Assembly: GCA_004298385.1 (NCBI GenBank)
Contig: SCTX01000050.1
Coordinates: 1 to 64,000, forward strand
Direction of reading: 5' to 3'
Length of the DNA stretch: 64,000 bases
DNA from: Betaproteobacteria bacterium
Lineage (GTDB): Bacteria; Pseudomonadota; Gammaproteobacteria; Burkholderiales; SG8-39
Within the stretch, counting starts at the first letter, position 1; the number at the start of each line of letters is the position of its first letter. The position numbers and the translations under genes were made by a program. The notes below the pieces were generated by a model. The model saw only the letters and a program-made list of their open reading frames with translations, was not told the origin of the DNA and did not search any database. Shown in pieces: positions 1-64,000 of the stretch.

Positions 1-2
1 GC

Positions 3-110
3 GACATGGTGATCGACCCGGTGGAAACGCGCTCGGTGCTCGCCCTGCTGCTCGACCTGGCCGGCCGCATCCCGGCCAAGGACACGCAGTTTGCGGTCTT
101 CCGCATGTAG
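3..110 (+). CDS. Acyl-CoA carboxylase carboxyltransferase (beta) subunit, C-terminal end only (5' part outside window)
   Basis: Frame 3 reads DMVIDPVETRSVLALLLDLAGRIPAKDTQFAVFRM*, nearly the same as the C-termini of the 25379 and 56119 genes. Confidence 0.85.
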   Translation, partial: DMVIDPVETRSVLALLLDLAGRIPAKDTQFAVFRM

Positions 111-301
111 GGGCGCGGGATCAGCGCAGCGCCACGCCAGTTTCGGCAGCGCAATGTGCGCATCGGATCGACGCTGCGGCAGGCCGCGCGGCCCTACGGG
201 AAGGCTCATCGCGTGCATGGTCGGTTCTGTTCGCGTAAAGGGCAAGATCTCTGCCGCGCGGTACTGTCGCGCCGCGGTACAGAAGTCTGTCGGCACAATA
301 G

Positions 302-317
302 TACTGTAGGTACAGTA
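302..317. promoter_or_regulatory. Operator-like palindrome TACTGTA-GG-TACAGTA upstream of acyl-CoA ligase
   Basis: Perfect 7-bp arms; flanked by direct repeats GTCGGCACAATA (289) and GTCGGTACAATA (318). Confidence 0.5.
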
Positions 318-403
318 GTCGGTACAATATGTACTTGCGGCCAGGGGGCTTTGCGTCTAGCATACCCCGGCAGAAAATCGAGTCGTTGCCGCAGGAGCAG
401 GTC

Positions 404-1927
404 ATGCTGTCCTCGTACCCGGAAGCTTTCCAGTTGACCGTCGGCGACCTGCTACGCAAGCAGGCGCGGATACAGCCGGAAGCCGTCGCGATTCAGGACC
501 TCTCCACGCAATGGACCTTCGGCCAATTGCACCGAAGGGTCAACCGTCTCGCCAATGCCCTGGCGGCACAGGGAATCAAGCGGGGCGGCCGGGTCGCCAT
601 CCTGTCGGAAAACTGCATTCCTTACGTTGAGCTTGAATTGGCGGCCGCCAAACTGGGGGCCATCGTGCCTTGCCTTAATTGGCGGCTTTCGGATTCGGAG
701 TTGGTTCACTGCATTCAACTGACTTCGCCTTCACTGATCTTTGTTTCAGACCGTTATGCGCCGACTCTCCGGCGCATTGACCATCGCGTGCCCCAGGTCG
801 TGCGCCTGGACAGTGATTACGAAGCCATGCTGGAGCGTTCCTCGGAGCAGGAGCCACAGGCGCAGGTGCAGCCCGAGGACGGGCTGGTGATCCTCTATAC
901 CAGCGGCACCACCGGATTTCCGAAGGGCGCGGTCATCAGCCATCGCGCCATGATCGCCCGCTTGACGGCGTTCTCCTCCGAGTTCGGCATTACCCGCCGG
1001 GATACCTACATCGCGTGGTCCCCGCTATTTCACATGGCGGCAACCGATTTCAGCCTGGGCACTTTGATGCTCGGGGGCAAGGTTCTGGTGTGGGATGGCC
1101 TCGATGTGGACTTGCTGTGCGATGTCCTGGAGCGGGAGCCCATCGGCTGGCTGGTGGCCATGCCGGGAATGATCGAATCCCTGATCGAAGGCCTAAAGCG
1201 CCGCAAGCCCAAGGTCAAATCCATCAAGCAGGTGGGCGCCATGGCCGACTTGGTGCCGCTGCATCAAATTGCCGAGCTGACGAGCCTGCTGCAAGCCCCC
1301 TATGTCAATAGCTTCGGCAGCACCGAGACCGGGCTTCCTCCGGCTACCGGAGCGCTTATTCCTGTCGGAGAAGTGGCCAAATCCCTGTCGAAGCGGGAAT
1401 CGAATTTTTGCAATATCCGCTTGGTGGATCCCGAGGATAGGGATGTTCCGGCCGGCGCGCCGGGGGAGATGGCGGTGCGCGGTCCCACCTTGTTCAGCGG
1501 CTATTGGCAGGCGCCGGAGACCAATGCCAAAGATTTCCGTGGAGGCTGGTTTCACATGGGGGATATGTTCGTGCGCAATCCAGACGGCACCTTGGATTTC
1601 GTCGACCGGGTAAAATATCTGATTAAATCCGGCGGAGAAAACATCTATCCGGCCGAAATCGAGCGGGTTTTGCTGTCTCATCCGGAGGTTGCGGATGCCG
1701 TGGTGGTGAGGAAGAGCGACCCCAAATGGGGAGAGGTTCCCATCGCCTTCGTTGCCGCCAAATCTTCCGCGGTCGCGGCGGAAGGGTTGTTGGCCATGTG
1801 CCGGCGGCAATTGGCCGGCTACAAGCTCCCCAAGGAAATCCGTTTCGTCAACGTGGCGGACTTTCCCCGCAGCAGTACCGGGAAAATTCAGCGCCATGAA
1901 GTGGAAAAAAAATGGTTGGGCCGATGA
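404..1927 (+). CDS. AMP-dependent acyl-CoA synthetase/ligase
   Basis: ILYTSGTTGFPKGAV, GYWQAPE, KSGGENIYPAEIE, LPKEIRFVNVADFPRSSTGKIQRHEV; AGGAG upstream of ATG 404 (ORF track start is 329). Confidence 0.9.
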   Translation: MLSSYPEAFQLTVGDLLRKQARIQPEAVAIQDLSTQWTFGQLHRRVNRLANALAAQGIKRGGRVAILSENCIPYVELELAAAKLGAIVPCLNWRLSDSELVHCIQLTSPSLIFVSDRYAPTLRRIDHRVPQVVRLDSDYEAMLERSSEQEPQAQVQPEDGLVILYTSGTTGFPKGAVISHRAMIARLTAFSSEFGITRRDTYIAWSPLFHMAATDFSLGTLMLGGKVLVWDGLDVDLLCDVLEREPIGWLVAMPGMIESLIEGLKRRKPKVKSIKQVGAMADLVPLHQIAELTSLLQAPYVNSFGSTETGLPPATGALIPVGEVAKSLSKRESNFCNIRLVDPEDRDVPAGAPGEMAVRGPTLFSGYWQAPETNAKDFRGGWFHMGDMFVRNPDGTLDFVDRVKYLIKSGGENIYPAEIERVLLSHPEVADAVVVRKSDPKWGEVPIAFVAAKSSAVAAEGLLAMCRRQLAGYKLPKEIRFVNVADFPRSSTGKIQRHEVEKKWLGR

Positions 1928-2002
1928 AATCACACCATTCGAGGAATTCGAATTTGGGCTGGTGATTTTTTGAATATGTTTTTGCTTTTAGGGAGAAGAT
2001 CC

Positions 2003-3346
2003 ATGAATTGTTTTCGCGGGTTTTTTGGGCAAGTTATTCGGTGGCTTGTCACGGCGGTATCTCTGGGCGCCGTGGGAACGGTTTATGCTCAAGCTAACGA
2101 GCAGTACTTCCCCATCGTGGCATTCCGTACCGGTCCGGTGGTGGCGCTTAGCACGTCGCTGTTGGGCGGGTTCATCGATTACCTGGATCTGCTCAACAAG
2201 CGGGACGGCGGCATCAACGGCGTGAAGCTGGCGTGGGAAGAGTGCGAGACCGAGTATAAGGTGGATCGGGGCATCGAATGCTATGAGCGGCTCAAGAACA
2301 AGGGGCCCGGCGGGGCGCCGCTGTTTCTGCCGGTGATCACCGGCATCATTTATACAGCCATCGAGCGCTCCAGGGCGGACAAAATCCCCATCGTTTCCAT
2401 CGGCACCGGCCGCACCGACTCCGCCGACGGACGGGTGTTTCCCTATATCTTCGCCCTGGCAACCCATTACTGGAACGGCAGCACCGCCAAAATCCGCTTC
2501 ATCGGGCAGCGGGAAGGGGGGATGGACAAGCTCAAAGGCAAGAAGATCGTAAATCTCTATCACGGCTCAGCCTACGGCAAGGAGACTATTCCGGTTCTGG
2601 ATGCTCAAGCCAAGAAATACGGCTTTGAGATCGTTCACATCGAAGTGACCCCGCCGGGCGCCGAGCAGCAGTCCCAGTGGCTGCAAATCCGCCGGCTCAA
2701 CCCCGACTGGGTGATCCTTCGCAGCGCCGGGATCATGACCCCCGCAGCCCTCAAGAGCGCCCAAAGGGTCGGTTATCCGGTCGATCGCATCATCGGCGTC
2801 TGGTGGGCGGGTTCGGAAGAGGATGTGATCCCCGCCGGGGATGCTGCCAAGGGGTTTATCACCAATACCATCAATCCCAGCGGCCAGGATTTTCCCGTGA
2901 TCCGAGAAATTCTGACGCACCTCTACGGTGGCGGAAAGAGAGGCAATATGGAAGATCCCAAGCGGGTCGGCAGCAGTGTTTACAACGCCGGTGTGCTGCA
3001 TGCAATACTGACCACCGAGGCGGTACGGACTGCACAGGAGAAGTTCGGCAAGAAAGCCATGGACCGGGAGCAGGTGAGATGGGGGCTGGAGCATCTCAAC
3101 ATCGATGAGGCTCGATTGAAGAAGCTGGGGGCTGGCGGACTGCTGCAGCCAGTAAAAACTTCCTGCTCCAATCATGAAGGCGGCGGGGCGGTAAAGTTCC
3201 AGCAATGGGACGGCCAGAAATGGGTGGTGATCAGCGACTGGGTCCCCGGAGATGAAGCGATGGTCCGCCCCATGATCGAGGAATCCGCCGCGAAGTATGC
3301 CAAAGAAAAAGGGATTGCGCCGCGGGACTGTTCCAAGGAATCGTGA
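2003..3346 (+). CDS. Branched-chain-amino-acid-type ABC transporter periplasmic binding protein
   Basis: Signal peptide then ANEQYFPIVAFRTGP...; paralogous to 10786 and 21035 products. Confidence 0.85.
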   Translation: MNCFRGFFGQVIRWLVTAVSLGAVGTVYAQANEQYFPIVAFRTGPVVALSTSLLGGFIDYLDLLNKRDGGINGVKLAWEECETEYKVDRGIECYERLKNKGPGGAPLFLPVITGIIYTAIERSRADKIPIVSIGTGRTDSADGRVFPYIFALATHYWNGSTAKIRFIGQREGGMDKLKGKKIVNLYHGSAYGKETIPVLDAQAKKYGFEIVHIEVTPPGAEQQSQWLQIRRLNPDWVILRSAGIMTPAALKSAQRVGYPVDRIIGVWWAGSEEDVIPAGDAAKGFITNTINPSGQDFPVIREILTHLYGGGKRGNMEDPKRVGSSVYNAGVLHAILTTEAVRTAQEKFGKKAMDREQVRWGLEHLNIDEARLKKLGAGGLLQPVKTSCSNHEGGGAVKFQQWDGQKWVVISDWVPGDEAMVRPMIEESAAKYAKEKGIAPRDCSKES

Positions 3347-3504
3347 GGGCTCCGGATGTGAAAACAACAGGGGGTGTACCCCTCCGGCCCGGACAAAGCC
3401 GGTTTTATTTCGATAGGGTTCCGCGTAACAATTTTTCGGGTTCGTTGTTGGTTCACTTTGCACGACCGGCGTGTAATTTAATTTACCTATAAGGAGGCAA
3501 CACG

Positions 3505-3678
3505 ATGTGGAATTCGCAATGGAGGAGAAAAGCCGCCATGGTGGGTATGGTGGCGGCAGTGTCGGGGAGCGCGGTCCCGGCTGTTGCGGCCGATCAATTC
3601 ATCCCCCTGCCTGCCATTCGGACGGGGCCGATCGCCCCTATCGGAACGGGGATCTTCGGGGCCTTCATAGAGTGTTGA
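3505..3678 (+). pseudogene. Truncated ABC binding protein (N-terminus only)
   Basis: Reads MWNSQWRRKAAMVGMVAAVSGSAVPAVAADQFIPLPAIRTGPIAPIGTGIFGAFIEC*; matches the heads of the 2003/21035 proteins, then stops; good RBS AAGGAGG. Confidence 0.75.
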
Positions 3679-3713
3679 GTAATGAGTCGATCGTCATAAC
3701 TACCCCCCATTCG

Positions 3714-4376
3714 CTATTTCGAAGGTGTAGCACGACGCCGGTGTTGGATTGCGCGATCCTTGGCCCAAATGCCGCTCAGCAGAATAATCGTTGTTTCGAT
3801 CAGTTTATCCAATGATCCCGCCGATGCATCAAACCAGGTAAGCGTTTGATTCAGAGCCCCGATTACAAGCGAGCGGATCAAAGAAGACTTTAGCCCCGGC
3901 TTAAGGTGGCCGGATCGTCGCGCGTTCTCAATCAGTTGTTGCCAATAGGATATGTATTTCTCGCGCAGTGGCCTCATCACCTCGTCGACCCGCGGTGGTA
4001 TTTGTCCGCGGAACCTAACATTTGCCGAAGTATAGGTGATGTGTGAATGTATTCCGCGCAGATGTCCTTCAATGGCAGCTTCGATGCAATCTCTGGGACT
4101 TGCATTTTTGGGAAGCCGCGCAACTGCGTCGCGGGTTGCTCGGGCGGTTAGCTCCAACCCAGTCTTCAGAATCTCCTCATAAATCTGGTCTTTTGACGAA
4201 AAATGGTGGTAGATGCTCGCTGTCTTGATGCCCACCGAGTCTGCAATCGGCCTGATGCCAGTTTCCGCGTAGCCGCGCGTATGAAATAGCTCAGCCGCGA
4301 CATCCAGAATCAATTGGCGCGACGCCGGACTGGACTCGTCGGAAGGCGTCTTTGACGGTTTGGGTACCTTGATCAT
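3714..4376 (-). CDS. TetR-family transcriptional regulator
   Basis: RQLILDVAAELFHTRGYAETGIRPIADSVGIKTASIYHHFSSKDQIYEEIL HTH; ORF may start at 4424. Confidence 0.88.
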   Translation of the reverse strand: MIKVPKPSKTPSDESSPASRQLILDVAAELFHTRGYAETGIRPIADSVGIKTASIYHHFSSKDQIYEEILKTGLELTARATRDAVARLPKNASPRDCIEAAIEGHLRGIHSHITYTSANVRFRGQIPPRVDEVMRPLREKYISYWQQLIENARRSGHLKPGLKSSLIRSLVIGALNQTLTWFDASAGSLDKLIETTIILLSGIWAKDRAIQHRRRATPSK

Positions 4377-4453
4377 AGCGTCACGATGAAGGCGTGGTTT
4401 GGGAAGGCGGCGATGGGAATCCATAAGGGTTGGGTCAGCATCCTAAAAATATT

Positions 4454-4480
4454 GGCTGCCTCTTCTCGACGAGGGCAGCC
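4454..4480 (-). terminator. Rho-independent terminator of the leftward ACAD operon
   Basis: Minus strand GGCTGCC...GGCAGCC followed by AATATTTTTAGG. Confidence 0.6.
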
Positions 4481-4581
4481 AGTCCTACGTTGTGATCTTC
4501 TGTTGCGACAGCGAAAGCGATGTTTTCTGCTTCGCGATGACGACTCTTGCGCCTGCACGTTCAGTGGCTGTCGCCGCACAT

Positions 4582-5667
4582 TTACGCTAGATCCTCTAGG
4601 TATCTGGCAAGGATCTCTTGATGGAAATGGGCTGGCGCCCACAAAATCCGGTCGAGTTGCGCGCGCTTAAGGTAGAGGTGGGCATCGACTTCCGCAGTGA
4701 AGCCCATGCCCCCGTGGATTTGAATGCTCTCAACCGCCAGACGTGTCGCCACCTCGTCGGCGGTCGCCTTGGCCAATGCAGCGGCAACCACCGCTTGCGC
4801 TGGTTTGTGATCGATCGTCCACAATGCGGCCCATACGGCCGAGCGCAAGCCCTCGAGAGCCACCGCCTGGTCCGCGATCATGTGTTTGATGGCTTGAAAG
4901 GTCGCAATTGGACGGCCGAATTGTTGCCGCTCGGTGGCGTAGGCGCACGCCATGTCAAGAACCCGCGTTGCCACACCCAGCATCTCAGCAGCCGCGCCCG
5001 CGGCCGCCATTGCCTGAAGGCGAGAGACAAGCGCTGGCTGGAGCGGTGCCGCGAGCCGCTGTATCTTGGCGATCAAGCAGTCGTTCAGACGAACGGCGGC
5101 GAAGCGTCGGCTCCTGTCCATCGTGACCATCGGTTCGACGACAAGGTGCGCGCTGTCGGGAGGCAGAACGATAAACCATTGGTTTGCTCCGTCCTCGACT
5201 CGCACGAGCAGAATATCGACCCCGGCGGCACACAAAACAGGCGCCCATCGCCCGCGTGCACTGCCCGTCGCCCCGGTGGCGGGTTGCAGCAGCCCAAGCA
5301 CCGACACCGTCAGTCCACCTGAAGCGATCCCCGGCAGCCATTCGTCGCGTTGCGCGTCGCTTCCAAGTTCCTCGATAATCTCTGCCGCGAGCACACAGGT
5401 ACCCAGGTAGGGCACCGAGCTGAGCGACCCGCCCAAAACCTCCAGCACATTTCCTGCCTCTACCATGCCGAGTGCCGACCCGCCATGCGATTCCGGGATC
5501 AACGCCCCGGTGAATCCAGTTTCGGCAAGCCCCTGCCAAAGGGCGGCTGAAAACGGCTCTTTGCCAGCGGCAAAGTCCCGGCAATCGGATATTCGCGCAA
5601 GTCGGCTCGCGAGTTCGCCGGCCGACTTGCGGATCAGTTCCTGTTCTTCACTGAATGCAAAGCGCAT
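4582..5667 (-). CDS. Acyl-CoA dehydrogenase
   Basis: MRFAFSEEQELIRKSAGELASRL...YATERQQFGRPIATFQAIKH...IQIHGGMGFTAEVDAHLYLKRAQ. Confidence 0.88.
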   Translation of the reverse strand: MRFAFSEEQELIRKSAGELASRLARISDCRDFAAGKEPFSAALWQGLAETGFTGALIPESHGGSALGMVEAGNVLEVLGGSLSSVPYLGTCVLAAEIIEELGSDAQRDEWLPGIASGGLTVSVLGLLQPATGATGSARGRWAPVLCAAGVDILLVRVEDGANQWFIVLPPDSAHLVVEPMVTMDRSRRFAAVRLNDCLIAKIQRLAAPLQPALVSRLQAMAAAGAAAEMLGVATRVLDMACAYATERQQFGRPIATFQAIKHMIADQAVALEGLRSAVWAALWTIDHKPAQAVVAAALAKATADEVATRLAVESIQIHGGMGFTAEVDAHLYLKRAQLDRILWAPAHFHQEILARYLEDLA

Positions 5668-5681
5668 AGATCTTCCGATCC

Positions 5682-6863
5682 TCAGCGCGGCAGGCCGAGC
5701 GCGCGCTCGGCGATGATGTTCCGCTGAATCTGTGACGTCCCGCCCGCGATCGTCATGCCGAACGAAGTCAAGTAGTCTTCCTCCCATGCGGAAAGACGCT
5801 CGCGGGCTTCGCTATCGGCAAGATCGGCAAGCGATGCGATCTCGAGCGCGAGCGCGTGCATGGCTTTGTTGAGTTCGGTCGAATGCAGCTTCTGGATCGC
5901 GGCCTCCGGCCCGGGCACGCCGCCCTCAGGTATCATCGCGAGAAACCGATGATTGTTGAGCACGGCGATCCGGGCCTGTCCGCCGAGCGCTGCCAAGCGG
6001 CGACGGATGTCTAGCTCACCGAGCGCCGCGCGGTTGCTGCTGCCGATCCGCGTGGTGCGCGCGAGTTCCAATAGCCGGCCATAGAGCCGACGACAGCCGA
6101 ATCCTAGGACGGCGAGGCCACGATGCTCGAAATCGAGCATGGTCACCGCCACTTTCCAGCCGCCATCGACGATTCCAACTACCGCGTTCTCCGGGAGTTC
6201 CACATCGTCGAAGAAGATCTCGTTGAAGTCCCGGCGCCCGTTCATCTGCTGCAATGGCCGGACCGTGATGCCGGGGCTCGACATCGGGACAGCGAAAGCC
6301 GTGAGTCCTTTGTGCTTGGGCACCTCCGGATTGGTGCGCGCCAAGACGAGGCAAAAGTCAGCCAAGTGGCCGAGGGTGTTCCATGTCTTCTGACCGTTGA
6401 TAACGTATTTACCGGCGCGGTGGACCGCCCGGGTGCTGAGCGCCGCCAGATCCGATCCAGCACCCGGCTCCGAAAAGCCCTGCGACCAGAGATCGCTGCC
6501 GTCGGCAATGCGCGGCAGAAAAGCCGCCTTCTGATCGTCGCGAGCGAGCTTCATCAGCATCGGCCCAATGATCCGGATACCGACGCGGAAAGCGTCGAGA
6601 GGCGCATCGGCCTGCGCCAATTCCTCGAACACGATGAGATCCTCTGTTGCCGGGGCGCCCTGACCACCATAGGCGCGAGGCCACGACCGCACGGAGAGCC
6701 CGGCGGCCAGAAGGTCGCGCTGCCAGTGCCTGATAAAATCGATCCAAGCACGGCCTTCGCGCGCATTCAGCTGTAGCCGCCTCTCTTCGGTGAGGTGGTC
6801 CCGTAGCCAAGCACGCACGTTGCGTCGGAAGCCGGCCTCCTGCGGGCTGTCGTCAAGATCCAT
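5682..6863 (-). CDS. Acyl-CoA dehydrogenase, likely partner of 4582 gene
   Basis: WSQGFSEPGAGSDLAALSTRA, INGQKTWNTLGHLADFCLVLART, IAGGTSQIQRNIIAERALGLPR. Confidence 0.88.
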   Translation of the reverse strand: MDLDDSPQEAGFRRNVRAWLRDHLTEERRLQLNAREGRAWIDFIRHWQRDLLAAGLSVRSWPRAYGGQGAPATEDLIVFEELAQADAPLDAFRVGIRIIGPMLMKLARDDQKAAFLPRIADGSDLWSQGFSEPGAGSDLAALSTRAVHRAGKYVINGQKTWNTLGHLADFCLVLARTNPEVPKHKGLTAFAVPMSSPGITVRPLQQMNGRRDFNEIFFDDVELPENAVVGIVDGGWKVAVTMLDFEHRGLAVLGFGCRRLYGRLLELARTTRIGSSNRAALGELDIRRRLAALGGQARIAVLNNHRFLAMIPEGGVPGPEAAIQKLHSTELNKAMHALALEIASLADLADSEARERLSAWEEDYLTSFGMTIAGGTSQIQRNIIAERALGLPR

Positions 6864-6879
6864 CGCGTGACTTCCCGCG

Positions 6880-6951
6880 CTAGCGCCGGAAGCGCATAAA
6901 GTCTGGTTTGCGCTTCTCGACAACTTTCAAATCCTCGAAAAACAGTGTCAT
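6880..6951 (-). other. 23-codon ORF resembling a crotonase C-terminal tail (relic or small peptide)
   Basis: MTLFFEDLKVVEKRKPDFMRFRR*, RBS GAGGAG; EKRKPDF is the usual enoyl-CoA hydratase tail and also occurs in the 14194 relic. Confidence 0.4.
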
Positions 6952-7048
6952 GTCGCTTCTCCTCTCGTGGATCCAGCCGGAGCCTCGATAATTAGGCGAC
7001 CGTGGTACTGGTTCAAGTCATTCTGATACGAATCGCATTTGAGTATGG

Positions 7049-8203
7049 TCAGTATTGCACCGCAACCCTGCCCACCCGCTCCCGGGCGATGATGAGTTTC
7101 ATAATCTGCGGCGTGCCGTCGCCGATCTGAAAGCCTAGCACATCTCGCATGCGTTGCTGATGGGGCAAGTCGGTGGTGTATCCATAATGGCCGTGGGTCA
7201 ACAGGCACTCGTGAATGACGTCGTAGGCGAGCTTCGGCGCCCACCATTTGCACATCGCCGCCTCGGCGGTGTGCGGCAAATCTTTGTCGCGGAGCCACAG
7301 AGTGCGGTAGCAAAGCGCTCGGGCCGCAGTCACCATCGTATCGGCTTCCGCCAAAGGAAAGGTCACGCCTTGATACTGCGCCAGGGGCGCACCGAAGGCT
7401 TTGCGTTCGGTGCTATATTGCCAAGCTTCGTCCAGCGAGGCTTGGGCAGCCCCCAGGCATTGCAGGCCGATCATCGCCCGGCTGTAATCGAAGCCGTTCA
7501 TGATCTGAGAGAAGGCCTTATTCTCTACGCCCATTAGATGGTTGAGGGGGATTTTCACATCGTCGAAGAATATCGAACCCCGACCGACGATCTTGGTTCC
7601 TAGTTCGCTAAAGTGGGTGCGACTTACACCCGGAGCATCCAAGGGAATCGCGAAGGCGCTGACACCTCTGGCGCCGTCTTCAATCTTGCCGGTGCGGGCA
7701 AAGGCGACGATGACATCGGCCTGCTCGGAGAAGCTAATGGAAGTCTTCTCGCCGTTGATGACATAGTGATCGCCTTTGCGCTCGGCCCGCAAAATGAGGT
7801 TAGCCGCATCCGACCCGCCCCGTGGCTCGGTGAGACCCAGAGCTACCAGGGATTCCCCGGCGGCGATCTTGGGTACCCATTCTTTGGCTACCGCTGGGTC
7901 GGCGTATTTGCAGAGGATCCCTCCCATCAGCCAAGCCAGCAACGGGACATAGCAGATGTTAAAGTCGCCATAGGCAAGTTGCTCGATAATCACGCCGCTG
8001 GTGACGCAATCCACGCCTATCCCGCCATATTCTTCCGGCAAGCCCGCGCTTATCAGCCCCAGGTTCCCCATCTCCTTGAGCAAAGTCCGATCTATCGTGT
8101 GGGTCTGGTCCCGCTTCATGTAGTCGGGAGCAAGCCGTTCCTTGGCAAAACGAGCGGCTAAATCCCGCATCGCTTCTTGTTCCGGAGTCAGCGAAAAATC
8201 CAT
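7049..8203 (-). CDS. Acyl-CoA dehydrogenase (paralog of 58546 gene)
   Basis: MDFSLTPEQEAMRDLAARFAKERLAPDYMKRDQ...LGLTEPRGGSDAANLILRAERKGDHYVINGEKTSISF. Confidence 0.9.
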   Translation of the reverse strand: MDFSLTPEQEAMRDLAARFAKERLAPDYMKRDQTHTIDRTLLKEMGNLGLISAGLPEEYGGIGVDCVTSGVIIEQLAYGDFNICYVPLLAWLMGGILCKYADPAVAKEWVPKIAAGESLVALGLTEPRGGSDAANLILRAERKGDHYVINGEKTSISFSEQADVIVAFARTGKIEDGARGVSAFAIPLDAPGVSRTHFSELGTKIVGRGSIFFDDVKIPLNHLMGVENKAFSQIMNGFDYSRAMIGLQCLGAAQASLDEAWQYSTERKAFGAPLAQYQGVTFPLAEADTMVTAARALCYRTLWLRDKDLPHTAEAAMCKWWAPKLAYDVIHECLLTHGHYGYTTDLPHQQRMRDVLGFQIGDGTPQIMKLIIARERVGRVAVQY

Positions 8204-8210
8204 GGAATTC

Positions 8211-8284
8211 CTTCTCCTTATTGCGGTTAACGTAAATTTGGCCGCCTCGGCGCCTGCTCGCCGACACGGCGCAACTCCGCTTGC
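8211..8284. repeat. Inverted repeat segment, left outer part (partner 10632-10702)
   Basis: Reverse complement GCAAGCGGAGTTGCGCCGTGTCGGCGAGCAGGCGCCGAGGCGGCCAAATTTACGTTAACCGCAATAAGGAGAAG aligns with 10632-10702. Confidence 0.9.
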
Positions 8285-9874
8285 GATGGTTGATTCCTTA
8301 CTTTCTCCATGGTGATCATCCCCTTTGTCCCCGCCTAGAAATTAGGCAGGATAGGTTGAACACCCCGGTCGATCTTGAACGCGCAGAACCTCGTTCAAAT
8401 GGTCAATTTACGGCGCGCACCAACAGTCATCGAATCGGAGATGTGCGGAAAATAAGCCTTCGGGCTTGCGAGCTGCGTCCTTATTTTTCTTGCTTAAATT
8501 GTTTTAGTACCTCCCGTCCAATCACAGTCCTTTGAACTTCGGCAGTACCTACCACAACCTCAAACATTTTTGCTGTCCTAAAATACCGCTCAACAGGGTA
8601 CTCCTTAGTAAGCCCCCTAGCTCCTAGGATCGACACAGCTTTGTTGGCGCATCGCATGGCGATATCCGAGGCATAGAGTTTTGCCATTGAAGATTCCTTT
8701 GTAGCTTTGTGCCCCAGGTCTATCAAACGGGCAGCATGGTATACGAGCAATCGGGCAGCCTCTATCTCCGTACCCATATCGGCCAACATGAACCGGATTG
8801 CCTGAAAATCTGCTATTGGCTTGCCAAACTGCACCCGGGTTTGCGCGTAGCCAGCAGCCACTTTGAGGCAGTTTTCAGACACCGCGAGAGCCTGGGCGCA
8901 TTCCCCTGTTCGACCGATTTCCAGGGTGCTCATTGCGATTACAAAGCCGTTACCTTCTTCGCCTAACAAGTTTCCTTTAGGAACGCGGCAGTTTTGAAAA
9001 ATCAACTCGCCCGTCAGGTGCCCATAGGCACCAATGTATTCATCAATTTTGCCAAAAGAAAAACCCGGCGTACCTTTCTCCACGATAAATGCGCTAACCC
9101 CTTGATGCCCGCGTGAACCCTTTGCCCTGGCGAAAAGCAGATAAGTACGCGCAACCGTGGCATTGGAGATGAAGCGCTTCCTTCCCGTTATCACATATGA
9201 ATCTCCCTCCAGGACGTATTCAGTTTCCAGACCTGCCGCGTCACTGCCGGCATTGGCTTCAGCAAGCGAAAAGGCCCCAATATGCTCTCCCCGGGCAAGG
9301 GGCTTCAAGTATTTTTGTTTTTGTTCTTCAGTACCAAAGCGGTAAATCGAGTGGGCTGCCACTAAATTGCCCTGACAATTCGGGCCCATGGCTTCATACC
9401 CTTTCGATATTTCTTCAGTAACGATTACATAGCTTGTAAAATCTTTACCGAGCCCATCATATTCCTTGGGAAAACAAATTCCCAACCAGCCCTTCTGTGC
9501 GACTTTCGCCATCAGTTCACTGCAGTATTTCTGAGGGCCCCTCCGGTCAAACTCGGCAGCAAATGGAGCAATATGTTGTTGTGCAAATTTTGCCACTTCT
9601 TCTCTCAATTGAAGATGTTCTTCGCTAAGTAGCAAGTTCATTGGTAATTACCTCCTATATGTTGGTTAAGGTCAAATACCACCGGCGAAGCCGATGGCTT
9701 GATTTGTTAGCGCGTCAAAGGCGCAATGAAATACACGAAGTAGATCGCTATCTCTTGTAGCTCATTCTGACATCATCCATTTATCGGTTCGCGCTTCGCC
9801 GCACGACGATCGTGAGGCTGTGTGGTGTGGTCGATATCCGTCCGGCGATTTGGAAACGCCAATGAAAACCTGGT
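8285..9874. other. 1.59-kb segment interrupting the left arm of the inverted repeat; carries one ACAD gene
   Basis: The right arm is continuous across CTTGC|ACTGCC, whereas the left copy is split between 8284 and 9875; AT-richer than its surroundings. Confidence 0.7.
8481..9641 (-). CDS. Acyl-CoA dehydrogenase, lower-GC than neighbours
   Basis: MNLLLSEEHLQLREEVAKFAQQHIAPFAAEFD...FSLAEANAGSDAAGLETEYVLEGDSYVITGRKRFISNA. Confidence 0.9.
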   Translation of the reverse strand: MNLLLSEEHLQLREEVAKFAQQHIAPFAAEFDRRGPQKYCSELMAKVAQKGWLGICFPKEYDGLGKDFTSYVIVTEEISKGYEAMGPNCQGNLVAAHSIYRFGTEEQKQKYLKPLARGEHIGAFSLAEANAGSDAAGLETEYVLEGDSYVITGRKRFISNATVARTYLLFARAKGSRGHQGVSAFIVEKGTPGFSFGKIDEYIGAYGHLTGELIFQNCRVPKGNLLGEEGNGFVIAMSTLEIGRTGECAQALAVSENCLKVAAGYAQTRVQFGKPIADFQAIRFMLADMGTEIEAARLLVYHAARLIDLGHKATKESSMAKLYASDIAMRCANKAVSILGARGLTKEYPVERYFRTAKMFEVVVGTAEVQRTVIGREVLKQFKQEK

Positions 9875-10007
9875 ACTGCCTGACGAGCGCCTTTGGCGGA
9901 CCCTTGGGACATGGGTCGGGGGCCGGCAGTTGCGACAGTGGTTTGTTGGTCATGAAGCGTCCTTTTGACGATACCGAGCCTGCGCTGCAGCGAATCCCTT
10001 ATAGTGA

Positions 10008-10021
10008 ACCGATCGATCGGT
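10008..10021. promoter_or_regulatory. Operator-like perfect palindrome ACCGATCGATCGGT (left copy)
   Basis: 14-bp perfect palindrome just downstream of the left-arm -10 box. Confidence 0.6.
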
Positions 10022-10028
10022 AGGGAAG

Positions 10029-10057
10029 TTTATACATCGATTTTTTTGACTAGTCAA
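10029..10057 (-). promoter_or_regulatory. Sigma70-like promoter reading leftward
   Basis: Minus strand TTGACT-17 bp-TATAAA. Confidence 0.6.
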
Positions 10058-10140
10058 GAGTCGTATTGTTTGGTGTATGGCGTAGTTAGTCGGATTATTT
10101 CAGCGCGCGATCGGTAAAGTTTGGAAGAAGGATAGATTTA

Positions 10141-10440
10141 TGGCTATGGGTGAAAACACGTCCTGTTTGACGTCGATGCCAGCACTACGCCTGAGCGCCC
10201 TGTGATCGCATCGGCATGGAATACTCGGCCGAATTCAGCCGCCGAATTCAGCCGCCGGCTCGAAGCTCGTGACTGGATCGGCATGCGCTGCCCGAAAGCG
10301 TACGGCGGATAGGAGCGCACGGCGCTCGAACCATACGTTGTCACCGAGGAATTGCTGGCAGTTGGACAGCGGTTTGCAGAAGCGGCATTCGCTTGGGGGA
10401 GCGCGCAAAGGCCAAGCGATCACAGCCAAGCGATCACGCT
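10141..10440 (+). pseudogene. Relic of an acyl-CoA dehydrogenase N-terminus in the inverted-repeat spacer
   Basis: EYSAEFSRR/LEARDWIGMRCPKAYGG*ERTALEPYVVTEELLAVG; frame broken by a 13-bp tandem duplication GAATTCAGCCGCC (10231-10256) and an in-frame TAG. Confidence 0.75.
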
Positions 10441-10441
10441 C

Positions 10442-10470
10442 TTGACTGGTCATAAAAATCGATGTATAAG
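10442..10470 (+). promoter_or_regulatory. Sigma70-like promoter reading rightward to the 10786 gene
   Basis: TTGACT-17 bp-TATAAG. Confidence 0.65.
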
Positions 10471-10477
10471 CTTCCCT

Positions 10478-10491
10478 ACCGATCGATCGGT
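10478..10491. promoter_or_regulatory. Operator-like palindrome ACCGATCGATCGGT (right copy)
   Basis: Same 14-mer, same position relative to the promoter. Confidence 0.6.
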
Positions 10492-10631
10492 TCACTATAA
10501 GGGATTCGCTGCGGCGCAAGCTCGGTATCGTCAAAAGGACGCTTCATGACCAACAAACCGCTGTCGCAACTGCCGGCCCCCGGCCCCTGTCCCCTGTCCC
10601 AAGGGTCCGCCAAAGGCGCTCGTCAGGCAGT

Positions 10632-10702
10632 GCAAGCGGAATTGCACCCGTGTTAGCGAGCAGGCGCCGAGGCGGCCAAACGTTAACCGCAATAAGGAGG
10701 AG
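10632..10702. repeat. Inverted repeat segment, right outer part (partner 8211-8284)
   Basis: GCAAGCGGAATTGCACCCGTGTTAGCGAGCAGGCGCCGAGGCGGCCAAACGTTAACCGCAATAAGGAGGAG. Confidence 0.9.
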
Positions 10703-10785
10703 TAAAGAGTGAGATCAGGCGGATAATGAATTGCAGCGGTTTTGGGTAAAAATTAACTAACTAGACAGTACCAAAGGAGAAAGCC

Positions 10786-12111
10786 ATGAATTGTTTTTCC
10801 AGCTTTTTTAAGCAAGCTATTCTGTGGGTTATTACGGTGGGAACTCTGGGAGTAAGCGGAGCAGTTTATCCTCAGGCCAACGAGCAGCGCGTCGCCTTCA
10901 TGGCGTTTCGTAATAGTCCGGTGGGGGCGCTAAGCGCGGCAATCAATGGGGCGGCCTTCGATTACATGAATCTGATCAACGATCGGGACGGCGGCGTCAA
11001 TGGCGTGAAGCTGGTATGGGAGGAATGCGAGACTGAATACAAAACGGATCGGGGCATCGAGTGCTACGAAAGGCTCAAGAATCGGGCGACGATGTTTATC
11101 CCGGTAATGACCGGCACTATCTATGCGCTCATCGAACGCACCCTGGCCGACAAAATCCCCATCGTTTCCATCGGCACCGGTCGCACCGATTCCACCGACG
11201 GACGGGTGTTTCCCTATGTTTTCCCCCTAGCTGCCAATTACTTGATGGGAAATACCGCCAAGATCAACTTTATCGGGCAGCGGGAAGGGGGGATGGATAA
11301 ACTCAAAGGCAAGAAAATCGTTAACCTCCACCACGGCTCGCCCTTCGGCAAGGAGACCATGCAGGTTCTGGATGCTCAAGCCGCGAAATACGGCTTTAGT
11401 CTCGTTCACATCGAAGTTCCCGGGTCGGGTGCCGAGCAACAGGCCCAGTGGCTGCAAATCCGCCAGCTTAAGCCTGACTGGGTGATCCTGCGCAGCGTCG
11501 GGCTCATGACCTCTGCGGCCATCAAGACCGCCCAAAGAGTCGGTTATCCGGCAGATCGCATCGTCGGCCTCTGGTGGACATCCGAACTGGACTTAATTTC
11601 CGCCGGGAGTGCGGCCAAGGGGGTGATTGCCAATACCTTCAGTCCCAGCGGCCGGGATTTCCCGGTCGTCAAGGAGATCCTCACGCGCTATTACAGCGGT
11701 GGAAAGCGCGGCAATATGGAGGATTCCAAAGTGGTCGGCAGTACCACCTACAACAGCGGCTTGCTGCATGCGATACTTACCGTCGAAGCGGTGCGAACCG
11801 CTCAGGAAAAGTTCGGCAAGAAAGCCATGGATCGGGAGCAGATGCGATGGGGCTTCGGGCATCTCAACATCGACGCCAAGCGGATAAAGGAGCTGGGGAT
11901 TGCTGGGTTGGTGCAGCCCCTCAAAACCTCCTGTTCCGATCATACAGGAGGGGGAGCGGTGAAATTCCAGCAATGGGATGGTCAGAATTGGGTGGCGATC
12001 AGCGACTGGGTTTCCGGGGATCCGTCCCTTGTCGACCCCATGATACATGAATCCGCGGCCAAGTACGCCAAGGAAAAAGGAATTACCCGGCGGGACTGTT
12101 CCAAGGAATAG
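10786..12111 (+). CDS. ABC transporter periplasmic binding protein, paralog of the 2003 gene
   Basis: MNCFSSFFKQAILWVITVGTLG...ANEQRVAFMAFRNSP...; co-linear similarity with the 2003 product. Confidence 0.87.
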   Translation: MNCFSSFFKQAILWVITVGTLGVSGAVYPQANEQRVAFMAFRNSPVGALSAAINGAAFDYMNLINDRDGGVNGVKLVWEECETEYKTDRGIECYERLKNRATMFIPVMTGTIYALIERTLADKIPIVSIGTGRTDSTDGRVFPYVFPLAANYLMGNTAKINFIGQREGGMDKLKGKKIVNLHHGSPFGKETMQVLDAQAAKYGFSLVHIEVPGSGAEQQAQWLQIRQLKPDWVILRSVGLMTSAAIKTAQRVGYPADRIVGLWWTSELDLISAGSAAKGVIANTFSPSGRDFPVVKEILTRYYSGGKRGNMEDSKVVGSTTYNSGLLHAILTVEAVRTAQEKFGKKAMDREQMRWGFGHLNIDAKRIKELGIAGLVQPLKTSCSDHTGGGAVKFQQWDGQNWVAISDWVSGDPSLVDPMIHESAAKYAKEKGITRRDCSKE

Positions 12112-12203
12112 CAAGAGTTCCGGATAGTCTATAAGAACCGGCGTCACGGTGAGTCACCGGCGTGCGATTCACCTTAACCAACGTTAAAAGAGGAACAAAG
12201 AAC

Positions 12204-13097
12204 ATGGCTCTTGAGACACTCAAGAATAAAGTTGCTGTGGTCACGGGCAGCGCACGGGGGGCGGGATTGGCAATCGTCCAGGCCCTGGCCGCCGACGGGG
12301 TGAAAGTAGTGGTGGCCGACCGGACCGACAAGGCGCGGCCCGATCTGATGATGAAGAGCACGATTTACGACGTGGCCGAGGTGATCAACAAGCAAGGGGG
12401 GACGGCCATCGCGGTCAAAGTAGACTTGCGCCACGAAGATCAGATCATCGCGCTGCGGGACGAAACCTTGAAAGCATTCGGCACGGTAGACATCGTGGTG
12501 AACAACGCGGCCATCACCTTCGGCGCCAAGGTATGGGAGATCCCGACCGAGCGGTGGGACCAGGTCATGGCAGTCAACCCGCGGGCCAGCTTCCTGATGT
12601 GCAAGCACTTCCTGCCGACGATGATGCAGAAGAAGAGCGGATCCATCATCAACCTCTCCTCCCCGGCCGGTCGGGGACCGGCCCCCGGCATGGCGGCCTA
12701 CTCCGCCTCCAAGGCCGCCATCGATTACTTCACCTTGACCCTGGCCGAGGAGCTACGGGAGTCCAACATCGCCGTCAACTGCATCGCCCCCACCGGAGGC
12801 ATTTTCAGCGAGGGAAATCTCCAACTCTTCCAGGACCAGTCCTGGATCGACACCTGGGAGCCCAGGGAGCATTTTGCCCTGGCGGTGCTCTGGCTGGCCA
12901 AGCAGGACGCCCAAAGCTTCACCGGCAACCTGGTCTGGAGCCGGGAGCTCATCTCCCAGATGGGTCTGTGCAAGAAGTGGTGCTGCGCGGCCCTCGGGTC
13001 CGGGCCTTCGGTGGTCGGCCCGATGAAGGTGGACTGGGAGTCGAGCCTTCCCGCCAAGATCTGGGAGGCCATGTCCGCCACGGGAAGCCGGGTATAA
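12204..13097 (+). CDS. Short-chain dehydrogenase/reductase
   Basis: VAVVTGSARGAGLAIVQALAADG, VNNAA, YSASKAAIDYFTLTLAEEL. Confidence 0.9.
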   Translation: MALETLKNKVAVVTGSARGAGLAIVQALAADGVKVVVADRTDKARPDLMMKSTIYDVAEVINKQGGTAIAVKVDLRHEDQIIALRDETLKAFGTVDIVVNNAAITFGAKVWEIPTERWDQVMAVNPRASFLMCKHFLPTMMQKKSGSIINLSSPAGRGPAPGMAAYSASKAAIDYFTLTLAEELRESNIAVNCIAPTGGIFSEGNLQLFQDQSWIDTWEPREHFALAVLWLAKQDAQSFTGNLVWSRELISQMGLCKKWCCAALGSGPSVVGPMKVDWESSLPAKIWEAMSATGSRV

Positions 13098-13169
13098 GCG
13101 GCATTCATCGATGGATACCGTCCCGGAAATCTGCGTTCATCCGGGTCCAAACTTTAGGAAGGAAAAGCG

Positions 13170-14177
13170 ATGGCCCGCAAAAAGCACGAGTACCTGGAGG
13201 ACTATGAGATCGGTCAGCAGGGGGAAACCTTCACCCGGACTGTCTCGACGGCTGACATCACCTTCTTTGCCTGCATCACGGGCGACTATTCATCGGTCCA
13301 CCTGGACCGGCACCTGACGGCCGGCGGCCAGTATCAGGGCCGGATCGCCCACGGGCTGCTGGGCTCCAGCCTGGTGATGGGCATGGTCTCCATCGACGCA
13401 CCCCATATCGTCGGGCGGGATGTTCCCGAGAGCTGCCTCAGCGGTTTCGAGACGAACTACCGGGGGGCCATTTACCTGGACGACACGATCAAGATCCGCT
13501 GGCAGATCGCTGGGAAGGCCGATGACCCCACTCAACAGGGATTCGGCTTGGTGCGGACCGCCTTCCAGGTGCTCAACCAGGACGGCAACAACGTCTACGA
13601 AGGAACCCTCATCACCAAGGTCCGCAAACGATCGGCCGACAACGCCCGGCTCCAGTGGAAGACCGCCACGCCCTGGCGGATCAGGGAGTTCGTCCTGGAC
13701 CCGGAAAAGGTCTACTACCTGGAGGATTTCGTGCCGAATGAGGGAGGGCTGAGCACAGGCCGCACCTTCACCGAGGCCGACTCCGTCAACTTCTGCGGCC
13801 TGACCGGGGATTACAACCCTCTTTACGTCGATGCCGAATTCGCCAAAAGGACTGTTTTCGGGCAGCGCATCGTTCACCCCATGATGCCCTTCACCAGCGC
13901 CTTCGGCTGGTGGACCCGTGATGGGGGTCCGTTGCGGGTCAAGAGTCCCGGGGCCGCCACCGAGGCCGGCCACCTCAGCGACAGCGCGAACTTCCTCGGC
14001 CCGGTTTATATCGGCGACACCCTCCGCTGTTGCTTCAAGGTAGCCGAAACCCGTGTTTCCAAGAGCAAGCCCGACCGGGGGGTTCTAAGCTTCGGCTTCC
14101 AATTGATCAACCAGCGCGACGAGGTGGTCCAGGAGGGCAAGACCCTGCTGATGCGGGGCGCCCGCGGCGCGGCTTGA
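13170..14177 (+). CDS. MaoC-like dehydratase, two hot-dog domains
   Basis: ITGDYSSVHLDRHLT...GRIAHGLLGSSLVMGM and CGLTGDYNPLYVDAEFAKRTVFGQRIVHPMM. Confidence 0.85.
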   Translation: MARKKHEYLEDYEIGQQGETFTRTVSTADITFFACITGDYSSVHLDRHLTAGGQYQGRIAHGLLGSSLVMGMVSIDAPHIVGRDVPESCLSGFETNYRGAIYLDDTIKIRWQIAGKADDPTQQGFGLVRTAFQVLNQDGNNVYEGTLITKVRKRSADNARLQWKTATPWRIREFVLDPEKVYYLEDFVPNEGGLSTGRTFTEADSVNFCGLTGDYNPLYVDAEFAKRTVFGQRIVHPMMPFTSAFGWWTRDGGPLRVKSPGAATEAGHLSDSANFLGPVYIGDTLRCCFKVAETRVSKSKPDRGVLSFGFQLINQRDEVVQEGKTLLMRGARGAA

Positions 14178-14193
14178 GAAGGACCTGGAGAGC

Positions 14194-14790
14194 ATGATCG
14201 ACTTACGTCGCCACCATTACCGTCAACCACCCCAAGGCGCTCAACGCTTTCATTCTTATGCACGATCACGGACCCCAAGCAACAGTCTGAAACTGGCGAT
14301 CGCCAGAGTTAACCGCTATTGCATCGGCGACGGCCACCATATGCCGCCGACCACTCCATCTTCGGCCAAAACGTCCGCGGCTGGGTTCGCTGGCTGGCGG
14401 CTACATCGTCGCCCATGCCGCGAATCTGCTGGGCCGTAAGCGCGCGCCCGGGAGCTAGCGTATGTTATGCTGTCGCTACACGGCCCGGTCAAGTCCTGGA
14501 ATCGGGCCTGACCAACTCCGCTGTGCCCAAGGAGAATCTGGACGAGGAAGTGCGTAAATGGCGCAACAAGCTGTTGTCCCAGCCCCCGACCCACCTGAAG
14601 ATCCTCAAGCGCTCCTTCCTTCTACCACGTGGCTCCCATTCTGGATCACAATATGCAGGACATCATCAAGAAAGTGGCCCCCAACTACTTTAAGACAGGG
14701 GAACAGTTGGAGGAGGCCAATGCTTTTCTGGAAAAGCGCAAGCCCGATTTCAGCCTCTGGCGCCGAAGTCAGTCTAGCACTCCTGCAATG
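14194..14790 (+). pseudogene. Decayed crotonase of the BadI/MenB (2-ketocyclohexanecarboxyl-CoA hydrolase / DHNA-CoA synthase) type
   Basis: Frame-jumping match: YVATITVNHPKALNAF / LAIARVNRYCIGDGHHM / ADHSIFGQN / GSLAGGYIVAHAANLLGRKRA / ENLDEEVRKWRNKLLSQPPTHLKILKRSF / LEEANAFLEKRKPDFSLWRR. Confidence 0.78.
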
Positions 14791-15150
14791 GCCCTTTGCG
14801 AGCGCGGTCTCTGTTTGGTTTGGAACAATCGATGAGAATTGCCTTCTGTCGGTAATTTTTCGCAAGGAACGCAACCAGGCCGAGGGCACGATCGCGAAGC
14901 TGAAGGATGAATTTGGAGGCAAGCAAGTCTGGGTCTGAGTAGACCACAGAAATAGAGCTAATCGCAAAAAAATTGCTTGGAACGAAGCGCGCCAACACAC
15001 GCGGCCGCGCGCTCCGAGACTTTCGTAAGAAGCTCGGTAAATTTCAAATATCTTTGGTTAGAATTTCGCCGCGTTATGCGGTTCGATCTTCACCGATGCC
15101 GAACGGCAGGAGTGGGGAAATATTGGAACGAAGTCTCCGGAGGGGGATTC

Positions 15151-17121
15151 ATGGAAACGACTGGTGAGCGGAGTGTCGCGCTGTCGGACACTTTTCCCAA
15201 GCTATTGCTTGATCATCTGAAAAATCGGCCCGCTCGGCCGGCGATTCGGGAAAAAGATTTCGGAATCTGGCAATCCTGGACTTGGGGGGAATACGCCGCC
15301 GAAGCGCGGGCTCTTGCCTGCGGCTTGGCGGCCAAGGGTTTCAAGCGGGGCGACAAACTGGGCATTATCGGCGACAACAGGCCGCGCCTCTATTGGGCAG
15401 CCGCTGCCGCCCAGGCTTTGGGGGGCATCCCGGTTCCGCTGTATCAGGACGCAGTGGCCGAGGAAATGGTGTTCGTCATCGACAATGCGGAAATCCGCTT
15501 CGTGGTGGTGGAAGACCAAGAGCAGGTGGACAAGCTGTTGGAAATGAAGGAGCGTATTCCCCGCGTCGAATTGATCATCTACGACGAACCCCGGGGCCTG
15601 GGACACTACGACTTTCCGTTTCTCGACAGCTACGAAGAGATTCGGGGCCTGGGCAAAATCTTCGATCAAGAACACCCGGACTTTTTTCTTAAGGAAGTCA
15701 CCCAGGGGTCGGGGTCCGATATCGCGACGATCCTTTATACCTCGGGCACCACCGGCCAGCCCAAAGGGGTGGTGCTGACTTACGCTAACCTGATGACGAC
15801 CAGCCGGAACGCCATCGAAAGCGAGCGCATCCAGCCGGATGAGGAGGTATTGTCCTATTTGCCGATGGCATGGATCGGGGATCACATGTTCTCTTATTGC
15901 CACGCCCACATCGCCGGCTACTGCGTGAATTGTCCCGAGAGCGCCGAGACCATGCTGACCGATTTGCGCGAGATCGGGATCACTTATTTTCTGGCCCCCC
16001 CCAGGGTGTATGAAAACCTGCTGACGTCGGTGATGATCCGCATGGAGGACGCGACCTGGCTCAAGCGCAAGATGTTCCACTACTTTATGGGAGTGGCCCG
16101 CCAGGCCGGCGTTGCGATACTGGACCGCAAGCCGGTATCGGTGATGGATCGGCTGCTTTATGCCATCGGCGGTTTCTTGGTGTATGAGCCGCTCAAAAAT
16201 GTATTGGGATTCAGCCGCATGCGGCTGGCTATTACGGGCGGAGAGGCCATCGGTCCGGATCTTTTCGCCTTCTTTCGATCGCTGGGGATAAATATCAAGC
16301 AATTGTATGGCGCTACCGAAGCTTCGGCTTTCGTGACGGTGCAGCCCGACGGGGAGGTGAACGCTATTACCGTGGGCAAGCCGGTGCCCGGGGTCGAAAT
16401 CAAGATTACCGAGGCGGGGGAGGTCATCGTTCGCAGTCCCGGGGTGTTCCATTCCTACTATAAGAATCCCAAGGCCACCCAGGAAGCCAAGAATGACCAG
16501 GGCTGGCTGCTCACGGGGGATGCCGGTTTCTTCGACGATAACGGCCATCTGCGCATTATCGACCGGGCCAAGGATGTGGGGCGGCTCAACAACGGCTGCA
16601 TGTTCGCCCCCAAATTCCTTGAGAATAAGCTGAAGTTCTTCCCCTACATCAAGGAGGCCGTCACCTTCGGCAACGGGCGAGATGAGGTGGCCGCCTTCAT
16701 CAACATCGACATTACCGCGGTGGGTAATTGGGCGGAACGCCGCAACCTTCCCTATAGCGGCTATACCGACCTGGCCGGCAAGCCGGAGGTGTCTGCGCTG
16801 ATCAAGGAATGCGTGGAGCAGGTCAATCGGGACCTTGCCGCCGATTCCCATCTGTCCGGTTCCCAGATCAAACGTTTCCTCATCCTGCATAAGGAGTTGG
16901 ATGCCGATGACGGCGAGTTGACCCGGACCCGTAAGGTGCGGCGCAGAAGCATCGTGGAAAAATATGAGGTATTGATCGAGGCCCTGTACAGCGGGAAAGA
17001 TCACTGCCCGATCGAAAGCCAGGTGAAGTTCGAGGACGGACGGGTCGGAATGCTGAAAGCCGATCTCAAGATCGTGGACGTTCGGACCTTCACTCCAGAA
17101 GAACTCAAAAAGGCAAGTTAG
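15151..17121 (+). CDS. Long-chain-type acyl-CoA synthetase (AMP-forming)
   Basis: ATILYTSGTTGQPKGVVLTYANL, YGATEASAFV, GWLLTGDAGFFDDNGHLRIIDRAKD; RBS before ATG 15151. Confidence 0.9.
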   Translation: METTGERSVALSDTFPKLLLDHLKNRPARPAIREKDFGIWQSWTWGEYAAEARALACGLAAKGFKRGDKLGIIGDNRPRLYWAAAAAQALGGIPVPLYQDAVAEEMVFVIDNAEIRFVVVEDQEQVDKLLEMKERIPRVELIIYDEPRGLGHYDFPFLDSYEEIRGLGKIFDQEHPDFFLKEVTQGSGSDIATILYTSGTTGQPKGVVLTYANLMTTSRNAIESERIQPDEEVLSYLPMAWIGDHMFSYCHAHIAGYCVNCPESAETMLTDLREIGITYFLAPPRVYENLLTSVMIRMEDATWLKRKMFHYFMGVARQAGVAILDRKPVSVMDRLLYAIGGFLVYEPLKNVLGFSRMRLAITGGEAIGPDLFAFFRSLGINIKQLYGATEASAFVTVQPDGEVNAITVGKPVPGVEIKITEAGEVIVRSPGVFHSYYKNPKATQEAKNDQGWLLTGDAGFFDDNGHLRIIDRAKDVGRLNNGCMFAPKFLENKLKFFPYIKEAVTFGNGRDEVAAFINIDITAVGNWAERRNLPYSGYTDLAGKPEVSALIKECVEQVNRDLAADSHLSGSQIKRFLILHKELDADDGELTRTRKVRRRSIVEKYEVLIEALYSGKDHCPIESQVKFEDGRVGMLKADLKIVDVRTFTPEELKKAS

Positions 17122-17131
17122 GAGCGATCTC

Positions 17132-17920
17132 ATGGCGGAATCCAGACATCTGGGCGACATCATTTTGAAGATAGACCACATTTCCCTCTCTTTCGGCGGG
17201 ATCAAGGCACTGGTCGATATCAGCTTCCAGGTCCGCAGGGGGGAATTTCTGGCCATCATCGGCCCCAACGGCGCGGGCAAGAGCTCCATGCTTAACGTCA
17301 TCAATGGTGTCTATCACCCCCAAACGGGAACCGTGACCTACAAAGGAGAGACTCGCCACCATATGCCGCCCCATCGGGCCGCCGAATTGGGGATCGGCCG
17401 CACTTTCCAAAACATTGCCTTGTTCAAGGGCATGACGGTGCTCGACAACATCAAGACCGGCCGCAGCCTGAAGATCAAACCCAATTTCTTGATGAACGCC
17501 ATATGGTTCGGCCCGGCCCGGCGCGAGGAGTTGGAGCATCGCCGAAAAGTCGAGGAAATCATCGATTTTCTGCGCCTGGAAGATATCCGGCGCACCCCCG
17601 TGGGCATGTTGCCCTACGGCTTGCAAAAGCGGGTGGAGCTGGGACGAGCGCTGGCCGCCGAGCCTGATCTGTTGCTGTTGGACGAGCCCATGGCCGGCAT
17701 GAATATCGAGGAAAAGCAGGCCATGTGCCGGTTCGCATTGGATGTAAATGATGAATTCGGGACCACGGTAGTGCTCATCGAGCATGACATGGGAGTGGTG
17801 ATGGATATTTCCGACCGCGTGGTGGTATTGGATTACGGCAGAAAAATCGCCGACGGCACCCCGGACGAGGTGCGACAAAACCCCGAGGTGATCAAGGCCT
17901 ATCTCGGAGTCGGTCATTAG
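17132..17920 (+). CDS. livG: LivG-type ABC transporter ATPase
   Basis: GPNGAGKSSMLNVINGVYHP, GLQKRVELGRALAAEPDLLLLDEPMAGM. Confidence 0.92.
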   Translation: MAESRHLGDIILKIDHISLSFGGIKALVDISFQVRRGEFLAIIGPNGAGKSSMLNVINGVYHPQTGTVTYKGETRHHMPPHRAAELGIGRTFQNIALFKGMTVLDNIKTGRSLKIKPNFLMNAIWFGPARREELEHRRKVEEIIDFLRLEDIRRTPVGMLPYGLQKRVELGRALAAEPDLLLLDEPMAGMNIEEKQAMCRFALDVNDEFGTTVVLIEHDMGVVMDISDRVVVLDYGRKIADGTPDEVRQNPEVIKAYLGVGH

Positions 17921-17951
17921 AGCCCCACTGGTCTGATTGGAGGAGCATAGC

Positions 17952-18833
17952 GTGCTGTTCTTCATTGAAGTGTTGATCGGCGGCCTGCTGGCCGGCGTGA
18001 TGTATTCCTTGGTGGCCCTGGGCTTCGTGCTGATCTACAAGGCTTCGGGGGTGTTGAATTTCGCCCAGGGCTCCATGGTGCTGTTCGCCGCCTTGAGCTT
18101 TGTGAGCATTCTGGCCATGGGAGTGCCGTTCTGGCTGGCCTTGCTGCTGACCCTGGCCATCATGGTGCTGTTGGGAGTGGTAATCGAAAAAGTGGTGCTG
18201 CGACCCTTGGTGAACCAACCCCAGATCACCTTATTCATGGCCACCATCGGCCTGAGCATTCTGATCGAGGCGCTAGGGCAGATGATATGGGGCTCACAGG
18301 TTCACGGCTTGGACCTGGGCATCAATGATATCCCGTTCAATTTTTACGGGGTGTTCATCAGCCAGTTCGACCTGTTCGCGGCGGGCTGCGCGGCGGTATT
18401 GGTAGCGGGTCTGAGCCTGTTTTTCCACAAAACCAAAATCGGTCGAGCCTTGCGCGCGGTGGCCGACGATCATCAAGCGGCCATGTCGGTGGGCATCCCG
18501 TTGAAGCACGTGTGGACCGTAGTCTGGGCGGCGGCCGGCTTTGTCGCCTTAGTGGCGGGCTTGCTCTGGGGTTCCCGGCTGGGGGTGCAGTTCGCCCTTA
18601 CCCTGGTGGTGCTCAAGGCGTTGCCAGTGTTGATTCTGGGGGGGTTCACTTCGGTCCCCGGCGCCATTGTCGGGGGCCTGATCATCGGCGCGACGGAGAA
18701 ACTGGCCGAGGTCTTTATCGGACCGTACTTCGGAGGGGGCATCGAAAACTGGTTCCCCTACGCGCTGGCCCTCGTCTTCCTGCTGATCCGGCCGGACGGT
18801 CTGTTCGGCGAAAAGCACATCGAGCGGGTATGA
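17952..18833 (+). CDS. livH: LivH-type ABC transporter permease
   Basis: Hydrophobic; GLLAGVMYSLVALGFVLIYKASGVLNFAQG, RPDGLFGEKHIERV; GTG start assumed. Confidence 0.9.
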   Translation: MLFFIEVLIGGLLAGVMYSLVALGFVLIYKASGVLNFAQGSMVLFAALSFVSILAMGVPFWLALLLTLAIMVLLGVVIEKVVLRPLVNQPQITLFMATIGLSILIEALGQMIWGSQVHGLDLGINDIPFNFYGVFISQFDLFAAGCAAVLVAGLSLFFHKTKIGRALRAVADDHQAAMSVGIPLKHVWTVVWAAAGFVALVAGLLWGSRLGVQFALTLVVLKALPVLILGGFTSVPGAIVGGLIIGATEKLAEVFIGPYFGGGIENWFPYALALVFLLIRPDGLFGEKHIERV

Positions 18834-18900
18834 CGGCAGCGGATTTTCAAAAGGCCCTTGCACCTTCTTTCCGGACGAATAGCCCAGTGAGGATTTTAAG

Positions 18901-19968
18901 ATGATTTATCGGGAAACAGGCCAGTACAAGAGCAACTACGGCGCCGACGAGCAAATTTTTCCGATCCGGCAAGATCGGATCGGCGTCATGATTATCCTGG
19001 CGCTCGCCTACTTGGTGGTCCCTTTTATCGGGAACGACTATTGGTTCAGCGCCATACTCATTCCGTTTTTGGTTCTGTCCCTGGCCGCCATCGGGCTCAA
19101 TCTGCTGACGGGCTACGCCGGCCAACTATCCCTGGGGTCCGCCGGGTTCATGGCGGTGGGGGCGTTCGCGGCCTATAATTTTATGCTGCGTATCGAGGGC
19201 ATGCCCTTTTTGCTGGGGTTCATCCTGGCGGGCTTGTCCGCGGCGGCGGTCGGTATCGTGTTCGGCTTGCCCAGCCTGCGGGTGAAGGGTTTTTATCTGG
19301 CCGCCGCTACCCTGGCCTCGCAGTTTTTCATCGAGTGGGTGCTCACCAAATTCCCCTGGTTCACCAACTACAGCGCTTCCGGGGTGATCACCGCCCAGAA
19401 AATGGTTTTGTTCGGCTATGCCTTCGATACTCCCGTGTCCCGGTACGTGCTGACCCTGGTGATCGTTACCCTGCTGGCCTTGGTGGCCAAGAATCTGGTG
19501 CGTACCCGCACCGGCCGGGACTGGATGGCGATACGCGACATGGACGTGGCGGCGGAGGTCATCGGCATACCCATGCTGAAGACCAAGTTACTGGCGTTCG
19601 CCATCAGCTCTTTTTACCTCGGAGTCGCCGGCGCCCTGTGGGCTTATTGTTACTTGGGCACGGTCGAACCCCAGGCCTTCGAGCTGACCCGATCGTTCCA
19701 GTTGTTGTTCATAATTATCATCGGAGGCATGGGCACCATCGTCGGCGCATTTTTCGGCGCGGCTTTCATTGTCTTCTTCCCCATCTTCCTCAATCTGTTC
19801 ACCTCCACCGTCTTTGCCGGGCAGTTGGACCCCGGCATGCTGTCCCATTTGGAGCAATTCGTATTCGGAAGCCTGATCATTTTCTTCCTGATCGTGGAAC
19901 CCCTGGGTTTGGCCCGGCTCTGGCAGTTGGGCAAGCAGAAGCTGAGACTCTGGCCTTTCCCGCACTGA
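18901..19968 (+). CDS. livM: LivM-type ABC transporter permease
   Basis: LNLLTGYAGQLSLGSAGFMAVGAFAAY, LRVKGFYLAAATLASQ. Confidence 0.9.
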   Translation: MIYRETGQYKSNYGADEQIFPIRQDRIGVMIILALAYLVVPFIGNDYWFSAILIPFLVLSLAAIGLNLLTGYAGQLSLGSAGFMAVGAFAAYNFMLRIEGMPFLLGFILAGLSAAAVGIVFGLPSLRVKGFYLAAATLASQFFIEWVLTKFPWFTNYSASGVITAQKMVLFGYAFDTPVSRYVLTLVIVTLLALVAKNLVRTRTGRDWMAIRDMDVAAEVIGIPMLKTKLLAFAISSFYLGVAGALWAYCYLGTVEPQAFELTRSFQLLFIIIIGGMGTIVGAFFGAAFIVFFPIFLNLFTSTVFAGQLDPGMLSHLEQFVFGSLIIFFLIVEPLGLARLWQLGKQKLRLWPFPH

Positions 19969-20023
19969 TGCATAGCCGAGCATCCACAATAAGCCGACCC
20001 TCTCCACGCGCCGAGGAAAAAGC

Positions 20024-20839
20024 ATGAGCGTCCAAGGAAATTCCATTTTGACCGTCAATAATATCGAGGTTATTTACAACCGCGTCATCCTGGTGCTGAA
20101 GGGGGTATCCCTGGACGTACCCGAAGGAAAAATAGTCGCCCTGCTGGGAGCGAATGGCGCCGGCAAGACCACCACCTTGAAAGCGGTGTCCAACCTGCTG
20201 CGGGCCGAGCGAGGCGATGTCACGAAAGGCTCCATCGAATTCAGGGGAAAGCGGGTGGATAAAATGACGCCACCCGAACTGGTCAAGCAAGGGGTGGTTC
20301 AGGTAATGGAAGGGCGCCGCTGTTTTTCCCACCTCACCGTAGAGGAAAACCTACTAACCGGAGCCTATACGCGCAAGGTCGGTCGCGCCGAAATCAAGCG
20401 GGACCTGGAGCGGGTGTATGCTTATTTTCTCCCGCTCAAGCAGCGGCGGAATTCCCAGGCCGGCTATACCTCCGGAGGGGAGCAGCAGATGATGGCCATC
20501 GGCCGAGCTTTGATGGCTCAGCCCGCCATGATCTTGCTGGATGAACCGTCCATGGGGCTGGCGCCGCAGTTGGTCGAGGAGATTTTCGAAATCGTGCGGG
20601 ATCTCAACCAGAAGGAGAAGGTGAGTTTCCTGCTGGCCGAGCAGAACACCAATGTCGCCCTCAGATTCGCCGACTTCGGTTACATCCTGGAGAACGGCCG
20701 GGTGGTGATGGACGGCAAGGCCGCCGACCTGGCCGCTAATGAAGACGTCAAGGAATTTTATTTGGGCATCAGCAGCGGCGCCCGCAAGAGTTTCAGGGAC
20801 GCCAAGCACTATCGGCGCCGCAAGCGCTGGCTGGCTTAA
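20024..20839 (+). CDS. livF: LivF-type ABC transporter ATPase
   Basis: LLGANGAGKTTTLKAVSNLL, SGGEQQMMAIGRALMAQPAMILLDEPSMGLAP, EFYLG...RRRKRWLA. Confidence 0.92.
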   Translation: MSVQGNSILTVNNIEVIYNRVILVLKGVSLDVPEGKIVALLGANGAGKTTTLKAVSNLLRAERGDVTKGSIEFRGKRVDKMTPPELVKQGVVQVMEGRRCFSHLTVEENLLTGAYTRKVGRAEIKRDLERVYAYFLPLKQRRNSQAGYTSGGEQQMMAIGRALMAQPAMILLDEPSMGLAPQLVEEIFEIVRDLNQKEKVSFLLAEQNTNVALRFADFGYILENGRVVMDGKAADLAANEDVKEFYLGISSGARKSFRDAKHYRRRKRWLA

Positions 20840-20981
20840 TCTCGTCTCACGGCGTTTGGGGTCGAATCGTGTAAAAGATGGGCTAAGGCAAGATCCTCAA
20901 GGGCTTCAAGTAGGGAGGCGGCATTCATGATCCGGGTCCCGCGATCCCGGTTGGAATTCCAGCCGTGGTAGCAGCGGAAAA

Positions 20982-21007
20982 CCCGGCGGAGCGGCCGCTC
21001 CGCCGGG
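20982..21007. terminator. 26-bp perfect palindrome between convergent genes, candidate bidirectional terminator
   Basis: CCCGGCGGAGCGGCCGCTCCGCCGGG; no clear T-run. Confidence 0.5.
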
Positions 21008-21034
21008 AAGCAAGCAAGTCTCTAGACCCGGTCT

Positions 21035-22369
21035 TTATGATTCCTGGGAGCAGTCGCGCAAGGTAATTTTATTCTCCCGCGCGTATTTGGCGGCCACCTC
21101 CTCCACCATGGGCCGCACCAGCGCCCGGTCAGCCTCGATCCAATCACTGACGGCATTCCACTTCTGGCCGTCCCACTGCTGGAATTTCACTAGCCCGCCG
21201 CCTTCGTGATCGGAGCAGGAAACCTTGAGCGGCTGCATCAAGACCGACGCGCCCAACTGCTCCAAGCGCTTCTCATCGATATTGAGATGTTCCAGCCCCC
21301 AGCGCACCTGCTCGCCGGTCAGAGGTTTCTTGCCGAACTTTTCCTGCCCCACCCGGATCGCCTCCGCGGTGATGACGCCGTGGATCACCCCCAGGTTGTA
21401 ATAGACTGTGCCGATACCTTTGGTGCTCTCCATGCGCCCCTTGCTGCCGCCGGCGTAAAGCCGTTTGACGATTTCCTGAATTACCGGGTATTGGGTACCG
21501 CTCAAGCTGACGGCCACGGTGATATAACCCTTGGCGGCATCGCCGGCGGGGATGACGTCCTCTTCGGCGCTGCTGGGAAACGCGCCGATGATGTGGTCGA
21601 CCGGAAATCCCACTTTCTGGGCGGTCTTGATGCCGACTGAATTCATCACCCCGAAGCCCCGGAAAATCACCCAGTCGGGCTTGGCTTGGCGGACTTGCAG
21701 CCATTGGGCCTGCTGGTCGGCGCCCGGATGAGGGACTTCGATATTGATCAGTTCAAAGCCGTATTTCTTGGCCTGCTGGTCCAAAATCGGCAAGGTCTCC
21801 TTGCCATAGGGGGAGCCGTGATAAAGGTTGGCGATCTTCTTGCCCTTGAGCTTGTCCATGCCGCCTTCCCGCATGCCGATGAACCTGACCTTGGCGGTGT
21901 TCTGGCTCCAGTAATTGGCCAGCAGGGTGAAGACATAAGGGAACACCCGGCCGTCGGAGGCATCGGTACGGCCGTAACCCATGGTAAGAATGGGAATCTT
22001 GTCGGCGGTTGCCCGCTCGGTCACCGCGTAGATAATGCCGGTGCTGCCGGGCGCGTACAGCGAAGCGCCGGTCGGCCCTTTTTTCTTCAATCGCTCGTAG
22101 CACTCCACGCCCCGATCCACCTTGTATTCGGTCTCGCATTCCTCCCAAGTTAGCTTGACGCCGTTGATTCCCCCGTCGCGCTTGTTGATGAGGTCGAGAT
22201 AGTCGATATAGCCGCTGTAGACCGGCACCCCCGCCACATTCATGGGACCGGTGCGGTAACTCGGGATGGGAATGAACTGCTCGTTAGCGGCGCCCCAGGC
22301 CACCGCGCAAAATCCCGCCAACACGGTCCACAACGCGCCTTTCGTCATATATTCCAATCCAGTTTTCAT
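21035..22369 (-). CDS. ABC transporter periplasmic binding protein, third paralog
   Basis: ANEQFIPIPSYRTGPMNVAGVPVYSGYIDYLDLINKRDGGINGVKLTWEECETEYKVDRGVECYERLK. Confidence 0.87.
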   Translation of the reverse strand: MKTGLEYMTKGALWTVLAGFCAVAWGAANEQFIPIPSYRTGPMNVAGVPVYSGYIDYLDLINKRDGGINGVKLTWEECETEYKVDRGVECYERLKKKGPTGASLYAPGSTGIIYAVTERATADKIPILTMGYGRTDASDGRVFPYVFTLLANYWSQNTAKVRFIGMREGGMDKLKGKKIANLYHGSPYGKETLPILDQQAKKYGFELINIEVPHPGADQQAQWLQVRQAKPDWVIFRGFGVMNSVGIKTAQKVGFPVDHIIGAFPSSAEEDVIPAGDAAKGYITVAVSLSGTQYPVIQEIVKRLYAGGSKGRMESTKGIGTVYYNLGVIHGVITAEAIRVGQEKFGKKPLTGEQVRWGLEHLNIDEKRLEQLGASVLMQPLKVSCSDHEGGGLVKFQQWDGQKWNAVSDWIEADRALVRPMVEEVAAKYARENKITLRDCSQES

Positions 22370-22418
22370 CGATCTTCCTCCTTAAAGAGAACAACACCGC
22401 CCCCGGGTGGGGAAACAA

Positions 22419-22442
22419 GACCAAGCAGCCGCTTGCTTGGTC
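22419..22442 (-). terminator. Candidate terminator of the 22533-32373 operon
   Basis: Minus strand GACCAAGCA-AGCGGC-TGCTTGGTC then TTGTTT. Confidence 0.5.
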
Positions 22443-22532
22443 AGCCCAGGGCATCTTACCCCCAAGACAGACTGCGGCACAGAAGCCCGCAGCTCGTCTT
22501 TTCGACAAAGGGGAAGGCGGCGAGCGCTTGGG

Positions 22533-23321
22533 CTAGCGGCCCTTCCACACCGGCTTGCGCTTCTCGGCGAAGGCCCGCGGCCCCTCTTGCGCATCCTCGC
22601 TGGCGTAGGCCTCTCGGTAAATGTTGTTGGCCAGGGCCATGCCCGCCTCGCAACCCGCGCTCATCGCCGTCAGGATCGACTCCTTGCCCGCCATCACCGA
22701 CAGCGGCGCGTTGTCGCGGATGCATTCGGCCAGATCCATGGCGCGCGCGCGCACGGCGTCGGGCGTGTCTTCGAGATAGTTGATGAAACCCAGCCCATGG
22801 AAGGTTTCGATCGGATACAGCTTGCCGGTCAGCACCATCTCCATCAGCATCGGCTGCGGCAGCATCCACAGCAGGGGAATGGCCCACGGGCTGCCGCGGC
22901 CGGCGATACGCGTTTCAGTAATGCCGACTTGCGTTCCCTTCAGGCCCACGCGCAAATCCGAGTTCAGACTCAGCATCATGCCGCCGGCAATCAGGTGGCC
23001 GGTCATGGCAGCGATGATGGGCTTGGCGACGCGGCGCTGGCGCCCGTGAAACGGATCCTTCATCTTGGTGAGGATGTCCACGCCCTCTTCCTTCTTGACG
23101 CGCGCAGCCTCGCGCAGGTCCAGCCCGGCGCAGAAGGTGCCGCAGTCGGCCGAGGTGAGGATGGCCACGCGCACGTTCTTATCGGCGTCAACCTCGACCC
23201 ACAGGTCATGCAGCCGGTTGGCGGCGGCCGGCGACAGGGCGTTACGAATCTCGGGACGGTTGATCTTCACTGTGGCAATGCCATCGCGCACGTCGTACAA
23301 AACCGTTTCCGCTTCACTCAT
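22533..23321 (-). CDS. Enoyl-CoA hydratase/isomerase (crotonase)
   Basis: VKINRPEIRNALSPAAANRL, CGTFCAGLDL, GSPWAIPLLWMLPQ, FAEKRKPVWKGR. Confidence 0.88.
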   Translation of the reverse strand: MSEAETVLYDVRDGIATVKINRPEIRNALSPAAANRLHDLWVEVDADKNVRVAILTSADCGTFCAGLDLREAARVKKEEGVDILTKMKDPFHGRQRRVAKPIIAAMTGHLIAGGMMLSLNSDLRVGLKGTQVGITETRIAGRGSPWAIPLLWMLPQPMLMEMVLTGKLYPIETFHGLGFINYLEDTPDAVRARAMDLAECIRDNAPLSVMAGKESILTAMSAGCEAGMALANNIYREAYASEDAQEGPRAFAEKRKPVWKGR

Positions 23322-23355
23322 GTCTTAGTCTCCAGCTAATAACTTCTTGCTCTGA

Positions 23356-25371
23356 TCACGCGCGCGCCGATTCATCGGCATTTTCGGACTCGACCACGGC
23401 CACGACCAGGCCGCGCTCGACCATCTGCCCGGCCTGCACCGACAGCGAGCGCACCACGCCGTCGTGCTCGGCGCTGATACGCAACTCCATTTTCATCGAC
23501 TCCATCGTCGCCACCAGATCCCCGGCGCGCACCCGCTCGCCGACTGCAACGTGCGTTTTAAGGATCATCCCCATCATCGGCGTGCGCAATTGGCCGCTGA
23601 CCTGCCGGGACGTGGCGGCATGGCTCAAATACGAGCTCACGCCGATGTCGTGCGCGGCGCCGCCGCCCTGAACGAACAGGGTGTCGCCGCGCCGCACGAT
23701 CGTGACCATGTCATGTCGATCGCCGACCCGCAGCCGCCAGTCCCCCTGCGCAACCGCGGTCAGTGACAGCCGGACCCGCTCGGCGCCGACCTGCACCGTG
23801 ACCTCGGACTCCGGCGACACGGCCCCGAACCGAACCTCGTGCACCCTGCCGCCCGAGTGCAGCAGCAACGCCGGAATCTGGGTCAGCGGGTCGTCGCCCG
23901 CATGCATCCGCCAGCCCGTTACGTCGAGGGCCGACCACGCCCCGAAGCGGGTGCCCGTGCGCCGCGCATCGAGCAACCACCAGGCCGCCGCTGCGGCGAG
24001 TCGCTCCACCGGCGCGCCAGGCGCGCCGGGGGCCCGCTCGGCCAGCACCTGGTCGATCAGCCGGGTGTGAAACGTGGCGCTGCGCGTCTCGGGCAGCGCG
24101 AGCAGACGCTGCAGAAAGACGCAGTTGGTTTCGACGCCGAGCACCCGTGTTTCGCCCAGCGCCAGGCTCAGACGGTCCAGCGCCGCAGCGCGCGTGGGCG
24201 CGTGAACGATCAGCTTGGCCAACATCGAGTCGTAGTAGGGCGTAACTACCATGCCCGCGCGCACACCCGATTCGACCCGCACGCCGGAGGCCGGGAAACG
24301 CACCTCGACCAGTTCGCCGGTGGATGGCAGAAAATTGTGCTCTGTATCCTCGGCGCACACGCGCGCCTCGACCGCGCAGCCGCGAACGCGCACATCGCCC
24401 TGGCGCAAGGGCAGCCCTTCGCCGGCGGCGATGCGCACCATGATCTCGACCAGGTCGAGCCCGGTCACCTCCTCCGTCACCGGATGCTCGACTTGCAGCC
24501 GTGGGTTGACTTCGAGAAAATGGTGGCGTTCCCCCTGCACGATGAACTCCACCGTGCCGAGGCCGCGATAGCGCAGCCGCTGTCCCAGGCGCACCGCGTC
24601 ATTCAGCATCCCCTGGCGCAGCGCGGCGCTCAGGTTGGCCGCCGGCGCCTCTTCGATCACTTTCTGATGGCGCCGCTGCAGCGTGCATTCGCGCTCGAAC
24701 AGGTGAACCAGCTCCCCGCGCCCGTCGCCGGCGATTTGCACCTCGATGTGACGTCCGCGATCGACGAACGCCTCGACGATCAGCGCCGGGTCGCCGAAGG
24801 CACTCTTGGCTTCGCGCATCGCCGACTCGATTTCCTCACTCAGTCCGTCGAGCTGCTGCACCACCCGCATGCCCTTGCCGCCGCCGCCGGCGGCCGCCTT
24901 GAGCATCACGGGCAACTGCAAGCCGTGCACGATGGCCGCCACTTCGGCCGCATCGCGGCTCGGAACGTCGCTGCCACCGAGCACGGCCACGCCGGCGGCG
25001 CGTGCCTCGCGCTTGGCCGCCGCCTTGTCGCCTAGGCGTTCGATGACTTCGGGCGTCGGACCGATGAAGACCAGCCCGGCCGCCTCGACCGCGCGCGCGA
25101 ACGCGGCGTTCTCGGCAAGGAAGCCGAAGCCGGGATGGATAGCCTGCGCGCCGGTGCGCCGTGCAGCGTCGATCACCGCGTCGATGCGCAGGTAGCTCTC
25201 GGCCGCCGCTGCCCCGCCGATCTCGATCGACTCGCCGATCAGCTCGACATGCAGCGCATCGCGATCGGCGCTCGAGTGCACGCCGGCCGTCGCGACGCCG
25301 ATACGGCGGCAGGTGCGCGCGATACGGCAGGCGATTTCCCCACGGTTGGCGATCAGGATCTTCTTGAACAC
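23356..25371 (-). CDS. Acyl-CoA carboxylase alpha subunit (biotin carboxylase + BCCP)
   Basis: FKKILIANRGEIACRIARTCRRIG, ECTLQRRHQKVIEEAPA, EVNPRLQVEHPVTE, biotinyl motif MESMKMEL; GTG start assumed. Confidence 0.92.
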   Translation of the reverse strand: MFKKILIANRGEIACRIARTCRRIGVATAGVHSSADRDALHVELIGESIEIGGAAAAESYLRIDAVIDAARRTGAQAIHPGFGFLAENAAFARAVEAAGLVFIGPTPEVIERLGDKAAAKREARAAGVAVLGGSDVPSRDAAEVAAIVHGLQLPVMLKAAAGGGGKGMRVVQQLDGLSEEIESAMREAKSAFGDPALIVEAFVDRGRHIEVQIAGDGRGELVHLFERECTLQRRHQKVIEEAPAANLSAALRQGMLNDAVRLGQRLRYRGLGTVEFIVQGERHHFLEVNPRLQVEHPVTEEVTGLDLVEIMVRIAAGEGLPLRQGDVRVRGCAVEARVCAEDTEHNFLPSTGELVEVRFPASGVRVESGVRAGMVVTPYYDSMLAKLIVHAPTRAAALDRLSLALGETRVLGVETNCVFLQRLLALPETRSATFHTRLIDQVLAERAPGAPGAPVERLAAAAAWWLLDARRTGTRFGAWSALDVTGWRMHAGDDPLTQIPALLLHSGGRVHEVRFGAVSPESEVTVQVGAERVRLSLTAVAQGDWRLRVGDRHDMVTIVRRGDTLFVQGGGAAHDIGVSSYLSHAATSRQVSGQLRTPMMGMILKTHVAVGERVRAGDLVATMESMKMELRISAEHDGVVRSLSVQAGQMVERGLVVAVVESENADESARA

Positions 25372-25378
25372 GCCGGCC

Positions 25379-26986
25379 TCACATGCGGAACACGCCGAAG
25401 CGCGTGTCGCGCTGTGGCTGCCGACCGGCCAGCTCCAGCAGCAGGGCCATGGTGTCGCGCGTTTCGACGGGATCGACCACCATGTCGCACCACAGGTTCG
25501 AGGCATAGTTGTAGGGGCTCGCAAAACGCTCGAACTGCTCGCGTATCGGCTGCTTGAAACGCTCCTTATCCTCGTCGGTCCAGGTCGTGCCTTCGCGCCG
25601 GTGGATCTTCTCGCGCACCATGGCCAGCGTGGTGGCCGCCTGCTCCGGTCCCATCAGCGCGGCGCGGCCGGTGGGCCACATCATCATCACGGTCGGCTTG
25701 AACGGCCGTCCGCACATGGCCATGTAACCGGCCGCGTATGAGCCGCCTATGATCAGCGTATAGCGCGGCACATTGGCCGAGGCCATGGCCGTCATGAACT
25801 TCGCGCCGTGCTTGGCGATGCCCTGCTGCTCGACCGCCTTGCCCACCATGAAGCCCGACACGTCGGCGATGAACAACAGCGGAATGTCGCGCTGGCAACA
25901 CAGCTCGATGAAATGCGCGCCCTTGAGCGCGCTTTCGGAGAAGATCACGCCATTGTTGGCCAGGATGCCGATCTGAAAACCCTTGATGCGCGCAAAGCCG
26001 CAGATCATCGTGTCGCCGTACAGCGGCTTGAACTCCTGCAAGTCGCTGTCATCGATCAGCCGCAGCAGCACCTCGCGGTTGTCGGTCGGGTGGCGGTTGT
26101 CGGCGCTGACGATGCCGTAGATCTCGCGCGGGTGATGGCGCGGCGGCATCGGCGCCGCCGTGTCCCAGCGCTGCTTCGGCGCGGCGCCGAGGTTGGCCAC
26201 GATGCCGCGCACGATGGCGATCGCATGGCCGTCGTTCTCGGCCAGTTGGTCGGTGACGCCACTGACGCGGCTGTGCATCTCGCCGCCGCCCAGCGTCTCG
26301 ACATCGACCTCCTCCTTGGTGGCGGCGTATACCAGTTCGGGCCCGGCGAGGTACATCGCGCCCTGGTTGCGCACGATCACCGCCTCGTCGCACAGCGCCG
26401 GCAGGTAGGCGCCGCCGGCCGTAGAGGGTCCATGCACGGTGGCGATCTGCACGATGCCCTCGGCCGACATGCGGATCTGGTTGTAGAAGATAGAGCCGAA
26501 CTGACCCTCGTCGGGAAAGATATGCGCCTGTTCCGGCAGGTTGGCGCCGCCCGATTGGACCATGGTGATACACGTCAGCCGGTGCTGCCAGGCGAACATC
26601 TGGGCGCGCACGTGTTTTTTCGCGGTAATGCCGTAGTAGCTGCCGCCCTTCACGGTGGCATCGTGGATCATCAGCATGCACGGCCGGCCCGACACCAGAC
26701 CGACCCCGGTGATAATGCCACCGCTCGGGACCACGCCCTTGTGGAGGCCGTCGCCGGCGAGCTGCCCGAACTCGAGGAAAGGCGAGCCGGGGTCGAGTAC
26801 GGCGGCCAGGCGCTCGCGCGGCAGCAGTTGCTTGCGCTGCTTGTGCAGCAAGCGCGCCTTTTCGGGGCCGCCGGCCAGCGCGCGCGCGCGGCGTTCATGC
26901 AATTCGCGGATGCGCGCCTCATAGGCTTCGCGGTTGCGGCGGAACTCCTCTGAGTTCAGCGACACGGTAGACGGCATCACGCTCAT
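25379..26986 (-). CDS. Acyl-CoA carboxylase beta subunit (MCC/GCC-like carboxyltransferase)
   Basis: MMIHDATVKGGSYYGITAKKHVRAQ, GGAYLPALCDEAVIV, GGSYAAGYMAMCGRPFKP, DPVETRDTMALLLELA. Confidence 0.9.
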   Translation of the reverse strand: MSVMPSTVSLNSEEFRRNREAYEARIRELHERRARALAGGPEKARLLHKQRKQLLPRERLAAVLDPGSPFLEFGQLAGDGLHKGVVPSGGIITGVGLVSGRPCMLMIHDATVKGGSYYGITAKKHVRAQMFAWQHRLTCITMVQSGGANLPEQAHIFPDEGQFGSIFYNQIRMSAEGIVQIATVHGPSTAGGAYLPALCDEAVIVRNQGAMYLAGPELVYAATKEEVDVETLGGGEMHSRVSGVTDQLAENDGHAIAIVRGIVANLGAAPKQRWDTAAPMPPRHHPREIYGIVSADNRHPTDNREVLLRLIDDSDLQEFKPLYGDTMICGFARIKGFQIGILANNGVIFSESALKGAHFIELCCQRDIPLLFIADVSGFMVGKAVEQQGIAKHGAKFMTAMASANVPRYTLIIGGSYAAGYMAMCGRPFKPTVMMMWPTGRAALMGPEQAATTLAMVREKIHRREGTTWTDEDKERFKQPIREQFERFASPYNYASNLWCDMVVDPVETRDTMALLLELAGRQPQRDTRFGVFRM

Positions 26987-27047
26987 CGAAGCGGCTCGTC
27001 CCGCCGCCGCACCGGCCACACGGCGGGTTCGGCGGCTTGTCGCGCGC

Positions 27048-28190
27048 TCATGCCGCCGCACGCAGCGCCGCGAAGCGCTGCAGGTGATGGTCGGAACCGC
27101 CGAACAGGTGGCAAAACAAGGTGAGCCGGCGGAAGTAGTGGCCGATGTCCAATTCCTCGGTCATGCCCACGCCGCCGTGCAACTGCACCGCCTGCTGCGC
27201 CACGAAGCGCGCGCGCTCGCCGATACCGGCCTTGGCGGCCGATGCGGCGCGTGAGCGGGCAGCCGCGTCGGGATGTTCGGCATGCAGTGCCGCCATCAGC
27301 AACAAAGAGCGGCTCGCCTCGATGGCGGCGAACATGTCCACCAACCGGTGCTGGATGACCTGGAAGCTCGCGATCGGCACATCGAACTGTTTGCGCGTGC
27401 CGGTGTACTCGACCGTCTTGCGCAGCAGCGCGCCCATCGCTCCGAGCGCGTCGGCGCAGGCGGCGACGATGCCGATGTCGATCAACTGCTCCAGCAGCCC
27501 CAGGCCCTCGCCTTCGACGCCCAGCAACGCGTCGCGGCCGAGCACGACCGCGTCGAGCAGCAGGTCGCCGGCTCGGCTGCCGTCATAGACCCTGTAGCCC
27601 GCCACCTGCACCCCAGGGGTCTTGGCCCCGACCATGAACAGGCTGATGCCCCGGCGCTCGTGCACCGCGCCCGCCGTTCTTGCGGCCACGACGAATCCGT
27701 CGGCCCAGGGGGCGCCGAGCACGCCGCTCTTGCGGCCCGAGAGCACCCAGCCGCCGCGCTCGGCCGCGGCGCGCGCCGCGACATGGGCGAGTTGGTGGCC
27801 TGAATCGTCCTCGGTGTGGGCCAAGACGAGAACCAGCTTGCCCGACGCGAGCCCGGGCAGCCATGCCGCCTGCTGCGCCGGGCTGCCGGCGCGCGCCACG
27901 GCCTGCGCGCCGAGCACGGCGCTGGCGAGATAGGGTTCGACCACCAGCGCGGCGCCCATCGGCTCGGCGACCTGGATCGTCTCCACCATGCCGCCGCCGA
28001 AACCGCCATGCGCCTCTGGCAGCGCCACACCGAGCCAGCCGAACTCGCCGAAACGCCGCCAGTGCTCGCGGCTCATGCCGGTCTCCGACGCGACAATGCG
28101 GTTGCGCGCGTCGAAACCGTACTCGGCACGCAGAAACTTCTGCGCCGCGTCGCGCAGCATCTTCTGTTCTTCGGACAGATCGAAGTTCAT
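27048..28190 (-). CDS. Acyl-CoA dehydrogenase, partner of 28201 gene
   Basis: MNFDLSEEQKMLRDAAQKFLRAEYGFDARN...TGTRKQFDVPIASFQVIQHRLVDMF. Confidence 0.87.
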   Translation of the reverse strand: MNFDLSEEQKMLRDAAQKFLRAEYGFDARNRIVASETGMSREHWRRFGEFGWLGVALPEAHGGFGGGMVETIQVAEPMGAALVVEPYLASAVLGAQAVARAGSPAQQAAWLPGLASGKLVLVLAHTEDDSGHQLAHVAARAAAERGGWVLSGRKSGVLGAPWADGFVVAARTAGAVHERRGISLFMVGAKTPGVQVAGYRVYDGSRAGDLLLDAVVLGRDALLGVEGEGLGLLEQLIDIGIVAACADALGAMGALLRKTVEYTGTRKQFDVPIASFQVIQHRLVDMFAAIEASRSLLLMAALHAEHPDAAARSRAASAAKAGIGERARFVAQQAVQLHGGVGMTEELDIGHYFRRLTLFCHLFGGSDHHLQRFAALRAAA

Positions 28191-28200
28191 TGCGTTCGCT

Positions 28201-29382
28201 TTAGCGCGCGCCGCCGCCGAGCAGCATCTTGGCGAGCACATTCTTCTGCACCTCGTCGCTGCCGCCGTAGATGGTGGCGGCGCGCGAGTAGCAGTAGCGC
28301 TCCATCGCATGCGCGTAGCGCCCGCGGCCGAACTCGCCGCGCTCGCGCCAGGGCCACGCCTTCTCGGCGGCGATGTCGATGTCGAGCTCGGACAAGGTCT
28401 GTTGCACCGCCGTGCCCATGGTCTTGAGCAGCGACGATTCCGGCCCCGGCGCCTTGCCCGCGGCCGTGGCCGCGAGCACGCGAAAGTTGGTGTATTCGAG
28501 CGCCATCAGCTCGATCTCGGCCCGCGCCAGCTTGAGTCGCATCGCGGCGTCCTCGACCAGCGGCCGACCGCCCGAGCGGCGCTCGGCCGCGGCGGCATGC
28601 AAGTTGGCGAGAAGCGCCTTGCACTCCGCCACGCCGGCGATGCTGGTGCGCTCATGCGTCAGCAGGTACTTCGCAATGTCCCAGCCCTGGCCTTCGCGGC
28701 CCACCAGATTCTTCTTCGGCACGCGAACGTCGGTCAGAAACACCTGGTTAAGGCTATGCTCCCCGTCGATCGACACTATGGGCCGCACCTCGATGCCCGC
28801 ACGGTCCATCTCGATCAGCAGGAAGGAAATGCCTTCCTGCTTCTTGCCGGTGGCGGCGGTGCGCACCAGGCAGAACATGTGCGTCGCCCAATGCGCGTAG
28901 GTGGTCCACATCTTGGAGCCGTTGACGAGGTAGTCGCCGCCATCGGTCACGGCCGCAGTCTTCAGGCTCGCCAGGTCGGAGCCCGCACCCGGCTCGGAGT
29001 AACCCTGGCACCACCAGTCCTCGCAGCGGCGAATGCGCGGCAGGTAATGCGCCCTCTGCTCGGGGGTGCCGAAAGCCATCAGCACCGGCCCGAGCATGAT
29101 GACGCCCATCGACAAGCCGATGGGCGCGCTCGCGGCGGCGCGCTCCAGGTCGAAGATGTAACGCCGCGTCGGCGTCCAGCCCGGCCCGCCGTGCTCCTGC
29201 GGCCAGCCGGTGACGAGCCAGCCCTGCGCGTCGAGCCGGCGCTGCCAGCGAACGATCTCGTCCTTTTGCAGCATCTCCCCGGTGATGGTCTTGCGCCTGA
29301 GCTCGGGCGGCGTGTTGGCCTCGAACCAGGCGCGAACCTCGCGCTGGAACGCCAGATCCTCGGCGTCGAAATCGATGTCCAT
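28201..29382 (-). CDS. Acyl-CoA dehydrogenase
   Basis: MDIDFDAEDLAFQREVRAWFEANTP, CQGYSEPGAGSDLASLKTAA, NGSKMWTTYAHWATHMFCLVRT. Confidence 0.9.
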   Translation of the reverse strand: MDIDFDAEDLAFQREVRAWFEANTPPELRRKTITGEMLQKDEIVRWQRRLDAQGWLVTGWPQEHGGPGWTPTRRYIFDLERAAASAPIGLSMGVIMLGPVLMAFGTPEQRAHYLPRIRRCEDWWCQGYSEPGAGSDLASLKTAAVTDGGDYLVNGSKMWTTYAHWATHMFCLVRTAATGKKQEGISFLLIEMDRAGIEVRPIVSIDGEHSLNQVFLTDVRVPKKNLVGREGQGWDIAKYLLTHERTSIAGVAECKALLANLHAAAAERRSGGRPLVEDAAMRLKLARAEIELMALEYTNFRVLAATAAGKAPGPESSLLKTMGTAVQQTLSELDIDIAAEKAWPWRERGEFGRGRYAHAMERYCYSRAATIYGGSDEVQKNVLAKMLLGGGAR

Positions 29383-29401
29383 CGTGGGCTTGCTTCTCGC
29401 T

Positions 29402-30229
29402 TCAGATCGTGATGCCGCCTCCGCACACCAGCGTATGGCCGCTGATGTAATTGGACTCCGGCGTGCACAGCAGATACACCGCGCCGGCCGCTTCATCGGG
29501 CGTGCCGCCGCGGCCCAGCGGAATGCCGCGTTCCATCATCTTCAGCAACTCGGGATTGACGCCGACCTTGAGCTTGCGGCCCTCGATGTCGATCGACGCA
29601 TCGCCGTCGGCCGACGCCTCGGTCAGCCGGGTCTTGATCATGCCGAAGGCGACGCAGTTGACGTTGACCTTGTAGCGCCCCCATTCCTTGGCCAGCGCGA
29701 GCGTCAGTCCGATGATGCCGGCCTTGGCCGCCGAGTAGTTGGCCTGGCCGGCGTTCCCCCCGAGGCCGGCGATCGACGAAATGTTGACCACCTTGCGGAA
29801 CACCTCCTGCCCCGCCCCCGCTTCCTTCTTCGAGGCGGCGCGGATGAACTCCGACGCGGCGCGCAGGATCTTGAACGGCGCGCTCAAGTGCACGTCGATG
29901 ATCGCGTTCCATTGTTCGTCGGTCATTTTCTGAACCACGTTGTCCCAGGTGTAGCCGGCGTTGTTGATGATGATGTCCAGGCCGCCGAAGCTGTCGATCG
30001 CGGTCTTGACGAATCGCTCGGCAAAGCCGTCGGCGGTGACGCTGCCCACGCAAGCGACCGCCGTGCCGCCGGCTTTGTTGATCTCAGCCGCCGTCTGCTC
30101 GGCCGGCGCGGCGTCGAGGTCGTTGACCACGACCCTAGCGCCTTCGCTCGCCAGCTTCAGCGCGATCGAGCGGCCGATGCCGCGCCCGGATCCGGAAACG
30201 ATGGCGGCCTTGCCCTTGAGTTTGCTCAT
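29402..30229 (-). CDS. Short-chain dehydrogenase/reductase
   Basis: AAIVSGSGRGIGRSIALKLASEGARVVVNDLD, INNAG, YSAAKAGIIGLTLALAKEWG, GHTLVCGGG. Confidence 0.9.
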   Translation of the reverse strand: MSKLKGKAAIVSGSGRGIGRSIALKLASEGARVVVNDLDAAPAEQTAAEINKAGGTAVACVGSVTADGFAERFVKTAIDSFGGLDIIINNAGYTWDNVVQKMTDEQWNAIIDVHLSAPFKILRAASEFIRAASKKEAGAGQEVFRKVVNISSIAGLGGNAGQANYSAAKAGIIGLTLALAKEWGRYKVNVNCVAFGMIKTRLTEASADGDASIDIEGRKLKVGVNPELLKMMERGIPLGRGGTPDEAAGAVYLLCTPESNYISGHTLVCGGGITI

Positions 30230-30266
30230 GGATTGACTCCTTATTCGATCGAGGTTGAGTAAAATA

Positions 30267-30686
30267 TCAAGGCAGCGCGACCAGCGCTTCGCCGGCAAGC
30301 GTGACCTCGCCGCCGGCTTTCACCGCCGTGACTTCGATGCGCACGCATTGCTGTCCGGCGCGATCGATTTTCTCCACCACCTTGCCGCTGCAGCGGATGC
30401 GGTCGCCCAACTGCGTAATGGCGGCGAAGCGCACGCCGTAGCTCAGCAACTGGCGCTGCGGCGCCCATTGCGTAAGTACGCGCGACAGATAGGCCATCGA
30501 CAGCATGCCCTGGGCGAACACATCCTTCATGCCCGCGCTGCGGGCGAAATCGAGGTCGATGTGGATCGGATTGTGGTCGCCTGACGCGCCGGCGAACAAG
30601 GCCAGCGTGGTGCGGCTGATCGGCGGCAGTTCGAGCGCCGGAATTTCGTCGCCCACCTTCACGCCGTCAAACGTGATCTTGCTCAT
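30267..30686 (-). CDS. MaoC-like hydratase subunit
   Basis: FAGASGDHNPIHIDLDFARSAGMKDVFAQGMLSMAYLSRVL. Confidence 0.85.
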   Translation of the reverse strand: MSKITFDGVKVGDEIPALELPPISRTTLALFAGASGDHNPIHIDLDFARSAGMKDVFAQGMLSMAYLSRVLTQWAPQRQLLSYGVRFAAITQLGDRIRCSGKVVEKIDRAGQQCVRIEVTAVKAGGEVTLAGEALVALP

Positions 30687-30703
30687 GTCCGCGCCCCTTC
30701 ACT

Positions 30704-31147
30704 TCAAACATGACGCACGACGATCACCGAATGCAGGTCGGCGACATGTTCGCGGAGCTGATTCGTTACCTTCGTGTCGTTGACAACGAACTCGAGTGCC
30801 CCGCCTTTCTTGTCGTAGATGTCGGCGATCCTGGTGTCGAAGCGCAGCGTGTCGCCGGCGCACACCGGGGTGTGGTAGTCGAAGCGTTGTTCGCCGTGCA
30901 ACACCTTGCGCAGGTCGATTTCGAGCATGTTTAGCAACTTCATCCGAACTCCCGAATCACTCTCTGCGCCAAAGATGAAAGTCGGCGGCGCCACGACATT
31001 GCGGTAGCCCGCAGCCTTGGCGGCGGCCTCGTCGAGGTAGATCGGGTTGGTCTCACCGATCACCTCGGCGAAAAAGCGGATGCGCCCCTTCTCCACCTCC
31101 CACACCGTGGTCGGCGCTGCGTAGCCGATGTGTTTCTTGTCGATCAC
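30704..31147 (-). CDS. MaoC N-terminal/FAS1-type dehydratase subunit
   Basis: VIDKKHIGYAAPTTVWEVEKGRIRFFAEVIGETNPIYLDEAAAKAAGYRNVVAPPTF; GTG start. Confidence 0.82.
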   Translation of the reverse strand: MIDKKHIGYAAPTTVWEVEKGRIRFFAEVIGETNPIYLDEAAAKAAGYRNVVAPPTFIFGAESDSGVRMKLLNMLEIDLRKVLHGEQRFDYHTPVCAGDTLRFDTRIADIYDKKGGALEFVVNDTKVTNQLREHVADLHSVIVVRHV

Positions 31148-31179
31148 GGTATTCGACTCCCTGTTTTCCGCGCCCGTAC

Positions 31180-32373
31180 TCACCCGGCCTGGTAGAGCGT
31201 GACGACGCAAGCGCCGCCCAGCCCGAGGTTGTGCTGCAGGGCCAGGTGCGCGCCCGCCACTTGGCGCCGTTCGGCCGTGCCCCGCAATTGATGGGTCAGC
31301 TCATAGCATTGCGCGAGGCCGGTGGCGCCCAGCGGATGCCCCTTCGACAACAGGCCGCCCGACGGGTTGGTCACGACCTTGCCGCCGTAGGTGTTGTCGC
31401 CGTCCAGCACGAACTTCTCCGCGCCGCCCTCCGGACACAGTCCCAGCGCCTCGTAGGTCAGTAGTTCGTTTTGCGCGAAGCAGTCGTGCAGTTCGACCAC
31501 GTTCACTTCATCCGGCCCGATACCGGCTTGCTGGTAGACATTTTTCGCCGCAGCGCGCGCCATGTCGTAACCGACCACGCGCATCATGTCGTGCGACTCG
31601 AAGGTGCTGGGTGAATCGGTCGCCATCGCCTGGGCCCTGATCCAGACGCGGTTGTCGAGCCCGTTCTTCTTGGCGAAGGTCTCGGAGCAGATCACCGCGG
31701 CGGCGGCGCCGCAAGTGGGCGGGCAAGCCATCAAGCGTGTCATCACGCCGGGCCAAATGGCGGGGGCGTTCATCACGTCGTCGACGCTGACTTCCTTGCG
31801 GAACAGCGCCAGCGGGTTGTTGACGGCATGGCGGCTCGCCTTGGCGCGAATGTGCGCGAAGGTGTCCATGCGCGTGCCGTACTTGTCCATGTGCGCCTTG
31901 CCGGCGCCGCCGAAGTAGCGCAGGGCCAGCGGAATTTCGGGGTGGCCGACGATTTCGGCGGTCGCCCGGTCGAATTCCTCGAACGGCGACGGCCGATCCT
32001 CGAACTGGGCCTTGATGGCGCCCGCCGCCATTTGCTCGAATCCCAGGGCCAGAACGCAATCCACCGCACCGCTTTCGACCGCCTGGCGCGCGAGAAACAG
32101 CGCGGCCGAACCAGTGGAGCAGTTGTTGTTCACGTTGATGATCGGTATGCCGCTCATGCCCACCGGGTACAGCGCCCGCTGGCCGCAGGTGGAATCGCCA
32201 TACACGTAGCCGGCGTAGGCTTGTTCGATCATCGGGTACTCGACATGCGCGTCGGCCAGGGCCTGGCGCGCGGCCTTCTCTCCCATCACGTGATACGGCT
32301 CACTAGCGCCCGGCTTGCTGAATGGGATCATGCCGACGCCGGCTACGATGACTTTGATTTTGCTGCTCATCAT
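31180..32373 (-). CDS. SCP2/lipid-transfer-type thiolase with canonical catalytic residues
   Basis: VNNNCSTGSAALFLARQ; NPSGGLLSKGHPLGATGLAQ. Confidence 0.9.
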   Translation of the reverse strand: MMSSKIKVIVAGVGMIPFSKPGASEPYHVMGEKAARQALADAHVEYPMIEQAYAGYVYGDSTCGQRALYPVGMSGIPIINVNNNCSTGSAALFLARQAVESGAVDCVLALGFEQMAAGAIKAQFEDRPSPFEEFDRATAEIVGHPEIPLALRYFGGAGKAHMDKYGTRMDTFAHIRAKASRHAVNNPLALFRKEVSVDDVMNAPAIWPGVMTRLMACPPTCGAAAAVICSETFAKKNGLDNRVWIRAQAMATDSPSTFESHDMMRVVGYDMARAAAKNVYQQAGIGPDEVNVVELHDCFAQNELLTYEALGLCPEGGAEKFVLDGDNTYGGKVVTNPSGGLLSKGHPLGATGLAQCYELTHQLRGTAERRQVAGAHLALQHNLGLGGACVVTLYQAG

Positions 32374-32481
32374 TAACTCCTCAAGTTGAAGCGTCGATCG
32401 ACGCTTGTGAACAGTCGCGCCGCAAGCGGCGTGAACCGACGTGGGCCAACACGCCAATACGGCAGCGCCGGACCGCCGCGG

Positions 32482-32612
32482 TCACGAGGCCGCCCCTAGG
32501 CTCTCGATCTCGTGGCGCTGAATCTTGCCGCTGCCGCTTCGCGGGAACGCGGTGTCCTCGACCAACCGAACTTCCTTGGGAAGCTTGTCAACGAGAACGC
32601 TCCCGCGTCGAC
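32482..32612 (-). pseudogene. C-terminal relic of an AMP-forming acyl-CoA ligase
   Basis: Minus strand reads RRGSVLVDKLPKEVRLVEDTAFPRSGSGKIQRHEIESLGAAS*; compare LPKEIRFVNVADFPRSSTGKIQRHEVEKK in the 404 gene. Confidence 0.8.
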
Positions 32613-32665
32613 ACCAATTTGTGTTGCCTCCTGCCACGGGCCGGGCAACAAAACTTGGCTGCGAC

Positions 32666-32690
32666 GAAGTCTATCTATGAAGTCTATCTA
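32666..32690. repeat. Tandem 13-bp repeat GAAGTCTATCTAT/GAAGTCTATCTA abutting a promoter
   Basis: Read directly; ends 5 bp before the -35 box. Confidence 0.75.
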
Positions 32691-32694
32691 ACGC

Positions 32695-32723
32695 TTGACA
32701 GTCTGGCAAGCCGAATCTACACT
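32695..32723 (+). promoter_or_regulatory. Sigma70-like promoter for the 32807 gene
   Basis: TTGACA-17 bp-TACACT. Confidence 0.6.
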
Positions 32724-32806
32724 TTCTCCCGTCTCGCGCCGGGCTTGTACGGTAAACCGCGCCAACGCCCGACGACCCGAACCGACCCTCTCAGGAGTCC
32801 CCGTCG

Positions 32807-33991
32807 ATGCCATCCAATCGCGCCCAATCTTTCGGACTGAGCAACGACGACCGCGCCGTCCTCGACGCGGCGGACAAGTTCGCGCGCAAGGAGTTCCCGG
32901 CGTTGTCGCGCCGCATGGACGACGAGGAATGGTGGCCGCCCGAGGTATTCGCGAAGATCGGGGCGGCCGGATTCATGGGTGCGACGGTGTCGCCCGAGTA
33001 CGGCGGCGCGGGCATGGACCTGTTCACTTCGGGCCTGATCTGCCAGGCCTTCGCGCGCTGGAATCCAGCCATCGCGCTGTCCTGGGTAGCGCATGACAAC
33101 CTGTGCGTCAACAACATCTACCGCAACGCCGGCGAGACGCAGCGGCGCAAGTACTTGCCGGGCTTGTGCGACGGCAGCAAGATCGGCGCACTCGGCCTCA
33201 CCGAACCAGGGGCCGGCTCGGACGCCCTGGGCAGCATGCGCACCACGGCCCGTCGCGACGGTGATTACTACGTGCTCAACGGCACCAAGATCTACATCAC
33301 CAACGGCCCGGTGGCCGACGTGCTGCTGGTCTATGCCAAGACCGCGTCCGAACGCGGACCCAAGGGCATTTCGGCCTTCATTATCGAGCGCGAATTCCCG
33401 GGCTTCCGCGTCGCCCAGAAGCTGACCAAGATGGGTTTTCGCGGCAGCCAGACCGGCGAATTGGTGTTCGACGATTGCCGCGTGCCGGCGGCCAACTTGG
33501 TGGGCAAGGAAAACGAAGGCGTCAAGATCGTCATGAGCGGGCTCGATCTCGAACGTGCCATGGCCGCCGAGTTGTGCGTGGGCATCTGCGAACGCGCGCT
33601 CGAATTGTCGATCGACTACGCCAAGACCCGCGTGCAGTTCGGCAAGCCGATCGGCAGCTTCCAGATGGTGCAGGCCAAACTGGCCGACATGTACACCGAG
33701 ATCGAGGCGATGAAGACTTTCGTCTGGCGCACGCTGGCCGAGGTCAACGAACTCGAAATCGGGGGCGGCGGCCGCGGCGAGGCACACAAGCTGACCGCCG
33801 CGTCGATCCTCTACGCCGGCGAGGTGTGCAACCGCGTGCTCAACGAAGCGGTGCAGATCCACGGCGGCAGTGGCTACATCTGGGAGTCGGAGATCAACCG
33901 GCTGTTCCGCTGCATCAAGATCCTCGAGATTGGCGCCGGCACATCGGAGGTGCGCAAGATGATCATTGCCGAGGAATTGCTGCGGGGCTGA
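32807..33991 (+). CDS. Acyl-CoA dehydrogenase
   Basis: LGLTEPGAGSDALGSMRTTARRDGDYYVLNGTKIYITNG, YAKTRVQFGKPIGSFQMVQAKLADMY. Confidence 0.92.
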   Translation: MPSNRAQSFGLSNDDRAVLDAADKFARKEFPALSRRMDDEEWWPPEVFAKIGAAGFMGATVSPEYGGAGMDLFTSGLICQAFARWNPAIALSWVAHDNLCVNNIYRNAGETQRRKYLPGLCDGSKIGALGLTEPGAGSDALGSMRTTARRDGDYYVLNGTKIYITNGPVADVLLVYAKTASERGPKGISAFIIEREFPGFRVAQKLTKMGFRGSQTGELVFDDCRVPAANLVGKENEGVKIVMSGLDLERAMAAELCVGICERALELSIDYAKTRVQFGKPIGSFQMVQAKLADMYTEIEAMKTFVWRTLAEVNELEIGGGGRGEAHKLTAASILYAGEVCNRVLNEAVQIHGGSGYIWESEINRLFRCIKILEIGAGTSEVRKMIIAEELLRG

Positions 33992-34017
33992 ACACGGCGT
34001 TTGGACCGCGGCCGCAC

Positions 34018-34180
34018 GAGACGCCGGTGCTCCAGGCCCATGACATCACCCTGCACTTCGGCGGCGTGATCGCGCTGGCCAACGTAGGCATCGACGCGCG
34101 CGACCACGCGGATCTTCCAGAGTTTTACCTAGGGCTAGACCGCGAGGGCGCAAGCGCTGGCTCGGCCGAGACAGCCGCAC
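34018..34180 (+). pseudogene. Deletion scar: LivG-like N-terminus joined to LivF-like C-terminus
   Basis: VLQAHDITLHFGGVIALANVGIDARD then EFYLGL, then RKRWLG in the +1 frame; Walker motifs absent. Confidence 0.7.
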
Positions 34181-34208
34181 TTACCCTGACCAACGGAAGG
34201 AACGATGC

Positions 34209-35330
34209 ATGAGCGGACCGCTGCAAGGTATCAAGGTGGTCGAATTCGGCGGTATCGGGCCCGGGCCCTTCTGCGCCATGATGCTCGCCGACATGGGGGC
34301 GGACGTGCTTCGCCTGGACCGCAAGGCGGACAAGGGCAAGGACCGCGGGCAGGGTAGTTTCCTGTTCAGCGGCCGGCGCAGCGTGCTGCACCGCGGCCGG
34401 CGTTCCCTTGCGGTGGACCTGAAGTCGCCCGATGAGGTGCAACGGATCATGACGCTGATCGAGGATGCCGATGCGCTGATCGAAGGGTTTCGCCCTGGCG
34501 TGATGGAGCGCCTGGGGTTCGGCCCCGATGTGGTTCTCGCGCGCAACCCGCGTCTCGTCTACGCTCGCATGACCGGATGGGGCCAGCGCGGACCCCTGTC
34601 GCAGGCGGCGGGGCACGACATAAACTACATCGCGTTGTCGGGCGCCCTCAACACCATCGGGCGCGCGCAGGGCGGCCCGGTCGCGCCCGCGGCGATGATC
34701 GGCGACCTCGGCGGCGGCGGCATGATGCTCGCGTTCGGCATCGTCTGCGCACTGCTCGAGGCACGCAGCTCGGGCGCAGGCCAAGTGATCGATGCCGCGG
34801 TCGCGGATGGGGCCGCGTTGCTGACGTCCATTGTTTGTGACCTCAAGTCGCTCGGCCTGTGGAACAACCGGCGCCAAGCGAACCTACTGGACGGCGGCTC
34901 GCACTTCTACGACACTTACGAATGTGCCGACGGCAAATGGATTTCCATCGGTTCTCTCGAACCGCAGTTCTACGCGCTTCTGCTCGAAAAGCTGGGCATC
35001 ACCGACCCGATGTTCGAGCGCCAGCGCGATCCGGCCGCGTGGCCCGAACTCAAGCGCAAAGTGGCGGCGATTTTTCTGTCCCGGCCCAGCGCCGAATGGT
35101 GCGCCCTCATGGAAGGCACCGATGTGTGCTTCGCCCCCGTACTCGATCTTGACGAGGCCGCTCGCCACCCGCACAACGCGGCGCGCGAAATGTTCTTCGA
35201 GCGCGATGGCGTGCTCCAGCCCTCGCCTGCCCCGCGCTTCAGCCGTACCGCGCCGCTTCGACCCCGACCGGCGCCGTACATCGGCGAGAACGATGAAGAC
35301 GGCTGGGGGTTCTTCGGCGGACGCGCCTGA
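34209..35330 (+). CDS. CaiB/BaiF family, alpha-methylacyl-CoA racemase-like
   Basis: LQGIKVVEFGGIGPGPFCAMMLADMGADVLRLDRK, RPGVMERLGFGPDVVLARNPRLVYARMTGWGQRGPLSQAAGHDINYIALSGAL. Confidence 0.88.
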   Translation: MSGPLQGIKVVEFGGIGPGPFCAMMLADMGADVLRLDRKADKGKDRGQGSFLFSGRRSVLHRGRRSLAVDLKSPDEVQRIMTLIEDADALIEGFRPGVMERLGFGPDVVLARNPRLVYARMTGWGQRGPLSQAAGHDINYIALSGALNTIGRAQGGPVAPAAMIGDLGGGGMMLAFGIVCALLEARSSGAGQVIDAAVADGAALLTSIVCDLKSLGLWNNRRQANLLDGGSHFYDTYECADGKWISIGSLEPQFYALLLEKLGITDPMFERQRDPAAWPELKRKVAAIFLSRPSAEWCALMEGTDVCFAPVLDLDEAARHPHNAAREMFFERDGVLQPSPAPRFSRTAPLRPRPAPYIGENDEDGWGFFGGRA

Positions 35331-35392
35331 CGCGGCGGACAAAGAGGCGCTGCCAGGGCTCGCGCGGCCGAGCTGCGGCCGCCGCCTGCGGT

Positions 35393-36235
35393 TCAACCGA
35401 GCCAGCGTTTGCGGCGCTTGTAGTGCTTGACGTCGCGAAAGCTCTTTTTCTCCCTCCCCACCGACAGTCCGAGGTAGAACTCGCGAATGTCTTCGTTGTT
35501 GCGCATGTCCGCGGCGGCGCCGTGCATGACGATGCGCCCGTTCTCGATGATGTAAGCGTGGTCGGCGATCTCGAGCGCGGCGCGCGCGTTCTGCTCGACC
35601 AGCAGCATCGCCAGCCCGCGCTCGCGGTTGATGCGCGCGAGCGCGCCGAAGATCTGGCGCACGAGCAGCGGCGCCAGGCCCATCGACGGTTCGTCGAGCA
35701 GCAGCAACCGGGGCTGCAGCAACAGCGCGCGGCTCACCAGCAACATCTGCATCTCGCCGCCCGACAGGTAGCCGGCCTGCCGCTCGAGCAGGCCGCGCAG
35801 GGCCGGAAACAGTTCCAGGCAGCGCTCGCGCTCGCGTTCAGCGATGGCGCGGTCGCTGCACAGGTGCAAGCCCAAGCGCAGGTTCTGCTCCACCGTCAGG
35901 TGCCCGAAGACCTTGCGTCCTTCGAGCACCTGGACGATGCCGGCGCGCACGGTCTGGGCCGGATCGCGGTTGGCGATCTCCTGCCCGTCGAACAGGATGC
36001 CGCCGCCGGTAACGGCGCCGTCGTCGATCGCCAACAAACTGGAGATCGCCTTGAGCGTGGTCGTCTTGCCGGCGCCGTTGCCGCCGAGAAAGACGACAAT
36101 CTTGCCTCGCGGCACCTCCATGTTCACGCTATGCAGCACCTGGATCACGCCGTTGAACGCAACCTCGACGTTCTTCAGTTGCAGTAACGGCGCGCCGGTC
36201 GCCGGCGTCGCAACGACGTCGGTCGCCGTCACCAC
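35393..36235 (-). CDS. livF: LivF-type ABC transporter ATPase
   Basis: FLGGNGAGKTTTLKAISSLL, SGGEMQMLLVSRALLLQPRLLLLDEPSMGLAP, EFYLGLS...RKRWLG. Confidence 0.92.
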   Translation of the reverse strand: MVTATDVVATPATGAPLLQLKNVEVAFNGVIQVLHSVNMEVPRGKIVVFLGGNGAGKTTTLKAISSLLAIDDGAVTGGGILFDGQEIANRDPAQTVRAGIVQVLEGRKVFGHLTVEQNLRLGLHLCSDRAIAERERERCLELFPALRGLLERQAGYLSGGEMQMLLVSRALLLQPRLLLLDEPSMGLAPLLVRQIFGALARINRERGLAMLLVEQNARAALEIADHAYIIENGRIVMHGAAADMRNNEDIREFYLGLSVGREKKSFRDVKHYKRRKRWLG

Positions 36236-37458
36236 TTGCTCAGTTCGGGCGAGGGCAGCCAGCCGGCCCCCACCGGCACGATCTGCTTGTTCTTCACCGT
36301 GATCGCCTTGGCCTGCACCTGACCGATCGGGAACGGACGGCTCTTGTCGAATGCGATGGCCGGCGTCAACCCCAGCATGTCGTCCGAAGACACCGGCCCG
36401 GCCAGCAGTGCCTGGTACATCGCGCTGCCGCTGACCTTGTCCTTGCCCGCCGTCTTGGCCGCCCGCTCCAGCGTTCGCAGCGCCAGCAGCGTCTGCGCCG
36501 CCGCCTGGCTGGCCGACAGATCCCAGACGCCCTGTCCGCTATGGTACTTCTTGAACATTTCCTGCGCCTTGGTGGCTTCGACCGACGGCGCGAATGCGAA
36601 CACCGAGTAGCTGCCCTCGACGTCGGCTGGGTCGAGCACCGACACCAGGAACGGCAGGCCGTTCTGCGACGAGGTGATGATCGGCACCCTGCGGCCCAGT
36701 TCCTTCAGCGCCTTCAGCGTGGACACCGCCTGCGCGGTGGTGGCGCCGACGATGAAGACATCGGGATTGTCCCGCAGCGCGGTGCGGATGCGGTCGGTGG
36801 CCGAGACCGGGTTGTCCTCGATCCACACGAAGCTCGCCATCGCGAAGCGATCGGGGTAGGTCTTGGCGAGGTGCACCACGCCGTTGACCTGATCTTCGTA
36901 ACCCGGTTTGCCCTGCGTGCTGACGGTGGCGATGCGCAGCGCGCGCTTCTGCGGCAGGTTCTTCTGCAACTCGGCGAGCAACGCCGCGAACTCCTGGCTG
37001 TATGTCGGGCGGAACGAGAAGTGCCAGCCGTTGGGCGCCCACATCAGACCCACCATCGCCGTCGGCATGATCATGGGCACCTCGTCGCGCGGCAGGCGCT
37101 TGCCCAGCGACACCAGATCCGGTGTGCCCATGCCCAGATGCATGATCGGCTTGTCCTTGGCGAGGATGCCGGGCCAGCTCGAAGCGACCAGCGCCGCGTC
37201 GTAGCGCATGTCGTAGACCTTATAATCGGCCTTGATGCCGAGTTCCTTGCCCTTGGTGTCGTTCCAGTAGGCGAACATCGCGCGCTGCCCGGCGTGCCAG
37301 CTCGGCATGATGTCGGCAAACGGGCCGGTGAAATCCACGGACACACTGAACGTGTACGTGCTTTGCGCGGCCACCGGGGGGGCCGAGATGGCCAGTGCCG
37401 CGCACGACGCCGCGACGCCGGTGCGGATGGACTTGACGATGAAATCGAGATAGGTCAT
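36229..37458 (-). CDS. ABC transporter periplasmic binding protein (different lineage from the 2003 family)
   Basis: Signal peptide; STYTFSVSVDFTGPFADIMPSWHAGQRAMFAYWNDTKG. Confidence 0.87.
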   Translation of the reverse strand: MTYLDFIVKSIRTGVAASCAALAISAPPVAAQSTYTFSVSVDFTGPFADIMPSWHAGQRAMFAYWNDTKGKELGIKADYKVYDMRYDAALVASSWPGILAKDKPIMHLGMGTPDLVSLGKRLPRDEVPMIMPTAMVGLMWAPNGWHFSFRPTYSQEFAALLAELQKNLPQKRALRIATVSTQGKPGYEDQVNGVVHLAKTYPDRFAMASFVWIEDNPVSATDRIRTALRDNPDVFIVGATTAQAVSTLKALKELGRRVPIITSSQNGLPFLVSVLDPADVEGSYSVFAFAPSVEATKAQEMFKKYHSGQGVWDLSASQAAAQTLLALRTLERAAKTAGKDKVSGSAMYQALLAGPVSSDDMLGLTPAIAFDKSRPFPIGQVQAKAITVKNKQIVPVGAGWLPSPELSKW

Positions 37459-37545
37459 GGAGTCTCCTTGAGTGTGTAGTCGAACGTTGTCCGCTCACTT
37501 CTGCCACTGCGCTGGTTCCCCAAGACGCCTACCGGCCCACCGCTG

Positions 37546-38607
37546 CTAGCCGCCGTGATGCCGATAGGGCCAGATGCGGTAGGCCGCCTTGAGCGTGTTC
37601 CAACCCGTGAGCAGACCGTGTGGTTGGAACACGAGAATCGCGATGATCAGCACCCCGAGCACCGAATTGGTCGCCGGGAAGATGAACGCGCCGAAATCAC
37701 TACCGAAGCGGGCCGCGGCCGCATTGCCCAGCGCGTGCAGACTCTCCTGCAGCGCGGTGATGACGACCGTGCCGAAAATGGCGCCGAGCGGGCTGCCCAT
37801 GCCGCCGACGATCAGCATGCTGATGTACCAGATCGACAGCCAGAGCGTGAAGTGGTCGGTCGTCACGTAGCTGACTACATAGCCCAGCAGCGCGCCGGCG
37901 ACGCCGGCGAACACGGCGCCGACGAAGAACGCAACCAGCTTGTAATAGCCGATGTTGACCCCAAGCACCGAAGCCGCGATGTCGTTGTCGCGCACGGCGA
38001 TGAGCGCGCGCCCGACGCGCGTACGTTTGAGATTGAAGGCCAGCAGCGCGAACAGCAGAACGAAGGCGAGATTGAAGTAGTACAGCTCGTGCTGTTTCAA
38101 CAGCGCGTGGCCGAAGATCGACACCGGCTCGACCGCCAGTCCGCTGGAGCCGCCGAACCAGGCGCTGGGCAAGCGGGCGATGCCGATCGGAAATACGATC
38201 TGCGCCGCCACCGTCGTCAACGCCAGGTAGAACCCCTTGATGCGAAGGGCAGGCAAGCCGAACAACAGACTCGACACGCCTGCGGCGAGCGCGGCGGCGG
38301 GAAGCGTCAGCCAGAACGGCCAGCCGAGCTTGGACGCCAGGGACGCCGAGACGAAAGCACCGATGCCGACGAAGGCGGACTGGCCGATGTTGATCATCCC
38401 GGCCATGCCGACGGTGATCTGCAGTCCGAGTACCGCGATCATGGTCACGAACATCAGCGTGATCACGCCGACAAGATAGGCGCCGGCCAGCGCGGGCAAG
38501 AGCACCAGCGCGAGCACGAACAAGGCCAGCGCCAGGCGCTGCGGGCCGGTGCGCAGATAGGCCGCCTCGGCGGCGAAGTCGCGGAAGAAGACGCCGGAGG
38601 GGAGCAT
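37546..38607 (-). CDS. livM: LivM-type ABC transporter permease
   Basis: LGLQITVGMAGMINIGQSAFVGIGAF, LRIKGFYLALTTVAAQ. Confidence 0.9.
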   Translation of the reverse strand: MLPSGVFFRDFAAEAAYLRTGPQRLALALFVLALVLLPALAGAYLVGVITLMFVTMIAVLGLQITVGMAGMINIGQSAFVGIGAFVSASLASKLGWPFWLTLPAAALAAGVSSLLFGLPALRIKGFYLALTTVAAQIVFPIGIARLPSAWFGGSSGLAVEPVSIFGHALLKQHELYYFNLAFVLLFALLAFNLKRTRVGRALIAVRDNDIAASVLGVNIGYYKLVAFFVGAVFAGVAGALLGYVVSYVTTDHFTLWLSIWYISMLIVGGMGSPLGAIFGTVVITALQESLHALGNAAAARFGSDFGAFIFPATNSVLGVLIIAILVFQPHGLLTGWNTLKAAYRIWPYRHHGG

Positions 38608-38609
38608 CC

Positions 38610-39494
38610 TTATACCCTCTCGATGACTTTCCAGCCGAACAGGCCTTGTGGGCGGATCAGCATCAGCGCGATCATCACAAGGAACGGAAACACCTGCGAC
38701 ATGGCGCCGCTGGTGTGGCGATCGAGGTAGGTGGAGGCCAGCGACTCGCCCACGCCGACCAGCACGCCGGCCAGCGTGGCACCGCGAACCGACTCCATGC
38801 CACCGAGCAGGGCCACCGGCAAGGCGCGCAAGCCGATGCCGGCCACGCTCACATCCAGCGCCGCACCCGAAAGGTAAATCGCCGCCGCGAGCGCCGACAG
38901 CGACGCCCCCAGCGCCCAGGCGATGGCCGCCGAACGCCTCACCGAGATCCCCATTGACAAGGCGGTCATGTGGTCTTCGGCCACTGCCGACAGGCGCAAG
39001 CCGGCCTTGGTGTTCATGAAGAACCGGTGCAGCGCCTCGGTGACGACCAGGGTAAGCACCGCGCCGATGGTCAGCGCGAGGTTCAAGTGCAAGGGCCCGA
39101 GCTTGAAGGCGCCGGCGGGCAGCACCTGGGGAAACGGCCGCGTCTCCGGACCGAAGACCATCTGCGACGCACCGCGCAGCACGATGATCAAGGCGACGCT
39201 GGCGAGCACGATCGTGGTGGTCGGCCGGCCGATCAGCGGGCGAAACACGAGGCGCTCGATCACCAAGCCGATCAGGGCCGCGGCCAGCAGGGCGAGGCCG
39301 CTGCCGAGCAGCGTCGGCAGGCCGGCCGCGAGCGTCATCATCCAGATGGTGAAGGCCCCGGCCATCAGCACTTCACCCTGCGCCAGGTTGACGATGCGCG
39401 CGGCGCGGTAGATGACCACGAAGGACAATGCGATCAGTCCGTACAACAAACCGGTCAGAGTGCCGCTCGCCAGAGCCTGCAGAAAGCTATTCAT
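38610..39494 (-). CDS. livH: LivH-type ABC transporter permease
   Basis: GTLTGLLYGLIALSFVVIYRAARIVNLAQGE, RPQGLFGWKVIERV. Confidence 0.9.
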   Translation of the reverse strand: MNSFLQALASGTLTGLLYGLIALSFVVIYRAARIVNLAQGEVLMAGAFTIWMMTLAAGLPTLLGSGLALLAAALIGLVIERLVFRPLIGRPTTTIVLASVALIIVLRGASQMVFGPETRPFPQVLPAGAFKLGPLHLNLALTIGAVLTLVVTEALHRFFMNTKAGLRLSAVAEDHMTALSMGISVRRSAAIAWALGASLSALAAAIYLSGAALDVSVAGIGLRALPVALLGGMESVRGATLAGVLVGVGESLASTYLDRHTSGAMSQVFPFLVMIALMLIRPQGLFGWKVIERV

Positions 39495-41442
39495 GGGCGC
39501 CCGGCAGCGAATTGATGAACACCCGAGCCGCAAGCGAACCCTCGGTCCCGTCCTGATACTGGATGCGGATCCGCGCCTGGCATTCGCCGGAGGCGCCGTA
39601 CAGCGCTTCGATGATCGATGCGAAACGTTCGTCGATGACGCCGCGCCTGAGCTTGCGCGAGCGCGTCAGTTCGGAATCGTCCGGATCCAGATCCTTGGGC
39701 AGGTTCGCGAACCGCGCGACCCGCGCAGCCGGGTCCAGCAGGCGGTTGACGCTGGCCACGGCGGCCGCGACCTCGCGCCGTATCGGATCGAGCTGGCTCA
39801 TCTCGGTGAACGTGGCCGCAGCCAAACCGCGCTGCTCCGACCAACGGCGGAAAATCTCGCCATCGACGTTGATCAGCGCCGTCACGAACTCGCGGGTTTC
39901 GTCGCCGATCACGATCGCGTCGCGGATAAAGGGCGAGGCGCGCAAATGGTTCTCGATGAACTGCGGCGGAAACACGTGGCCGCCGGCCAGCCGCCGCAGG
40001 TCCTTGACACGGTCGAGAAAGACCAGGTCGCCGGCCTCGTCAAGGTGAACCGCGTCGCCGGTCCGCAGGCGGCCCTCGGCATCGAAAATATCGGCGCTGG
40101 CCGCGGCGTCGCCGAGATAACCGGCGAACACGCTGCCGCCGCGCGCCAGCAGCTCGCCGCTGTCGCTGATCGTCAACTCGATCGGCGAGTTCAGCGACGG
40201 ACAGGACGGCAGGATCTGGCCCATGGTCTCGGCCTTGAAACGGCCCTTCCAGTGCGCCGTCAGCAGCCCGGCCTCGGTCGAGCCGTACACGTTGTGCAAG
40301 GGCACGCCGAGGGCGCGAAACAGCGCGAAGATCTCGGCCGACAGCCCCGAGCCGGCGCTGAGCGCGGCGCGCGTGCGCGCCAGCCCGAGGTTGTCGCGCA
40401 GCGCGCGCAGCACCAAGCGGTCGGCGATCGCGCGTAAACTCTTCTTCACCGGCCCGGCGTCCGGCTCGACGGCGGCGGCGCCCGCCCGCAGCGCCCATCG
40501 ATACAGCGCCCGCCGCGCCGCGCCGACTTCCAACATGTGCGATTGCATGTCGGAGGACATCATCTCCCACTGGCGCGGCGCGAACAGCAGGAACTGCGGC
40601 CCGAGTTCGCGCAGGTCGTGCTTGATCGTCTCCGGCTTCTCGGCGAAATTGACGACCAGCGGCGCGAGCACGCCGAGCGCCACGCCGGTGATCTGTTCGG
40701 CCGCCCAGGCGAGCGAGATGTACGACAAGTATTCGGCGTGCGGCGGCAAGCGGAACGCCGCCATCACGCGGTAAGCGCTGTCGAGAACCTGGCGGTGGGT
40801 CATCTGCGCGCCCTTCGGACGGCCGGTGGTGCCCGAGGTGTAGCTGACCACCGCCACGTCATCCAGCCGCACCGCGCGCGCGCAGCGCTCGAATTCGTCC
40901 GGCGCCGCCGCGGCGTCGGCGCGGCCGCGTGCGACGAACTCCGGCAGGCTGAGCAGCCACGGCCGGCTGTATTCCCACAGGCCACGCGGGTCCACGTACA
41001 CCACCCATCGGAGCCGCGGCAGCCGCTCGTGAATCGCCAGCACCTTGTCGATCTGCTCCTGGTCTTCGGCGAACAGCAGACGCGCCTGCGAGTGCTCGAG
41101 CAAATACAGCAGCTCGTGCGTCGCGATGTCGGGGTAGATGCCGACGAAGCTCGCACCGCGGCAATGGGTCGCGTACTCGGCCCAGAACGCCTCGACGATG
41201 TTCTCGCTGATCATCGCGACGCGTTCGCCCGCGCGCAGGCCGAGCGCGGCCATGCCGGCGGCGAACTCGCGCACGTGCGCCAGCACCTCGCCCCAGCCGT
41301 GCTCGCGCCACACGCCGTGGCGCTTGGCGCGCATGAATACCTGCCGCGGATGGCGCGCGGCGCGCTCGAGCAACAGCGCCGGCAGCGCGCGGCCGTCGAT
41401 GGTGCGCGCATCGGTGCCCAGTTCGCCGAGCAGGCGCTTCAC
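39487..41442 (-). CDS. Long-chain-type acyl-CoA synthetase inside the Liv operon
   Basis: VVSYTSGTTGRPKGAQMTHRQ, YGSTEAGLL, RTGDAVHLDEAGDLVFLDRVKDL; GTG start overlaps the livG stop; the 915-aa ORF extends out of frame into livG. Confidence 0.88.
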   Translation of the reverse strand: MKRLLGELGTDARTIDGRALPALLLERAARHPRQVFMRAKRHGVWREHGWGEVLAHVREFAAGMAALGLRAGERVAMISENIVEAFWAEYATHCRGASFVGIYPDIATHELLYLLEHSQARLLFAEDQEQIDKVLAIHERLPRLRWVVYVDPRGLWEYSRPWLLSLPEFVARGRADAAAAPDEFERCARAVRLDDVAVVSYTSGTTGRPKGAQMTHRQVLDSAYRVMAAFRLPPHAEYLSYISLAWAAEQITGVALGVLAPLVVNFAEKPETIKHDLRELGPQFLLFAPRQWEMMSSDMQSHMLEVGAARRALYRWALRAGAAAVEPDAGPVKKSLRAIADRLVLRALRDNLGLARTRAALSAGSGLSAEIFALFRALGVPLHNVYGSTEAGLLTAHWKGRFKAETMGQILPSCPSLNSPIELTISDSGELLARGGSVFAGYLGDAAASADIFDAEGRLRTGDAVHLDEAGDLVFLDRVKDLRRLAGGHVFPPQFIENHLRASPFIRDAIVIGDETREFVTALINVDGEIFRRWSEQRGLAAATFTEMSQLDPIRREVAAAVASVNRLLDPAARVARFANLPKDLDPDDSELTRSRKLRRGVIDERFASIIEALYGASGECQARIRIQYQDGTEGSLAARVFINSLPGAHE

Positions 41443-42215
41443 GGCTCCTCCGCTCCGAGATAGGCATTGATGACGCGCGCATCGATGCGCACCTCGGCGG
41501 GCGCGCCGAGCGCGATGGCGCGGCCCCACTCCATCACCAACACCTGGTCGGAGATGTCCATTACCACCTCCATGTCGTGCTCGACCAGGATGACCGGCGT
41601 GTTGTGCGCGGCGCGGATGTCCAGCACGAAGCGCGCGAGGTCGGCCTTTTCCTCCACGCTCATGCCGGCCATCGGTTCGTCCAGCACCAGCACGCTCGGC
41701 CCGAGCGCCAGCGCCCGCCCCAAATCGACCCGCTTGCGCAGGCCGTAGCCGAGTTCCCCGACCAACGTATGGCGCAACTCCTCGAGTTCGAGGAACTCGA
41801 TAATCTCCTCGGCGCGCGCGCTGAACTCGCGTTCCTCGCGCTGCGCGCGCGGCCAGTACAGCAGCGCGTCGAGCAGCCCGGTCTTCATGCGGCAGTGGAA
41901 GCCCGCGAGAATGTTCTGCCGCACCGTCATCGACGCATACGACTGGATCCCCTGGAAGGTGCGCGCGACGCCCAACGCAGCGCGCCGGTGCGGCGCCAAA
42001 GCGGTGATGTCGCGGCCGTGGAACAGCACGCGGCCGCTGTGCGGCCGATAAACCCCAGAAAGGCAGTTGAGCAAACTGCTCTTGCCCGCGCCGTTCGGAC
42101 CGATCACGGAGAGGATCTGCCCTGCGTCGACGCGCAGCGAAACGCCGTCGAGCGCCTTGATCGCGCCGAAGGACACTTTCAGATCGACGGCTTCGAGCGC
42201 CGGCTCGACTGTCAT
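41439..42215 (-). CDS. livG: LivG-type ABC transporter ATPase
   Basis: GPNGAGKSSLLNCLSGVYRP, GLRKRVDLGRALALGPSVLVLDEPMAGM. Confidence 0.92.
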   Translation of the reverse strand: MTVEPALEAVDLKVSFGAIKALDGVSLRVDAGQILSVIGPNGAGKSSLLNCLSGVYRPHSGRVLFHGRDITALAPHRRAALGVARTFQGIQSYASMTVRQNILAGFHCRMKTGLLDALLYWPRAQREEREFSARAEEIIEFLELEELRHTLVGELGYGLRKRVDLGRALALGPSVLVLDEPMAGMSVEEKADLARFVLDIRAAHNTPVILVEHDMEVVMDISDQVLVMEWGRAIALGAPAEVRIDARVINAYLGAEEP

Positions 42216-42271
42216 TACGCGGCGCGCGGAACACGGCCGGCGAGCGGCGGAAATTCGCTGATCGAAACCAT
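42215..42271 (-). other. 18-codon leader ORF coupled to livG
   Basis: MVSISEFPPLAGRVPRAA*, strong AAGGAGGAG RBS, stop/start overlap TAATG with livG. Confidence 0.4.
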
Positions 42272-42341
42272 ATCTCCTCCTTCTCCTTGCCCGGCGCTGC
42301 GTGCTCTTGCGGCGTGTGTGCAGCGCCAGGACGAACGCGCT

Positions 42342-43127
42342 TCAGAACTTGGGCGCGCGCTTGTCCTTGAATGCGCTCATTCCTTCGCGCCAGTCGTTAC
42401 TGTCGACCAGCGCCGCCAGCGCCTCGATGCCGAAGCGCATCGCGCTGCGCTGGTCGACGTCACCGGCCAGGTGGATCGAGGCCTTGCACTGCGCCAGGGC
42501 GCGCGGGCTGTAGCGGCACAACTCCTCGGCCAGATCGAGCGCGCGCGCCATCAGCGCATCGGGCTCGGTGGCGTCGCAGAGCAGCCCCGCCCTCTCGGCT
42601 TGCTGCCAGTCGATCTGGCGCGCCAGCAGAATCCACTCGAACGCCTTGCCGCGGCCGCAGAACTTGTGCAGCTTCTGCACGCCGCCGGCGCCCGGCGTGG
42701 CGCCGAGCTTCACTTCCGGCAGGCCGATGCGGGCGGTCTTCGACATGACGCGCAAGTCGCAGGCCAGTGCCAGCTCGAAGCCGCCGCCGAGCGCATAACC
42801 GTTGATCGCCGCGATCACCGGCAGCGGCAGCGACTCGATGCGATCGAACAGCGCCGCGATCTTGGCCAGGTAGCCGTCGCGCACGTCGAAGCGATGGTCC
42901 GGCCCATGCCCCGAACCGTCGAAGTACTTCAGGTGCGCGCCGCAGCAAAAGGCGCGACCTCTGCCGGTGATGATGAGCGCCCGGGCACCGTCGACCGCAG
43001 CCCGCGCCAAGGCCGCATCGAGTTCGTCCAAGAGTTCGTGCGACAAGGTGTTCATCTCGGCGGCGCGTGTCATCGTCACGCGCGCGATGCGCGCCGCAGC
43101 CCAGTCGAATTCGGTCGCGTGTCCCAT
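42342..43127 (-). CDS. Enoyl-CoA hydratase/isomerase
   Basis: GRGRAFCCGAHLKYF, INGYALGGGFELALACDLRV, MSAFKDKRAPKF. Confidence 0.88.
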   Translation of the reverse strand: MGHATEFDWAAARIARVTMTRAAEMNTLSHELLDELDAALARAAVDGARALIITGRGRAFCCGAHLKYFDGSGHGPDHRFDVRDGYLAKIAALFDRIESLPLPVIAAINGYALGGGFELALACDLRVMSKTARIGLPEVKLGATPGAGGVQKLHKFCGRGKAFEWILLARQIDWQQAERAGLLCDATEPDALMARALDLAEELCRYSPRALAQCKASIHLAGDVDQRSAMRFGIEALAALVDSNDWREGMSAFKDKRAPKF

Positions 43128-43139
43128 GGCCGGCGCCGA

Positions 43140-44294
43140 TCAGAAGCGCACGTCGAGCCCGAGCTCGCGCGCGATGACGAGCTTCTGGATCTCGCTGGCG
43201 CCGTCGCCGATGGTGCAGACGCGGTTGTCGCGGTAGTAGCGCGACACCGCGCAGTCGTCCATGAAACCCCAGCCGCCGTGGATCTGCAGCGCCATGTCGG
43301 CGCAACGCGAACCGACGTCGGTGGCCCAGTACTTCGCCATGCCCAGTTCCTTCAGATCGGCTCGCCCGGCGTCGGCGTGCACCGCCGCCCGGTAGGTCAG
43401 CAGGCGTGCGCTATCGACCAGCACAGCCATCTCGGCGATTTTTTCCTGGATCATCTGCAACGAGCCCAGCGTGCCGCCGAAAGCCTTGCGATCCTTGGCG
43501 TATTGCAACGCGCGCTCCAGGCTTGCCTGGGCCAGGCCCAGCGAACACGCGGACAGAAACAGCCGCGCCTGCTGGTAGCCCTTATGCAGCAGATGGCGGC
43601 CGCGATGCGCCTCGCCGATGATCATGTCGGCGCCGACACGGCAGTCATCGAAGTAAAGCGGCCGCGTGTCCGAAGACTTCCAGCCCATTTTCTTGTAGCG
43701 CTCCCCCGGCGTGAAACCCGCGCTTCCGGCGGGCACCAGAAACAGCGTGAACGAGCGATGCTCGTTCTCCACGCGCGTGCTGGCCAACACCATCACGTAC
43801 GAGGTAATCACCGTGCCGGCGTTGGTGATGTAGGCCTTCTCGCCGGTGATCGCCCAGCCGCCATCAACCGCGACCGCGCGAGTGCGAAAAGCGGAAGTGT
43901 CGGAACCGGCCTGGGGTTCGGTGCCGGCGATGGCGCCGAGACATTTGCCGGTCATTATGTCCGGCAGAAAACGCTCGATCTGCGCCTCGGTGCCGAAACG
44001 CATCAGGATCAGCCCGGTCGCCATGCTGACCATCGCGGTGACGGCGAGCGACTGGTCGGCTTGCGCGAGCTGCTCGAGCGCCAGCACGGCCTCGAAGGTG
44101 CCAAGGCCCATGCCGCCGAGTTTTTCCGGAAACGGTATCGACATCACCCCGGCCTGGCCGACCTTGTGTACCAGCTCCACCGGGAACCGGCCCTCGGCGT
44201 CGAGTTGCTGCGCGACCGGCTCCACTTCGTAGCGGGCGAACTCGCGCACGGCCTCCTGGATGCGTCGCTGGTCGTCGTTAAGATCGAAGTCCAT
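43140..44294 (-). CDS. Acyl-CoA dehydrogenase
   Basis: MDFDLNDDQRRIQEAVREFARYEVEPVAQQLD, IAGTEPQAGSDTSAFRTRAV, QIHGGWGFMDDCAVSRYYRD. Confidence 0.92.
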   Translation of the reverse strand: MDFDLNDDQRRIQEAVREFARYEVEPVAQQLDAEGRFPVELVHKVGQAGVMSIPFPEKLGGMGLGTFEAVLALEQLAQADQSLAVTAMVSMATGLILMRFGTEAQIERFLPDIMTGKCLGAIAGTEPQAGSDTSAFRTRAVAVDGGWAITGEKAYITNAGTVITSYVMVLASTRVENEHRSFTLFLVPAGSAGFTPGERYKKMGWKSSDTRPLYFDDCRVGADMIIGEAHRGRHLLHKGYQQARLFLSACSLGLAQASLERALQYAKDRKAFGGTLGSLQMIQEKIAEMAVLVDSARLLTYRAAVHADAGRADLKELGMAKYWATDVGSRCADMALQIHGGWGFMDDCAVSRYYRDNRVCTIGDGASEIQKLVIARELGLDVRF

Positions 44295-44341
44295 GTTGCC
44301 CTCTTTCAGTCGCTGCGCCGCGGCCGCCAACGTACCTTGGG

Positions 44342-45022
44342 TCAGTCCGCAAACTCGGTCGATAACATCTTCGGGTCGCGCGTCAGGGCCGGCACCGGCA
44401 CGGTGGAAAGAGCGCGCTCGAGGATTTCGGTGATCGCCACCGCGATCTGGGCGCCGCTCCATTCCTCGGACGGGTCGAACCACTTTTGCACCCAGTTCAC
44501 CATCCCCATCGCGGCAAAAATCACCAGCCGCGGAGAGCACGGCACGATGCTCCCGTCGGCGATGCCGGCTTCCACCAGAGCGCGCAGCCGGCGCTCGAAC
44601 TTGTCGCGCAGGGCCACGATTCTCGTCCTTTCGGCCGGGCGCATCGCGTTCTCCTCGAGGAGCACGACCGCCGATCCATGGTTGCCGATCAGCCACACCA
44701 GGTAGTGGCGCAGCGCGAGCACCACCTTCTCGCGGCCGTTTCGGCCCTGCTGCGCGCCGCGCTCCAGCCCTTCGAGCGCCGCCTTCATCGCCAGTTCGTG
44801 GCAACGGTACAGCAGTTCCCGCTTGTTCTTCACGTAGTAGTACAACGCGGCCTTGGTGAGACCCAGGTTGCGGGCAATCTCGTCGAGCGAGGTGCCGTGG
44901 AAACCGTCCTTGCTGAAGCTGTGCGCGGCCTCGCGGTAGAGCACGTCAAGCTTGATCTGGCGGCGTTCAACGGTGCTCGGCAGAGCCGCCTTCCACACCT
45001 CGCGTTCGCGCAGCTTCATCAC
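44342..45022 (-). CDS. TetR-family transcriptional regulator
   Basis: REAAHSFSKDGFHGTSLDEIARNLGLTKAALYYYVKNKRELLYRCHELAM. Confidence 0.92.
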   Translation of the reverse strand: MMKLREREVWKAALPSTVERRQIKLDVLYREAAHSFSKDGFHGTSLDEIARNLGLTKAALYYYVKNKRELLYRCHELAMKAALEGLERGAQQGRNGREKVVLALRHYLVWLIGNHGSAVVLLEENAMRPAERTRIVALRDKFERRLRALVEAGIADGSIVPCSPRLVIFAAMGMVNWVQKWFDPSEEWSGAQIAVAITEILERALSTVPVPALTRDPKMLSTEFAD

Positions 45023-45180
45023 ATCAGACCCTGGTTGCAGGCGTAGCGGTCATCTTCATTCCATGGCTTGAGTCCACCACCGGTTACCGGGCGCGGGTTG
45101 CTTGCTTTCCGCGCAGCGCTCTCCGCGCACGGAACCGGCAGGCAATAATATTTTACCCTCGGTTTAATTGCTTGTCCATA

Positions 45181-45209
45181 TTGACAGTTATTAGACTTGC
45201 AAGTAAATT
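45181..45209 (+). promoter_or_regulatory. Sigma70-like promoter with embedded palindrome ACTTGCAAGT (45195-45204)
   Basis: TTGACA-17 bp-TAAATT in the divergent TetR/thiolase gap. Confidence 0.6.
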
Positions 45210-45266
45210 CCGGCTTTCCTCTATGCGCGGCACAGGGCAAGGCGGCGTCAAGGCCCAGGAGCGGAC

Positions 45267-46364
45267 GTGACTATCGGTATGTATGTGATTGGCGTGGCGA
45301 TGCACCCGGCGCAGGTCAAAGTGGCCGACAAGCGCCTGGAGGAAATGGTGTACGACACCGCCCGCGCCTGCCTCGACGGCGCCGGCATCGAGCGCAGGCA
45401 GCTCGATCACGTGACCATCGCCGGCTGCGACGAACTCGACGGGCGCAGCATTTCGAGCATGCTGCTCGCCGCCCCCTCGGGCGCCTATCTGAAGGACGAA
45501 CTCAAGGCGACCGACTCGGGCATGCACGGTCTCTGTCTGGAGGCCACGCGGCTCGGATCGGGCCGCTTCGATCTCGGACTGGTGGTAAGCTGGTGCAAGA
45601 CCTCGACCGCGCCGCTCGAAGACGTGATGCGGATGCGCTGCGATCCGTTCTTCACCCGGCCCATCGGGCTCAACATGAGCATCGCCGACGGCTTGCTGGC
45701 GCGGGCCAGCGCCGAGTCCATCGGCTGTACCGAGGCGCAGGCGGCCGCCGCCGCGGCGGCCTACCTGCGGCAGGCGGCACGCAACCCGCGCGGCACCCGG
45801 CCGCCGCCGGTTTCGCCCGAGCAGTTGCTCGCCTCCGCCTACGTCGCCGCACCCCTGCGCGCCGGCCACCAGGCGCCACCGACCGACGGTGCGGTGGCGC
45901 TGTTGATGGCGTCAGAGCGCTGGGTTGAGGCGAACTCGAATGTCCGCCCGCTGGCACGCATGAGCGGCATCGCCTGGCGCGTCGACAGCTACCAGCTCGG
46001 CGCCCGGCGGCTGTCGTCGCTTGACGCGGTGCGCGGCGCGTTCGCCGCCGCTGCCCGCCAGGCCGGCATCGACGACGCGGCGCCGCTCGACGTGATCGAA
46101 CTCGAGGCGCAAACCGGCTATCACGATCTGGCGCTGCGCCACGCCTTGGCCATTGCGGATTCGGTGGCCGTGTCGCCCTCCGGCGGCCCATTCGCGCAGA
46201 ATCCGTACTTCTGTACCGGCCTGGTCGGCGCGGCCGAAGCCGTGATGCAGGTGGCGAACCGCGCCGGCCCGGTGCAGGTGCCGGGCGCCAGGCGGGCCGC
46301 TGCCGTGGGGCTATGCGGATTCGCTGCGCAGAGCGCCGCGGTGGCCATTTTCGAAGGAGCATGA
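45267..46364 (+). CDS. Thiolase-fold protein without recognisable catalytic Cys/His
   Basis: ATDSGMHGLCLEATRLGSGRFD where NNCSTGS is expected; SPSGGPFAQNPYFCTG where GHPxGATG is expected. Confidence 0.82.
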   Translation: MTIGMYVIGVAMHPAQVKVADKRLEEMVYDTARACLDGAGIERRQLDHVTIAGCDELDGRSISSMLLAAPSGAYLKDELKATDSGMHGLCLEATRLGSGRFDLGLVVSWCKTSTAPLEDVMRMRCDPFFTRPIGLNMSIADGLLARASAESIGCTEAQAAAAAAAYLRQAARNPRGTRPPPVSPEQLLASAYVAAPLRAGHQAPPTDGAVALLMASERWVEANSNVRPLARMSGIAWRVDSYQLGARRLSSLDAVRGAFAAAARQAGIDDAAPLDVIELEAQTGYHDLALRHALAIADSVAVSPSGGPFAQNPYFCTGLVGAAEAVMQVANRAGPVQVPGARRAAAVGLCGFAAQSAAVAIFEGA

Positions 46365-47557
46365 TGGTGCAGCCCCAGCGTGTCGCGGTCATCGGCGTCG
46401 GCCAGACCCCATTTCGCAGCCAGCGACCGGACAAGACCTATGTCGAGCTGGCGCAGGACGCCGCCAAGGCCGCGCTCGACGATGCCGGCATGACACCCGA
46501 CGAAATCGACGCCGTGGTCTTCTCGATGGCGCCGACCCAGTTCATGGGCGTCAATGATTGCGAAAAGTGGGCCGTCGATTCGATCTGGGCCGCGGGCAAG
46601 CCTTTGCTGCGCGTGCATACCGGCGGCGCCACCGGCGGCTCGGCGCTCCAGGCCGGCTACACGCACGTTGCGAGCGGCTTGTTTCGCACCGTTCTGGTCA
46701 TCGGCGCCGACCGCGTATCGGAAACGCCGGACGCGCAGCATGTGCTGAACCTCATCTGGGACCGGTTCTACGAGCATGATTTCGCGCTCAACACGGTGAC
46801 GATGACGGCCCTGGCATCGCAGCGCCAGATGCACATGTATGGCACCACCGAGGAGCAGTTCGCGCGCGTGGTCGTGCGCGCGCGCCGCAACGCCATGCTC
46901 AACGACAATGCCCACTTGAAGGGCCACATCAGCGTTGAGGACGTGCTGAACTCGCCGCGCGTGGCCTACCCCTACCACCTGTTCGACATCTGCCCGCGCT
47001 CGGCCGGCGCGGCGGCCATGATCCTCGCCGACGGCGAGGTGACCGCGGCCCGATGCACGCGACCGGCGTTCGTCAACGGCATCGGCGCAGTCACGCAGAC
47101 CGTCTTCATGGGCGACAAGGTCGGTCCGAAGGCGGACACCGAGTACGCCGATCTCGGGGAACTGGAAATCGCGGCGCGCGATTGTTACGCCCACGCCGGC
47201 ATAACCGATCCGCGCAAGCAGATCCAGGTGGTCGAACTGTACGACCCGTTCAGTTCGATGCAGTTTCCGCAACTGGAGAGCTTGGGCTTCTGCGCGCGCG
47301 GCGAGGCCGCCCGACTCAGCGACGAAGGCGCCTTCGACATCGGCGGATCTTGGGCCGTCAGTCCTTCGGGCGGCACGCTGTGCGCCAACCCGATCGGCGT
47401 CAGCGGTCTGGTGCGCGGCATCGAAGCGGCGCTGCAAGTGATGGGCCGCGCCGGCGCCTACCAGGCCAAGGGCGTTCACATGGCCTTGGCGACGGCCATC
47501 GGCGGCTCGGCGCAGTTCTTCACCTGCACTGCCTTCGGCGACGACTACACGCGATAG
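46361..47557 (+). CDS. Thiolase-fold/SCP2-type protein without catalytic Cys/His
   Basis: VHTGGATGGSALQAG (Cys to Gly); SPSGGTLCANPIGVSG (His to Asn); ATGA overlap with the upstream gene. Confidence 0.85.
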   Translation: MMVQPQRVAVIGVGQTPFRSQRPDKTYVELAQDAAKAALDDAGMTPDEIDAVVFSMAPTQFMGVNDCEKWAVDSIWAAGKPLLRVHTGGATGGSALQAGYTHVASGLFRTVLVIGADRVSETPDAQHVLNLIWDRFYEHDFALNTVTMTALASQRQMHMYGTTEEQFARVVVRARRNAMLNDNAHLKGHISVEDVLNSPRVAYPYHLFDICPRSAGAAAMILADGEVTAARCTRPAFVNGIGAVTQTVFMGDKVGPKADTEYADLGELEIAARDCYAHAGITDPRKQIQVVELYDPFSSMQFPQLESLGFCARGEAARLSDEGAFDIGGSWAVSPSGGTLCANPIGVSGLVRGIEAALQVMGRAGAYQAKGVHMALATAIGGSAQFFTCTAFGDDYTR

Positions 47558-47565
47558 GGACCCCA

Positions 47566-48039
47566 ATGAACGACAAACGCAGAATCGAGCCGACGGACGT
47601 GATCCACGGCGAATGGCACGTCCGCTACAACTATTCGGTCGGCAAGGTCGCCGGCTTGTTCTTCGAAGGACTCAAGCGCAAGCAGATCCTGGCCACCCGC
47701 TGCCGCAAATCAGGCATCGCCTACCTGCCGCCGCGCGCCTACTGCGAGCGCTCGTTCGAGGTCTGCGACGAGTGGGTCGAGGCCGGCCTGCAGGGCGTGA
47801 TCGAAGCGGCGACCATCGTCAGCGCGCAGTTCGAGAACCTGCCGGCGCCGCCCTACGCGATCGCCTACGTGCGGCTGGACGGCGTCGACACCGCGATGAT
47901 CAACTTCGTTCGCGGCCTCGATTTGTCGGACGTGCCGCGCGCAATGGCCGCGCTGAAACCCGGCACGCGCGTGCAGGTTCGCTTCAAAGACCAGCCCGAA
48001 GGGCGCATCACGGATTTCCACTACGAGGCGCTGGCTTGA
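47566..48039 (+). CDS. DUF35 / OB-fold acyl-CoA-associated protein with degenerate Zn ribbon
   Basis: RCRKSGIAYLPPRAYCERSFE; adjacent to the thiolase-fold genes. Confidence 0.8.
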   Translation: MNDKRRIEPTDVIHGEWHVRYNYSVGKVAGLFFEGLKRKQILATRCRKSGIAYLPPRAYCERSFEVCDEWVEAGLQGVIEAATIVSAQFENLPAPPYAIAYVRLDGVDTAMINFVRGLDLSDVPRAMAALKPGTRVQVRFKDQPEGRITDFHYEALA

Positions 48040-48058
48040 CGACGGCCAACCGGGCACC

Positions 48059-49213
<1,155 letters not shown>

Positions 49214-49254
49214 GCGCAACGCGGCGGCGCCGAGGAACAACAAGGAGACGGAGG

Positions 49255-50400
49255 ATGGCTGCGATGAGATTCCGCACCTCGCTGTGCGACCTGCTCGGCA
49301 TCGACTACCCGGTCATGCTTGCCGCGATGGCGCCCGACGTCTCCGACCCGCAGCTTGTGGCCGCGGTGTCCGAAGCCGGCGGCATCGGCGTGTTGGCCTG
49401 CGGCGACAAGGACCCCGACGAGATCGTGGCGCTGGCGGCCGAGACGCGCAAGCTGACCGGCAAGCCGTTCGGCATGGACATCGCGCTGCCTGCTCGCGTC
49501 GAGACCTACGGCTTCGATTTTCGCGAGGCCGCGGCGAAGGCCAAGATACCGCCGCAGCACCTCGCGTTCCGCGAACGCTTTCTGCGCGAACGCGGCATCC
49601 CCTTCGACGATGACACCAGCCGGGCCACGCCCGGCATGAGCTCGGTCGCCGCGTACAAACTGGGCGAGACCTTCAGCCGCCAGCAGGTCAAGGCCATCCT
49701 GCAGGAGCGACCCGCGCTGTTCGTCTCGGCCCTCGGCGACCCGTCGTTCATGGTGGCCGAAGCGCGTGCGCGCGGCATCAAGGTGATGAGCGTGGTCGGC
49801 AAAGCCAAGGACGCGGTCAATGTCGCGCGCGGTGGCATCGACGCGGTCATCTGCACCGGCACCGCGGCAGGCGGGCACAGCGGCGAGGTCGACGGCATGG
49901 TGCTGGTGCCGCACGTGGTGGAGCGCATCGCCCCGGTGCCGGTGGTGGCCGGCGGCGGCATAGTCGACGGCCGCGGCCTGGCGGCGGCGCTGGCACTGGG
50001 CGCGATCGGCGTCTGGGTCGGCTCGCGTTTCATCGCCAGCGAAGAGTGTAAGGCGCCGGCATGGTACAAGGCGCGCCTGGTCGAAGCGGGCGATGGCGCC
50101 ACCGTGCGCAGCAAGTGGTACACGGGAAAGACCTGCCGTCATCTGCGCAGCGAGTGGGACACCGCCTGGGACGCTTCGGGCCTGCCCGCGCTGCCGATGC
50201 CCGAGCAGGCCTTGCTCAGCACGCCGATGGCGCTCGGCGCGGCGCAAGTCGGCCGCCACCTGGAGTCGGGCGTCTTCTGCGGGCAGGGCGTGGCCCGCAT
50301 CGACGGCCTGCTGCCGGTGCGCGAGATCGTCGATCGCATGATCGCCGACGCGCGCGAGATCCTGCTGCGCGAGCTGCCCGCCCGCGTCAGTTGCGCCTGA
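49255..50400 (+). CDS. Nitronate monooxygenase-like flavoprotein (IpdC-like by context)
   Basis: DYPVMLAAMAPDVSDPQLVAAVSEAGGIGVLACG, GTAAGGHSGEVDGMVLVPHVVE, VVAGGGIVDGRGLAAALALGAIGVWVGSRFIAS. Confidence 0.85.
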   Translation: MAAMRFRTSLCDLLGIDYPVMLAAMAPDVSDPQLVAAVSEAGGIGVLACGDKDPDEIVALAAETRKLTGKPFGMDIALPARVETYGFDFREAAAKAKIPPQHLAFRERFLRERGIPFDDDTSRATPGMSSVAAYKLGETFSRQQVKAILQERPALFVSALGDPSFMVAEARARGIKVMSVVGKAKDAVNVARGGIDAVICTGTAAGGHSGEVDGMVLVPHVVERIAPVPVVAGGGIVDGRGLAAALALGAIGVWVGSRFIASEECKAPAWYKARLVEAGDGATVRSKWYTGKTCRHLRSEWDTAWDASGLPALPMPEQALLSTPMALGAAQVGRHLESGVFCGQGVARIDGLLPVREIVDRMIADAREILLRELPARVSCA

Positions 50401-50419
50401 TACCCTGGGAGACGCCACC

Positions 50420-51307
50420 ATGGAAGTGATCGACACGCCCAAGCGCGTCAGCAAGGTCGGCACCCTGGCGCAGGCCGCCGCGCTGATCGCCGACGGCAGC
50501 ACGCTTGCCTTCGGCGGCATTCATTCGCACAACGGGCCGATGGCGCTGATCCGCGAGATCGTCCGCCGCGGCGCCAAGGGACTCAAGCTCATTGCCAACG
50601 TCAGCGCCGGCATGCCGGCCGATCTGCTGGTCGGCGCCGGCTGCGTCGACACGCTTACCGTATGCTACGTCGGCCTCGAGCACCTGGGCATGGCGCCGCG
50701 TTACCGCAAGGCGGCCGAAGAAAAACGCATCAAGGTCATCGACGGCGACGAGATCTACTACGTGCTGGGGTTGAAGGCCGGCGCGCTGGGCCTGCCCTTC
50801 GTGCCCTACCCGCCCGGCCACGAGGCGCGCGACAACCCCAAGTACGAGCCCACCTACAAGCGCACCACCGACCCATATACCGGGCGCGAGATCATCGTCT
50901 CGCCCGCGATCGCGCCCGACGTCGGAATCATTCACGCGGCCAAGTGCGATCCCTACGGCAATGTTGTGCACCTCGGCTCGGTGGTGGCCGACGACCTGAT
51001 CGCCAAGGCCTCGCGCCGCACTATCGTGACCACCGAGGAGATCGTGACGCTGGAGAGCATTCAGGCCGACCCGAAGCGCACCAGCATTCCCGGCCACTAC
51101 ATCGACATGGTGGTCAAGGTGCCCTATGGCGCGCATCCGCTGTCGTGTCACGGCGTCTACAACCACGACGAGCCGGCGCTGATCGACTACCGCGATGCCG
51201 ACATCGACACGTACCTGCGCGACTTCGTGTTCGGGCCCGGGGATCACTTCGCCTACCTGGAGAAGTTCGGCATCGAACGCCTCCTGCACCTGCGCGAATC
51301 GATTTGA
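50420..51307 (+). CDS. CoA-transferase family alpha subunit (glutaconate CoA-transferase/IpdA-like)
   Basis: AQAAALIADGSTLAFGGIHSHNGPMALIREIVRRGAKGLKLIANVSAGMPADLLVGAG; paired with the next gene. Confidence 0.85.
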   Translation: MEVIDTPKRVSKVGTLAQAAALIADGSTLAFGGIHSHNGPMALIREIVRRGAKGLKLIANVSAGMPADLLVGAGCVDTLTVCYVGLEHLGMAPRYRKAAEEKRIKVIDGDEIYYVLGLKAGALGLPFVPYPPGHEARDNPKYEPTYKRTTDPYTGREIIVSPAIAPDVGIIHAAKCDPYGNVVHLGSVVADDLIAKASRRTIVTTEEIVTLESIQADPKRTSIPGHYIDMVVKVPYGAHPLSCHGVYNHDEPALIDYRDADIDTYLRDFVFGPGDHFAYLEKFGIERLLHLRESI

Positions 51308-51317
51308 GGAGCCCGGC

Positions 51318-52133
51318 ATGCCGACCACGACGACAGCGCAAGAGTATTCGATCGGTGAGATCATGGCCGTCGCGATCGCGCGCCAGATGAAGGAGCACGA
51401 CGGCGACTGGGCCGCGGTGGGCGCCTATTCGCAGTTGCCCGCGGCCGCACTGAAGCTGGCGCGCATCCTGTATGCGCCCAATCTGTGGTGGCTGGCCGGC
51501 GGGGGCGGCGCGATCAATTCGAGTTCCAGGCTGCAGACCTCGACCTCGGACCACCGTGTCCTGCGCGGCGCCGAGTACGTGATGAACATGGAGGACATCG
51601 TCGACATCGAGATGTGGCGCCACAACCGCGACAACGAGAAGATCGTGGCCGTGATCGGCGGCATCCAGATCGACAAATACGGCAGCAGCAACATGGTCTG
51701 CGTCGGCGATTACGCTTCGCCCAAGGTGCGCGGCGTGGGCACGGTCGGGCTGTGTTTCGGCGTGTCCTTCGGCATCCTCTACTTCTTTACCATGCACCAC
51801 AACCCGAAGATCTTCGTCGAGCAGGTGGATTTCATCAGTTCGCCCGGTCATACCGCCGAGCGCAAGAAGCACGTGCAATCGCTATGCGTCGGACCACGGC
51901 TCGTGTACTCGCCGCTGGGCGTGTTCGACTTCGCGCCCGAGACCGGAACCATGCGCATCCGCTCGCTGCATCCCGGCGTCAGCGTCGACGAGGTGCAGGC
52001 CAAGACCGGCTTCGAGCTCATCGTCCCCGCACGGATCGCGCTGACCGAGGCGCCCACGGCACGGGAACTCGCGCTGCTGCGCACCCAGGTCGATCCGGAC
52101 GGGCTACTAGGGAAGCTGCGCATCACGCGCTGA
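51318..52133 (+). CDS. CoA-transferase family beta subunit (IpdB-like)
   Basis: VIGGIQIDKYGSSNMVCVGDYASPKVRGVGTVG, FVEQVDFISSPGH, SPLGVFDFAPETGTMRIRSLHPGVSVDEVQAKTGFE. Confidence 0.85.
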   Translation: MPTTTTAQEYSIGEIMAVAIARQMKEHDGDWAAVGAYSQLPAAALKLARILYAPNLWWLAGGGGAINSSSRLQTSTSDHRVLRGAEYVMNMEDIVDIEMWRHNRDNEKIVAVIGGIQIDKYGSSNMVCVGDYASPKVRGVGTVGLCFGVSFGILYFFTMHHNPKIFVEQVDFISSPGHTAERKKHVQSLCVGPRLVYSPLGVFDFAPETGTMRIRSLHPGVSVDEVQAKTGFELIVPARIALTEAPTARELALLRTQVDPDGLLGKLRITR

Positions 52134-52248
52134 AACGCGGGCGGCGCGCGGACTGGCGCGACCTGCGCCACTTGGCCGTTGCCGGGGGCAGCAAGCCCCG
52201 CTTTGCCTCCTTGCGTTTGAACCCGCCATGCGGGAGAGCGGCGTAACC

Positions 52249-52264
52249 CCCGCATTCTTGCGGG
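52249..52264. terminator. Small hairpin between convergent genes
   Basis: CCCGCA-TTCT-TGCGGG. Confidence 0.35.
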
Positions 52265-52266
52265 AT

Positions 52267-52752
52267 TCACGCGCCCGCAGCTTCCTTGGGCAGGAACGCG
52301 ATCGTCTCGGTGAAGTCGGCGATGGTCTCGCCGCGCTGGTTGATGAGGAGGTGCCGCAGGTCCACCAGGGTGTAGCCGCGCGAGGTGGTCGCGCGCAGCC
52401 ATGCTTCGCCCTCGACGTGGATCGTGTCGCCGGGGAACAGCGCGCCGCGCAGCCGTGCTTCGACGCCGGTCATGCCGCCGAACGGACCGGCGTCGCGGCC
52501 TTCGAGCACCGCATCGATGACGCCGGCCACCTGGGGCGCCACCAGGCCCATGCCGAGCGAGATGATCATCGGGCCGGGCGCGAAGCGGTCGCGGTGATCG
52601 CCCGCCATGTGAGTGCGGATATACTCCATGTCGATGAAGAAGGGCTCGTGCAGACCGATGACGTTGACGAAGGTCACGATGTCGGTCTCGGTGATGGTGC
52701 GCCGGTGCGACTTGAAGCGATGCACCTTGTTGCCCTGGGCCGGATGGGTCAT
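52267..52752 (-). CDS. MaoC-like hydratase
   Basis: TETDIVTFVNVIGLHEPFFIDMEYIRTHMAGDHRDRFAPGPMIISLGMGL, GDTIHVEGEAW. Confidence 0.82.
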   Translation of the reverse strand: MTHPAQGNKVHRFKSHRRTITETDIVTFVNVIGLHEPFFIDMEYIRTHMAGDHRDRFAPGPMIISLGMGLVAPQVAGVIDAVLEGRDAGPFGGMTGVEARLRGALFPGDTIHVEGEAWLRATTSRGYTLVDLRHLLINQRGETIADFTETIAFLPKEAAGA

Positions 52753-52877
52753 GTGGTCGTCTCCTTCATGGTTTGGTGTTGATGAAATTCGTCCGCTGCG
52801 GGCGATTCCGCTGTCCCGCCGGCCTGGATGCCCGGTACAATCGAGCCCGCACCCCACGCCACATAGGAGAACAAGGT

Positions 52878-53675
52878 ATGAACCCTGCACCCTCGCTTAG
52901 CGGCCGGATCGCCCTCGTCACCGGCGCCACGGCCTACATCGGCCGTGCCGTCGCCGTCGAACTGGCGCGGCGCGGAGCGCAGGTGGTGGTCAACGGCCGC
53001 GATCGCGCGGCCGGCGAAGCGGTAGTGGCTGAAATCGCGGCGAACGGCTGCGGCGCCGAGTTCGAGCAAGCCGACCTCGCCGACGCCGGCGCGGTGCGCG
53101 CCATGGTCGGCCGTGTCGCCGAGCGCCACGGCCGCCTCGACATCCTGGTGGCCAGCGGCGCCGGCGCGAGCGCCGATTCGCCGTCTTTCCGCCTGTTCAT
53201 GGAGATGGGCGGCGCCGATTTCGAGAACTACATCCGCGCCCATTGGCTCACGCGCGCGTTTGCGATCCAGGCTGCCGCTGCGGTGATGGGCCGCCACCGC
53301 CACGGCAAGATCGTCGCCATCGGCACCGACGCGGGCCGCGTGGCGACGGTCGGCGAATCCTTCATCGGCGGCGCCACCGGCGGCATGATGCAAATGTGTC
53401 GCGTACTGGCGCGTGAGCTGGGGCGCGACGGCATCCGCGTCAACGCGGTGGCGATGAGCTACGTCTGGGACGCCAAGCCGCGCTGGGGCCCGGGCTCGCC
53501 GGCGCTCGAAGGCGGTCATGGCAAGGGCATGATCGAGAATCTGCGCAAGCGCATGCTGTTCCCGGTGCATTGCCAGGACATCGCCAACGCGGCGGCTTTC
53601 TTTGCCGGCCCCGAATCCGATGCCGTCACCGGCCAGACGCTGAGCGTCAACGGCGGTTTGAGCACGCCGGGCTGA
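52878..53675 (+). CDS. Short-chain dehydrogenase/reductase
   Basis: RIALVTGATAYIGRAVAVELARRGAQVVVNGRD, GQTLSVNGGLSTPG; RBS AGGAGAACAAGGT. Confidence 0.87.
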   Translation: MNPAPSLSGRIALVTGATAYIGRAVAVELARRGAQVVVNGRDRAAGEAVVAEIAANGCGAEFEQADLADAGAVRAMVGRVAERHGRLDILVASGAGASADSPSFRLFMEMGGADFENYIRAHWLTRAFAIQAAAAVMGRHRHGKIVAIGTDAGRVATVGESFIGGATGGMMQMCRVLARELGRDGIRVNAVAMSYVWDAKPRWGPGSPALEGGHGKGMIENLRKRMLFPVHCQDIANAAAFFAGPESDAVTGQTLSVNGGLSTPG

Positions 53676-53682
53676 CACGAGT

Positions 53683-53708
53683 TCAAGGCCGACCATGCTC
53701 GGCCTTGA
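53683..53708. terminator. 10-bp-arm hairpin between convergent genes (bidirectional terminator candidate)
   Basis: TCAAGGCCGA-CCATGC-TCGGCCTTGA, perfect arms. Confidence 0.6.
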
Positions 53709-53828
53709 CGGCAGCGCGGTCCACCGGGAAGCCGCCGTCGACGATCACGGTCCGGCCGGCGAAGAGTCGCGCACGCAATACGCATTGATCGACAGCTTGA
53801 TTCAAAGCGTCCACTCCTCCGCTGGGTG

Positions 53829-54263
53829 TCATGCGCGGAGCATGAAGTTGCAATGGCCGAGCGCGATCGGTTTGTCGGGGCTCGACTGCCAGGCCTCGAT
53901 GCGCAGGTTGGCCACGCGCCGCCCCTGCTTGACCATCACCACGTTGGCATAGGTGTCTCGCGGGAGGCCGGTACGCAGGTAGTCGATGTTGAAGTCGATC
54001 GTTTTCGGCAGGGTCTGGGTGTCCATTTGCCAAAGGAGATAGAACATGCCCGCACACTCCATGAAACCGCCGGTCGCGCCGCCGTGCAAGGCGGGCAGGA
54101 CAGGGTTGCCGATCAGCTTCCGATCGAAAGGCAGGATGCAAGTGAACTCTTCACCCTTGATGTCGATGCGCAGATTCAGGAAGCGCGCATATGGAACCGA
54201 CTGCACCAGCGGGCCCCAGTCGTTGGATACCCTGCAACTGTTCGAAATATCGGCGAACTTCAT
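53829..54263 (-). CDS. PaaI-type thioesterase (hot-dog fold)
   Basis: NPVLPALHGGATGGFMECAGMFYLLW. Confidence 0.78.
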   Translation of the reverse strand: MKFADISNSCRVSNDWGPLVQSVPYARFLNLRIDIKGEEFTCILPFDRKLIGNPVLPALHGGATGGFMECAGMFYLLWQMDTQTLPKTIDFNIDYLRTGLPRDTYANVVMVKQGRRVANLRIEAWQSSPDKPIALGHCNFMLRA

Positions 54264-54736
54264 CGCGCAAGCTTTTCGTTGCTGATCAGCGTGGGCCCGT
54301 CGGTGAACATGAAGATGCCTACCGCGGTGGCTATCGGGTCGTCCGCCGACTCGTGATAGGCGCAGCCTCGGACGAAAGCCAGATCCGCCGTCATCTTGTA
54401 GCAAACCGCACCGCCCAGCACAGTTTTGTCGGGGGTAGCCGGCTTGAGATAGTCGATGCGCAGGTCCAGCGTCGCCATCAGCCGCTCCTGCGACAACTTC
54501 ATGAAGATCGAGAACCCGAAGGCCGCATCAAGCAAGGCCGTGATGACGCCGCCATGCAGCACGCGCGTATTCGGGTCGCCAACCAGATTGCGCGCGTATT
54601 CCACCTTCAGCACGCACCAGTCCGACCGCACCGAATGAGGCTGCAGCCCGAGCTCCCGGTTGTAGGGGGAAACATACTCGGACTTCTCCCAGAACTCGAC
54701 GAACGCCTCCAGGCTCATGGTTGGCGCCATCAACAC
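54260..54736 (-). CDS. PaaI-type thioesterase (hot-dog fold)
   Basis: NPNTRVLHGGVITALLDAAFGFSIF-like motif (GDPNTRVLHGGVITALLDAAFGF); overlaps the next gene by 4 bp. Confidence 0.8.
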   Translation of the reverse strand: MLMAPTMSLEAFVEFWEKSEYVSPYNRELGLQPHSVRSDWCVLKVEYARNLVGDPNTRVLHGGVITALLDAAFGFSIFMKLSQERLMATLDLRIDYLKPATPDKTVLGGAVCYKMTADLAFVRGCAYHESADDPIATAVGIFMFTDGPTLISNEKLAR

Positions 54737-54794
54737 CTCCGCGCAGTCAAACCTGAGACGCCGGCCGCGCCAATCGGGAACGAAACGCTCATGT

Positions 54795-55940
54795 TCACAG
54801 CCGCTTGGCCACTTCTTCGAGCATCACCTCGGTGGCGCCGCCGCCGATGGCCTCGACCCGTGCATCGCGCACCATGCGCTCGATCGCGGCTTCGCGCATG
54901 TAGCCGAAGCCGCCGTGAAACTGCTGACAGTCGTACAGCACCTCGTTGACGAGTTCGCCGCACAAGGCCTTCACCATCGACACTTCCTTCACGCAGTCGC
55001 GGCCCTGGGCGTCCAGCCAGGCGGCGTGGTAGACGAGTTGCCGTGCGGCCTCGACCTCGGCGGCGCGCATTGCCAGCCGCTGGCGGATGACCTGCTTATC
55101 CCACAGCGTGGCTCCGAAAGCGCGGCGCTGGCGCACGTAGGCCAGCGTCAGTTCGATCGCGCGCGCCGCTTCGCCCATCGCCGCTGCGCCGATTACCATG
55201 CGCTCATTCTGGAAGTTGCGCATGATCTGGTAGAAGCCCTTGTTCTCCTGTCCCAGCAGGTTCTCGGCCGGGATGCGACAGTTCTCGAACACCAGCTCGG
55301 CGGTGTCGCTGCACAGCCAGCCGCTTTTCTTCAGCGCCCGCCCGACGCGGAACCCCGGCGTGCCCTTTTCGACGATGAAGATCGAAATGCCGCGCGAGCC
55401 CTTGGCTGTCGGGTCGGTCTTGGCGCCGACGAAATAGAGGTCGCCATGCACACCGTTGGTGATGAACATCTTGCTGCCGTCGAGCACCCAGTGCTCGCCG
55501 TCGCGTACCGCGCGGGTGCGAATGCCGGCCACGTCCGAGCCGGCGTCGGGCTCGGTGACGGCGATCGCGCAGATCTTGTCGCCGCGCGTGATCGCGGGCA
55601 GGTAGCGCGCGAGCTGCGCGGGAGTGCCGAAGTTCGCCAGATGGGGCGAGGCCATGTCGGTGTGTACCGTCACCGTCGCCGCGAAACCGCCGTAGGTCGA
55701 GCGGCCGAGTTCTTCGGCGAGGATTACGCTATATACCGTGTCAAGATCGGAGCCGCCGTACCGCTCGTCGTAGCGAATGCCCAGAAAGCCCAGTTCGCCC
55801 ATTTGGCGCAGCAGCGCGCGCGGCACCATGCCCGCCTCTTCCCACGGCGCTGCGTGAGGGACCACCTCCTGATCGACGAATCGGCGCAGGTTGTCGCGGA
55901 ACTGCCGGCGTTGCTCATCAAAGTAGATCGCTTCGTTCAT
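54795..55940 (-). CDS. Acyl-CoA dehydrogenase
   Basis: IAVTEPDAGSDVAGIRTRAVRDGEHWVLDGSKMFITNG, QFHGGFGYMREAAIERMVRDARVEAIGGGATEVM. Confidence 0.92.
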   Translation of the reverse strand: MNEAIYFDEQRRQFRDNLRRFVDQEVVPHAAPWEEAGMVPRALLRQMGELGFLGIRYDERYGGSDLDTVYSVILAEELGRSTYGGFAATVTVHTDMASPHLANFGTPAQLARYLPAITRGDKICAIAVTEPDAGSDVAGIRTRAVRDGEHWVLDGSKMFITNGVHGDLYFVGAKTDPTAKGSRGISIFIVEKGTPGFRVGRALKKSGWLCSDTAELVFENCRIPAENLLGQENKGFYQIMRNFQNERMVIGAAAMGEAARAIELTLAYVRQRRAFGATLWDKQVIRQRLAMRAAEVEAARQLVYHAAWLDAQGRDCVKEVSMVKALCGELVNEVLYDCQQFHGGFGYMREAAIERMVRDARVEAIGGGATEVMLEEVAKRL

Positions 55941-56104
55941 TATTTCTCCTCGGACCGCATCATCAGCAACACCGCGCCGGCGCGCACCGTGTCGCCCTCG
56001 CAGCAGCGCAACCTGGTGACCCGGCCCGCCGCGGGCGCGGCCGGCGTGTGCCGAGACAGCGCGTTGCGGGCGGCCTCACCCAAGACCTTGCGGATCCGCT
56101 GCAC
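55940..56104 (-). other. 54-codon ORF matching the C-terminal half of a biotinyl domain, no biotinylatable Lys (relic or mini-protein)
   Basis: ...HTPAAPAAGRVTRLRCCEGDTVRAGAVLLMMRSEEK*; TAATG coupling to the ACAD start; aligns with GVVRSLSVQAGQMVERGLVVAVVESE of the 23356 gene. Confidence 0.55.
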
Positions 56105-56118
56105 GTCATGCGCCCCGG

Positions 56119-57726
56119 CTAGAAACGGAAAATGCCGAACGGCGTCGGTTTGGCGGCAGTGCGCGAGGCGAGGTCAAGCAACAGCCCCATCACGTCGCGC
56201 GTTTCCACCGGGTCGATAATACCGTCGACCCACAGGTTCGAGGAGAAGTTGGAGGCCGGCTGAAAGTCTTCGTAGATCTTGCGCACCGGAACTTTGAAGG
56301 CCTCTTCCTCCTCGGGCGTCCACTCGCGTCCTTCGGTCTTGTTGATCTGCTTGCGCACCAGCGCCAGCACGGTGGCCGCCTGCTCCGGACCCATGATGGC
56401 CGCGCGGCCGCTGGGCCATGCGAACATCGCCGTCGGGTTGAACGGGCGGCCGCACATCGCCAGGTAGCCGGCGCCGTAAGACGCGCCGATGATGATGGTG
56501 TACTTGGGCACGTTGGCCGACGCCATCGCCGTGATCATCTTGGCCCCGGCCTTGGCGATGCCGGCCTGCTCGGCGGCGCGACCGACCATGAAGCCGGTCA
56601 CGTCGGCCATGAACAGCAGCGGGATGTCGCGCTGGCAGCACAGGTCGATGAAGTGTGCCGCCTTCACCGCGCTGTCCGGGAACAGTACACCCTGGTTAGC
56701 GAGGATGCCGATCTCGTGGCCGTGGATGCGGGCAAAGCCGGTCAACAGGGTGTCGCCGTACATCGGCTTGAATTCCTGGAACCTGCTGTCATCGACGAAG
56801 CGCGCCAGGATCTCGCGCGTGTCGGTCGGGATCTTGGCGTCGCGGCTGATGATGCCGTGGATCTCGCGCGGGTCGCAACGCGGCGGCAAAGAGGGATGCC
56901 GCGTCCAGCGCGGCTTGGGCTGTTCGCCCAGGTCGCGCACGATCTCGCGCGTGATGGCCAGTGCGTGGCGGTCGTCCTCGGCAATGTGGTCGGTGACGCC
57001 ACTGACGCCGCAGTGCATCTTGGCGCCGCCCAGCGACTCGGCATCCACCGTTTCGCCGGTCGCGGCAAAAGTCAGCTCGGGGCCGCCCAGGTACATGTAG
57101 CCCTGCTCCTTGACGATCACCGCCTCGTCGCACAGCGCCGGAATGTACGCGCCGCCGGCCGTGCATGGCCCCATCACCACGGCAATCTGCTGGATGCCCT
57201 CGGCCGACATGCGCACCTGGTTGTTGAAGATGCTGCCGAACTGCCCGACGTCGGGAAAGATGTTCGTCATATCCGGAAGAAACGCCCCACCGCTGTCGAC
57301 CAGCGTGATGCAGGGCAGTCGATGCTGCCAGGCGATCTGCTGCGCGCGCACGTGTTTTTTGCAGGTCATGCCGTAATAGGTGCCGCCCTTCACGGTGGCG
57401 TCGTTGGCGATGATCATGCACGGGCGGCCCTGCACCAGGCCGATGCCGGTGATGATGCTGGCGCCCGGCGGCACGCCGTCATACAGGCCTTCGCCGGCGA
57501 GCATGCCGAACTCGAGGAAGGGCGACCCGGGATCGAGCAGCACTTCGACGCGATGACGCGGCAGGAACTTGTTGCGCGCAAGGTGCTTTTCGCGCGCTTT
57601 GGGCGGCCCGCCCGCAAGCGCCAGTTGACGGCGCTGTTGCAGGTCCGCGATCGCCGCCTCATAGGCCTCGCGGTTGAGCCGGAATTCATCGTCGGAGGTC
57701 GACGCGCGCGAGGAAAGAATGGTCAT
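56119..57726 (-). CDS. Acyl-CoA carboxylase beta subunit (carboxyltransferase)
   Basis: MIIANDATVKGGTYYGMTCKKHVRAQ, GGAYIPALCDEAVIV, GASYGAGYLAMCGRPFNP, DPVETRDVMGLLLDLA. Confidence 0.9.
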   Translation of the reverse strand: MTILSSRASTSDDEFRLNREAYEAAIADLQQRRQLALAGGPPKAREKHLARNKFLPRHRVEVLLDPGSPFLEFGMLAGEGLYDGVPPGASIITGIGLVQGRPCMIIANDATVKGGTYYGMTCKKHVRAQQIAWQHRLPCITLVDSGGAFLPDMTNIFPDVGQFGSIFNNQVRMSAEGIQQIAVVMGPCTAGGAYIPALCDEAVIVKEQGYMYLGGPELTFAATGETVDAESLGGAKMHCGVSGVTDHIAEDDRHALAITREIVRDLGEQPKPRWTRHPSLPPRCDPREIHGIISRDAKIPTDTREILARFVDDSRFQEFKPMYGDTLLTGFARIHGHEIGILANQGVLFPDSAVKAAHFIDLCCQRDIPLLFMADVTGFMVGRAAEQAGIAKAGAKMITAMASANVPKYTIIIGASYGAGYLAMCGRPFNPTAMFAWPSGRAAIMGPEQAATVLALVRKQINKTEGREWTPEEEEAFKVPVRKIYEDFQPASNFSSNLWVDGIIDPVETRDVMGLLLDLASRTAAKPTPFGIFRF

Positions 57727-57760
57727 ATACGCTGTTGCACCGATGCGTAAGGAGAAGTAC

Positions 57761-58549
57761 TCAAGACTTGAACACCGGCGCGCGGCGCGCTTCGAACGCG
57801 GCCAGGCCTTCGCTGACATCGTCGCTGAGCAGGGCTGCACTCACCAAGTCTTCCTCCAGCTTCAAACCCGCCTGCAGCGTGCCCTCGAGTCCCTGGCGCG
57901 CGAGCCGCTTCATCGCCGCGATGCCGACGCGGCTGCGCGTGGCGAGCTTGGTGCAGTACTCGAGCGCCGCATCGCCGAGCTGGCCGGGTTCGACCACGTA
58001 GTTCACCAGCCCCCATTGCAGCGCCGTATCGGCGTCGATCCAGCGCGCGCTGAAGAACAGGTCCAGACCTCGCCGCAGGCCGACGATGCGCGGGAAGCGC
58101 TGACTGCCGCCCCATCCCGGAATCAATCCGAATTGGGCATGCTGGTCGCCGATGCGTGCGTCACGGGCGGCAAAGATCACGTCGCAGGCGAGCATCAGTT
58201 CGCTGCCGCCGGCTAGGGCAAGGCCTTGGCATGCCGCGACGACCGGAAGATCGCTCGCCTCCAGGCGCTTGAGCACGCTGTGGCCATAACCGATAAAATG
58301 CTTCAGCTTGCCGGCATCGCCGCGCAGCGACATCACCTCGTCAAGATCGGCGCCGGTGCAGAAATGCTTGCCCTGCGCCCTGATCAGGATGACGCGCACG
58401 CCGGAGCCCGGCTGTTCGAACCCGTCGACGGCGGCCTCGATGGCCGCATGACACGCCAGCGACAGGCAATTGAATTTCTCGGGGCGCGCCAGTTCGATGA
58501 TGCCGACGGCCCCCAACCGGCTGAGGACTACGGGGGACGCCTGACTCAT
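57761..58549 (-). CDS. Enoyl-CoA hydratase/isomerase
   Basis: IRAQGKHFCTGADLDEV, CQGLALAGGSELMLACDVIFAA, FEARRAPVFKS. Confidence 0.9.
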   Translation of the reverse strand: MSQASPVVLSRLGAVGIIELARPEKFNCLSLACHAAIEAAVDGFEQPGSGVRVILIRAQGKHFCTGADLDEVMSLRGDAGKLKHFIGYGHSVLKRLEASDLPVVAACQGLALAGGSELMLACDVIFAARDARIGDQHAQFGLIPGWGGSQRFPRIVGLRRGLDLFFSARWIDADTALQWGLVNYVVEPGQLGDAALEYCTKLATRSRVGIAAMKRLARQGLEGTLQAGLKLEEDLVSAALLSDDVSEGLAAFEARRAPVFKS

Positions 58550-59712
58550 TTTTTGCTCTCCGTGGCGTATTGCACGGCCACGCGACCGATTTTCTCGCGG
58601 GCGATGATCAGCTTCATGATCTGCGCCGTGCCATCGCCGATTTCCAGGCCCATCACGTCACGCAGGCGCTGCTGGTGCGCGAGGTCCATCGACCAGCCGT
58701 AGTGGCCGAAGCTCAGGATGCATTGGTGGATCGCGTCGAAGGCGGTTTTCGGCCCCATCCACTTGACCATGGCCGCTTCCGCGGTGTGCGGCAGGCCCGC
58801 GTCGCGCAACGCCAAGCCGTGATAGCAGAGCTGGCGGCAGGCGGCGATCTGGGTCTCGAACTCGACCACGGGGAAGGTCACGCCCTGGTACTGCGCCAGC
58901 GGTACGCCGAAAGCCTGGCGCTCCTTCACGTATTCCCAGGTCTCGTCGATCGACGCCTGCGCCGCGCCAATACACTGCAGCGCGATCAGGATGCGGCTGA
59001 AGTCGAAGCCCTGCATCACCTGGGTGAAGCCCTTGCCTTCATCGCCGAACCGGTTCTCGACCGGCACCCGAGCATCGTCGAAGAACACCGAGCCGCGGCC
59101 GATGATCTTGCTGCCGACGTCGTTGAAGCGGGTGCGCTGCACGCCCTTCTGATCCAGCGGCACCAGGAACGCGCTGACGCCGCGCGCGCCTTCATCGGGC
59201 CGGCCGGTGCGCGCGAACAAAATCATGGCATCCGCCTGATCGGCGAAGGTGATCGATGTCTTCTCCCCGGAGAGCACGTACTCGTCGCCGACGCGCCGCG
59301 CCTTGACCTGCAGGTTGGCGGCATCCGAGCCGCCGCGCGGCTCGGTCAAGCCCAGACCGATGATGGCCTCGCCCGCCAGCAACCGGCCGATCCACGAGCG
59401 CGCCAGTTCGGGCCGCGCGTGGCGATGCATGATGGCCCCCATCAACGAGCCGAGCAACTGCATGTAGCTGACATTGAAGTCGCCATAGGCGATCTCCTCA
59501 GTGATGAGGCCGGCGGTCACGCCGCTCGCGCCCAGGCCGCCATATTCCTCCGGCAGATCGACGCCGATCAGGCCGAGCGAACCCATTTCCTTGAACAGCG
59601 AGCGGTCGATTCCCGGCTGCGACTCGCGCTTCTGGTAGTCGGGTCTGAGCTTGTCTCGCGCAAAGCGGCGCGCCACGTCGCGCAGCGCAATCTGATCCTG
59701 GTCGAATATCAT
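58546..59712 (-). CDS. Acyl-CoA dehydrogenase (paralog of 7049 gene)
   Basis: MIFDQDQIALRDVARRFARDKLRPDYQKRESQPGIDRSLFKEMGSLGLIGVDLPEEYGG. Confidence 0.92.
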   Translation of the reverse strand: MIFDQDQIALRDVARRFARDKLRPDYQKRESQPGIDRSLFKEMGSLGLIGVDLPEEYGGLGASGVTAGLITEEIAYGDFNVSYMQLLGSLMGAIMHRHARPELARSWIGRLLAGEAIIGLGLTEPRGGSDAANLQVKARRVGDEYVLSGEKTSITFADQADAMILFARTGRPDEGARGVSAFLVPLDQKGVQRTRFNDVGSKIIGRGSVFFDDARVPVENRFGDEGKGFTQVMQGFDFSRILIALQCIGAAQASIDETWEYVKERQAFGVPLAQYQGVTFPVVEFETQIAACRQLCYHGLALRDAGLPHTAEAAMVKWMGPKTAFDAIHQCILSFGHYGWSMDLAHQQRLRDVMGLEIGDGTAQIMKLIIAREKIGRVAVQYATESKK

Positions 59713-59836
59713 TGGTGGTGCCTCCTGGTTGTCGGTTGCCTCGGATAAATGCCCACGATGCCGCTTGCTTGCCACCGGCAGGTCCATCATCGAGATGACC
59801 GCGGTGAACGCGAATTGCAAGGCTGGGCGGCTGCAA

Positions 59837-59850
59837 ATAGTATAAACTAT
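59837..59850. promoter_or_regulatory. Operator-like inverted repeat ATAGT-ATAA-ACTAT in divergent gap
   Basis: Between ACAD (-) and FadH-like gene (+). Confidence 0.4.
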
Positions 59851-59895
59851 AGCGTCAAACAGGTGTTAGTTAGATCGGAACCCAGAGACTTCTCA

Positions 59896-61950
59896 ATGCT
59901 GAACCAACATACGGCGACCTTCCCGACGCTGCTTTCCCCGCTGAAAGTCGGCGCGCACCTGCTTCGGAACCGGACACTGATGGGATCGATGCACACGCGG
60001 CTGGAGTCTCTCGACCGCCCCATCGACAGGCTGTCCCTGTTCTACGCCGAGCGCGCGCGCGGCGGCGCCGCGTTGATCGTCACCGGCGGCTACGCCCCCT
60101 GCCCCAACGGGCTGCTCGATGAAACGGCGCCCATGCTGATCACGCCCGAGCAGGCGCACACGCTGAAGCCGATCCCGCGGGCGGTTCACGCCGAGGGCGG
60201 CAAGATCATTCTGCAGGTCATGCATACCGGCCGTTACGCGAAGATCGCACAGCCGGTGGGCGCATCCGACATCCCCTCACGCATCAACCCCCGTGCGCCA
60301 CGCGCGCTGAGCACCGCCGAGGTCTGGCAAATGGTCGATGACTTCACGCGCTGCGCCGAACTCGCGCAAAGCGCGGGATTCGACGGCGTCGAGATCATGG
60401 GATCGGAAGGCTACTTGCTCAACCAGTTTACGGTCACGCGCACCAACAACCGCAGCGACGAATTCGGCGGCAGCATCGAGAACCGGCATCGCCTGGCGGT
60501 GGAGATCGTGCGGCGCACGCGCACGCGTCTGGGGCCGCAGTTCTTGCTCATGTACCGTGTTTCGGCGCTCGACCTGGTCGAAGGCGGCGCCACGGCCGAC
60601 GAGATCGCCAGGCTCGCTCAGGCGGTGCAAGCCGCCGGTGCGGACATCATCAACACCGGCATCGGCTGGCACGAAGCGCGCATCCCCACCATTGCCTATG
60701 TGGTGCCGCGCGCCGCATGGCGCTTCGCCGCGGCCCGGGTCAAGCGGGCGGTATCGATTCCGGTCATCGTCTCCAACCGGATCAACACGCCCGATCTGGC
60801 CGAAGAAATCCTTGCCAGCGGCGATGCCGACATGGTGTCGATGGCGCGCCCGTTCCTGGCCGACGCGGACTTCGTGCGCAAGGCGGCGCAGGGGCGGGCC
60901 GACGAGATCAACACCTGCATCGCCTGCAACCAGGCTTGCCTGGACTACATCTTCGTCGAACGGCCCGCCACCTGCCTGGTCAACCCTCGCGCCGGCCGCG
61001 AGCTGGAGTTTTCGCAGTTGCCGCCGCGTGCAGTGCGGCGCAAGGTGGCGGTGGTCGGGGCCGGCGCGGCCGGGCTGGCCTGCGCCGTGAACGCTGCCGA
61101 GCGCGGCCACGCCGTGACCTTGTACGAGGCCGAGCGCGAGATCGGCGGGCAGTTGAACCTGGCCCGCGCCGTGCCGGGCAAGCAGGAGTTCGACGAACTG
61201 CTGCGCTACTTTCGGCGTGGCGTGGCGCGTCACGGCGTCGCGCTCAAGCTCGGGGCCAGGGCCAGCGCCAAGGCGCTCGCCTCGGCCGGCTACGACCGCA
61301 TTGTGATCGCTACCGGCGTGCGCCCACGCACGCCGCAGATCGAGGGTATCGGGCACCCGAAAGTGGTGAGCTATGCCGACCTGCTTTCGGGCCGGGCGAA
61401 AGCAGGCCGCCGGGTGGCGGTGATCGGCGCCGGGGGCATCGGTTTCGACGTAGCGGAGTTCCTGCTGCAAGACGAACATCGCGACGGCGCTGACGCCGCG
61501 GAGCACGCCATTGCCCGATTTCACACCGAGTGGGGCGTCGATACCTCGCCCGCGGCGGCGGGCGGCTTGAAGCCGACGGCGCCGGTCACGCCGCCCCGCG
61601 AAGTCACCCTGCTGCAGCGCAAGCCGGAAAAACCGGGGCGCAGCCTGGGGCTGACAACCGGCTGGGCGCTCAAGGCCACACTGGCGCGGCGTGACGTGCG
61701 CATGGTCTCTGGCTGCACTTACGAACGCATCGACGACGCCGGGCTGCATCTGCGCATCGACGGCCAAGCGCAGTTGCTCGTCGTCGACACCATCGTGATC
61801 TGCGCCGGGCAGGACAGCGACAACGCGCTTGCGGCAGAGTTGCGCGAGCTCGGCATCGAGCCCGAGGTCATCGGCGGGGCCGAGCGTGCCGCCGAGCTGG
61901 ACGCCTTGCGGGCGATCGACCAGGGCACGCGGTTGGCGCTGGCGTTCTGA
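59896..61950 (+). CDS. fadH: 2,4-dienoyl-CoA reductase (FadH-like, OYE + FAD/NAD domains)
   Basis: CIACNQACLDYIFVERPATCLVNPRAGRE Fe-S motif; KVAVVGAGAAGLACAVNAAERGHAVTLYEAE; RRVAVIGAGGIGFDVAEFL. Confidence 0.88.
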   Translation: MLNQHTATFPTLLSPLKVGAHLLRNRTLMGSMHTRLESLDRPIDRLSLFYAERARGGAALIVTGGYAPCPNGLLDETAPMLITPEQAHTLKPIPRAVHAEGGKIILQVMHTGRYAKIAQPVGASDIPSRINPRAPRALSTAEVWQMVDDFTRCAELAQSAGFDGVEIMGSEGYLLNQFTVTRTNNRSDEFGGSIENRHRLAVEIVRRTRTRLGPQFLLMYRVSALDLVEGGATADEIARLAQAVQAAGADIINTGIGWHEARIPTIAYVVPRAAWRFAAARVKRAVSIPVIVSNRINTPDLAEEILASGDADMVSMARPFLADADFVRKAAQGRADEINTCIACNQACLDYIFVERPATCLVNPRAGRELEFSQLPPRAVRRKVAVVGAGAAGLACAVNAAERGHAVTLYEAEREIGGQLNLARAVPGKQEFDELLRYFRRGVARHGVALKLGARASAKALASAGYDRIVIATGVRPRTPQIEGIGHPKVVSYADLLSGRAKAGRRVAVIGAGGIGFDVAEFLLQDEHRDGADAAEHAIARFHTEWGVDTSPAAAGGLKPTAPVTPPREVTLLQRKPEKPGRSLGLTTGWALKATLARRDVRMVSGCTYERIDDAGLHLRIDGQAQLLVVDTIVICAGQDSDNALAAELRELGIEPEVIGGAERAAELDALRAIDQGTRLALAF

Positions 61951-62005
61951 GCGACCCGGAGTTCCCTTTTTCCATTTTCCTTTCCACTTTTTTGTCAAGG
62001 AGACC

Positions 62006-62812
62006 ATGATGAACTACGCTGACTTCCAGTTCCTGAAATTCGACGCCAAGCCCAATGGCGTGCTGCTGATCACGATCAATCGTCCCGAGGTGATGAATGC
62101 CACCAATGGCCGCCTGCATTGGGAACTGACCAAGGTCTGGGGCGTCGTCAACGATGACGCCAAGACCAAGGTGGCGGTCATCACCGGCGCCGGCGACCAA
62201 GCTTTCTCGGCCGGCGGCGATCTGGAATGGGTAGCCAAGATGGTCGGCAACCCGAACGAGATTTCCAACACGATGACCGAGGCGTCGGACATCGTCTACA
62301 ACATGATGGCCTGCGCCAAGCCCATCATCTCGGCCATCAACGGCGTGGCCGTCGGCGCCGGCCTGGCCGTTGCATTTCTGGCCGACATCAGCATCATGGC
62401 TGAGGAAGCGAAGATCACCGACGGGCACGTCAAGATCGGCGTGGCCGCCGGCGACCACGCGGCGATCCTCTGGCCGCTGCTGTGCGGCATGGCCAAAGCC
62501 AAGTACTACCTGATGACGGCCGAATTCGTGGGCGGCAAGGAGGCCGAGCGCATCGGTCTGGTCAGCCTATGCGTGCCGCGCGCGGAGCTGATGGGCAAGG
62601 CGATGGCGGTGGCCGACAAGCTCGCCGCCGGCAGCCAGCAGGCAATCCGCTTCACCAAGCGCTCGCTCAACGGCTGGATGAACGTGGCGCGCCCGATTTT
62701 CGAGAGTTCACTGGCGATGGAGATGCTGTGCTTCCTGGGTGAGGACGCCGCCGAAGGCGTGGCGTCGGTGCGCGAGAAGCGTGCGCCGAAGTTCCCGTCA
62801 GCGAGCAGATAA
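62006..62812 (+). CDS. Enoyl-CoA hydratase/isomerase
   Basis: [55 protein letters not shown]. Confidence 0.9.
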
Positions 62813-62927
62813 GCGCACGGACTTTCGACCGGCTCCCGGGCGAGCGGGTGGCGCCCCAACCAGCGCGCCTGAAGCGTCCGCGGCGCGTATATTTGCCGCG
62901 ATCGACACCCCAAAAAAGGAGACCAGC

Positions 62928-64000
62928 ATGGACTTCACCTTGACCCAGGAACAGCGGATGATCCACGAGTACGGCGACCGTATCTCGAAAAAATTCGACC
63001 ACGACTACTGGAGAGGCTACGCCAACAAGGGCGAGTGGCCGGCCGAGCTGTACGGGCAGATCGCGAGCGACGGCTTTCTCGGACTGATGGTTCCGGCGGC
63101 CTACGGCGGGTCGGGCCAAGGCATGATCGAGATGACCCTGTTCATGGAAGGTCTCGCGAACAACGGCATTCCGATGCTGAACCTGGTGGTCGGTCCGACG
63201 ATGACGATGGGCCTGCTGGCCAAGCATGGCAGCGAGGACATGAAGCGCCGCTTCCTGCCCGACGGCTGCGCCGGCAAGATCAAGTTCTGCTTCGCCATCA
63301 CCGAGCCGAACGCGGGCTCGAACTCGATGGCCATCACCACCCTGGCCAAGCCCGATGGCAGCGGGGGCTTCCGCCTGAACGGGCAGAAGGTGTTCATCAC
63401 CGACGCCAACACCGCCGACTACGCGCTGGTGGTGACGCGGACCACGCGGCGCGAGGAGGTGCAGAAGAAGAGCGACGGCTTCACCTTGTTCATGGTCGAC
63501 ATGAAGCACAAGGGCGTCAGCAAGACGTTGATCCCGGTTTCCTTCCCGGTGCCCGAGTCGCAATGGCAGGTGTTTTTCGACGACGTGCCGCTGACGCAGG
63601 CCGACGTACTGGGGGAGGTCGGCAAGGGCTTCCGCATCCTGTTCGACACCCTCAACCCCGAGCGCATCATTCTGTCCGGCCTGTGCACGGGCATCGGCCG
63701 CTTTGCGCTGAAGCGGGCGGTGGCCTATGCCAATGAGCGCAAGCTCTTCAACAATACGCCCATCGGCGCCTATCAAGGCATCCAGCATCCGCTGGCGATC
63801 GCGCGCAGCGAGGTCGAACTGGCCTCGCTGATGGCGTTGAAGGCGGCCTGGGTCTTCGACAGCGGCCTGCCCGCGGGCGAGTTCGCCAACATGGCGAAAT
63901 ACGCGGCAGCCGAAGCCGGCATTCGCGCCGTGGACAGCTCGATTCAAGTCTTTGGCGGCAACGGTTTCACCAAGGAATATGGCATGTATGACTTGTACGG
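62928..64000 (+). CDS. Acyl-CoA dehydrogenase (3' end beyond window; absent from ORF track)
   Basis: MDFTLTQEQRMIHEYGDRISKKFDHDYWRGYANKGEWPAELYGQIASDGFLGLMVPAAYGG...FAITEPNAGSNSMAITT...IQVFGGNGFTKEYGMYDLY. Confidence 0.92.
   Translation, partial: MDFTLTQEQRMIHEYGDRISKKFDHDYWRGYANKGEWPAELYGQIASDGFLGLMVPAAYGGSGQGMIEMTLFMEGLANNGIPMLNLVVGPTMTMGLLAKHGSEDMKRRFLPDGCAGKIKFCFAITEPNAGSNSMAITTLAKPDGSGGFRLNGQKVFITDANTADYALVVTRTTRREEVQKKSDGFTLFMVDMKHKGVSKTLIPVSFPVPESQWQVFFDDVPLTQADVLGEVGKGFRILFDTLNPERIILSGLCTGIGRFALKRAVAYANERKLFNNTPIGAYQGIQHPLAIARSEVELASLMALKAAWVFDSGLPAGEFANMAKYAAAEAGIRAVDSSIQVFGGNGFTKEYGMYDLY

Follow-up and report, generated by a model that had tools for sequence, protein, structure and literature searches.

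The stretch of DNA analysed here (64,000 nucleotides, hereafter the window) carries three genes arranged head to tail on the + strand in a tight operon. The first (45267–46364) starts with a GTG codon with AGGAG before it and encodes P1, a 365-residue Ltp4-type thiolase-fold subunit; the second (46361–47557) encodes P2, a 398-residue Ltp3-type thiolase-fold subunit that we propose to be catalytic; and the third (47566–48039) encodes a 157-residue DUF35 protein in which the OB fold is intact and the rubredoxin-like zinc ribbon is altered. Starts of P2 at 46313 and of the DUF35 gene at 47053 were both corrected to the coordinates given here, the most likely start of P2 being the ATG at 46361, which is preceded by GGAG and overlaps the P1 stop codon (ATGA).

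Orthologs were found at nine genome loci (L024–L032) and on a plasmid of Simplicispira (L033), giving about ten orthologous triads with identities of 48–63% for P1 and 55–74% for P2; in L029 P2 runs off the contig, and in L026 it is interrupted. At all loci examined, the gene directly preceding P2 was of the P1 type. Surveys of 60 relatives, 399 genomes from the phylum and 369 from the class (overlapping sets) showed P1 in no other genome, and the rarity and patchiness of the clade suggest horizontal spread. On the Simplicispira suum plasmid (NZ_CP027671.1; L033 9140–10770), a second set lies right behind the triad, comprising its own OB-fold protein and a protein resembling Ltp2 that has the motifs YDHF and AYIHG and scored 401 bits against NF005892 (cut-off 469), so that two aldolase systems may share one operon.

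The genes around the triad, assigned by Pfam, belong largely to acyl-CoA metabolism. The next operon gene after DUF35 encodes an acyl-CoA dehydrogenase (48059–49213, + strand), an ortholog of which, 75–77% identical, belongs to the triad operon in two Rhodobacteraceae (L024 and L025). On the − strand, divergent from P1, are genes for a TetR regulator (44342–45022), with orthologs close to the triad in L024, L025, L027, L028, L030 and L033; a second acyl-CoA dehydrogenase (43140–44312), proposed to carry out a desaturation step, whose ortholog is the first gene after the triad in L027 and L028; and a crotonase (42342–43127), assigned by synteny as well and proposed to carry out a hydration step, in which both catalytic Glu motifs are readable (GGGFE and LPE). 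Acyl-CoA dehydrogenases usually have their catalytic Glu in a C-terminal motif; this motif is GDGASE in the 43140–44312 enzyme and GGGADE in the 48059–49213 enzyme, and the base of both may be displaced, as it is in enzymes acting on branched substrates. Between the TetR gene and P1 is a divergent promoter region (45150–45209, both strands) with sigma-70-like sites at 45181–45209 (+) and 45178–45150 (−), which are consensus matches only and not evidence of function; they were the only promoter-like sites in 44200–49400, where 0.5 were expected by shuffling. A perfect palindrome, ACTTGCAAGT, at 45195–45204 occurs once in the window (0.01 expected) and is a possible TetR operator.

Further downstream, an IpdC-like nitronate monooxygenase-family protein is encoded at 49255 beside a CoA-transferase pair (50420–52133). 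Assignment of this pair to IpdAB and the HIP pathway was rejected: its alpha subunit scored 142 bits for glutaconate CoA-transferase and 71 bits for IpdA, and so is nearer to the former. Another dehydrogenase (58546–59820) falls short of the cut-off of the cyclohexanecarboxyl-CoA dehydrogenase model (545 bits, cut-off 575) and adjoins a BaiCD/OYE-like reductase at 59749, so that alicyclic ring degradation is possible.

Compared to SCP2-type thiolases, both P1 and P2 are missing the nucleophilic Cys, the His of the HDCF motif and the His of the GHP motif, all of which are intact (CSTGS, HDCF and GHP) in an SCP2-thiolase paralog encoded at 31180 of the same window. The nucleophile stretch of P2 reads VHTGGATGGSA, cf. 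VNNNCSTGS in the paralog, which bears out the replacement of CSTGS by GATGG reported previously and leaves Gly89 (TGGATGG) in the nucleophile place; its HDCF motif is YDPF, and Asn343 takes the place of the GHP His (GGTLCANP, cf. GGLLSKGHP in the paralog). P1 has Ser84 rather than Cys in the nucleophile place, EAQT in the HDCF region and Asn312 for the GHP His (GGPFAQNP). Relatives show the same replacements, with Gly at the nucleophile position in 17/17 P2-type proteins (and also in TcLtp2) and, where the GHP His would be, Asn in each of the 16 P2-type proteins long enough to reach that point and in 14 of the 15 P1-type proteins. The loss of Cys and the Asn substitution had been noted for both proteins in the sequence-only reading, and we agree with it that probably neither is a Cys/His thiolase. 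It had also raised the possibility of catalytic Cys and His at shifted positions; these were not found in P2, and P1 has conserved Cys90, His286 and Cys316 located off the catalytic motifs, which we weighed as possible shifted catalytic residues.

In the DUF35 protein, for which 3irb is the closest solved structure, the OB-fold domain (PF01796) scored 38.1 bits, above the cut-off of 27.1, and the zinc ribbon (PF12172) scored 19.3 bits, below the cut-off of 23.2. The ribbon reads C46-R-K-S49 ... C60-E-R-S63, matching the original description (CRKSG...CERS) in having Ser for two of the four zinc-ligand Cys; with 2/4 Cys, it is not a four-Cys zinc ribbon. Across the ten DUF35 proteins of the clade (the window's included), the fourth zinc Cys is replaced by Ser, Ala or Thr in all ten and the second by Ser in nine. 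The window protein probably no longer binds zinc in a normal Cys4 site. The loss of zinc ligands is not peculiar to the source genome: it is clade-wide and also occurs in Nocardia farcinica (L038 6747–7856), where the DUF35 protein adjoining an Ltp4–Ltp3 pair has an aligned ribbon with 0/4 zinc Cys, apparently through an independent event. On a Rhodococcus qingshengii plasmid (L040 5120–6031), the protein in the P1 position is cut to 304 residues with a weak N-terminal thiolase match, and P2 and a four-Cys DUF35 are retained.

All three triad genes are under purifying selection, with dN/dS values in two ortholog pairs of 0.11 and 0.13 for P1, 0.06 and 0.08 for P2, and 0.07 and 0.12 for DUF35; the neighbouring dehydrogenases (0.07) are near these values. 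Since the same residue losses recur across orthologs and dN/dS lies between 0.06 and 0.13, the losses are neither chance nor sequencing error nor decay. The DUF35 lineage was apparently maintained by selection after its zinc ligands were lost.

The sequence-only reading had named the Ltp2 aldolase as a chemical precedent and suggested looking for its active-site tyrosines. The precedent proved relevant, and P2 has the base tyrosine: Tyr294 in LYDPF (codon 47240–47242) aligned pairwise with the catalytic Tyr294 of TcLtp2 (6ok1), and the P2 segment LYDPFSSMQFPQLESLGFCARGEA aligned with LYDHFTPLVLPQLEELGFCARGEA of TcLtp2 without gaps. The second aldolase residue is missing from P2, which has Asn343/Pro344 in place of Tyr344 of TcLtp2 and YDP in place of Cys304 of CtSal, and P1 has neither of the catalytic tyrosines of Ltp2. 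The aldolase Tyr is present in 16/17 P2-type proteins, the haloarchaeal one having Phe, and the same position holds Glu or Asp in P1 (Glu280 in the window protein) and His in actinobacterial Ltp4s; for this reason, P2 is proposed as the catalytic subunit. In P2, His185 and Asn343 are conserved across bacteria and in an archaeon, and Cys341 is conserved within the clade.

These residues bear on two other readings of the triad. A complex of decayed thiolases that carries acyl-CoA or transfers lipids without catalysis would accommodate the loss of both thiolase motifs and the missing aldolase Tyr of P1, and the description of NF005924 is that of a lipid-transfer protein. However, Tyr294, His185 and Asn343 of P2 are kept across bacteria (the archaeon keeps all but the Tyr), purifying selection is strong, the triad is recurrently paired with dehydrogenase and hydratase genes, and an aldol-lyase role is reported for Ltp3–Ltp4 (PMC6678751, PMC7807495), so that we regard this reading as unlikely. 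The other, an acyltransferase or condensing enzyme in which DUF35 accompanies two thiolase-fold subunits, only one of them active, draws on PhlABC, whose three-part architecture is the same (SSO2064 paper, PMC2954200) and whose PhlC structures were among the PDB matches of P2. PhlABC has one active subunit, whereas neither P1 nor P2 has a nucleophilic Cys; P2 scored 113 bits against TcLtp2 but 54–58 bits against PhlC in the PDB sequence matches; and the neighbouring genes are catabolic acyl-CoA genes, all of which makes an acyltransferase very improbable.

Family models and phylogeny pointed to a closer known relative. The best NCBIfam family was NF005924 for P1 (134 bits, cut-off 419) and NF006180 for P2 (300 bits, cut-off 514), cut-offs that are passed by actinobacterial pairs (550–596 and 713–747 bits, respectively). 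In Tsukamurella, Streptomyces and Nocardia, above-cut-off members of the two families are adjacent behind a DUF35 gene; near the Tsukamurella pair stand genes matching EchA19 (428 bits, cut-off 400) and F420_Rv3520c (423 bits, cut-off 335). We take the presence of EchA19 and an Rv3520c-type gene near the pair to be the arrangement of the known sterol side-chain region; in M. tuberculosis, Rv3520c is followed by Rv3521 (DUF35), Rv3522 (Ltp4) and Rv3523 (Ltp3), with matching sizes. Our Ltp3 and Ltp4 anchors are accordingly actinobacterial proteins defined by family and gene neighbourhood, and not the Rhodococcus rhodochrous or M. tuberculosis sequences.

In a tree of 48 proteins, Sal not among them, P1 and the actinobacterial Ltp4s formed one clade (support 98/95) and P2 grouped with Ltp3 (80/77 to 91/58), on a branch separate from Ltp2 and from thiolases; the P2/Ltp3 group also took in, with moderate support, one protein each from Rhodococcus, Cupriavidus and a haloarchaeon. 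Family scores and phylogeny place P1 and P2 as divergent members of the Ltp4 and Ltp3 lineages, respectively, with weaker support for P2. Because P2/Ltp3 and Ltp2 are on separate branches, the Tyr that they share may be convergent. Five paralogs on other contigs of the source genome (L002, L003, L004, L005 and L007) branched with TcLtp2, two of which (L002 and L005) have the Tyr of the YDxF motif (LYDAF and IYDSF), which would give this 3.5 Mb genome a large set of candidate aldolases.

It is also conceivable that P2 is a stand-alone aldolase of the Ltp2 type with P1 outside the enzyme. P2 has the Ltp2 base Tyr, and CtSal functions as a homodimer with a DUF35 domain on either side (PMC12329534). 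Against this, a P1-type gene precedes P2 in all loci examined, P2 branches with Ltp3 and away from Ltp2, and Ltp3–Ltp4 is described as heteromeric (PMC6678751); we consider a P2 enzyme lacking P1 quite improbable.

We propose instead that P1, P2 and DUF35 probably form a heteromeric, CoA-thioester-specific retro-aldolase of the Ltp3–Ltp4 kind, in which P2 would be catalytic and P1 and DUF35 supporting. An adjacent acyl-CoA dehydrogenase would desaturate the acyl-CoA, the crotonase would hydrate the product to a beta-hydroxyacyl-CoA, and the complex would split the alpha–beta bond to give a short acyl-CoA and a ketone or aldehyde, a route that would dispense with a beta-keto intermediate and with the nucleophilic Cys and GHP His. 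Tyr294 of P2 would take the proton of the beta-hydroxyl, like Tyr294 of TcLtp2, and His185, Asn343 and Cys341 of P2 are candidates for reprotonating the enolate. P1 would be a non-catalytic or substrate-shaping partner, and DUF35 may clamp the subunits via its OB fold. L027 and L028 share the gene run P1–P2–DUF35–acyl-CoA dehydrogenase–crotonase–TetR, inside which no thiolase or hydroxyacyl-CoA dehydrogenase gene was recognised, and which suggests a desaturate–hydrate–cleave module.

We searched the source genome and eight other hosts for KshA (PF19298), which was absent from the source genome and from 5/8 other hosts (Roseovarius and four more); only two Rhodospirillales MAGs gave strong matches, and those in the L032 genome were marginal. 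As KshA is absent from most hosts, the triad is unlikely to depend on the aerobic breakdown of sterol rings, the clade probably has no tie to 9,10-seco steroid degradation, and a sterol substrate is not supported. A search for a BphD/HsaD-type hydrolase returned nothing near the cut-off, a result that says little either way. In L024 and L025 (Rhodobacteraceae), the triad operon also encodes a biotin-dependent acyl-CoA carboxylase with its beta and alpha subunits (at 11908–17215 and 11750–17444, respectively), which fits a carboxylation-dependent branched substrate and matches the order of carboxylation, hydration and aldol cleavage proposed for Ltp3–Ltp4 (PMC6678751). A bolder form of the proposal, in which a zinc-free obligate heterodimeric aldolase, with P1 supplying part of the active site, stands in for the usual HMG-CoA-lyase-type enzymes where branched or terpenoid acyl-CoAs are degraded via carboxylation outside sterol degradation, we put forward tentatively, as doubtful.

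The AlphaFold2 model of P1 (pLDDT 77, pTM 0.86) has a complete thiolase domain with some poorly modelled loops, and its best PDB match was the SCP2-thiolase 6hsp (TM 0.83). That of P2 (pLDDT 58) was too poor for side-chain placement and was therefore not used for reading residues; plasmid-derived rows were left out of the model alignments. No structure named Ltp3–Ltp4 appeared in PDB sequence and fold searches, and no in vitro assay of Ltp3–Ltp4 was found in the literature searched. The compact proteobacterial triad, which has just one DUF35 protein and adjoins its dehydrogenase and hydratase genes, is a tractable system for the catalytic split between the two Cys-less subunits of Ltp3–Ltp4, and it suggests that thiolase-fold aldolases extend beyond steroids.

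The sequence-only reading regarded the pair and its degenerate DUF35 partner as a possibly distinct system. A Cys-less pair beside DUF35 is already known in Ltp3–Ltp4 (PMC6678751), and the triad does not represent a system of a new kind: it appears to be a distant proteobacterial relative of the known Ltp3–Ltp4 aldolase. New here are the rare proteobacterial clade, the zinc-ligand-depleted DUF35, the compact operon and a probable non-sterol context. Ltp3–Ltp4 is reported to be a heteromeric aldol-lyase that acts on sterol side chains branched at C24 (Wilbrink 2012, as cited in PMC6678751 and PMC7807495), and removal of the C24 branch of sitosterol and campesterol side chains is reported in a review to proceed by desaturation, carboxylation, hydration and Ltp3–Ltp4 cleavage (PMC6678751; also PMC7807495). 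Like the window triad, it combines a DUF35 gene with adjoining genes for two thiolase-fold subunits that lack the Cys; the catalytic subunit bears Tyr-x-Pro-Phe, and Asn stands in the GHP place. It differs in that identity is only 26–30% for P1 and 37–38% for P2, whose scores are below the NCBIfam cut-offs; in that its DUF35 protein is about 300 residues long and encoded upstream, whereas that of the window has 157 residues, a depleted zinc ribbon and a downstream gene; and in that the source genome and several other hosts are without KshA.

Among the other known systems, Ltp2–ChsH2(DUF35) (6ok1) resembles the P2 system in its Cys-less thiolase fold, Tyr294 in YDxF and DUF35 partner; TcLtp2, with its DUF35 domain bound, uses Tyr294 as base and Tyr344 as acid (PMC12329534). 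It has no P1-like subunit, carries its own Tyr344 in place of Asn343/Pro344, has a Cys4 zinc ribbon and belongs to another branch of the tree. The Sal–Shy(DUF35) bile acid aldolase (9myr) is likewise a proteobacterial thiolase-fold retro-aldolase with a Tyr base and an altered DUF35 zinc site; in CtSal, also with a DUF35 domain bound, Tyr302 and Cys304 are catalytic, and Comamonas Shy has a Cys3His1 zinc site (PMC12329534). In contrast to the window triad, Sal has the Cys304 acid in YDC where P2 has YDP, and Shy keeps zinc and has its DUF35 fused to a MaoC hydratase. PhlABC shares a thiolase-fold pair and DUF35 in one operon, but has one active thiolase-fold subunit and is biosynthetic (PMC2954200). 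The 31180 paralog shares fold and superfamily with P1 and P2 and, with its intact motifs, scored 687 bits against NF006102 (cut-off 436). A partner subunit without catalysis, as proposed for P1, is found in ChsH1–ChsH2, where it serves substrate binding (PMC11321319), and, in the thiolase fold, in PhlA–PhlC (PMC2954200).
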